From: Deltaproteobacteria bacterium
Lineage (GTDB): Bacteria; Desulfobacterota; Syntrophia; Syntrophales; UBA5619
Assembly: GCA_016935075.1 (NCBI GenBank)
Contig: JAFGRP010000155.1
Span: 1 to 35,322, forward strand
Direction of reading: 5' to 3'
Length of the DNA stretch: 35,322 nt
Shown: positions 1 to 35,322 of the stretch, piece after piece
Numbering within the stretch: position 1 is the stretch's first letter
How the letters are laid out: the number at the start of each line of letters is the position of its first letter
Program-made: the position numbers and the translations under genes
The notes under the pieces: model-generated
What the model was told of the DNA's origin: nothing
The model's input: the letters and a program-made list of their open reading frames with translations, nothing else
Databases searched by the model: none

Positions 1-281
1 CGGGCGGCTTCATAGAGAAGCGCGTTGAACGTGACGGCCGGAAGGCCCTCTTTCAGGACCGTTTCCAGTTCAGGGAGATCTTTCAGGATTTTCTCGGGAT
101 CCATCCCCATGGAGGCGGCGACGGCCAGCGGATTCTGGCGCGCCTCATTGATCAGCGAAAGCAGGGCCTCGTCGTGCGCCGAAGGCAGCGCCTCGGCCGC
201 AGAGGCCATCCCGCACGCGCCTCCGAAAAGGGAGACGGAGAACAATAACAATAGGGACAAGGTTCGCGTCATCATGGTCAT
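1..281 (-). CDS. CAP/SCP-domain secreted protein, N-terminal part (truncated by window edge)
   Basis: Only the first 93 codons are in the window; the frame runs open through the left edge. After a short basic start comes a hydrophobic stretch (LSLLLLFSVSLFGGACG) that looks like a signal peptide, so the product is probably exported. The following LLSLINEARQNP and later VTFNALLYEAA are typical of the beginning of bacterial CAP (cysteine-rich secretory/SCP-like) domains, whose first helix ends in NxAR and whose next helix carries LxxAA. The catalytic-type His and Glu residues of the fold lie outside the window. Three ATGs are possible (281, 275, 272); no strong ribosome-binding site separates them, and 281 is given as the longest. 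Family assignment rests on a short stretch and is moderate. Confidence 0.6.
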   Translation of the reverse strand, partial: MTMMTRTLSLLLLFSVSLFGGACGMASAAEALPSAHDEALLSLINEARQNPLAVAASMGMDPEKILKDLPELETVLKEGLPAVTFNALLYEAA

Positions 282-316
282 AGTGCCCCAATTTCAAGCA
301 AGATCCATGCACAAGA

Positions 317-343
317 AAGATATTTGGCCATTTTTTCTGTCAA
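317..343 (-). promoter_or_regulatory. Candidate sigma-70 promoter for the CAP-domain gene
   Basis: Read on the minus strand there is a perfect -35 TTGACA (343-338) and a -10-like TATCTT (322-317) with a 15-base spacer, about 40 bases before the first ATG of the CAP-domain gene. The spacer is short, so this is a weak-to-moderate call. Confidence 0.35.
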
Positions 344-451
344 CCCGTGATGAAATGGCAAGGAATTAAGGAATTCCGATATGTTACATCGTTTGCGGCA
401 AAGGATTGATTCCGGTGACGATGGCCGGGCGGAGGCTGTGCCTCATGTGGT

Positions 452-477
452 TGGTCATATTTGACCAGCATTGGTCG
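452..477. promoter_or_regulatory. Inverted repeat TGGTCA-TATT-TGACCA with a third half-site
   Basis: A perfect 6-base inverted repeat (452-457 and 462-467) with a 4-base spacer is followed at 471-477 by another TTGGTCG half-site. It lies just after the stop of the TonB-dependent receptor gene and before the CAP-domain gene. There is no T-run, so it does not look like a terminator. TGGTC/GACCA half-sites are used by some GntR-family regulators, but the binding protein cannot be named. Confidence 0.4.
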
Positions 478-484
478 ATTTTGT

Positions 485-2536
485 TCACCATCGCTTGCGC
501 AGTCCCACCCACACCGTCGCCGGATCGCCCTGGATGAGGCCGTACGTCCCGGGCGTTTCGTAGTCCCTGTCCAGCAGGTTTCGGACGGAGAGTTCCAGAT
601 CCAGGCCGGGGATGCCGATATCGCGGACGGTGGCACTCATATCGACGAGCCAGACGCCGGGGACCGAGCAGATCTCCGCGCTTCGGGGGAATATCAGATT
701 TCTCGAGGAAAAATAACCGAGCCGTAAAAAGGCGGTCACCCTCTCAACCGGCCGCCATGTCCCGGTCAGGTTGAACAGCGTGTCCGCCCCGCTGTCGTAG
801 GGATAGGTCAGATCGGTATAATGTTTGACCACCGTCCCGTCGGGCCGCACAAAGGAATAATCGTTCCAATGGTATGTCTCGCTCGGGCCGTCATTGTCCA
901 GCAGGGTCAGGTTGGCGGAAAGATCGAGATTCCGGACGGGCGAAAAACGGCCCTCTATCTCCACCCCCTCGATGTTCTGCCGGTTGGGCAGTGAAAGTCC
1001 CGCATAGGGATCCTCCATGATGTGCCTCTCGATGCGGCTGACGAAACCGCAGACACTCAGCGACGCCTGCTGTGAGGGTTTCCATCCGACCTGGAGGTTC
1101 AACGTCTTGATCTCTTCCGTTTCCGGTTCTCCCTCTTCCAGAAGCTGCCTGGCAAAGGGCGTTCGGTAGGCAACCCCATACAGCAGCTTCATCATCCACC
1201 GGGATTCGGGAGACCAGACGGCCCCGAGATTGTAACTCAGATGATCGCCGTACTCGTCATGGGCGTCGTTTCTCAGGCCCAGCCAGAGGTCGACATTGCC
1301 GATCTTCTGGTTGTACTGGCCGAAAACGGACCAGAGTCCGGCGTTGTAATCCTTCTCGGTAAGTCCCGGAACCAGATTCCGGTTTTCCGGTCCCAGGTAA
1401 TCGGGGAGGTAGCCGTTCCAGATCGGGGCGTCATCGATCTCCTTATTTCGATACGAAAGTCCGCCCGTAAAAAGGCCCCTGCCCGACAGAAACGAGCGGT
1501 CATAGATGAGCTCGCCGTACGCGGTGCGTTCCTGCTGCTTCAGGGTTTTGTCGATGATCTCATATTCGGGATTCAACGAGGTATAGGAGCCGGTAAACCG
1601 GAGAGCCGACGATCGATCCAGATTCTTTTTGGCCTCTAACTTGATCAGGCCGAACGGGGCGCTGCGGCCCTCCCGCCAGGAGAAATCCCCTTCCGACCGG
1701 GTCATCACGTAGTTCTTTCTGTAGTCGGAAAACAGGCCGGAGAGGGTAAGCCAGTCTCCGTATGAAAAGCGGCCGGAAACATTGAAGTAACGGGAATCCT
1801 CGGGGGTTTGCCTGCCGTACCGTTCTTCCGGAACGACCGCCGTCTTTTCATCCTTCCAGAAGCGGACGACATTGTAGAAGGTGTCATCCTCCTCGCCCCT
1901 GCGACCGCTCACCGACAGAAACGCGTCCCATAATCCCGCGTCGTGTCCCACATTCGCATAGAAGTCTTGCCGATTTCCCGGGCTGCCGTACAGGATGCCT
2001 GTTTCCGCTCCATCGAGGTCCTTGCCGGTCATGGGCACAAGATTGACGATGCCGGCAAAGGCGTCAGGTCCCCAGAGCACCGAACCCGGGCCGCGGAGGA
2101 TCTCGATGCGCTTGATCGCATTGAGGGATAGTTCATGGTCGAGCGGATGCAGGGACTTGCTGGTATCGGAGCCTGTGGGAACCGTATCATAGAGGAACAG
2201 AACCGAATTGGGGATTCCCCTCAGATAGGGCTGCGTGCCCAATTCCTTCTTGGCCATGTAAAATCCCGGCTCCATCTCGAGGGCATGGCTCACCGTGCGT
2301 ATTCCCTTTTCCTTCATCTCCTCCCTGGTAATGACATGGGCCACGGCCGGCGCCTGCCATGCGCTTTCCTGGCGTCTCGAGGCGATGGAAAGGACATCCA
2401 GATCCTCGCCCAAAAACATCAGCAGGGTGTCGTTCCGTCCGGCGGGCTCCCTGGTTTCCGCCCGAAGCTCTCCGGAGGTGCAAAAAAGGAGCAGGATGAC
2501 AAGGGTCATTAAAGCTATCTTAAAAGATTTATGCAT
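485..2536 (-). CDS. TonB-dependent outer-membrane receptor
   Basis: Energised outer-membrane uptake channel; substrate not readable from sequence. A signal peptide (residues 4-27) precedes a mature start containing EDLDVLSIASRR, a TonB-box-like segment. The plug domain follows, with ITREEMKEKGIRTVSHAL, LRGIPNSVLFLYDTVP, the characteristic IKRIEILRGPGSVLWG and AFAGIVNLV. The remaining ~480 residues alternate aromatic and polar residues as in a 22-strand beta barrel and end in VWVGLRKRW, so the C-terminal residue is Trp rather than the usual Phe. A GTG three bases earlier (2539) is possible; the ATG at 2536 has the better AGG spacing. About 683 aa, normal for the family. It is the last gene of a minus-strand run behind a binding protein, kinase and sigma-54 regulator, which suggests regulated expression for a specific solute. 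A cobalamin, siderophore or other organic ligand are all possible. Confidence 0.9.
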   Translation of the reverse strand: MHKSFKIALMTLVILLLFCTSGELRAETREPAGRNDTLLMFLGEDLDVLSIASRRQESAWQAPAVAHVITREEMKEKGIRTVSHALEMEPGFYMAKKELGTQPYLRGIPNSVLFLYDTVPTGSDTSKSLHPLDHELSLNAIKRIEILRGPGSVLWGPDAFAGIVNLVPMTGKDLDGAETGILYGSPGNRQDFYANVGHDAGLWDAFLSVSGRRGEEDDTFYNVVRFWKDEKTAVVPEERYGRQTPEDSRYFNVSGRFSYGDWLTLSGLFSDYRKNYVMTRSEGDFSWREGRSAPFGLIKLEAKKNLDRSSALRFTGSYTSLNPEYEIIDKTLKQQERTAYGELIYDRSFLSGRGLFTGGLSYRNKEIDDAPIWNGYLPDYLGPENRNLVPGLTEKDYNAGLWSVFGQYNQKIGNVDLWLGLRNDAHDEYGDHLSYNLGAVWSPESRWMMKLLYGVAYRTPFARQLLEEGEPETEEIKTLNLQVGWKPSQQASLSVCGFVSRIERHIMEDPYAGLSLPNRQNIEGVEIEGRFSPVRNLDLSANLTLLDNDGPSETYHWNDYSFVRPDGTVVKHYTDLTYPYDSGADTLFNLTGTWRPVERVTAFLRLGYFSSRNLIFPRSAEICSVPGVWLVDMSATVRDIGIPGLDLELSVRNLLDRDYETPGTYGLIQGDPATVWVGLRKRW

Positions 2537-2576
2537 CACAACCTGTCCCGCATTCCGTTGGGGTAATCTCCCCCCA

Positions 2577-2739
2577 CCCTAACCCTCCCCCGACATGGGG
2601 GAGGGGGTATAAGAGGGAGAGCCGCGCTCACGTATTGCAGCCTAACCCTCCCCCGCCAGGGGGGAGGGGACTTAATTGCAAAACTCTTCCAAATATGTTC
2701 CCCTCCCTCGACGGGAGGGGGTTAGGGAGAGGGTGAACC
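2577..2739. repeat. Cluster of three REP-like palindromes (C-run/G-run)
   Basis: Three short palindromes of the type CCCTCCCCC-loop-GGGGGAGGGG lie at about 2583-2606, 2644-2669 and 2700-2725. The outer ends are inverted relative to each other: CACCCTAACCCTCCCCC at the left, and its reverse-complement-like GGGGGTTAGGGAGAGGGTG at the right. This is the structure of a composite intergenic REP/BIME-type element. It fills most of the gap between the response regulator stop and the TonB receptor start. It may stabilise mRNA ends or uncouple the two genes. Confidence 0.7.
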
Positions 2740-2745
2740 CCGAGG

Positions 2746-4104
2746 CTACTTCTCCGTCTTCTTTGTCTGATTCAACAGAACCCTGAATTTGGCCCTGGTC
2801 AATCCCAGGAACCTGGCCGCTGCCGTCTGGTTGTCTTTGCAGGTTTCAAGCGCCTGTCTGACCATATCCTTTTCGATCTCCTCCAGCGATATGCCGCCGG
2901 GGGGAAGTCGGAAACCGGCATGATCGGTGTTGAGCGGATGGCTGGTCTCGAGAAAAGAGAGGGTCTCGGATGTGATCGTTCCCGTCCCCCGCGCCAGGAT
3001 CATGGCCCTCTCCACGGCGTTGGCCAGCTCTCTGACATTCCCGGGCCAGGCATACTCTTTGAGCACCCGCAGCGCCCCGCTGGAGAACTGTGTCCGGTCG
3101 AGACCGCCCTCCAGCCGGCGCAGGAAATGCCGGGCCAGCAGGATCGCGTCATCGGTGCGTTCCCTGAGGGGCGGAAGCTCGATCGGAAACACGTTGATGC
3201 GGAAGAACAGATCCTCGCGAAACCTCCCCTTTTTCACATTTTCACTGAGATTCTGATTGGTGGCGCAGATAAACCGTATATCGACGGGGATCTCCTCGTT
3301 TCCCCCCACCCGCTGGATCTTTTTTTCCTGGAGGGCCCGCAGCAGCCTGGCCTGGGCCTCGAGGGAAAGGTCGCCGATTTCGTCCAGAAAGAGGGTCCCC
3401 TTGTTGGAATATTCGAACTTTCCCAGACTCTTCTGGATGGCTCCGGTAAAAGAACCTTTTTCATGGCCGAACAGTTCGGATTCGATCAGATTGGGGGATA
3501 TCGCAGCGCAGTTCAGGGGAACAAACCGCTCTTTGCTGCGCGGGCTCGCATTGTGGATATATCTGGCCAGAAGCTCTTTTCCCGTCCCGGATTCACCGCT
3601 TAATCGAACGGCGGCATCGGTTCCCGCTACCGTGGAGGCAAGATCCATGGCTGCGGACATCTTTTTGGAGGCATAAACGATTTCCTCGCTCCCTGCCGCC
3701 TTGCGGATTTCCCTCTTGAGATTCCTGTTCTCGGCCATGATCCGTGACAGGCCGAGCGTCCGTTCAACGGTCAGCAGGATGCGGGCCTCTTCGAACGGTT
3801 TGATAATGTAGTCGACCGCCCCCTGTCGCATGGCTTCCACCGCCGACTCCACCGTGGCATACGCGGTGATAAATACAACCGGGGAGGGAATTTCCATCTC
3901 CATGATCTTTTTCAGAAGATCCATTCCGCCCATCCGGGGCATCTTGATATCCGTGATGATCATGTCGAAAGGTTTGGCGCCGATCATCTCCAGGGCCTCC
4001 AGGCCGTCTCCCGCCTGTTCAACATGATACCCCTTTCTGCTCAGCATGATGGAAAGCAGGTGCCGCATTCTCTCTTCATCGTCAACGATCAGAATATGCG
4101 CCAT
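2746..4104 (-). CDS. NtrC-family sigma-54-dependent response regulator
   Basis: Cytoplasmic transcription activator of sigma-54 promoters, phosphorylated by the kinase encoded just upstream. The receiver domain (1-120) has the acidic pocket DDE, phospho-acceptor Asp52 in TDIKMP, and Lys102 in IKPF. The AAA+ domain (about 140-370) has Walker A GESGTGKE (170-177), the sigma-54-contacting loop as GSFTGA (217-222) instead of the commonest GAFTGA, and Walker B LFLDEIGD. A Fis-type helix-turn-helix occupies the last ~40 residues (AARFLGLTRAKFRVLLNQ). At 452 aa it is full length for the AtoC/ZraR-like group. A palindromic repeat separates it from the kinase gene. Plausible targets are the downstream TonB receptor and the -24/-12 promoter found upstream of gspE; the latter is an inference from this window. 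Confidence 0.93.
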   Translation of the reverse strand: MAHILIVDDEERMRHLLSIMLSRKGYHVEQAGDGLEALEMIGAKPFDMIITDIKMPRMGGMDLLKKIMEMEIPSPVVFITAYATVESAVEAMRQGAVDYIIKPFEEARILLTVERTLGLSRIMAENRNLKREIRKAAGSEEIVYASKKMSAAMDLASTVAGTDAAVRLSGESGTGKELLARYIHNASPRSKERFVPLNCAAISPNLIESELFGHEKGSFTGAIQKSLGKFEYSNKGTLFLDEIGDLSLEAQARLLRALQEKKIQRVGGNEEIPVDIRFICATNQNLSENVKKGRFREDLFFRINVFPIELPPLRERTDDAILLARHFLRRLEGGLDRTQFSSGALRVLKEYAWPGNVRELANAVERAMILARGTGTITSETLSFLETSHPLNTDHAGFRLPPGGISLEEIEKDMVRQALETCKDNQTAAARFLGLTRAKFRVLLNQTKKTEK

Positions 4105-4126
4105 GGCATCCCTCTGTGTCCTGACC

Positions 4127-4197
4127 CGTCATCCCGGTGGAAACCGGGGTCCGGGACGTTTTGAAATCACCGGATACCGGCGTTAGCCGGTAAGACG
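4127..4197. repeat. Palindromic intergenic repeat (nested hairpins) containing the kinase stop codon
   Basis: Left arm 4127-4154 and right arm 4170-4197 are imperfect inverted copies (CGTCnTnCCGG...CCGGnnTCCGG). Each arm also folds on itself (CCGGT-GGAA-ACCGG and CCGGC-GTTA-GCCGG). The layout resembles the dispersed intergenic repeats common in many deltaproteobacterial genomes. The histidine kinase stop codon (TAA on the minus strand, 4185-4183) lies inside the right arm, so the last residues of that protein are encoded by the repeat. Confidence 0.65.
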
Positions 4198-5592
4198 ACC
4201 TTTGTTGCCTCTCTGCGACAACGGTATTTCAATTTTGAACAGGGCACCCCCTTCTATTCGGTTCTCCGCACTGATGGCGCCGCCATGCGCCTTGATTGCC
4301 TGGCAGGCGTATGCGAGCCCCAGGCCGGCGCCCTTTGCGCGCGTGGTGAAAAACGGATTGAAGATCTTGTCGATATTTTCAGGGGCGATTCCTTCTCCAT
4401 CGTCTGCTATCTCTGTGGTCCAGGCATCCGCCAGGCCGGCCGCCGTCACCTGCACCACACATTTACCCCCATTGGCATCAAAGGCGTTTTTGATGACATT
4501 GCCGATGGCACGAATCAGCAGATCGGGATCCACATCGGCATAACAGGGGATGGATGGAATATCAGACCGTATTTCACACGGCATCCCGGTTTTTTGGAGT
4601 TCAAACCGCATTACAATCTCATTGAGCAGGGCGTTCAGATCCGTTTGGCGAAAAGAGGGTGCAACCGGACGGGCAAATGTCAGGAAATCCCCGATCAAGC
4701 GGTTCAGACGCAGGATCTCATCCTCGATATAAAAGACCATGGTGTTGTCTGAGGAGAGTGCAAAATCTTTTTTCAGGACATCCAGTGAGCTCTTGATAAT
4801 GCTGAGGGGATTTTTAAACTCGTGCGCGATCAGCAGGGAGAACTTTCCCATCTCTGCCAGCGTCTTCTGCCGCCTCATCTGTTCCTTGGCTTCCTCAAGG
4901 GATCTCCTGTTCCTCTCCAGGGAATCCAGCATGACATTGAATGCCACTGCAAGCTCTCTGGTTTCGGGAAGCGTTCCCGGCTGCGCCCGTAAATTGCGAT
5001 CTCCCTGAGCCACCCTCCTGGCCGCCCGGGCCAATCCCTTGACCGGGGCCACCAGGGAACGGGAGATGAAATAGAAGATCAGACCTGCCAGGCAGGTCAG
5101 ACCGCCGGCGAGCCAGATAAAGTAGGTGATCATCGTCGCCCAGAGCTGGTCTATGCCCTTCGTGCTGTAGATGATTCGCACCTTTCCGATCAAGCTCTCT
5201 TCCGATCCCTTATGATATTCGAAGGCCTTGCTCTCTTCCCGTGATTCCGTCAGAAAAACAGGCGTTTCCATGACGGGAAACGAGCTGGAAATCGCTTCGG
5301 GTATCCGGATGAGTTCCTGATTATGGCTGTCCAGTATGGCAACCCCTACCACGTCCTTTTCAGACATCAGATTAACGGCCAGTCTCCGCAACATGGGCCG
5401 GTCATCGATCAGTATACCCAATTCTGCGGTGAGTGCAAGATACTTTGCCAGAAATGAGATGTGCTCCTCAAACCGCCTCTGCGTGAACTCGTGCGCAATA
5501 TTCGCCCCCATATAGCCCAGGGTGAACGTCGTTGCACTGATGAGCATAAAGGCCGCAAGCAGGATCCTGACGTGGATGCCCGGATTTTTCAT
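4183..5592 (-). CDS. Membrane sensor histidine kinase (periplasmic sensor, HAMP, HisKA, HATPase)
   Basis: Inner-membrane kinase that should phosphorylate the adjacent NtrC-type regulator. TM1 is at about residues 8-30, a periplasmic sensor region at 31-150, TM2 at about 153-177, then HAMP (178-230), a coiled linker and the H-box LAEMGKFSLLIAHEFKNPLS with phospho-acceptor His257. The ATPase part shows an N-box-like IGNVIKNAFDA, the G1 motif DDGEGI and G2 GAGLGLAYA. At 469 aa it is of normal length. Its ATG overlaps the stop of the upstream binding-protein gene (ATGA), so the two are translationally coupled. This suggests that the binding protein supplies the ligand signal to this kinase. The C-terminus runs into a palindromic repeat. 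Confidence 0.93.
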   Translation of the reverse strand: MKNPGIHVRILLAAFMLISATTFTLGYMGANIAHEFTQRRFEEHISFLAKYLALTAELGILIDDRPMLRRLAVNLMSEKDVVGVAILDSHNQELIRIPEAISSSFPVMETPVFLTESREESKAFEYHKGSEESLIGKVRIIYSTKGIDQLWATMITYFIWLAGGLTCLAGLIFYFISRSLVAPVKGLARAARRVAQGDRNLRAQPGTLPETRELAVAFNVMLDSLERNRRSLEEAKEQMRRQKTLAEMGKFSLLIAHEFKNPLSIIKSSLDVLKKDFALSSDNTMVFYIEDEILRLNRLIGDFLTFARPVAPSFRQTDLNALLNEIVMRFELQKTGMPCEIRSDIPSIPCYADVDPDLLIRAIGNVIKNAFDANGGKCVVQVTAAGLADAWTTEIADDGEGIAPENIDKIFNPFFTTRAKGAGLGLAYACQAIKAHGGAISAENRIEGGALFKIEIPLSQRGNKGRLTG

Positions 5593-6563
5593 GGCCCCGC
5601 CTCTATCAGTGGGAATTTCTTTTCAGGAACGCTGATCCCCAGCTTGTTCATGACCCGAAGGTTCAGCCATGCGTGAAAGACGGGAATCTCTTTTTCACAG
5701 CCCTTTCCCCTCAGCGTGTTGGCTGCCAGCCTGCCGGTCTGTCTTCCGAGTTCCTCGTAATCGAATACAAAAGCCATGGCGGCGCCGCTTTCATAAAAAA
5801 ATCGATTGTAGCCTATAACGGGTATTTTTTTGAATATGGCGTCTTTAATGATGTACTGTACGATGCTTTCCGATATGACCGTTTGATCGGGGATCAGCCA
5901 CACGGCATCGATATTCTCCCAATTCTGTTTCAGAACAACAGGGATATCTTTTCTGGATGACACCTTGAGCGGGACGATTTTCAAGTCAAGAACAGAAGCC
6001 CCCGCAACGGCTTTCATGAAAAACTCGGAATTGTATCGGGGATCGTAGAGGAGGCCGAGCCGTTTGACGGTCCTAAGCCCCTGGTCGATCGTCTCAAGCT
6101 GTTTCTTGGCCGGGATATCGAGGGGGATTCCGCATGCGGTTTCGGTCTGGCCGGATAGGGGGGGGGGATTCAAGACCATGGAATAAAGCCAGGCGGTTTT
6201 CTCCGGCACAGGCCTTTCGGAGGCCAATCTGACGGCCTCGGGACCAACGGCAACGAAGAGATCAAAATTTTCTCCGGATAGATTCTGTATGAGAACCTCC
6301 TGACTTTTGCCCTCGAACTTTTCAAGAGGGAACACCTGGATTTTTGCGCCTGCAGTCTCCGAGAGAACCACACTCATCCCTTCCACAGCCTCAATATAAG
6401 GCCTGATATTCCGGGAGACCAAGATCGCCACCTTCGGTGCGGGTATCTCCTCAGCATGCAGGGCAGCGGCCCCCAGAAAAACCGAACAGAGGACCGTTAG
6501 AAGCAACCGCTCCCAGAAGGGATATGGCATTCCGGGCGTGCTGAAAATAGCGGATATCCTCAT
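5589..6563 (-). CDS. Periplasmic binding protein, ABC_sub_bind (PF04392) type
   Basis: Probable periplasmic solute-binding protein. A hydrophobic leader (LLLTVLCSVFLGAAALHA) is followed by VAILVSRNIRPYIEAVEGM, then VAVGPEAVRLASE, LLYDPRYNSEFFMKAVAG, and a C-terminal IPVIGYNRFFYESGAAMAFVFDYEELGRQTGRLAANTLRG. The last segment is characteristic of PF04392 (compare GAlaSxgpDYxelGrqaA). No ABC permease or ATPase lies nearby; instead the gene overlaps a histidine kinase gene by ATGA, so it is more likely a sensing partner than a transporter subunit. The frame stays open up to an ATG at 6635, but that ATG lies inside a 102-bp palindrome, so a start at 6563 or 6530 (directly before the signal peptide) is preferred. 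Neither has a strong ribosome-binding site. Confidence 0.82.
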   Translation of the reverse strand: MRISAIFSTPGMPYPFWERLLLTVLCSVFLGAAALHAEEIPAPKVAILVSRNIRPYIEAVEGMSVVLSETAGAKIQVFPLEKFEGKSQEVLIQNLSGENFDLFVAVGPEAVRLASERPVPEKTAWLYSMVLNPPPLSGQTETACGIPLDIPAKKQLETIDQGLRTVKRLGLLYDPRYNSEFFMKAVAGASVLDLKIVPLKVSSRKDIPVVLKQNWENIDAVWLIPDQTVISESIVQYIIKDAIFKKIPVIGYNRFFYESGAAMAFVFDYEELGRQTGRLAANTLRGKGCEKEIPVFHAWLNLRVMNKLGISVPEKKFPLIEAGP

Positions 6564-6593
6564 CGCATGCAATCTCAACTTAACTTGCTTAGA

Positions 6594-6695
6594 GACCTTT
6601 GCGTAACTTGGAAATCGGATCCCGGAAGCGCGCATTGGAGATTTTTCGGGTAGAAAAATGTCCAGCGCGCGGAGGGATCACGATTTCCAAAGGTC
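6594..6695. repeat. 102-bp imperfect palindrome, MITE-like
   Basis: The left arm (6594 onwards) and right arm (ending 6695) are inverted copies: GACCTTT...GGAAATCGGATCCC at the left pairs with GGGATCACGATTTCC...AAAGGTC at the right. Further in, GCGCGC pairs with GCGCGC, and GGAGATTTTTC pairs with GAAAAATGTCC around a centre near 6645. A 9-base insertion in the left arm is the main irregularity. The element could form a long hairpin at the 3' end of the secretion operon transcript. It has the look of a miniature inverted-repeat element or a dispersed hairpin repeat. No target-site duplication was recognised. Confidence 0.65.
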
Positions 6696-6764
6696 GCGTT
6701 TAGTCTTTTCAGAGTTTTTACCCGGGAGGTTCTGCGTAAAAAGGGAAGGGGCGGGATCTCTATT

Positions 6765-9179
6765 TTACCTCAATGTCGTTAAAGCATTTCCTATCTTTTT
6801 CCTGAACTCTTCGCTGACGGCATCCACATCATCCAGACTGGTAATCACGCGCGGCGTGATCATGATGATGAGTTCCGACTTGGTTGTGCTTTTTGACTCT
6901 GTTCCAAACAACCACCGGAGGAATGGAATCTTTACCAGCCAGGGCACACCCGACGCCGCATCACTCTCTTCGTTGCTGATCAGCCCTCCAATGACGATCG
7001 ACTGATTGTGTTTTACCGTCAATGATGTCGATACCTTTCTCGCGTCGAAGGTATAATAATCTTTACCGGCTACCTTGATCTGGGTACCGACACTGCTGAC
7101 CTCCTGGCTGATGTCCATCGTGACCAGACCGTATTCATTGATATGCGGCGTGACTTCGAGGATGACACCTGTATTCCGGTATTCGACCTGGGTTTCCAGT
7201 ACATTCTCTCCACTGGATACGTAATTGTAGCTCGTGCTGGGTATCGGCACCTCTTTCGTTACGTCAATTTTGGCCTGTTTATTATCGGAGGCAAGAACAC
7301 TGGGGGAGGATATGATATTCAGTTTGCTGTCGTTGGCAAGGGCATGCAGGGCAACCTGCCATTTATGTGACAGACCCAGGGCGTATTGGAGGCCGGAGGC
7401 GCCTATGGTGGCGGCCAGAGAACCGGTATCGGTCCAGTCGTCTTTTTTAAAGGTCCATTCAACGCCCAAATCCGTCCCTTTATCCAGGGAGATCTCAGCG
7501 ATAACCACCTCGATCAGCACCTGGCGCGGGAGGACATCCAGACGCCCAAGAATCTTTTCAACGATCTGATAATCTCCGGGGAGGGCCTCAATAATCAGCG
7601 CGTTTCGTATCTCATCTGTCGTAATTTTGATCTCCCCCCGCAAGGTCGTCGAGGGACCTGTTTCCTGTGCCGCTTTTGCAGCCGGTGCGGTCGATGCTGT
7701 TGGTGCCGCTGAAACCGACGGCGCCGTCGTTGATGCTGCCGGTGTTGCCGGTGCCCTTGAGGGTGCGGCCGAGGTCTTTTTTTCCGTGAAACCTTTGGCG
7801 AACGGATTCGTAGGCACACTTGCCTTCACGGTACCTTTTTTGATTTCTCCTCCTGTGCCAAAAATGGATCTCAAGGTATCGCCCAGTTCCGTGGCCATTC
7901 CGTTTTTAACCGAATAAACATGAATTTGCGGCTGGGCACCTTCACTGGGGATGTCCAGTTGGCTGATTAATGCATCCGCCCGGGCAAAGACGTCAGGACT
8001 TGAACTGACGAGAAGCAGCGCATTCATCCATTTGATGGGAATAAACTTCACATTGTCTTTACTGCCGCCTGCGGGTAGAGACAATGTCTCGCCGAGTGCT
8101 TTAGACACATCCTCGGCATTGGCGTTTTTAAGATTGTAAAACCGATAATTGATCTTCTCGAACACACTGACATCCAACGCCTCCACCAGTTTCAGTGTCT
8201 TGAGGATATTGATCCCCTTGTCAACCACCAGCAGCGTATTAGAGCCCCCTTCCGAGATGATCGTTCCATCGGCTGAAATGAAAGGGGTTATCACCTTTGC
8301 CGCCTCCTGGGCGGCTATGAATTTAAGGGGGATGATCTGGAGGATGATTCGTTCTTCGGGCGGGACATCTTTCTTCTCTCTGACGAGCCGGGAGGCAATC
8401 GGCATTCGCGAAGCATCCTTGATCTTCAATATCCGGTAAACGTTTCCTTCCTTGACGGCCGTCAGGCCGTTCACCTCCAGGGTCTGGTAGAAAATGGGGA
8501 AAACGTCTGCTGTCTTCAGAGGACTGGCCGTGTGAATTGTCACCTTCCCAGCGACGCTCGGATCAATAATGTAGTTGATTTTTAAAAAGTCGGCCATGAC
8601 CCTGATCACGGCATAGAGGTCGGCATCGTCAAAATTGAAGCTGATCTGGCCGGTCTTTTCGGGGAGGTCCTTCTCCGCCAATTTCTCAGACGGTCCGGGA
8701 ACAGGAGTGGTTGGTTCGGTCTTGAGCGCCGGCGGAGCGGCAGAAACGGTTGCAGTTGCAGTGGGAGGAGGGGGCGGGGCTTTGACGACCGGTGTAAGCG
8801 GAATGATGGATTCTTGCTGCCCAGGCAGGGATGTGCTTGACTCCCTTCCCGCCTGTTTCTTCCCCTGCCTCACATAACCCAATGGGGTGGATCTGATTTC
8901 AAACTTCCCCTTCTGATCGACATAGGCCTTCTCTGCCGATGTTTCCGCTGTTCCTGCAGCTCGCACGCCGGCCTTGTCATCTCCTCCCTTTTTCCGGGCA
9001 GCGGCATCTGCTGCCGCCGGTGTTTTCGCTGTTTCGGCAGATTGTATGCCGGTTCCTGTCTCCATTTTGACGCCGCCATCCTTGACTTGGGTTTTCGGTC
9101 CCGCGCAACCCGTAAAGAACGGAACGATAAAAAGCAGCGTGCAAAAAACAATAGCTATACTCTGTTTCATACAGTTCAT
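6765..9179 (-). CDS. gspD: Type II secretion secretin GspD, with N-terminal lipobox
   Basis: Outer-membrane secretin through which folded proteins leave the periplasm. The N-terminus has a hydrophobic segment ending in FFTGC (Cys25), which looks like a lipoprotein signal. An unusually long Ala/Pro/Lys-rich extension follows (about 26-175). Then come N0 (ISFNFDDADLYAVIRVMADF), N1-N3 domains with another Ala/Ser/Thr/Pro-rich insert (about 475-515), and the secretin core with VGGLISNEE, VPWLVKIPFLRWLFG and SELIIMITPRVI. At 804 aa it is long for a GspD. Its start overlaps the gspC stop (ATGA). Residues 89-108 resemble the last residues of GspC (see findings). Alternative start: the Met three codons in. 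Confidence 0.95.
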   Translation of the reverse strand: MNCMKQSIAIVFCTLLFIVPFFTGCAGPKTQVKDGGVKMETGTGIQSAETAKTPAAADAAARKKGGDDKAGVRAAGTAETSAEKAYVDQKGKFEIRSTPLGYVRQGKKQAGRESSTSLPGQQESIIPLTPVVKAPPPPPTATATVSAAPPALKTEPTTPVPGPSEKLAEKDLPEKTGQISFNFDDADLYAVIRVMADFLKINYIIDPSVAGKVTIHTASPLKTADVFPIFYQTLEVNGLTAVKEGNVYRILKIKDASRMPIASRLVREKKDVPPEERIILQIIPLKFIAAQEAAKVITPFISADGTIISEGGSNTLLVVDKGINILKTLKLVEALDVSVFEKINYRFYNLKNANAEDVSKALGETLSLPAGGSKDNVKFIPIKWMNALLLVSSSPDVFARADALISQLDIPSEGAQPQIHVYSVKNGMATELGDTLRSIFGTGGEIKKGTVKASVPTNPFAKGFTEKKTSAAPSRAPATPAASTTAPSVSAAPTASTAPAAKAAQETGPSTTLRGEIKITTDEIRNALIIEALPGDYQIVEKILGRLDVLPRQVLIEVVIAEISLDKGTDLGVEWTFKKDDWTDTGSLAATIGASGLQYALGLSHKWQVALHALANDSKLNIISSPSVLASDNKQAKIDVTKEVPIPSTSYNYVSSGENVLETQVEYRNTGVILEVTPHINEYGLVTMDISQEVSSVGTQIKVAGKDYYTFDARKVSTSLTVKHNQSIVIGGLISNEESDAASGVPWLVKIPFLRWLFGTESKSTTKSELIIMITPRVITSLDDVDAVSEEFRKKIGNALTTLR

Positions 9180-9901
9180 TGTATCCTTCGTTTAATCTGC
9201 CCAAAGGGAGTGTTGACGATTTTGTATTCACCCTCGGGTGCGCTTTTCCCGGCTGCAACAGCGGCTGCAGGCGGCGCCGTACCCGGTTTCTGAGGTGCGG
9301 CGGCTGTTACCGGCGCCGCCGCTGCCGGTCCCGCTGCGACCACCGTAGGCGCTGCTGACGGTTGTGCAACGGTTGTTTTTCTTGCCGGTTTTTTCTCGTC
9401 GTATAAAAGAATTTCGTGCTGATTGGCGCCATCAGCCAGGATTATCCTGTCTTTTCTGATGTCGGCCACGCTGAAATTACCCACGGCATCGCCGACTTTG
9501 ACCCATTTATCCTTGGGTTTATACTTTCCGGCCTCCGGTTTTGTTTCGGGATTGCTGATCAGGGCCTGTTTGCGACCCCCTGCTATAACAACCCCGTACA
9601 GAAAAACCATCTTCTCTGAAATATTAAGTGGCCCAGTTTTGTCTTTTTCGGGAATAGACTCCGTCCTGTTCGAGGAAAAGAGGTTCTTATCCACCACGAT
9701 CCCAAAGGTGGATTCGGGAGGCATTGTCCTTTCAATAATCCCTTTCACAGGCAGGGTCTTCTCCGGACTTTTGCCGGTCTGCAGCTCCGGAATCGCTTCG
9801 TCCCCGTTCAACCAGACATCAAAACTCATTATTCCAAAGAAGACGATCAAAGCCGCCAATGAAACATTAATCAGCCATATTTTTGAAAGTGTCGGGAACA
9901 T
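9176..9901 (-). CDS. gspC: Type II secretion inner-membrane protein GspC-like (HR domain, no PDZ)
   Basis: Likely links the inner-membrane platform to the secretin. One N-terminal TM segment (about 7-29) is followed by a periplasmic region containing FGIVVDKNLFSSNRT, MVFLYGVVIAGGRKQALIS and WVKVGDAVGNFSVADIRKDRIIL, which fits the homology region (HR) of GspC and the related PilP beta domain. No PDZ or coiled-coil domain follows. Instead there is an Ala/Pro-rich linker (about 175-220) and a conserved-looking tail GEYKIVNTPFGQIKRRIQ. Position directly before gspD with a 4-base overlap supports the call. The family is divergent, so the name rests partly on context. Confidence 0.82.
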   Translation of the reverse strand: MFPTLSKIWLINVSLAALIVFFGIMSFDVWLNGDEAIPELQTGKSPEKTLPVKGIIERTMPPESTFGIVVDKNLFSSNRTESIPEKDKTGPLNISEKMVFLYGVVIAGGRKQALISNPETKPEAGKYKPKDKWVKVGDAVGNFSVADIRKDRIILADGANQHEILLYDEKKPARKTTVAQPSAAPTVVAAGPAAAAPVTAAAPQKPGTAPPAAAVAAGKSAPEGEYKIVNTPFGQIKRRIQ

Positions 9902-9911
9902 TCAACATCCT

Positions 9912-10517
9912 TTACTCTTTGACATTTTTCATGATGCCCGAAACCGTGATATCACAACGGACTTGCCCGGGGCCCGACGCGGCCAAAACGCTAATTCCAA
10001 TCCTTTCCACTGTCAAGAAGAATTTTGGAGATGCCTCGATCTTGTAAAGGATATCCTTCAATTGCCTGACGGTCGCACTTATGGTGAATTGGACAGGGAT
10101 GCTGATGTACAGGTCGGAATCCTGTTTCTGAGATTTCAGTATCTGCACACTCTTGATCTCCACACCGCTTTCAAGAGCAATTTCGTTTAAGATGTTCTGG
10201 ATATCCACTGCCGCAAGGGCTGCGGTCTTCCCGGCAAGAAGCCCTGCTTCCGCCCGTTCGAGGGATTTGTTCAGGGAAGCAAGCATTGTCTCAAGCTCAC
10301 CCCGTCCCTGAACGGTCTGCCGGTACTTTGCAACCCTCTTCCTTTGGGCGGCAATGTCCGTTTGGTCACCCTGGATCCCTTCAAAAAAAGGGAACAACCA
10401 GAAGGCAAAACCAAAGAGAAGCAATACAGCGCCGGCTATCAAGAGATATCTTTTCCTTTTATCAATTGCGAGATTCAGACACTCGCCCTTTAATTCTTCC
10501 CAGGAGGGGATTTTCAT
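9912..10517 (-). CDS. gspM: Type II secretion protein GspM-like (PilO-like fold)
   Basis: Inner-membrane platform protein. One TM segment (about residues 20-43, RYLLIAGAVLLLFGFAFWLFPFF) is followed by a periplasmic coiled coil (QRKRVAKYRQTVQGRGELETML...LERAEAGLL). A ferredoxin-like domain comes next (VDIQNILNEIALESGVEIKSVQI, VPVQFTISATVRQLKDILYKIE), as in the GspM/PilO group. At 201 aa the length is typical. Two in-frame ATGs exist (10523, 10517). The AAGG directly abuts the first and has 6-base spacing to the second, so 10517 is chosen. Lies between gspL and gspC, the usual relative place. Confidence 0.85.
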   Translation of the reverse strand: MKIPSWEELKGECLNLAIDKRKRYLLIAGAVLLLFGFAFWLFPFFEGIQGDQTDIAAQRKRVAKYRQTVQGRGELETMLASLNKSLERAEAGLLAGKTAALAAVDIQNILNEIALESGVEIKSVQILKSQKQDSDLYISIPVQFTISATVRQLKDILYKIEASPKFFLTVERIGISVLAASGPGQVRCDITVSGIMKNVKE

Positions 10518-10550
10518 AATCATCCTTAATTTTTTAAACGACCAGGCTTT

Positions 10551-11924
10551 TTACCTGACCTTAAATCCTATCCGAAATCTTTCCTTGCCGTCTTTGCCCT
10601 TTGTGATCGGAGACAGAAAAGCCACATCCTTTAACAGAGGAGATGCCGCAAGAAGAGGAATCAAGGCCGAGGCGGAAGGTGCGTAACCCTCTATTTCCCC
10701 CCCCTTATCGGTAACGGTTAGTCTGTCGAGCCATGCGCCTTCGGGGATTCCTTTGGTCAGATCCAGCATGATACCCAATACCGGAATGTGGCGCCGGCGA
10801 TGCACATTTATGGCATCGATCATATTCCCTAACGCTGTTGATTGTGCCTGCATCTTGTGAATGCCGGCAACCTCGGTGCTGAGCTGTTTGATTTCTCCGG
10901 CAAGCTTGCCGGAAACACGCTTCTGGTGCAGGAGATTGCTCCCTCCCCACACCAGGATCGACAAAATGAAGAGACCGGCCAGAACGGACATCGTATAATA
11001 ACCGATTTTACTCACTTTTTTACGGAGGCCGACAGGCAAGAGATTGATATCCATCGGCGTCTTTTGGATTCCTTTTAAAGCAAGGCCGTACGCCGGCGCC
11101 AGGACATCCGACGGGATTCCCGTTCCGGAAATTTCCACAGGGCGGAGACCGATATCTTCCCTTGCCTTGAGCATTTCAACAACGCTGCCGGAGTCAGGTC
11201 CGCACAATGCAACCTCTAATAGGCCTTGTTCCAGTCCGGGTGATTTCCTGAGCAGTCCCAATTCTTCCTGGACAAGGTGCTCCAGGCCGCTTACCCTTTT
11301 ATCAATTTTTACATGTCTTGAGTAATGCAAAAGCCTTTTTTTGACGAGACTCAGTTCAAGATGTTGATCCCCCAGATACAAAATGGCATAGGCATCCGCA
11401 TTCTGTGTATTGGGTTTGTAAGCAAAGTAGTTGACCAATGCCGTGGAATTGATTTCTATCCCCGAGATTCCCGCACCTAATTTTTTTTCAGGATCCAGGT
11501 ACGGATCGATCAATTCCTTCTTGACGGCTATGAGAAGAACCTTTAATTTATTGGTGTCCTTATCTTCCGCAACGATTTGGCAATCAAAGTAGATATCGCC
11601 AGCCGGAAGGGGGACATATTTCTCCATCTCATAGGTTAAAGTTCCTTTGAGGTTTTCTTTGACGGCTGCAGGCAGTTCAATATACTTAAGTATCGTCAAA
11701 TCCCGCTGAATTCCCAGAAAAATGTCGGCCGATGCCATTCGGTGTTCCCTTAAAAATTCATTGACATGTTTCCTGATTTCCTCTGTATTTTCCTCAGGAT
11801 TCCCCTTTGCAAGGGGATATATGGCGTGGGCTGCCAGGCAAAGCCCTTTGAACGATCTTTTCAGGCACGCCAGTGAAACATGGTCGCTCTCAATGTATAT
11901 GCCGACACTTGCCTGGATGTACAA
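10551..11924 (-). CDS. gspL: Type II secretion protein GspL-like (PilM-like plus PilN-like fusion)
   Basis: Couples the cytoplasmic ATPase GspE to the membrane platform. Residues 1-290 form an actin-like cytoplasmic domain: VGIYIESDHVSLACLKR at the start, then FLGIQRDLTILKYIELPAA, LTYEMEKYVPLP, and AILYLGDQHLELSLVKKRLL. One TM segment (about 308-328) is followed by a PilN-like periplasmic part (MDAINVHRRRHIPVLGIMLDLTKGIPEGAWLDRLTV). In type IV pili these two halves are separate proteins (PilM, PilN); in GspL they are fused, as here. The start is TTG: the frame has TTG at 11930 and 11924, and GGAGG stands right before the first and 6 bases before the second, so 11924 is preferred (about 457 aa). 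Confidence 0.88.
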   Translation of the reverse strand: MYIQASVGIYIESDHVSLACLKRSFKGLCLAAHAIYPLAKGNPEENTEEIRKHVNEFLREHRMASADIFLGIQRDLTILKYIELPAAVKENLKGTLTYEMEKYVPLPAGDIYFDCQIVAEDKDTNKLKVLLIAVKKELIDPYLDPEKKLGAGISGIEINSTALVNYFAYKPNTQNADAYAILYLGDQHLELSLVKKRLLHYSRHVKIDKRVSGLEHLVQEELGLLRKSPGLEQGLLEVALCGPDSGSVVEMLKAREDIGLRPVEISGTGIPSDVLAPAYGLALKGIQKTPMDINLLPVGLRKKVSKIGYYTMSVLAGLFILSILVWGGSNLLHQKRVSGKLAGEIKQLSTEVAGIHKMQAQSTALGNMIDAINVHRRRHIPVLGIMLDLTKGIPEGAWLDRLTVTDKGGEIEGYAPSASALIPLLAASPLLKDVAFLSPITKGKDGKERFRIGFKVR

Positions 11925-11976
11925 AGCCAACCTCCATCAATGAATTTGCCGGGTCAAACGTTGCCGGACATCTCGG

Positions 11977-13014
11977 TCACGATCGGTACTCCAGACCGTC
12001 GATCCACTGAATAATCTCATACCCTTTTGTAAGCGTTTTATCAATTTTAACGACGGCCTGCACGCCCTGCCGGGTCCGGCTGTCCTTGAGCATTCCCACC
12101 GATTTGATCGTGTAATAGGGGGATAGGCTGAACGTGATGTATGGCCAGATGGCCGCGTATTTGTCGGATCCGACAATGCGTTGCACATCGGAAAATGACC
12201 GGAAATCCTTTTTTTCTCGATATTTCCTAATGTCAAGCACAACATCCTCAGTCATGAGCGGAAAGGCGCGCAGCATTTGCGGCGGTGCGGCATTGATGTT
12301 TATCCTGTTAAAATCAAACCCCGCTTTTTGCCGGCTGTCGCGTTCCGGTCTTTGGTAATCGCGTTCCGATCCCGTTTCCTGATCCTGATAAACGGTGACC
12401 ATGTCCTTAAGCCCGCCATAGAAAATCTCGGAAGTTACACCCCTGACCAGGAGCAGTTCCCCTATCGATGTAAAATCGCCGTTTTTACATGGGTAAGGTT
12501 TGGGAAGGGAAAGGTAATACTCATTTTCAGCGCCATTCGCACGGTAAAAGTGGTCTTTGTCGCGCCAATCCATAATGGAATCGACGATGATATTTTTATC
12601 GGCATCGGCAATTTCAAAATGGTTCAGCATCATCTTCAGCAGGAATTCTCCGGCCCTGTTGAGGTTAACCTTTCCGCTTTCGTTTTCACTTAACACTTTG
12701 AATTGACCATCCCCGTATGGAACTGCGGGAATGTCGGTATTGATTCTCAACCGGATGTCCTCCTGTTCCTCTTCGACATCGGCGGCATTCACCTTCAGGG
12801 GGACAAACTCATTGACGACCAATTCCTCGATGGCCCAAAACAGTCCGGACACCGCAATGTAATACGTCTGCGTCTCCTCCTTGAAGTTGCGGGTGATATT
12901 TGCCTCTGTTCTTATGGCATAGCAAAACTCGCCTGCGATGACCGTGAGGAGCGCCATGACCCACAGCACAATAAACAGCGCAATACCACGCTCGTTCTTA
13001 AGAATGCGTTTCAT
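11977..13014 (-). CDS. gspK: Type II secretion minor pseudopilin GspK
   Basis: Large minor pseudopilin that tips the pseudopilus with GspI and GspJ. The prepilin leader MKRILKNERG is cut before IALFIVLWVMALLTVIAGEF; as usual for GspK the fifth mature residue is not Glu. The globular part carries KVNLNRAGEFLLKMMLNHF, VDSIMDWRDKD, and a helix-hairpin-helix-like region (FNRININAAPPQMLRAFPLMTEDVVLDIRKYREKKDFRSFSD shortened here to its sense: an NINxAPxxxLxAxP pattern, typical of GspK). Also seen is FTSIGELLLVRGVTSEIF. At 345 aa it is of normal length. It follows gspJ by about 14 bases. Confidence 0.95.
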   Translation of the reverse strand: MKRILKNERGIALFIVLWVMALLTVIAGEFCYAIRTEANITRNFKEETQTYYIAVSGLFWAIEELVVNEFVPLKVNAADVEEEQEDIRLRINTDIPAVPYGDGQFKVLSENESGKVNLNRAGEFLLKMMLNHFEIADADKNIIVDSIMDWRDKDHFYRANGAENEYYLSLPKPYPCKNGDFTSIGELLLVRGVTSEIFYGGLKDMVTVYQDQETGSERDYQRPERDSRQKAGFDFNRININAAPPQMLRAFPLMTEDVVLDIRKYREKKDFRSFSDVQRIVGSDKYAAIWPYITFSLSPYYTIKSVGMLKDSRTRQGVQAVVKIDKTLTKGYEIIQWIDGLEYRS

Positions 13015-13028
13015 AAGGGCACTACCCT

Positions 13029-13658
13029 TTACTCCCCTGCGGCTGCAATCACATATAGGGGGGTCTTTTTGTCATTTTCCTCGAGCGTAATCCGGATCGC
13101 CCGAGGGACCCCTTTTTCGACCGCCGGATCCCAGCTTTTCTGCCAGGGGGATGTTTCTTCATCCGGCCGGATTTTCAGGTATTCAAACACGATGCTTTTT
13201 ATCCCGGAAAGCAATTCAGAAAAATCGTTTTCGTCCGGTTTACCTGCACCGATCTTTTTGTCGAGTAATGCAAGATTTTTCTCGTAAAATACAAGATTCT
13301 CCTTGTCGTTGGTCTTGTCCTGCTTTACGGTATATTGAACATAAACCAGGCCGAACCGGTTTCCTGGTGCCATGGGAATATGGGACACGAACGCGATGGA
13401 TTTGTTGTCGCCCTTTAAGGGGACCAGTTGTTGATCTTTGCCCCACACCTCACTTGTACAGGTTGATGCCAGCTGGCGCTTGATCAGCTCCAGCACAATG
13501 CGCTGCTTCTGGCGAATGTCCACATCCTTTTCGCCTTTCTCCCATGCCCGTATGCCGATTCTCAAGGCGCCGAATATGATCACCACGATCACCGCCGTTA
13601 TCGTGGTCGCAATCATTAATTCAAGCAGGGTAAAACCTTTACCGTGACCGTTCAACAT
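13029..13658 (-). CDS. gspJ: Type II secretion minor pseudopilin GspJ
   Basis: Minor pseudopilin of the tip complex. The prepilin signal GKGFTLLELMIATTITAV has the processing Gly, mature Phe1 and Glu5. Behind it are GALRIGIRAWEKGEKDVDIRQKQRIVLELIKRQLAS in pieces and a beta-rich C-terminal part ending with IRITLEENDKKTPLYVIAAA. The position between gspI and gspK and the length of 209 aa fit GspJ. Processing by a prepilin peptidase (GspO) is required; that gene is not in the window. Confidence 0.93.
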   Translation of the reverse strand: MLNGHGKGFTLLELMIATTITAVIVVIIFGALRIGIRAWEKGEKDVDIRQKQRIVLELIKRQLASTCTSEVWGKDQQLVPLKGDNKSIAFVSHIPMAPGNRFGLVYVQYTVKQDKTNDKENLVFYEKNLALLDKKIGAGKPDENDFSELLSGIKSIVFEYLKIRPDEETSPWQKSWDPAVEKGVPRAIRITLEENDKKTPLYVIAAAGE

Positions 13659-13699
13659 TTACTTTTACTCTGCGGGACTTTCCGGATTTAATGATCGTG

Positions 13700-13722
13700 A
13701 CATCTGAAATTTTATCAGATGT
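13700..13722. repeat. Perfect 8-bp inverted repeat between gspI and gspJ
   Basis: ACATCTGA (13700-13707) and TCAGATGT (13715-13722) are separated by 7 A/T-rich bases. The hairpin overlaps the gspI stop codon and lies in the 56-base gap before gspI on the minus-strand message, after gspJ has been read. There is no T-run, so it may be an mRNA processing or stability element rather than a terminator. Confidence 0.4.
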
Positions 13723-14110
13723 TATCCTTTCCCGGCCTGACCAGCTTTATCGCGCTGATCGCAAAATGTTTTTCATGCCCGCCCGCATCCCAGATGACAT
13801 CCACGTTGATATTGAAAGCGCGGAAGGGTAATTTGACATCGTTTGCTTCCTTGATATCCAGATGCAAGGCTTCCGCCCTCCATCTGAAACCATCGTCAAA
13901 TTTACCATCAATAACCCCCTCGGTTAGTTCTTTGGCCAGGAGGATCTCATCCATCTTCTCCCTTGCATGAAATATGCCGCGGGTATACTCGTCCGACAAT
14001 TTACTGGATTTCAGGCCGCCGGAGAAGAGTTGTAATATGATAACCAGAGAGATGGCGAGTATGGATATGGCGACAAGGGTCTCTATGAGTGTGAAGCCTT
14101 TTTTCCCCAC
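13715..14110 (-). CDS. gspI: Type II secretion minor pseudopilin GspI
   Basis: Small minor pseudopilin that nucleates the tip complex. The leader MGKKG is followed by FTLIETLVAISILAISLVIILQLF with Glu5, then the typical YTRGIFHAREKMDEILLAKEL. The C-terminal part (FNINVDVIWDAGGHEKHFAISAIKL) matches the expected WxxGGxxxxxxLxTxK pattern of GspI. The start codon is GTG at 14110, which shares one base with the gspH stop (TAGTG), so the genes are coupled. At 131 aa it is of normal length. Confidence 0.94.
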   Translation of the reverse strand: MGKKGFTLIETLVAISILAISLVIILQLFSGGLKSSKLSDEYTRGIFHAREKMDEILLAKELTEGVIDGKFDDGFRWRAEALHLDIKEANDVKLPFRAFNINVDVIWDAGGHEKHFAISAIKLVRPGKDNI

Positions 14111-14673
14111 TAACCCGTTACCTCTAATAGCTGCACAGTGCCGGTGATAAAATCGACATTTATTTTGTACTGTCTGCCCCGCTCATTGGCCACGGTTATC
14201 TCGCCCCCGCTGCTGCCTCCGCTGGGATAAAAAAAGATACGAAATAAACCCGAATTAAAATCGCCTTCTCTTGATACCCCTTTTGCAAGTTTAACCCCGT
14301 CGGGAAGCGTGTAAGTCTTGACGTCACCCGGCTGTTCTTTTTCACTATCCGGCGGATCTGCCGGCGCCCGGTCAAACGACGCCCGGTTGCTGATCTGAAA
14401 ATCCTCCCGATCCAGTGGGGAGTTGGCGGCATTGGCAAGGATCAGTCTGTTCTGATCGAAGTCAAACAGCGCTACATAGGTTGTCTTTCCAGACGCGGCG
14501 TTACTTCTGACATATCTCAGGGATGCCGAAATTTTTTGAGAAGCGGTTTTCAGATCCAGATTGCCCATGGGTCCCGCCAGCCTCGGGACCACGACGGCAG
14601 ACATGAGGCTGATGATGATCAATACAACAATCAGTTCAAGAAGCGTAACGCCTCTGCGGTTCCCCTTGTGCAT
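14110..14673 (-). CDS. gspH: Type II secretion minor pseudopilin GspH
   Basis: Pseudopilin with prepilin signal RRGVTLLELIVVLIIISLMSA; mature residue 1 is Val and residue 5 Glu. The rest (LRYVRSNAASGKTTYVALFD, IFFYPSGGSSGGEITVAN) agrees with GspH, whose C-terminal domain usually has the FxPdGxSxGGxI pattern seen here. The frame stays open upstream to 14883, but that stretch lies inside gspG in another frame. The ATG at 14673, ten codons before the hydrophobic stretch, is the sensible start (187 aa). It begins 20 bases after the gspG stop. Confidence 0.92.
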   Translation of the reverse strand: MHKGNRRGVTLLELIVVLIIISLMSAVVVPRLAGPMGNLDLKTASQKISASLRYVRSNAASGKTTYVALFDFDQNRLILANAANSPLDREDFQISNRASFDRAPADPPDSEKEQPGDVKTYTLPDGVKLAKGVSREGDFNSGLFRIFFYPSGGSSGGEITVANERGRQYKINVDFITGTVQLLEVTG

Positions 14674-14692
14674 GAAAAACAGCACTTTGGGA

Positions 14693-15124
14693 TCATTGTC
14701 CGATATTGGTCCAGCTTTCAATATCTGTGTCCTCGCCTTCACCTCCGGGACTTCCGTCAGCTCCCAGTGCGACAATGTCATAGTCTCCATGCTTGCCCGG
14801 AGATTCATATACGTATGGTTTTCCCCAAGGGTCCAGAGGCACATCCTTCGGAAGATAGGGGCCATCCCACTTTTCCACGCCATCCGGTTTCACCCGGAGC
14901 GCCTGCAGCCCCTGCTGCGTGGTCGGATATTTGCCTACGTCGAGCCTGTATGTATCCAGGGCCGTCTCAAACATCGATATCTGGGCCTTTGCGGCTTTTT
15001 GCTTGGACGTTCCCACCTTCCCGAACATCCGAGGGCCCACCATGGCGGCCAGAAGTCCCAAAATAACCATGACAATCAAAAGTTCAATCAGGGTGAAACC
15101 TTCTTCTCCTCTAAGAATTTTCAT
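14693..15124 (-). CDS. gspG: Type II secretion major pseudopilin GspG
   Basis: Main subunit of the periplasmic pseudopilus. The leader MKILRGEEG precedes FTLIELLIVMVILGLLAAMV. The body has the family hallmarks AKAQISMFETALDTYRLDVGKYPTTQQGL in parts, WDGPYLPKDVPLDPWGKPYVY and the C-terminal calcium-site loop around DYDIVALGADGSPGGEGEDTDI. The start at 15124 is chosen because GAGAGGAG lies about 10 bases upstream and the leader is then of normal length; the frame is open to 15157, which would overlap gspF. About 143 aa. Confidence 0.96.
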   Translation of the reverse strand: MKILRGEEGFTLIELLIVMVILGLLAAMVGPRMFGKVGTSKQKAAKAQISMFETALDTYRLDVGKYPTTQQGLQALRVKPDGVEKWDGPYLPKDVPLDPWGKPYVYESPGKHGDYDIVALGADGSPGGEGEDTDIESWTNIGQ

Positions 15125-15140
15125 GGACAACACGCTCCTC

Positions 15141-16370
15141 TCAAAACGGCATTTCATTGATGCTGAATATGGCCATCATCATGGAGATGACGATAAAACC
15201 CACCACAACACCCATACAAAGAATCATAGCCGGTTCAAGAAAACCGACCAGGCTTCTGACCGTGTCCCTTGCCGCCTTCTCGTAATTTTCCGCCACTCTC
15301 AAGAGCATTTCACCCAGTCTTCCTGTTTCCTCTCCCACCGTAATCATCTGTATCGCCAGGGAAGGAAACATGTCTATCTCGCCAAGAGGTCTTGAAAGCC
15401 TTTCCCCTTCCTTGACCCTGCCATAAACATTTCCAAGAGTTCCAGCAATCACCCGGTTGCCGATAATATCCTTAACCAGACTAAGGGCCTGCAATATGGG
15501 AACACCGCTTTGTGACAGCGTTCCCAGTGTTCTTGCGAACCGGGCCACTTCGATCTTCTTGACCAGTTCTCCGACGACGGGGAAATGGAGTTTGTATTGA
15601 TCCAGTTTTAAACTGCCTGCAGGCGTTTTTATATACCGTCCCATTAAAAAATAGATGACCCCAGATCCGCCCAGAATGACCGGCCAATATGTTTTGAGTG
15701 CCGCACTGAATCCCAGTAAAAACCTTGTGGATAAAGGCATAGCTTGATGCATGTCGGAAAAGATAATGGAAAATTTGGGTATCACAAGGGTCAACAGGAT
15801 GATAATCGAGATACCGCCCACAAAGACCAGAAATATCGGATACACCATGGTGGATTTTATATAGTCCTTGAATTCCTGGGAACTTTCCAAAAAAGCGCCG
15901 AGCCTCTTTAAAACATCATCCAGAACGCCTCCCGCTTCTCCCGCCCTGACCATGCTCACATAAAAAGAGGAAAACACCCTGGGATATTTTGCCAGCGCGT
16001 TGGACAGATAACTTCCCCCCTGGATAGTTTTCAAAACATCCCTGATGACAGCCTTGAATTTTTCCTTTTCTGCAACATCGATCAATATGGACAGTGCCCG
16101 ATCCACCGGCACTCCGGCTTCCAGCAGCGTGGAAAGATCCTGTGTAAAAACAACAACGTCTTTGGTGGAAATCCTGTTGAAGAGTGAAGCGACACTCTTT
16201 GACAGATCCATATCCGGTCCGATGCGGTTCCTTTTCGCCAGGCTAATCCTTATGGGGATATATCTCATGCCCTGAAGGTTGGCCACGGCCTCCTTTTCTT
16301 CCCCGGCTTCCAGGGTTCCAGTGACCAGCTTACCCGAAGGATCCGTTGCTTTGTACGAATACGTGGACAT
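15141..16370 (-). CDS. gspF: Type II secretion inner-membrane platform protein GspF
   Basis: Polytopic core of the inner-membrane platform. The N-terminal YSYKATDPSGKLVTGTLEA is typical. Two repeated GspF domains follow: FTQDLSTLLEAGVPVDRALSIL ... MVRAGEAGGVLDDVLKRL, and FARTLGTLSQSGVPILQAL ... MITVGEETGRLGEMLLRVA. TM segments are at about 175-198, 225-243 and 378-402, the last in FLEPAMILCMGVVVGFIVIS. The length of 409 aa is standard. One base separates its ATG from the gspE stop. Confidence 0.97.
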   Translation of the reverse strand: MSTYSYKATDPSGKLVTGTLEAGEEKEAVANLQGMRYIPIRISLAKRNRIGPDMDLSKSVASLFNRISTKDVVVFTQDLSTLLEAGVPVDRALSILIDVAEKEKFKAVIRDVLKTIQGGSYLSNALAKYPRVFSSFYVSMVRAGEAGGVLDDVLKRLGAFLESSQEFKDYIKSTMVYPIFLVFVGGISIIILLTLVIPKFSIIFSDMHQAMPLSTRFLLGFSAALKTYWPVILGGSGVIYFLMGRYIKTPAGSLKLDQYKLHFPVVGELVKKIEVARFARTLGTLSQSGVPILQALSLVKDIIGNRVIAGTLGNVYGRVKEGERLSRPLGEIDMFPSLAIQMITVGEETGRLGEMLLRVAENYEKAARDTVRSLVGFLEPAMILCMGVVVGFIVISMMMAIFSINEMPF

Positions 16371-16371
16371 T

Positions 16372-17889
16372 CTATTTCTCGAGCGTTACCCGCAGCACCT
16401 CTGAAATGGTGGTGATTCCCCTTTGGACCTTATTCCATCCGTCCTGCCGCAGGGTCAGTATCCCTTTTCCGAGTGCCACATCTTTGATCCTTTCGGTACT
16501 GGCCCTCGCGGTAATTTCTCTTCTGATGTCATCATCCACGGGAAGATATTCGAAAATTCCGATTCTTCCTCTGAACCCGGTGTGATTGCACTCTTCACAT
16601 CCTTCTCCCGCGAAAAAATCGGTTTCACAAACCTGGCCGGGGGTTAAATTCATAGCCTTCAAGAGCTTTTCCTCAGGCTTGATGCGTCTCTTGCAATGGG
16701 GACATATCACCCTGACAAGCCTTTGGGCCAGGATTCCCAGGAGTGTGGAACCGAGGAGAAAGTTCTCCACACCGATATCGAGCAGTCGGGTAATGGCGCC
16801 TGCTGCGTCGTTCGTGTGCAGGGTGCTGAAAAGCAGGTGGCCGGTGAGAGCGGATTGAATAGCGGTCTCCGCGGTCTCCCTGTCCCTAATTTCTCCGACC
16901 AGTATGATGTCGGGGTCCTGGCGCACAATGGAACGAAGGCCATTCGCGAAGGTCATGCCGATTTTTGTATTAACTTGGATTTGATTGATGCCCCTGAGTT
17001 GGTATTCCACCGGTTCTTCAAGCGTAATAATTTTAGTCTCCGGAGAGTTTATCTTTGCCAGCGTGGTGTACAGCGTTGTCGTTTTGCCGCTTCCCGTGGG
17101 TCCGGTCACCAGGATCATCCCGTAAGGCTTTGATATCAAATCTACGTATTGCCGAAGCAGGTCTTCGGGAAGACCGAGCTTCTCGAGATCGAGGATTAAA
17201 GCATCCCGGTCCAGTATCCTCATCACGAGGCTTTCTCCAAAAATGGTGGGGAGGGTTGAAACCCGAAAATCAATTTCTTTATCCAATACCTTGAGTTTGA
17301 TTCTCCCGTCCCGGGGAAGACGTCTTTCAGCGATATCCATTTTCGCCATGATCTTGACCCTGGAAATGATGGCGTCCTGAAGGCGGCTGGGGGGCGATTC
17401 CACATTGTGCAGGATACCGTCGATGCGATACCGTACTTTAAACTCATTTTCAAAAGGCTCGAAATGAATATCGCTGGCCCTGACCTCCACCGCATTTAAA
17501 ATAAGCCGGTTGACCAGCCTGATAATCGGGGCCTCTGAAGCGAGATCCCGCAGATGGTCGGCGTCTACCACCCCATCCGATGAGATATCATCGCTGTCTT
17601 TGCCGGCCTCCTCTATGATCATTTCCAGAGACTGGCTTCCAGTGCCATACAATCTCTCGATAGCCTCAATGATGTCCTCCTCCCTGCCCCGGCATACCTC
17701 TATGTTCAGGTTGCAGGCGAGCTTGAGGGTATCAATGGTGTAAAAGTCCTCCGGATCCGCCATGGCAATTCTCAGGGTATCGCCATCCATCTGCAGGGGA
17801 ACAAACCTGGACTGCTTCATGAACAGGATAGGGAGGTTGCCGAGGACCACCGGTTTCGCGGGGTATTCCTGAAAAGATATCTCTGCCAT
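16372..17889 (-). CDS. gspE: Type II secretion ATPase GspE
   Basis: Cytoplasmic hexameric ATPase that powers pseudopilus assembly. The N-terminal T2SSE_N domain (about 1-90) is followed by the RecA-like domain with ASDIHFEPFE, Walker A GPTGSGKT (263-270), an Asp box with EEPVEYQL (291-298), Walker B DPDIILVGEIRD (325-336) and the His box TGHLLFSTLHTNDA. A tetracysteine zinc module is present: Cys396-x2-Cys399 and Cys431-x2-Cys434. At 505 aa it is full length. It is the first gene of the operon; a sigma-54 promoter candidate stands about 65 bases upstream. Confidence 0.97.
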   Translation of the reverse strand: MAEISFQEYPAKPVVLGNLPILFMKQSRFVPLQMDGDTLRIAMADPEDFYTIDTLKLACNLNIEVCRGREEDIIEAIERLYGTGSQSLEMIIEEAGKDSDDISSDGVVDADHLRDLASEAPIIRLVNRLILNAVEVRASDIHFEPFENEFKVRYRIDGILHNVESPPSRLQDAIISRVKIMAKMDIAERRLPRDGRIKLKVLDKEIDFRVSTLPTIFGESLVMRILDRDALILDLEKLGLPEDLLRQYVDLISKPYGMILVTGPTGSGKTTTLYTTLAKINSPETKIITLEEPVEYQLRGINQIQVNTKIGMTFANGLRSIVRQDPDIILVGEIRDRETAETAIQSALTGHLLFSTLHTNDAAGAITRLLDIGVENFLLGSTLLGILAQRLVRVICPHCKRRIKPEEKLLKAMNLTPGQVCETDFFAGEGCEECNHTGFRGRIGIFEYLPVDDDIRREITARASTERIKDVALGKGILTLRQDGWNKVQRGITTISEVLRVTLEK

Positions 17890-17953
17890 TTTACCTTCTT
17901 GTCTAAGTTTGTGACCTATGCAAACGTTTCCACAGGATCATGGAATTTGTTCT

Positions 17954-17969
17954 TGCAAGAACGGTTCCA
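17954..17969 (-). promoter_or_regulatory. Candidate sigma-54 (-24/-12) promoter of the gsp operon
   Basis: On the minus strand the sequence TGGAACCGTTCTTGCA matches the sigma-54 consensus TGGCACGNNNNTTGCW at all invariant positions: GG and GC separated by exactly 10 bases, with TTGCA at -12. Transcription would start near 17943, about 54 bases before the gspE ATG. An NtrC-type activator is encoded at 2746-4104 on the same strand. Confidence 0.55.
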
Positions 17970-17982
17970 CAACACGGGGAGG

Positions 17983-17998
17983 CTTGTTCACAGTGTCA
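17983..17998. promoter_or_regulatory. Imperfect dyad upstream of the sigma-54 promoter (possible activator site)
   Basis: TTGTTCACAGTGTCAA is a near-palindrome (TTG..CAC / GTG..CAA) about 15-30 bases upstream of the -24 element. Enhancer sites for NtrC-type activators are usually somewhat further upstream, so this is only a candidate. Confidence 0.25.
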
Positions 17999-18181
17999 AT
18001 AGAAACGTTTTTATCCAGACCGATAACCGGATTACCCTGCATTTTCGTTTCATTCCCCCTGACCGGACAATTGTATGAGTGACCAACGCACATATTGTCA
18101 GATACAGCTCCGCTCTCTGGGTTCCATCCGGAGACCCCGTCGTGACATCCGTACTTTCAGATCATTCAATTTACGTTACTG

Positions 18182-18577
18182 TTATAACCTATTGCCGCTT
18201 TGGTCCTGTTCCTCGGAAGAAAAGCCGCTCTTCCGCACCTCTTCCCGCAACTGCTCTATCTCCAGCTCCAGATGTTCGTACTCCCGGATTTTCTGCTTGA
18301 GGAAGAAATATGTCGTCCGAATTTTTTTCTCAATACCCATTGGAGTCAGGTAATAAAGATAGGCGCTTTTACAGTTGGATTTCCTGAAATGTTCCACCTT
18401 TACAAACCCCTTCTGGATCAGGGCGTTGATGAGGAAGTTGACCTTGCCGAGGCTGATTCCCAGTCGGGAGGAAAGTTCACGCTGGGTCATTGCGGGAGAT
18501 CTGTCGATCTCCCGGAAGATCCGGAGTGTCTCCTCGTCTTCGAATTGATCAGGCAGACCAGGCAGTTGAACGGACAT
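18182..18577 (-). CDS. MarR-type winged-helix regulator, EPS-associated family
   Basis: DNA-binding transcription regulator. A winged helix occupies about residues 15-90 (MTQRELSSRLGISLGKVNFLINALIQKGF, followed by a beta wing with SAYLYYLTPMGIEKK). The C-terminal part is a coiled coil (FFLKQKIREYEHLELEIEQLREEV). This architecture and wording match the MarR family described as EPS-associated, normally found near exopolysaccharide clusters; no EPS gene is visible here. At 131 aa it is close to the usual length. GGAG stands 7 bases before the ATG. It is the gene immediately upstream of the secretion operon on the same strand, 292 bases away, so it could be autoregulatory or act on gspE. Confidence 0.8.
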   Translation of the reverse strand: MSVQLPGLPDQFEDEETLRIFREIDRSPAMTQRELSSRLGISLGKVNFLINALIQKGFVKVEHFRKSNCKSAYLYYLTPMGIEKKIRTTYFFLKQKIREYEHLELEIEQLREEVRKSGFSSEEQDQSGNRL

Positions 18578-18593
18578 CCCTTTGCTCCATCAC

Positions 18594-18608
18594 GTTCATT
18601 CAGTGAAC
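18594..18608. promoter_or_regulatory. Inverted repeat GTTCA-N5-TGAAC, candidate operator of the MarR-type regulator
   Basis: A perfect 5-base inverted repeat with a 5-base spacer lies 17-31 bases before the regulator ATG, a usual place for an autoregulatory operator. A TTGACT hexamer further upstream on the minus strand may be part of its promoter. Confidence 0.4.
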
Positions 18609-18676
18609 ATTGTTTAAAAGACAATCAAATTACCCTTGGAAAGTCAAGACAAAAAGTTACGGCCCTGAAATAATAC

Positions 18677-18704
18677 TTGTCTTTTTATCCCATCTCGTTA
18701 TAAT
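18677..18704 (+). promoter_or_regulatory. Candidate sigma-70 promoter
   Basis: TTGTCT (18677-18682) and a perfect TATAAT (18699-18704) are separated by 16 bases. It points towards the HIT/LapA gene pair, about 200 bases away. Confidence 0.5.
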
Positions 18705-18905
18705 CGGCCCGCTGCTGCGTTCAAGTTTCCGCCTTATCTCTCGATAAGCTCGGGGTAGATGTGTTTCCCGTTGAGGTGAGCCTGTCGAGTCGCGCGTGTC
18801 TCGCCCCTGAAGCTTATTACACAGCCGCTCCAGTACAGTGACGGTTAAACTTTTACGATAGCATCAGTTGTTGAAACAGGTATCTGTCTTGCCGGGAGTT
18901 AATGG

Positions 18906-19397
18906 ATGGACACGATATTCGCACCTTGGCGGGCAGCCTATATCCGGGGGGAAAAGCCTGAAGGGTGCGTCCTCTGCCGGGATTCCATACGAGGAGAGGA
19001 ACTGGTCGTCTGCGAAGGCAAGAGCGGGTTCATCATGGTGAACCGCTATCCTTACACAGGCGGCCACCTCATGATCGTTCCTTTCCGCCATCTGAGTCGT
19101 CTGAGCGATCTTTCCCCTGCGGAGAGGGCGGAGCTTTTTACGTTCATGGATCTCGCCGTACGGGTTCTGACCGAGGCGATGAACCCGGAGGGGTTCAACA
19201 TCGGCATGAACCTTGGAAAGGTGGCGGGGGCCGGAATCGACGATCATCTTCATATCCATGTGGTTCCCCGGTGGGGGGGCGATACGAATTTCATGAGCGT
19301 CATCGGCGGGGTTCGCGTTATTCCCGAGGATGTCTCCGGAACGGCCCGGGAACTCAGGCCTTATTTCACGAAATTTCAGCGGGAGGTTTGCGGATGA
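18906..19397 (+). CDS. HIT-family nucleotide hydrolase/phosphorylase (AP4A-phosphorylase-like)
   Basis: Cytoplasmic enzyme acting on nucleoside phosphates, probably dinucleoside polyphosphates. The N-terminal MDTIFAPWRAAYI and Cys21-x2-Cys24 are typical of the bacterial group related to mycobacterial Rv2613c. The substrate loop has NRYPYTGGHLMIVPFRH, and the catalytic triad motif is HLHIHVVP with His114, His116 and His118, followed by RWGGDTNFM. The length of 163 aa fits. GGGAG lies 7 bases before the ATG; another ATG four bases earlier is out of frame. The stop overlaps the start of the next gene (ATGA). The exact substrate cannot be read from sequence. Confidence 0.92.
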   Translation: MDTIFAPWRAAYIRGEKPEGCVLCRDSIRGEELVVCEGKSGFIMVNRYPYTGGHLMIVPFRHLSRLSDLSPAERAELFTFMDLAVRVLTEAMNPEGFNIGMNLGKVAGAGIDDHLHIHVVPRWGGDTNFMSVIGGVRVIPEDVSGTARELRPYFTKFQREVCG

Positions 19398-19729
19398 AAG
19401 TGATCTATACCATCATCGTGGTAATTTTCGTCATGTTCATCATCACCTTTTCACTGGAAAATACCGAACCCGTCAAGCTTCATTATCTCGGCTATGAATT
19501 TTTAATGGGCCCCATCCCGGCATACATGTTGATTTTTATCGCATTCCTTGCCGGCGTCATTTTCACGGGGTTCATGGGCATCGTGGAGCGGTTCCGACTG
19601 AACCGGACGATCAATCGCCTGAACAAGACCATCCGGGATCTCCGCCGCGAGATGAAGGTGAATGAGACCCCCCCCTATATCGAGGAAGAGGGAAAAACGG
19701 TTCGGCCATCCAGGCAAGAAATCCTTTAA
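19394..19729 (+). CDS. LapA-domain (DUF1049) membrane protein
   Basis: Small inner-membrane protein of 111 aa. Two TM segments (about 4-22 and 40-62) are linked by ENTEPVKLHYLGYEF, the typical N.xpVxlxfl motif of the LapA family. A basic coiled cytoplasmic tail follows (RFRLNRTINRLNKTIRDLRREMK). In enterobacteria LapA works with LapB in lipopolysaccharide assembly; LapB is not seen here, so the role is unknown. The ATG overlaps the HIT stop, so the two are coupled. Confidence 0.82.
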   Translation: MKVIYTIIVVIFVMFIITFSLENTEPVKLHYLGYEFLMGPIPAYMLIFIAFLAGVIFTGFMGIVERFRLNRTINRLNKTIRDLRREMKVNETPPYIEEEGKTVRPSRQEIL

Positions 19730-19791
19730 AAAGTGTTGACGGATTGTCGAGGGTGTGTTAGCGGCGCTCTTTTCTTTCAAGGGATCCGACC

Positions 19792-20658
19792 ATGAATTTC
19801 GGCGGCATCGAACCGGCGTTCACAGCATATCAGGAGGCGGCATTCGTCGTCGTTCCCGTTCCGTATGACCTGACGTCGACCTACCAGTCCGGGTCGCGGC
19901 GAGGACCGGGGGCGATTCTCGAGGCCTCCGGCAACATGGAGCTCTACGATGAGGAGCTTCGGAAGGAGACCTATCGATCCGGTATTCACACCCTGTCGCC
20001 CCTCGAGGCGGATGCCAGCGGACCGGCCGAGATGGTGGAGTCCGTCCGCAGGACCATTGCCCGGGTCACGGCCGACGGGAAGATCCCGGTCATGCTCGGC
20101 GGGGAACACAGCATCTCCTTCGGCGCCGTCCGGGCGATGAAAGCGGTCTATCCGGAGATCACCGTCCTTCAGTTGGACGCCCATGCCGATCTCCGGGATG
20201 CATATCAGGGGACGCCTTACAGCCACGCCTCCGTGGCCCGGCGCATCACCGGCATCTGCCCCCTCATCCAGGCAGGCATAAGGAGTATGAGTATCGAGGA
20301 GGCTGAATTCATCAAGGAGGGTCGCGTCCGGAGCCATGGGGCGGATTTCATCCTGGACGGGGGATCCTGGTGGGAGTTGATTTGCAAAGATCTGCACGGG
20401 GATGTCTATCTCACGGTGGACCTCGACGTTCTCGATCCGGCCGTCATGCCTTCCACGGGAACGCCGGAGCCCGGGGGGCTTTCCTGGAGGGACGTCCTGC
20501 GTCTCGTCCGGGAGGCTGCGAAGCGCTGCCGGATCCGCGGCTTCGACGTCGTGGAACTTGCCCCTATTCCAGGGATGGTGGCGCCGGATTTTCTGGCGGC
20601 AAAGCTGGTCTATCGGATCATGGGCTACCTCACGGAAAAATCCCGACATGTTGAGTAA
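19792..20658 (+). CDS. speB: Agmatinase (ureohydrolase family)
   Basis: Manganese enzyme that hydrolyses agmatine to putrescine and urea. All six metal ligands are visible: His106 in GGEHSISFG, Asp129/His131/Asp133 in [11 protein letters not shown], and Asp210/Asp212 in [10 protein letters not shown]. The C-terminal [11 protein letters not shown] and [12 protein letters not shown] are typical of agmatinases rather than arginases. At 288 aa it is slightly short but complete. The neighbouring gene encodes a pyruvoyl arginine decarboxylase, which makes agmatine, and this supports agmatinase over guanidinobutyrase or another relative. Confidence 0.93.
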
Positions 20659-20729
20659 AAGCCGCCGGACGGGGCGACGAGAAATATCGAACCGGCTCGA
20701 TCTCCGGTCTCGTGAAGGAGAAGAAACCA

Positions 20730-21278
20730 TTGAATGCTTATGTTCCCAAACAAATTTTCTTCACAAATGGGGTAGGGATCCACAAAGAGGAGCTCCATTC
20801 TTTCGAATTGGCGCTCCGTGACGCCGGCATCGAAAAATGCAATCTCGTGCAGGTTTCCAGCATCCTTCCGCCAGGCTGCCAGGTGATTTCGAGGGCCCGG
20901 GGCCTCAAGGAACTCAAGCCGGGCGCCATTACTTATTGCGTTATGAGCCGCTGTTGCAGCAATGAACCGAGACGCCTGCTGGCCTCCTCCGTTGGCTGCG
21001 CCATCCCTGCCGACAAGCGCGCCTACGGGTACATCAGCGAGCACCACGCTTTCGGCCAGACACAGCGTCAGGCGGGAGATTATGCGGAAGACCTTGCCGC
21101 GGCCATGCTCGCATCTACGCTTGGCATCGACTTCGATATTGATGAGAGCTGGGATGAAAAAAAGGAGATCTTCAAGATCAGTGGAAAGATTGTCAGCACC
21201 CGGAACATCACGCAGTCCAGCATTGTCCAGTCGCACGGGTTCACCACGGTTATCGCTGTGGCCGTCTTCGTATTCTGA
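20730..21278 (+). CDS. pdaD: Pyruvoyl-dependent arginine decarboxylase (proenzyme)
   Basis: Decarboxylates arginine to agmatine, feeding the agmatinase encoded just before it. The fold signature [21 protein letters not shown] is followed by the self-cleavage site in QVSSILPPG: cleavage between Ser43 and Ser44 would give the pyruvoyl group. Further conserved pieces are [30 protein letters not shown] and [14 protein letters not shown] start at 20730 is chosen because AAGGAG lies 9 bases upstream; an in-frame GTG at 20712 overlaps that Shine-Dalgarno sequence. About 182 aa, close to the family size. The enzyme is best known from archaea but occurs in several bacterial lineages. Confidence 0.92.
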
Positions 21279-21360
21279 TTGCCGCTGATCGGGAGCCCCG
21301 TGGGCCTTATGGCGGCGGACATCGCCCGGCAGAAAACCTTTTGCAGGGGGGGAAGAAAAG

Positions 21361-23568
21361 ATGGTTCCGAACGCTCTGCAGGCTGCGTCAGCATACGTCA
21401 TTCCTCCGATTCTGGGGTTTATCGTCCTGCTTGGCCTCGCCCTGATATCGCTTCTGCGGGGCGGAAGGAAGCGGACGAACATCCTGTTTGCCGGCATCTG
21501 TTTCCTGGGCGCCCTCCTCAATGCCGACATGGCTCTTGTTTCGATTTTACCCGACGAGAGGATAGCCCTGCGCGTCGACCGGACGGTCCATTTTTTCTTC
21601 GTTTTCAGCGTTCCCGTCTACATTCAGTTCGTGCATGAATTTTTGGGCATCCGCAGCCGACGGTGGCTGGAGATTCCCGCCTGGCTGTTCAGCATCGCTT
21701 TTCTGACCATCGTTCCCACCGATCTCTATTTCATCGGGTTCCATCACTATTCCTTCGGCAGGATTGCACGTGCCGGCGTATTATTTCACCTCTTTTCAGC
21801 GACGGTTGCCTTTACGGTGATCTACTGTCTTGCAATTCTCTATCGCGCCATGAAGGAGTCCGTAGACAATCACCAGAGAAACCGGATCAAGTACATCTTC
21901 GGAGGGATAGGGTTTTCCGCTCTCCTGTTTGCCTTCTCAATCCTTCCAGTCAGCGGCGTTCCCGTTTACCCGCTGGGAAATTTCAGCTTTATCCCTGCTG
22001 TTTTTCTCGCCTTCGGCGTTCTCAAATACGACCTTCTGGACATCGGTGCCCTTATCCGTCGGGGAACAGTCTATTTCCTTCTGACCGGCATTCTCACCGG
22101 TCTCTATATCCTTATCATCTTTCTCTTCCACACCTTTTTTTTCACCGCCGGCAGCGGCGATTCGCTCGTGCTCTCCCTGGTCCTGGCGCTCATAATCGTC
22201 CTCTTGTTTACCCCCCTTCGGGAATGGGTACAGAGTCTCATAGATCGTCTTTTTTTCCGGGGACGCTACGATTACCGGGAGTTGCTCCGGGAGATCAGCG
22301 GACGTTTGGCCTCGCTTCTGAGTCTTCCGCAGATCAGGGAACTGCTCATCGGTGCGATTACGGATGCCATGCTGGTGGAAAGGGTGACCCTCATCCTTGC
22401 CGAAGGGTCTGTTTTCCATCTCTATAACGGAAAACAAAAGGAAGAGACAGGGGAGGTGTTATCCGAAGAGGTTTTTTTATTGATCCGGATTCTGGAGTTG
22501 GAGAAGCGGCCCCTGAGCCGGGCGACGGTGGAGCGGTTCCAGGTTGATGAAGCGGATCGGAAGATTTTAAACAGGATCTTTGAATATCTTGGCGCCGTGC
22601 TGGTCATTCCGCTCCCTGCGCGAGAGGGATTGGCCGGACTGATTGCCCTCGGCCAGAAGCGGTCCGGGGAACTTTTCGTCGATGAGGATCTCGAGCTTTT
22701 GACGACAATGGCGAATCAGGCGGCAACGGCAATCGAGAATGCACGGAGTTACGAAGCGCTGGCGGCGCTGAACCGAGATCTCGAAAGGAAGGTGGAGAAA
22801 CGGACGGCCGCACTGCGAGAGGCGCTGGTGGAGAAGGAGAGAACCCAAAAGCAGCTCATCCGGTCGGAGAGCCTGGCCGCGATCGGTCAACTCGTCGCCG
22901 GGACTGCCCATGAACTGAACAACCCCATTGCCGGTGCGATGAGTCTTGTGGAGACCTGCGTCGAGAACATCGCGGGATGCGAAATTCAGGCAGACAAAAG
23001 GGACGAGATTCTCGAGGACCTCCGTTTCTCGATCGGCGAACTCCGGCGATCGGCGGCAATCATTCGGAGCCTCCTCGACCTGTCGCGGCAGACCCAAACC
23101 TATGTGGAGAAGGTCAACATGAATCTCGCCGTCGACGATGCGCTCAGGGTACTTTACAACCAGTATAAAAATCTGGCGGTGGAGATCGTAAGGGAATACG
23201 ACGACGCCCTCCCGGCTGTTGACGGGAATTTCGCCAACTTGGGGCAGGTCCTGATCAACATCATTCGAAATGCCCTCCAAGCGCTCCCGGAGGGGAAGGG
23301 GCGGATCACCTTGACGACGCGGCAGCCATCGGCCGATATTATCGCCGTTGAGTGCCGCGATACAGGGATCGGGATTCCCGAGGATTCCATGAAGGACATC
23401 TTCAAACCCTTTTTCACGACGAAAACGGTCGGCCGGGGCACAGGTCTTGGCCTCTACCTGTCCCATGAGATCATACGGCGGCACAATGGCCAGATCCATG
23501 TCGCGAGCGAAGAGGGGAGAGGGACGGTTGTAATTGTCGAACTCCCCTGTCGAAGGAGAGAAGCATGA
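21361..23568 (+). CDS. Membrane sensor histidine kinase with N-terminal multi-TM domain and GAF domain
   Basis: Inner-membrane kinase of 735 aa. The N-terminal ~290 residues have about eight TM segments and look like the 7TM sensor domain of HisKA_7TM-type kinases. A GAF-like domain follows (about 305-465, with VLVIPLPAREGLAGLIALGQKRSGELFVDED in part), then a coiled coil, the H-box LAAIGQLVAGTAHELNNPIAG with His517, and the ATPase domain (N-box INIIRNALQA, G1 DTGIGI, G2 GRGTGLGLYLS). A G-rich Shine-Dalgarno sequence precedes the ATG. Its stop overlaps the start of the response regulator-cyclase gene (ATGA), so the two are certainly partners. The signal sensed is unknown. Confidence 0.93.
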   Translation: MVPNALQAASAYVIPPILGFIVLLGLALISLLRGGRKRTNILFAGICFLGALLNADMALVSILPDERIALRVDRTVHFFFVFSVPVYIQFVHEFLGIRSRRWLEIPAWLFSIAFLTIVPTDLYFIGFHHYSFGRIARAGVLFHLFSATVAFTVIYCLAILYRAMKESVDNHQRNRIKYIFGGIGFSALLFAFSILPVSGVPVYPLGNFSFIPAVFLAFGVLKYDLLDIGALIRRGTVYFLLTGILTGLYILIIFLFHTFFFTAGSGDSLVLSLVLALIIVLLFTPLREWVQSLIDRLFFRGRYDYRELLREISGRLASLLSLPQIRELLIGAITDAMLVERVTLILAEGSVFHLYNGKQKEETGEVLSEEVFLLIRILELEKRPLSRATVERFQVDEADRKILNRIFEYLGAVLVIPLPAREGLAGLIALGQKRSGELFVDEDLELLTTMANQAATAIENARSYEALAALNRDLERKVEKRTAALREALVEKERTQKQLIRSESLAAIGQLVAGTAHELNNPIAGAMSLVETCVENIAGCEIQADKRDEILEDLRFSIGELRRSAAIIRSLLDLSRQTQTYVEKVNMNLAVDDALRVLYNQYKNLAVEIVREYDDALPAVDGNFANLGQVLINIIRNALQALPEGKGRITLTTRQPSADIIAVECRDTGIGIPEDSMKDIFKPFFTTKTVGRGTGLGLYLSHEIIRRHNGQIHVASEEGRGTVVIVELPCRRREA

Positions 23569-24560
23569 ACGGTTTGATGGTGGTGGACGATGAGGAGGGG
23601 GTGCGCCGCTCCCTGAAGAAGGTCCTGGAGAGGGACGGTTACCGGATTATCCTGGCCGAAAACGGAGAGGAGGCACTGTCCATTGTCCGCAGCGACGGCC
23701 GGGATATCGAAACGGTCATATCCGATTACCGAATGCCGGGGATGGACGGTCTGGAGACCTTGATTGAGATCGGTCGGATGAACGCGGAGATCACACGGAT
23801 CATGCTGACCGGTTATGCGACGATGGCAAGCGCCATCGAGGCAGTCAACGAGGGGATTGACGGTTTTCTGACGAAGCCATTCGGGAATGATGAATTGCGC
23901 GCGAAAGTCAGGGAATACAACATCAAGAAGCGGCTCAAGCAGTTCGTGTCGGAGCAGGTACTGGCCGAGCTTCAAAGAAGCGGAACGGCGCTACTGCCGA
24001 AGCGCCTGAACGTGAGCGTCCTGTTCACCGACATCAGGGACTTTACGAGCCTTTCCGAAAGGCTCAATCCTGCTGAACTCTCCGAACTTCTCAACCGCTG
24101 CTACTTCGCTCCCCTCGACAACATCATCTTTCGCCACAACGGGACGCTCGACAAACACATTGGGGACAGCATCATGGGGATCTTCGGGGCGCCGGTCGGC
24201 GCTGAGGATGATGCGGTCCGGGCCGTGCTCGCCGCCCTGGACATTCGGAAGGAGATCGCCGAGATCAACGAGAGTATCCCGGAAGCGGAGTCAAGGATCT
24301 CTGTCGGCATCGGGATCGCGACCGGTGGGGTGATGGCCGGGATCTTTGGTTCTCCGCGGAAGAAGGAATACACCGTCTTCGGAGCGCCGGTCAATCTTGC
24401 CTCGCGGCTGGAGAGCCTTGCCCGGGCCAATCAGATTTTCATCTGCGGCGAAACGGCGAGCCACGTGGAAAATCTCGTCCGGATGGAGAAGGTCCCTACT
24501 CCTTTTATCCGGGGGTTTGCCCGATCACCGGACGTCTTCAGCGTCATCGGGAAAAGATGA
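23565..24560 (+). CDS. Response regulator with class III adenylate/guanylate cyclase output
   Basis: Cytoplasmic two-component output protein that should make a cyclic nucleotide when phosphorylated. The receiver domain (1-120) has the DDE pocket, Asp54 in ISDYRMP and Lys104 in TKPF. The cyclase domain (about 145-325) keeps the metal-binding Asp156 (LFTDIRDF) and Asp201 (KHIGDS), the purine-binding Lys197 and Thr270 (EYTVFG), and the transition-state Asn277 and Arg281 (VNLASRLE). Thr in place of the usual Asp at the second purine position is the class IIIb pattern, known mainly from adenylyl cyclases, some of them bicarbonate-responsive. All catalytic positions are intact, so an active cyclase is likely. 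Confidence 0.92.
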   Translation: MNGLMVVDDEEGVRRSLKKVLERDGYRIILAENGEEALSIVRSDGRDIETVISDYRMPGMDGLETLIEIGRMNAEITRIMLTGYATMASAIEAVNEGIDGFLTKPFGNDELRAKVREYNIKKRLKQFVSEQVLAELQRSGTALLPKRLNVSVLFTDIRDFTSLSERLNPAELSELLNRCYFAPLDNIIFRHNGTLDKHIGDSIMGIFGAPVGAEDDAVRAVLAALDIRKEIAEINESIPEAESRISVGIGIATGGVMAGIFGSPRKKEYTVFGAPVNLASRLESLARANQIFICGETASHVENLVRMEKVPTPFIRGFARSPDVFSVIGKR

Positions 24561-24619
24561 GGCGATCAAAAGCGGGATCCGGAAAAAACGGTCCCCGACA
24601 TGATTTATGGAAATAGGTC

Positions 24620-24648
24620 TTGACAAGTCATGGCGTGTGGTTTAGAGA
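24620..24648 (+). promoter_or_regulatory. Candidate promoter of tRNA-fMet
   Basis: A perfect -35 TTGACA (24620-24625), a 17-base spacer and a -10-like TAGAGA (24643-24648) stand about 30 bases before the tRNA 5' end. Confidence 0.55.
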
Positions 24649-24681
24649 TACATATATATAGAGAACACGTGTACGAGGTGA

Positions 24682-24758
<77 letters not shown>

Positions 24759-24767
24759 AAGAATTAC

Positions 24768-24805
24768 AAGGGGTTACGATTGAAATCGTAACCCCTTTTC
24801 TTTTT
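24768..24805 (+). terminator. Rho-independent terminator after tRNA-fMet
   Basis: A perfect 13-bp stem (24768-24780 with 24785-24797, AAGGGGTTACGAT) around loop TGAA is followed by TTTTCTTTTT. It may also serve the MFS gene that converges from the other side. Confidence 0.88.
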
Positions 24806-24888
24806 CGGAATATTTATTTCCGACCCTATTGCCAATCTCAAGCAAAACGGTTGGGGAACAGCATGGCCTGTGGTAGAAACATGCAGGA

Positions 24889-26175
24889 TTAATCTGCCTG
24901 TCTCTGAATGGTCTCCGGAATATGGGCAGTTTTGAGGAACTGAATCAAAACCGTCACGACCATAAGAACGGCAAGGTTGATCTGCCAAGCGAATGTGTAC
25001 GATCCCGTAGCGTCATATATTATCCCGCCGAGGATGGGACCAAGGCTGCCTCCGAGACCTATCGCGAAAAAAGCAATGAGCCCGTATGATGTTCCGGAAA
25101 TATCCCTTCCAAACCGGTCCATCATCAAAATGGGGAGCATTGGACTTATTGAACCATAGCCAAAGCCGAACAGGCACGCATACAGGTAAAATAATTCAAT
25201 CGAATGGAAAAACAACAGGATAATCATGGCGACGGTCATGCATGCAAAACCGAGGCAGGCCGAATGCTTGGCATCGCCGATCTTATCGCTCAGCCAGCCG
25301 AAGAAGAATCGACCGGCAATGCTCGCCATGCCGATGATACCAAGCGAGGAAGCCGCGGCGATGCGATTAATTCCGTATCCCTCTGCGTAGGCGACCTGGT
25401 GCACTAATACGGTCATTGCCGTCATTGTAACGAAGCCGAAACAAACCGCGATGATCCAGAATCGCGAATCCGTCAGAAGAAGACGCGTTGTCTGTCTGTA
25501 GGAACGCGTGTACCCGTCGGAACTTTTCTCCGGCTTAGCGGGCAACGTCGCCGTTCCGTCCGGCAACAGGCCGTATTCCTCGGGACGGGTTCTCCCCATG
25601 AAGAACTGAGACATGGCGGTGCATAACACAAAGGTCGCGATTCCTAAAATAATGAATCCCGCTTTCCAATCGAAGAACTTGACGATGAGGCCGGCCAGAG
25701 GCGTAATGGCCATGGTGCCGACGCCGATGCCGATTGACGTAATCCCGATCGCGATGCCCCGTTTCTGGATGAACCATTTTCCGACAGAGGAGACGCAGAC
25801 AGCGCTGCCAAAGAAAGAAGCCCCGAGGCCGTATATGACCCCGTAAACCATGTAGAGTTGCAGCGGAGTGGAAATAAAAGGAGTCAGGATAAATCCGAAT
25901 GCAGCGATGGCGGAACCGGCCATCATGATCCAACGGGGTGCAAAACGATCGAGAAGACGCCCTGAGAGAATGCCGCCAATCCCATAGAATAGTAATGCCA
26001 ATGACATGGCGAAGGAAACGATGGAGCGCGGCCAGCCCAGATCTTCACACATGGGCTTGAGGAAAACGCCGAAACTGTATCGGGTGCCGTAATTGATGCC
26101 GATGGTAATGAAAGCTGCCGCCACCACGTACCAGCCCCAGAAGATCTTCCGGGGCGCCTGTCTCTCCACTTCCAT
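24889..26175 (-). CDS. MFS transporter, monocarboxylate/oxalate-formate antiporter-like
   Basis: Inner-membrane carrier with about 12 TM segments, starting at KIFWGWYVVAAAFITIGINYG, which is typical of the MCT/OFA branch of the major facilitator superfamily. The cytoplasmic loop 2-3 motif is SGRLLDRFAPRWIMM, and the mirror motif in the second half is FFGWLSDKIGDAKH. A polar loop separates the two halves (RPEEYGLLPDGTATLPAKPEKSS in parts). Organic acids are likely substrates; the exact one is unknown. The frame is open to an ATG at 26217, but that codon would lie between the -10 box and the transcription start, so the ATG at 26175 (428 aa) is preferred. First gene inside the putative island. 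Confidence 0.88.
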   Translation of the reverse strand: MEVERQAPRKIFWGWYVVAAAFITIGINYGTRYSFGVFLKPMCEDLGWPRSIVSFAMSLALLFYGIGGILSGRLLDRFAPRWIMMAGSAIAAFGFILTPFISTPLQLYMVYGVIYGLGASFFGSAVCVSSVGKWFIQKRGIAIGITSIGIGVGTMAITPLAGLIVKFFDWKAGFIILGIATFVLCTAMSQFFMGRTRPEEYGLLPDGTATLPAKPEKSSDGYTRSYRQTTRLLLTDSRFWIIAVCFGFVTMTAMTVLVHQVAYAEGYGINRIAAASSLGIIGMASIAGRFFFGWLSDKIGDAKHSACLGFACMTVAMIILLFFHSIELFYLYACLFGFGYGSISPMLPILMMDRFGRDISGTSYGLIAFFAIGLGGSLGPILGGIIYDATGSYTFAWQINLAVLMVVTVLIQFLKTAHIPETIQRQAD

Positions 26176-26219
26176 GAACCATTCCCCACAACCGTCAGAC
26201 ACACTACTTTTATCCATAT

Positions 26220-26248
26220 ATCATACCATAGGAGATTGATTTTGGCAA
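26220..26248 (-). promoter_or_regulatory. Candidate sigma-70 promoter of the MFS gene
   Basis: On the minus strand TTGCCA (26248-26243), a 17-base spacer and TATGAT (26225-26220). Transcription would start near 26213, giving a leader of about 38 bases to the ATG at 26175. Confidence 0.55.
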
Positions 26249-26251
26249 GAA

Positions 26252-26279
26252 TGGCAGAAGATATCTGGCAGAAGATATC
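26252..26279. repeat. 14-bp perfect tandem repeat next to the MFS promoter
   Basis: TGGCAGAAGATATC occurs twice head to tail (26252-26265 and 26266-26279), directly upstream of the -35 box of the MFS promoter and in front of the divergent thioredoxin-like gene. It could be a direct-repeat binding site for a regulator or a slippage duplication. Confidence 0.55.
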
Positions 26280-26368
26280 ATGATGTAATTTTTTCTTTTT
26301 ATTGTATTGAAAACGAAGTAGAATCGTATGAATCGAAGACAAGGGTGAATGGTTAAGGAGGATGTCTC

Positions 26369-26695
26369 ATGGGTGCGAATGCTTCATGTTCATTGGTTGA
26401 TAACGTGCATGACCTGAAGGAAATACTGAGGGTCGAAGACAGCGTCATTGCCTTGTTCTATGCCTCCTGGTGCCCCTTTTCTCAAAGGTTCCTGCCGATA
26501 TTTCAAAAACATGTCGGGAAAGAAGGGCGGCATTTTGTCATGGTGCAGAATGATCAGGAAAGCATGGCGGATCAATATTCATTGAAAGTCTATCCGACGG
26601 TGCTTTTCTTTGAAAAGGGGATCGTTCTAAAAAGATTGGATGGCGTGTTGGGATTCGGTTTGGAAGAAAAACAATTTATTGAATGGATGTCTTGA
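26369..26695 (+). CDS. Thioredoxin-fold protein with CxxS active site
   Basis: Small cytoplasmic thioredoxin-like protein, 108 aa, without signal peptide. The active-site region reads FYASWCPFSQRF, with Cys35 and Ser38, so the second, resolving cysteine of the usual CxxC is replaced by Ser. The cis-proline segment is present (YSLKVYPTVLFFEKG). A CxxS protein can act as a monothiol (for example with glutathione or as an isomerase/trap) but not as an ordinary disulfide reductase. AAGGAGG precedes the ATG. Inside the putative island. Confidence 0.82.
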   Translation: MGANASCSLVDNVHDLKEILRVEDSVIALFYASWCPFSQRFLPIFQKHVGKEGRHFVMVQNDQESMADQYSLKVYPTVLFFEKGIVLKRLDGVLGFGLEEKQFIEWMS

Positions 26696-26981
26696 ATGGC
26701 CAAACAGCGCTTTCAGCAAGCACGCAACAGATTGCGGATTGATCTTCATCGTCTGGATCATCCAATGGGAAACAGGTCGATGAAATCCTCACCGGGGGCA
26801 GTGCCGGAACGAAAGCAGATGGATTCGGGAACGGGATTCACCCCCGGGAGAACATGGCAAGCAATCCCGAGGAGGCAGATCACTGTGGAAAGCAGCTGGA
26901 CAAGCTTGTGAAAATGGTAAAAAGGTCTTGAAAATAAATCTTAAACTATAGTATCAGGTGGGAAAAAGGGAGGTAACGAGA

Positions 26982-27848
26982 ATGTATGAGCGCGATTCTG
27001 ATCAGGCAAAAGATACGATCCAGTCTATACTAAAAAAAGGCCCGACAAGATCGATGGTGATTGCGGGTGTTATCCTTTTCATCGTATTTTTCTTCAAGCC
27101 ATGGGTGCAGGTCGGCGCGGGACAAAGGGGTATCGTTCTTAATTTCGGTGCCGTGCAGGAACAAGTTATGGATGAAGGTCTGCACCTTCGGATACCGGTG
27201 ATGCAGGAGATCGTGTTGATGGATGTGAAGGTTCAAAAGGCCGAGACGGATGCCGCAGCGGCTTCGGCTGATCTTCAGGATGTCAGTTCCCGGGTGGCTT
27301 TAAATTATCATATCGTTCCGGACAAGGCCAATATTGTCTACCAGAAGATAGGCGTCCAGTTCAAGGAGCGCATTATTGACCCTGCCATTCTGGAAGTCGT
27401 TAAGGCCGTAACTGCCAAGTATACGGCAGAGGAGCTTATCACCAAGAGGCCGGCCGTCAGTGAGGCTATGAGGCTGGCTTTGATGGATAGACTTATAGTA
27501 AACAATATTGCCGTTGACGCCTTTTCCATTGTGATCTTCAGCTTCTCGAAGGTCTTCACCGAGGCCATCGAAGCCAAACAGACTGCAGAACAGCTGGCGT
27601 TAAAAGCGAAAAGGGATCTCGACAGGATAAAGATCGAGGCGGAACAAAAGATCACTGCGGCCAGAGCGGAAGCAGAGTCGCTTAGATTGCAGAGGGCAAA
27701 CATTTCGCCGGACTTGATAGAACTGCGGAGAATCGAAGCCAACATGAAAGCCATCGAAAAATGGAATGGAATACTTCCCCAAGTAACAGGCGGAGGCGCC
27801 GTACCTCTGATCGGCTTGGGTGATACACCAAAAGAGATTAAACGATAA
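26982..27848 (+). CDS. SPFH/prohibitin-family membrane protein
   Basis: 288 aa. One N-terminal TM segment (about 27-45, MVIAGVILFIVFFFKPWVQV) is followed directly by the SPFH/band-7 domain (VGAGQRGIVLNFGAVQEQVMDEGLHLRIP, DVSSRVALNYHIVPDKA, YTAEELITKRPAVSEAMRLAL). A charged coiled coil (about 195-255, EAIEAKQTAEQLALKAKRDLDRIKIEAEQ in part) follows. This is the standard prohibitin layout; such proteins form large membrane rings and in bacteria often guard membrane proteases or organise microdomains. The ATG at 26982 has GGGAGG 8 bases upstream; an in-frame GTG at 26958 is less likely. Confidence 0.9.
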   Translation: MYERDSDQAKDTIQSILKKGPTRSMVIAGVILFIVFFFKPWVQVGAGQRGIVLNFGAVQEQVMDEGLHLRIPVMQEIVLMDVKVQKAETDAAAASADLQDVSSRVALNYHIVPDKANIVYQKIGVQFKERIIDPAILEVVKAVTAKYTAEELITKRPAVSEAMRLALMDRLIVNNIAVDAFSIVIFSFSKVFTEAIEAKQTAEQLALKAKRDLDRIKIEAEQKITAARAEAESLRLQRANISPDLIELRRIEANMKAIEKWNGILPQVTGGGAVPLIGLGDTPKEIKR

Positions 27849-28012
27849 AGAAAGACGGACGACGGCTGTTCACAGCCCGTCATACGCCTCGGTCAATAGA
27901 AAATGGGGTCGTTATCGGTAGACGATCCCGGCTTATGATGCTGAGAATATAAAATGGCGGCTGCCGGCGAAGCGCCCATATGATTTGTACCTAATAACAG
28001 AGGGGGTTTACG

Positions 28013-28513
28013 ATGAAAGATGTGGACTACATGCACGTTGCTGAGGATAGCATCACCAAGATCAACGAGGGCGCTTTCTTAACCGTTAAATCCGGTCATT
28101 CACTGAACACCATGACCATCGGTTGGGCAACCTTCGGCATTGTCTGGAGAAAACCGATCATAATGGTGGCAATACGGTCAAGCCGGCACACCTTAGGTAT
28201 CATCGAGTCAGCCAAGGATTTTACCGTTACGGTCCCCGCGGGAAACATGCGAAAAGAAACCGACTATTGCGGAACAGAATCAGGTCGGAACGTGGACAAA
28301 TTTAAGATGTGTAATCTGAAAACAACCGACGGCCGCCATGTGGCTTCACCCATTATTAAAACCCGGGGGCGTCATTACGAGTGCAAAATCATCTACAAGT
28401 CCGCCATGAACCCGGCTTATTTTGACAAGAATTATGATTCGTCCATTTATCCCAAAAAGGATTACCACACCCTCTATTTTGGTGAAATACTGGCCTGCTA
28501 CGAAACCGACTGA
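28013..28513 (+). CDS. Flavin reductase-like domain protein (FMN-binding split barrel)
   Basis: 166-aa protein of the flavin-reductase-like group (PF01613 type). INEGAFLTVKSGHSLNTMTIGWATFGIVWRKPIIMVAIRSSRHT in pieces shows the usual N..TI.W...g..w.kPi..v.ir.sR.T pattern, and later FTVTVPAGNMRKETDYCGTESGRNVDKF agrees with the family. The group includes NAD(P)H:flavin oxidoreductases and FMN-binding proteins of unknown role, frequent in anaerobes. A G-rich ribosome-binding site (AGAGGGGG) precedes the ATG. It ends 157 bases before the alpha/beta hydrolase frame. Inside the putative island. Confidence 0.82.
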   Translation: MKDVDYMHVAEDSITKINEGAFLTVKSGHSLNTMTIGWATFGIVWRKPIIMVAIRSSRHTLGIIESAKDFTVTVPAGNMRKETDYCGTESGRNVDKFKMCNLKTTDGRHVASPIIKTRGRHYECKIIYKSAMNPAYFDKNYDSSIYPKKDYHTLYFGEILACYETD

Positions 28514-28721
28514 TGTTCAAAAGGCCACTCCCGCACGCCTTCCTCTTTTGACATGTCCAAGAGGAAGTTGTAGCATCCAAAATATCATATACGAGGGCAG
28601 GTTATTACAGAGGGTAGCCTTTAACGGGCAGGACGGACCATGATCATGCCATACACCTGGAAGCCGTCCGTTGGTTTTCCAAGACCTCAAAAAATCCATC
28701 CTTATCGACAAGGAGGTGAAC

Positions 28722-29516
28722 ATGCCAATCGCTGATGTAAACGGGATAAAGCTCCATTATCGTTTTGACGGGCCTGAAAAAGGAGATGTTATCATGTTTT
28801 CAAACTCTCTGGCTTCGGACCTTACGATGTGGGATTTTCAGATACCTCGATTATCGGAAGCGGGTTACAGGATCTTACGCTATGACAGCCGGGGGCATGG
28901 GAGATCGTCGGTACCCCCCGGCCCCTATAATATGGAAACCCTCACCTCTGATGTCGTGGCGCTGATGGATGATCTTGGCTTGAATCAGGCCCATTTCTGC
29001 GGTCTTTCCCTGGGCGGAATGGTTGGCCAGATGCTGGGCGCCTTGCATGGAAAGAGGCTCCGCTCTTTGATCCTTTGCGATACTTCATCTTATATGGCGC
29101 AGCGGGAAATATGGGATGAACGCATCGCGTTGGCCAGAAGGGTTGGGATGGAAGGACTGGCCGATGCAACAATAGACCGATGGTTCACCAAAACCGGCCA
29201 AGAGAAGCTCAAGGTTGAAATTGAACATATTAGAGAAGTCATTCTCGGGACTTCGGTGGAAGGATATTGCGGTAATGGACGTGCCATTCACGCCATGGAT
29301 CTGCGTGAAATCATAAAAGGGATTTCTGTCAGGACTCTTATCGTGGTTGGGGAACAGGATCAGGGAACGCCCGTATCGGCGGCGGAGTTCATCCACCGGC
29401 AAATCGGATCATCGGTATTGAAAGTAATCCCCAATGCTGCACATTTCGTGAATGTGGAACAGGCGGATATCTTCAACGCCGTCCTGTTGGAATTTTTGTC
29501 CGGCAGATTGAAATGA
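28722..29516 (+). CDS. Alpha/beta hydrolase, 3-oxoadipate enol-lactonase-like
   Basis: 264-aa hydrolase. The start MPIADVNGIKLHYRFDGPE, the oxyanion region SNSLASDLTMWDFQIP, the RYDSRGHGRS strand and nucleophile elbow GLSLGG (Ser96) are those of the PcaD-like branch. Asp213 (GEQDQGTPV) and His241 (NAAHFVN) complete the triad. PcaD opens 3-oxoadipate enol-lactone in aromatic degradation, but no other pca gene is near, so the substrate is open. AGGAGGTG stands 5 bases before the ATG. The stop lies 3 bases before the tRNA-fMet fragment, at the right end of the putative island. Confidence 0.85.
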   Translation: MPIADVNGIKLHYRFDGPEKGDVIMFSNSLASDLTMWDFQIPRLSEAGYRILRYDSRGHGRSSVPPGPYNMETLTSDVVALMDDLGLNQAHFCGLSLGGMVGQMLGALHGKRLRSLILCDTSSYMAQREIWDERIALARRVGMEGLADATIDRWFTKTGQEKLKVEIEHIREVILGTSVEGYCGNGRAIHAMDLREIIKGISVRTLIVVGEQDQGTPVSAAEFIHRQIGSSVLKVIPNAAHFVNVEQADIFNAVLLEFLSGRLK

Positions 29517-29519
29517 GGT

Positions 29520-29563
29520 TCATGACCCAAAGGTCAGAGGTTCGAATCCTCTTTACGCTGCCG
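29520..29563 (+). repeat. 3' half of tRNA-fMet (candidate attR)
   Basis: Direct repeat of 24715-24758: anticodon loop, T arm and 3' end, 38 of 44 positions equal. Mismatches cluster in the acceptor strand (TTACGCTGCC instead of CCCCGCTACC), so it cannot pair with a tRNA 5' end. The sequence before it is hydrolase coding sequence, so it is not a tRNA gene. Confidence 0.8.
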
Positions 29564-29582
29564 AATCATGCATGGGATTAGA

Positions 29583-29611
29583 GGGCTGATTGTCTTCCAG
29601 CCCATTTTTAT
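29583..29611 (+). terminator. Hairpin with T-run after the tRNA fragment
   Basis: GGGCTG (29583-29588) pairs with CAGCCC (29598-29603) around a 9-base loop, followed by ATTTTTATT. It may be the original terminator of tRNA-fMet, left behind by the island insertion. It stands only 17 bases before the DUF1846 start. Confidence 0.55.
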
Positions 29612-29627
29612 TGTGACCGGAGGAGAG

Positions 29628-31142
29628 ATGCGAGCACCGGGATTCGACAATGAACGGTATCTTCAGGAGCAGACATCGGCGATTCTGGAGAGGGTCCGGC
29701 GCTTCGACAACAAGCTCTATCTTGAATTCGGCGGCAAGCTTCTTTTCGACTATCATGCCGCCCGCGTGCTGCCCGGCTACGATCCCAATGTGAAGATGCG
29801 TCTGCTCCAACAGCTCAAGGGGAAGGCGGACATCCTCCTGTGCATCTATGCCGGCGATATCGAACGCAAGAAAATCAGGGCTGATTTCGGGATTACCTAC
29901 GATACCGACGCGATGAAGCTGATCGACGACCTGCGGGAGTGGGGGATCGATGTCCTGGGGGTCGTCATCACGCGATTCGATAACCAGCCCGCAGCGAGGC
30001 TGTTCAGGAATAAACTGGAAAGGAGAAACATTAGGGTCTACACCCACCGCTTCACGAAGGGTTACCCAACGGACATCGACGCCATCGTCAGTGACGAGGG
30101 GTACGGGGCGAACGAATATATTTCCACGGGAAAACCGCTTGTGATCGTAACGGGTCCGGGTCCGGGGAGCGGCAAGCTTGCGACCTGCCTCTCCCAACTC
30201 TACCACGACTACCGGCGCGGCGGAAGCTCCGGCTACGCGAAATTCGAGACCTTTCCGATCGCCAACATCCCCCTCAAGCATCCGGTCAATGTGGCCTATG
30301 AGGCGGCCACCGCCGACATTCGCGATTTCAACCTGATTGATCCATTTCACGTGGAAGCCTATGGAAGAACGGCCGTTAACTACAACAGGGATGTAGAGGT
30401 ATTTCCGGTTCTGAAGAGGATTCTCGAAAAGATTACGGGGATGAAATCGCCCTACCTCTCCCCGACGGACATGGGGGTGAACCGGGCCGGTTATGCGATC
30501 GTGGATGACGATCGGGTGAAAAGGGCCGCAGCGGAGGAGATGATCCGCCGTTATTTCCGTTACCGTTGCGAATATGTCATGGGTTTTGCCGATGCCGAAA
30601 CCGTTCAGCGGGTCGAGCTCTTTCTGCGGGATTTCAATCTTAAGCCGGAAGACCGGGAGGTGGTAAAGCCGGCGCGTCGGGCCGCCAGGGAGGCGCAGGA
30701 GCGGGAGAAGGGCAATGAGGGTATTTTTTGCGGGGCGGCGATCGAACTTTCGGACGGAAGGATCATCACCGGAAACAACTCCCCGCTTCTCCATGCGGCG
30801 TCAAGCCTGGTACTCCATGCCGTAAAGGCGCTGGCGGAGATTCCGGAGAAAATCAAGCTCCTCCCCCCCGGTATCACCGACTCCATCTCCGCCCTGAAGA
30901 CGGAGATTCTCAATGAAAAGACGCTCAGTCTTGACGTCGAGGAGGCGCTGATCGCCCTTTCCATCGGCGCCGCGACGAACCCGGCTGCGCAGCTGGCCAT
31001 GGAAAAGCTGAAAGAACTGCGGGGATGCGAGGTCCACATGACCCACATCCCCACGCCGGGGGACGAGGCGGGACTGCGGCGGCTGGGGGTCAACCTGACG
31101 AGCGATCCCAACTTCTCCACGAAGAGTCTCTTCGTAGTCTAA
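29628..31142 (+). CDS. DUF1846 family protein
   Basis: 504-aa cytoplasmic protein of a conserved uncharacterised family (DUF1846). Typical pieces are RAPGFDNERYLQEQTSAILER at the start (here shortened), LYLEFGGKLLFDYHAARVLPGY, ICIYAGDIERKKIRADFGITY in approximate form, and VIVTGPGPGSGKLATCLSQLYH, which looks like a nucleotide-binding loop. The C-terminal half has SPTDMGVNRAGYAIVDD. Function is not known. The ATG at 29628 has GGAGGAG just upstream; an in-frame ATG at 29568 lies close to the tRNA remnant and before the hairpin, so it is unlikely. No promoter was recognised between the hairpin and the start. Confidence 0.9.
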   Translation: MRAPGFDNERYLQEQTSAILERVRRFDNKLYLEFGGKLLFDYHAARVLPGYDPNVKMRLLQQLKGKADILLCIYAGDIERKKIRADFGITYDTDAMKLIDDLREWGIDVLGVVITRFDNQPAARLFRNKLERRNIRVYTHRFTKGYPTDIDAIVSDEGYGANEYISTGKPLVIVTGPGPGSGKLATCLSQLYHDYRRGGSSGYAKFETFPIANIPLKHPVNVAYEAATADIRDFNLIDPFHVEAYGRTAVNYNRDVEVFPVLKRILEKITGMKSPYLSPTDMGVNRAGYAIVDDDRVKRAAAEEMIRRYFRYRCEYVMGFADAETVQRVELFLRDFNLKPEDREVVKPARRAAREAQEREKGNEGIFCGAAIELSDGRIITGNNSPLLHAASSLVLHAVKALAEIPEKIKLLPPGITDSISALKTEILNEKTLSLDVEEALIALSIGAATNPAAQLAMEKLKELRGCEVHMTHIPTPGDEAGLRRLGVNLTSDPNFSTKSLFVV

Positions 31143-31169
31143 CCATGCCGGGTTTCGCGGGCGGTTCCG

Positions 31170-31316
31170 CAGCCTGTTGAAAAAGTCTCATTCAGCAGGC
31201 CGTTTAAAAAATCCGGATGCAGGATCTCCGATATCCTGAGACATGGGCCGTGCTTTTGTGCGTTGAACGGCGTAGGATGAGGGAAACGCCGCGGAAGTGT
31301 TTTTTTCAACGGCCCG
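31170..31316. repeat. Imperfect inverted-repeat element with GTTGAAAAA ends
   Basis: CAGCCTGTTGAAAAAG at 31170-31185 is the inverted partner of TTTTTTTCAACGGCCCG at about 31300-31316. Between them are a second partial copy (CAGCAGGCCGTTTAAAAAA, 31194-31210) and a small palindrome (AGGAT-N7-ATCCT). Similar dispersed elements are frequent between genes in deltaproteobacterial genomes. The stop codon of the downstream lipase gene (31306-31308) is formed by the right arm. Confidence 0.55.
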
Positions 31317-32154
31317 TTCGTGAGAGATGAGACTCCAGCCATATTTCAACGTCTTTGATGACCCGATCGTGTTCCGGTTCGTTGAAAACCTCGTGGTAAA
31401 GGCCTTCGTAAAGGATGATCCGCTTGTCAGGGGAGGCGGTCCGATCGTGGAGCATCTGTGCGCCGGACGGATCGACCAGGCGGTCTGCACTTCCCTGCAG
31501 GACCAGAAGTGGCAGGGTGATCCGGGACGCCTCGGCGGCGACGCGCCGCATGGCCTTGAGCATTTCCGAACCCAGGCGCGCCGTCATCTTTCCCCGATAG
31601 ACCAGAGGATCGGTCTCATAAGCCCGGACCACCGCGGGATCCCGACTCATGCCGGCTGCATCGAGAGCGATCAACCTGAGTTTTGGCGCCAAGACGGAAA
31701 AAACCTTTCCCGCGAATATAGCGACCGCCGGGATGTTATCGGGAACCTTCACGGCCGGACCGGAAAAGACCGCGCCGGCCAGTTCTCCTTGATGATCAAG
31801 TAAATACAGTGCGCCGATCAGGCCTCCCATGCTGTGTCCGACCAAAAAAACCGGCTTGTCTTTCTGCCAGGTGCGGATCATCTCCCGGAACGCCGCCAGC
31901 GTATCCGTATATTCCGCAAAGCGTTCCACATAAACCCGCGCGCCTTCGGAACGGCCGTGTCCGATGTGGTCGATTGCGTACACGGCGTAGCCCAGCGGGA
32001 GAAAATGATGGACGAGGTTGTCATATCGCCCACTGTGTTCCGCGAGGCCGTGAACGACAAGGAGTATCGCTTTCGCTTCACCTTCAGGAAGCCAATACCG
32101 GTAAAAGATCCGGTGATCCCGGGCGCCCTTGAAAAATCCCTCCACATGTTTCAT
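31306..32154 (-). CDS. Alpha/beta hydrolase, monoacylglycerol lipase-like
   Basis: 282-aa lipase of the Hydrolase_4 group. HGLAEHSGRY (35-44) is the oxyanion-hole motif typical of monoacylglycerol lipases and lysophospholipases; the nucleophile elbow is GHSMGG with Ser108, and Asp224 (QGSADRLVD) and His254 (GLYHEVFNEP) complete the triad. No signal peptide, so it acts inside the cell. AAGGAGG precedes the ATG. It follows the glycerol kinase gene by about 60 bases on the same strand, so released glycerol could be phosphorylated directly. The C-terminal residues lie in a repeat arm. Confidence 0.88.
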   Translation of the reverse strand: MKHVEGFFKGARDHRIFYRYWLPEGEAKAILLVVHGLAEHSGRYDNLVHHFLPLGYAVYAIDHIGHGRSEGARVYVERFAEYTDTLAAFREMIRTWQKDKPVFLVGHSMGGLIGALYLLDHQGELAGAVFSGPAVKVPDNIPAVAIFAGKVFSVLAPKLRLIALDAAGMSRDPAVVRAYETDPLVYRGKMTARLGSEMLKAMRRVAAEASRITLPLLVLQGSADRLVDPSGAQMLHDRTASPDKRIILYEGLYHEVFNEPEHDRVIKDVEIWLESHLSRTGR

Positions 32155-32215
32155 GGTTCTGCCTCCTTTTCTTCCGTCGGTGTGTTGCGCAACAGCGCCG
32201 TTCTGGGATGGTGTT

Positions 32216-33706
<1,491 letters not shown>

Positions 33707-33783
33707 GGGAAACTCCTTCTTCAATCGTGCACTTTCTTGAACTGGATCAGTGCGAGCATGCTTAAAATCGAAACAAGCGGCGA

Positions 33784-34260
33784 TCAGATCTCCGGTGCGG
33801 AATAGGAGAAGATACGGCCTCGGTCGACGACCTTGACGTTCACGATCTTCTTCTGTCCTTCGTCATCGAGAAAGATCACCTTGCCGATCCCGGCATTGAA
33901 GATCATGCGCCAGCACATGAAACAGGGTATCCCGCTGCGGGGCTTTTCCTGTTGTTGACCGAAAATGTAGAGCGTGGCGTCGTCCATCAAATCGAAGCTG
34001 GCGCGGATGATCGCATTGGCTTCGGCATGGACGGAGTGGCAGATTTCGTAGTTTTCGCCGCTGGGGATATGGAGGCGGTCCCGGACGCATTCCCCCCGCT
34101 CCAGACAGCTCCGGACGCCTGAGGCGGCGCCATTGTAACCCGTGCTGATAATCGTGTGGTTCTTGACGAGGACAGCCCCGTACTGGGCCCGCAGACAGGT
34201 CGAGCGGAGGCATGCCGTTTCGGCTATCTTGAGGAAGTAATCATCCCATGAGAGTCTCAT
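33784..34260 (-). CDS. dCMP deaminase (ComEB-like, zinc cytidine/deoxycytidylate deaminase)
   Basis: Converts dCMP to dUMP for thymidylate synthesis. The zinc site is HAE (His78, Glu80 as proton shuttle) with PCFMC (Cys113, Cys116). The start [22 protein letters not shown] and the substrate loop [15 protein letters not shown] are typical. At 158 aa it is full length. AGGGAGGGG precedes the ATG. It is the first gene after a strong promoter candidate and is followed by glpK after 77 bases. Confidence 0.93.
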
Positions 34261-34370
34261 CCATCCCCTCCCTACTGTTCGATAAAACGCAATGTTGATA
34301 AGGCATGTCCGTTTGGCCGCCAGGCATGGTCAACCGTGGCGGATGCGAACACCGATTACTGCCGGGTTGC

Positions 34371-34399
34371 ACTATGACGCAGGAATATTTTTTTGTCAA
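34371..34399 (-). promoter_or_regulatory. Candidate sigma-70 promoter of the dCMP deaminase-glpK-lipase run
   Basis: On the minus strand a perfect TTGACA (34399-34394), a 17-base spacer and CATAGT (34376-34371). It gives a leader of about 105 bases before the dCMP deaminase ATG. Confidence 0.6.
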
Positions 34400-34473
34400 C
34401 TGCACGCAAAATGAATGTCACGGAAAATGAGTGTGAAAAGCGGTTCGAAGCCCCCACCGTTTCATTTGCAGCG

Positions 34474-35322
34474 TTAGAGGACCTCCAGGAGGGTCCGCGG
34501 CGTACGGGTCATAAATACATTTTCCTCTTCGCCGATAAGGAGCATATCTTCCATCTTCAAGGCGAAGGCGGGTTCCTGAAGGAGGTGCATCTCCAACGCG
34601 AGAACCGTTCCGGCAAGGATGGCGTTCGCGTTCCGTGCCGTCACCAGGGGGGGCTCGTTGACTTCCATGCCCACGCCGTGTCCGATATAATGGAGTTTCC
34701 CGCCGCCGGCCATCCGCTGGAAAAAGTCCCCGATGCCCAACCGGTCCGCCTGCTCCTCCACCGCGCGGTATCCCTGACCCCAGGTTATGCCCGGCCGCAG
34801 AATATTTGCCGCGAATGCAAAGAGCTGCTCCAATTTTCCGTGCAGGTCACGCCTGCGCCGGTCGGCGGCACCCGCCGTATAGGTCCGGGCCATGTCAACA
34901 TGGTACCCCCCGACGAGGACGGGAATATCGATGAGAATGGCATCTCCCGGAAGGATCACCCGGAGGGACGGCCCCGCGGGTACGGCGGCGTCCAGCCCCA
35001 CGCCCGACAGGGAAAAGGCGGGACCCGAGAGGCGCATCAGATTCGGTCCGGAGGCGAACAGGCCGCGGGCCATGAAATAGTCGGGATGGCGCATGAAATA
35101 GATTCCCGCGTGCCCCTCTCGGCGGTGTGCATCCTCGATGGCGGCGGCCACCTCAAGCTCCGTCATTCCGGCCTTCAGCGTGGAACGGATACGGTCGTGC
35201 CCCAGGTCCATGACGCGGCAGGCCCGCCGAATGCTTTCGATTTCTGTGCCGTCCTTGATCTGCCGCTGCCCGAGGATCAGCGGGGTCACGTCCGCCAGGC
35301 TGCAGTCCGGTATCCGGTTGCA
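34474..35322 (-). CDS. M24-family metallopeptidase, Xaa-Pro peptidase-like (5' end outside the window)
   Basis: Creatinase/aminopeptidase-fold peptidase, probably cleaving Xaa-Pro bonds. Metal-binding residues are seen in order: Asp in ILIDIPVLVGGYHVDMART (both Asp), His in YIGHGVGMEVNEPP, Glu in VLALEMHLL and Glu in MEDMLLIGEEE. The link LILGQRQIKDGTEIESIRRAC is the usual boundary between the N-terminal domain and the catalytic domain. A GTG at 35289 could start a short version, but the frame runs open through the right edge (CNRIPDCSLAD before it) and these enzymes normally have an N-terminal domain, so the gene is taken as partial. Confidence 0.9.
   Translation of the reverse strand, partial: CNRIPDCSLADVTPLILGQRQIKDGTEIESIRRACRVMDLGHDRIRSTLKAGMTELEVAAAIEDAHRREGHAGIYFMRHPDYFMARGLFASGPNLMRLSGPAFSLSGVGLDAAVPAGPSLRVILPGDAILIDIPVLVGGYHVDMARTYTAGAADRRRRDLHGKLEQLFAFAANILRPGITWGQGYRAVEEQADRLGIGDFFQRMAGGGKLHYIGHGVGMEVNEPPLVTARNANAILAGTVLALEMHLLQEPAFALKMEDMLLIGEEENVFMTRTPRTLLEVL

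What the first reader, a model, noticed from the sequence alone, without database searches (positions are those of the whole stretch)
8856..9235. A short motif shared by the GspC C-terminus and the GspD N-terminal extension
The last residues of GspC read EGEYKIVNTPFGQIKRRIQ; residues 90-108 of GspD read KGKFEIRSTPLGYVRQGKK. They agree in G-x-[YF]-x-I-x-[NS]-T-P-[FL]-G-x-[IV]-[KR], 5 identities plus several conservative pairs, and both sit at the end of or within Ala/Pro-rich linkers in neighbouring genes. It may be a docking peptide used by both proteins for the same partner (each other, peptidoglycan, or another secretion component). I know of no description of it.
Basis: seen in the sequence. 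Interest (0 to 1): 0.6.

Follow-up and report, generated by a model that had tools for sequence, protein, structure and literature searches.

The report
Shared hairpin motif in GspC and GspD
Two neighbouring parts of one bacterial protein-export machine carry the same 19-residue peptide on long floppy tethers; it is conserved across a branch of these machines and looks like an undescribed docking tag, though what it docks to is not known.

Summary
GspC's extreme C-terminus (EGEYKIVNTPFGQIKRRIQ) and GspD's N-terminal extension (KGKFEIRSTPLGYVRQGKK) share a motif, roughly [YF]-x-[IV]-x-x-T-P-[FL]-G-x-[IV]-K-[RK]. Nineteen of 24 type II secretion systems (T2SSs) in one well-supported Desulfobacterota clade carry it (10 in both proteins, 6 in GspC only, 3 in GspD only). 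None of 13 sampled sister systems does. A profile built from GspC copies alone recovers most GspD copies among 1,338 ORFs, and a GspD-only profile recovers nearly all GspC copies. In the ten genomes scanned to E<=10, nothing but GspC and GspD stands out. One relative carries two GspD copies; another has an extra secreted 108-aa protein with two copies between gspC and gspD. AlphaFold draws both window copies as the same beta-hairpin on disordered linkers, with no sign of docking in cis. Best explanation: a tethered docking hairpin that either partner of the GspC-HR/GspD-N0 joint can carry. The ligand is probably peptidoglycan or a wall-bound protein, because known T2SSs place wall anchors at exactly these two positions. 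The ligand is inferred, not shown. I found no prior description in the open-access library.

The parts
9179..9235 (-). GspC C-terminal motif, residues 223-241, EGEYKIVNTPFGQIKRRIQ; the last residues of the protein; predicted beta-hairpin (strands 226-231 and 234-239, turn Pro-Phe)
8856..8912 (-). GspD N-terminal-extension motif, residues 90-108, KGKFEIRSTPLGYVRQGKK; predicted beta-hairpin in the same register (strands 93-98 and 101-106, turn Pro-Leu)
9176..9901 (-). gspC: transmembrane helix, HR domain (about residues 93-168), Ala/Pro-rich linker of about 54 residues, C-terminal motif; no PDZ domain
6765..9179 (-). gspD: lipoprotein signal (FTGC, Cys25), linker, motif, Pro-rich linker, N0 (181-250), N1 and further N domains, secretin barrel; start codon overlaps the gspC stop (ATGA)
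9236..9391 (-). GspC Ala/Pro linker between HR and motif (residues 171-222), predicted mostly disordered (pLDDT 49-63)
8638..8855 (-). GspD Pro-rich linker between motif and N0 (residues 109-180), predicted disordered up to about residue 175
9912..17889 (-). rest of the T2SS cluster on the same strand: GspM, GspL (PilM/PilN fusion), K, J, I, H, G, F, E

Best explanation
The motif is a short beta-hairpin docking module on a flexible tether, carried by both proteins of the joint that links the inner- and outer-membrane halves of this T2SS. GspC's HR domain is expected to bind GspD's N0 domain, as in solved T2SSs. The GspC copy hangs about 40-80 residues behind HR. The GspD copy hangs about 70-105 residues ahead of N0 and 40-90 residues behind the lipid-anchored Cys. 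Copies on either chain therefore reach the same zone of the periplasm and can do the same job, so one copy is enough in some species, while others carry three or four. I think the job is to hold the HR-N0 joint to one common ligand outside GspC and GspD, most likely peptidoglycan or a peptidoglycan-bound protein. Shown: the motif, its conservation, its restriction to GspC/GspD, the tether lengths. Predicted: the hairpin and the disordered tethers. Inferred: HR-N0 binding here, the common ligand, and its identity (peptidoglycan itself perhaps 0.3).
For: Conserved in both positions while linkers drift: 63-70% identity in the motif against 45-50% in the flanking linkers among four close orthologues, with many synonymous codon changes in the motif. 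Confined to GspC/GspD in whole-genome motif searches (to E<=10; to E<=0.02; to E<=0.001), apart from the gspC-gspD insert ORF of G526. Either copy alone persists in 9 of 19 carriers, as expected if the copies are redundant for one ligand. Copies multiply: two in L025 GspD; four in G526, which has a secreted 108-aa ORF with two copies between gspC and gspD, start/stop overlaps on both sides. AlphaFold gives the same hairpin register for both copies (pLDDT 85/79 and about 70/67) with low-confidence linkers; overall pTM (0.39, 0.34) gives no sign of cis docking. Published T2SSs put peptidoglycan anchors at these two places: a C-terminal tail behind the HR domain of OutB/GspB, and a SPOR domain ahead of N0 in Legionella LspD (PMC9239104). 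GspB is above cut-off in 3 of 19 carriers against 8 of 17 non-carriers, and absent at that level from the window's genome.
Against: No ligand was shown. The GspA/GspB trend is weak (Fisher p 0.07, related and incomplete genomes, and a genome may hold more than one T2SS). Three carriers (G386, G562, G807) have GspA/GspB as well. G240 and G384 have neither the motif nor GspA/GspB. The motif resembles no known peptidoglycan-binding domain. A defined hairpin with an invariant TP-G turn suggests a protein ligand as much as a polymer. Interface contacts could not be computed, so absence of cis docking rests only on pTM.
Confidence: 0.45

Rival explanations
1. Homotypic pairing: hairpins from neighbouring subunits (GspC-GspC, GspC-GspD or GspD-GspD) stack edge to edge into a larger beta-sheet or ring that locks the inner- and outer-membrane parts together. 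The bivalent secreted ORF of G526 would be a bridging staple.
For: The same motif in two neighbouring proteins; a two-stranded hairpin has two open edges; many copies per machine; the G526 ORF consists of little but two copies.
Against: Six GspC-only and three GspD-only genomes rule out an obligatory GspC-GspD handshake. The residue after the Gly differs by position (aromatic in 11 of 14 GspD copies, in 1 of 16 GspC copies), which does not suggest a symmetric self-pairing surface. The KRRK-rich second strands would repel one another.
Confidence: 0.2
2. Docking inside the machine: both copies bind the same groove of another T2SS component (GspC HR, GspD N0-N3, or the ferredoxin-like periplasmic domains of GspL/GspM), adding beta-strands, perhaps in turn during assembly or gating.
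For: The HR domain is a small beta-sandwich with open edges; published modelling of XpsCLM places a flexible GspC region against GspL/GspM (PMC11981180); the motif occurs only in this machine.
Against: No sign of docking on HR or on N0/N1 in the single-chain models. In the XpsC model the flexible region to the GspL/M-binding site was described between HR and that site, which is not evidence for the far C-terminus. GspL/GspM were not tested here.
Confidence: 0.28
3. Duplication without shared function: the 3' end of gspC was copied across the gspC/gspD boundary and both copies persist as harmless linker sequence.
For: The genes overlap or abut. Duplication at this boundary clearly goes on: L025's two GspD copies sit in repeated linker sequence, and G526 has an inserted two-copy ORF. 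This may well explain the origin.
Against: Long-term conservation over many families with T, P, G nearly invariant and synonymous changes beneath, inside fast-drifting linkers. The two positions keep different residues after the Gly, so they are old and separately constrained.
Confidence: 0.05

Closest known systems
OutB/GspB C-terminal extension of Dickeya (PMC9239104)
   Same: A short charged tail behind an HR domain that binds the secretin N0 domain; the last residues of an inner-membrane T2SS protein.
   Different: It is on GspB, not GspC; described as a polyampholyte sequence, not a defined hairpin motif; not repeated in the secretin. Its binding to peptidoglycan was shown by cross-linking, which has not been done here.
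Legionella LspD secretin with N-terminal SPOR domain (and PilQ AMIN domains)
   Same: An extra module placed ahead of N0 in the secretin, used for wall attachment.
   Different: SPOR and AMIN are folded domains of known families; Pfam finds none in this GspD.
GspC C-terminal PDZ or coiled-coil domain (PMC3169554)
   Same: Occupies the same end of GspC, behind HR and a second linker.
   Different: Folded PDZ or helix; here only a disordered linker and a 19-residue hairpin.
Fungal amyloid signalling motifs (PMC9815663, PMC7885112)
   Same: From general knowledge: a motif of about 20 residues shared by the N-terminus of one protein and the C-terminus of a neighbouring gene's product.
   Different: Cytoplasmic cell-death signalling with a different motif; no evidence of amyloid here. 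An analogy only; the papers were found by search, not read.

Membership tests
GspC (T2SS protein C) | HR-domain fold behind one transmembrane helix | tested here: met
   AlphaFold model of the HR region matches ETEC GspC HR (3oss_C, probability 1.00, TM 0.78 by target length) and PulC HR (6hcg_e). The sequence falls below Pfam and NCBIfam cut-offs (GspC_delta E 1.9e-6, 27.9 bits, cut-off 150). The transmembrane helix is read from sequence.
GspC (T2SS protein C) | Gene next to gspD and gspM in a T2SS cluster | tested here: met
   gspE-F-G-H-I-J-K-L-M-C-D on one strand
GspC (T2SS protein C) | C-terminal PDZ or coiled-coil domain (frequent, not universal) | tested here: not met
   Pfam finds none; the model shows a disordered linker and a hairpin
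GspD (T2SS secretin) | N0, N1 and secretin domains scoring above curated cut-offs | tested here: met
   TIGR02517 450 bits (cut-off 351), PF21305, PF03958, PF00263; N0 matches XcpQ 4e9j_B at Z 13.7, rmsd 0.9 over 77 residues
Liposecretin (HxcQ-like, N-terminally lipidated secretin) | Signal peptide with lipobox and Cys at the mature N-terminus | tested here: met
   FTGC at residues 22-25 of the window GspD and lipobox-like Cys motifs in most orthologues, read from sequence
Liposecretin (HxcQ-like, N-terminally lipidated secretin) | Self-piloting to the outer membrane by the lipid anchor | not testable with these tools
   needs fractionation
Known peptidoglycan-binding secretin extension (SPOR, AMIN, PG_binding_1) | Recognisable PG-binding domain in GspC or GspD | tested here: not met
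   Pfam scan of both proteins shows none
OutB-like peptidoglycan-binding tail | Short charged tail behind an HR domain | tested here: met
OutB-like peptidoglycan-binding tail | Binds peptidoglycan | not testable with these tools
   needs cross-linking or sacculus pull-down
OutB-like peptidoglycan-binding tail | Present where GspA is missing | tested here: inconclusive
   GspB over cut-off in 3/19 carriers and 8/17 non-carriers (Fisher p 0.07); GspA found in the same 3 carriers, with a weak further match in G526

The most novel reading that the evidence does not exclude
A previously undescribed periplasmic docking code: one hairpin motif shared by the inner-membrane and outer-membrane halves of a T2SS, recognised by one receptor, exchangeable between the two chains, and in some species supplemented by a dedicated secreted adaptor made of motif copies (G526).
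Probability: 0.5. Interest if true: 0.75.

Novelty: new variant of a known kind. Interest (0 to 1): 0.62.

Why it matters
How the inner-membrane platform and outer-membrane secretin of a T2SS are held together and to the cell wall is poorly understood and varies between bacteria. A conserved 19-residue peptide carried by both halves gives a precise handle: it is short enough to synthesise, use as bait and delete, and its loss from one chain or the other in related species is a natural experiment. It also shows that short linear motifs, usually overlooked in low-complexity linkers, may organise envelope-spanning machines.

Tried and rejected
Chance resemblance: rejected by orthologues, reciprocal profiles and shuffles. 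Motif in other proteins: the ten-genome search to E<=10 gave only hits at E >= 0.09 outside GspC/GspD. In the wider searches the best of these were E 0.0019 (phylum) and E 5e-4 in G043 (class). I read L087, L092, L097, L099 and L104: the open frames there are unrelated proteins or frames without a recognisable gene (L104 and L099 look like molybdopterin oxidoreductases), so I treat them as chance. Known structure: nothing convincing in PDB sequences (best E 0.16). A joint GspC-GspD model by reading through the single stop between them in L029, where they are in frame: dropped because the alignment tool laid the GspC rows over the GspD half. The NCBIfam deltaproteobacterial GspC model: below cut-off. 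Literature: no listed paper holds the string TPFG with secretins, and no paper on a short linear motif in GspC/GspD was found; subscription papers are not covered. G548 (L112) has the motif in a frame overlapping the end of GspC, probably a frameshift; it was left out of the tree and its counts, but was included as a carrier in the GspA/GspB tally.

Full report
What was claimed and what is there. The sequence agrees: GspC 223-241 EGEYKIVNTPFGQIKRRIQ (window 9179-9235, minus strand) and GspD 90-108 KGKFEIRSTPLGYVRQGKK (8856-8912). With the window alone the case is suggestive: 5 identities, and a BLOSUM62 score of 33 reached by 1 of 5,000 shuffles of the extension.

The setting. The genes belong to a T2SS cluster with E, F, G, H, I, J, K, L (PilM/PilN-like fusion), M, C and D on one strand. 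GspD scores 450 bits against TIGR02517 (cut-off 351). It starts with a lipobox (FTGC), so it is probably an N-terminally lipidated secretin. GspC matches no Pfam family and falls below the NCBIfam cut-off, but its modelled core is an HR domain close to ETEC GspC and PulC. It has no PDZ domain.

Conservation. Three close relatives were found (L023/G004, L024/G015, L025); all keep both motifs, and in all of them the GspD copies also read TPFG, so the core of the two copies looks more alike there than in the window. Across the phylum, GspC profile searches and motif-profile searches gave 37 GspD sequences that could be placed on a tree. The motif lies in one 24-row clade (support 100/99): 10 systems have it in both proteins, 6 only in GspC, 3 only in GspD, 5 in neither. 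The 13-row sister group has none. This fits one origin with several losses; the sampling was partly guided by the motif itself, so the 19/24 is not a prevalence estimate. Among the four close orthologues the motif is 63-70% identical against 45-50% for the linkers, with 29 and 33 synonymous codon differences beneath identical residues, so the protein sequence is what is kept.

Are the two copies truly the same motif? A profile built only from the 14 GspD copies finds most of the 16 GspC tails at E 2e-7 to 7e-3, and the remaining two at 0.015 and 0.15, all ahead of every unrelated ORF among 1,338. A profile built only from the 16 GspC tails finds GspD copies from E 1e-9 down to chance level; the window's own TPLG copy is at 1.3 in this direction. 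The full GspC profile itself picks up three GspD proteins (E 5e-5 to 5e-4). The copies keep position-specific features: an aromatic residue follows the glycine in 11 of 14 GspD copies and in 1 of 16 GspC copies. They are therefore old and separately maintained rather than freshly copied.

Restriction to the machine. In ten genomes searched whole with the motif profile to E<=10, the only strong matches were GspC and GspD; everything else was at E >= 0.09. In the larger searches, with stricter reporting limits, the strongest matches outside GspC/GspD were E 0.0019 (phylum) and E 5e-4 in G043 (class). Five of these places were read and are unrelated proteins or frames; the rest were not individually examined. 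The exception is G526 (L102), where a 108-residue ORF with a signal peptide and two copies (EGMMTTPFGEIRR, CEIVQTPFGPVKR) sits between gspC and gspD, its ATG overlapping the gspC stop and its stop overlapping the gspD ATG. L025 GspD carries two copies in tandem-repeated linker sequence.

Structure. AlphaFold on the window proteins with orthologue alignments draws both copies as the same two-stranded hairpin with a two-residue turn at Pro-Phe/Leu: GspC 226-231/234-239, block-mean pLDDT 85 and 79; GspD 93-98/101-106, about 70 and 67. Linkers mostly fall to 31-57. pTM values of 0.39 and 0.34 are about what the folded domains alone would give, so there is no sign of docking on HR or N0 in cis; this is indirect, since no pairwise error table or coordinates were available. 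N0 and N1 match solved secretins.

How it probably works. In solved T2SSs GspC HR binds GspD N0 (PMC3169554). If that holds here, a tail behind HR (39-77 residues of linker) and an extension ahead of N0 (about 70-105 residues) bring their hairpins to the same zone, which would explain why either chain can carry the motif. Published wall anchors of T2SSs sit in just these two places: OutB/GspB has a C-terminal extension behind its HR domain that cross-links to peptidoglycan in vivo, and Legionella LspD has a SPOR domain ahead of N0 (PMC9239104). I therefore favour a tethered docking hairpin for a common ligand, most likely peptidoglycan or a wall-bound protein. A weak trend agrees: GspB is above cut-off in 3 of 19 motif carriers and 8 of 17 non-carriers, GspA follows closely, and the window's genome has neither above cut-off. 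But p is 0.07, the genomes are related and incomplete, and three carriers have both. The clade members G286, G327 and G420, which lack the motif, all have GspA with GspB; the G286 GspA has a clear PG_binding_1 domain.

Rivals. Docking within the machine (HR, N0, GspL, GspM) and hairpin-hairpin pairing remain open; the second must be optional between GspC and GspD, because nine systems have only one of the two copies. Neutral duplication may explain the origin but not the conservation.

What is and is not new. The machine is an ordinary T2SS. The shared motif was not found in the open-access literature or, by sequence, in the PDB. It is best filed as a new variant of a known kind: a T2SS with an undescribed shared docking module.

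Noticed in passing
L102:1551-1877 (+), genome G526: A 108-aa ORF with a signal peptide and two motif copies lies between gspC and gspD with ATGA overlaps at both ends; no Pfam match.
   Followed up: partly
L025:5738-8191 (+): GspD N-terminal extension contains a tandem duplication of a linker-plus-motif unit (two motif copies about 78 residues apart); L023 GspD shows a repeated AEGGVKAAETAEKPVEK-like unit without a second motif.
   Followed up: partly
L036, L040, L043, L048 (GspC C-termini; family f40): A different short conserved tail, PDPG[VL]WRGRR or PDPSILRGRR, lies near the end of GspC in a motif-free family (L050/L052 have DP[SG]VMRGVR); GspC tails may carry clade-specific docking motifs in general.
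   Followed up: no
L112:1199-1408 (+) against L112:664-1332 (+), genome G548: The GspC motif sits in a frame overlapping the end of the GspC frame, which suggests a frameshift (real or assembly error).
   Followed up: no
L029:1486-1491 (-): gspC and gspD are in the same frame, separated by one TAG and one codon.
   Followed up: no
window 485-6635 (-): Directly downstream of gspD lie an ABC-type substrate-binding protein and a histidine-kinase-like gene, then a sigma-54 response regulator (2746-4104) and a TonB-dependent receptor plug protein (485-2539); the first two are also next to gspD in L025.
   Followed up: no
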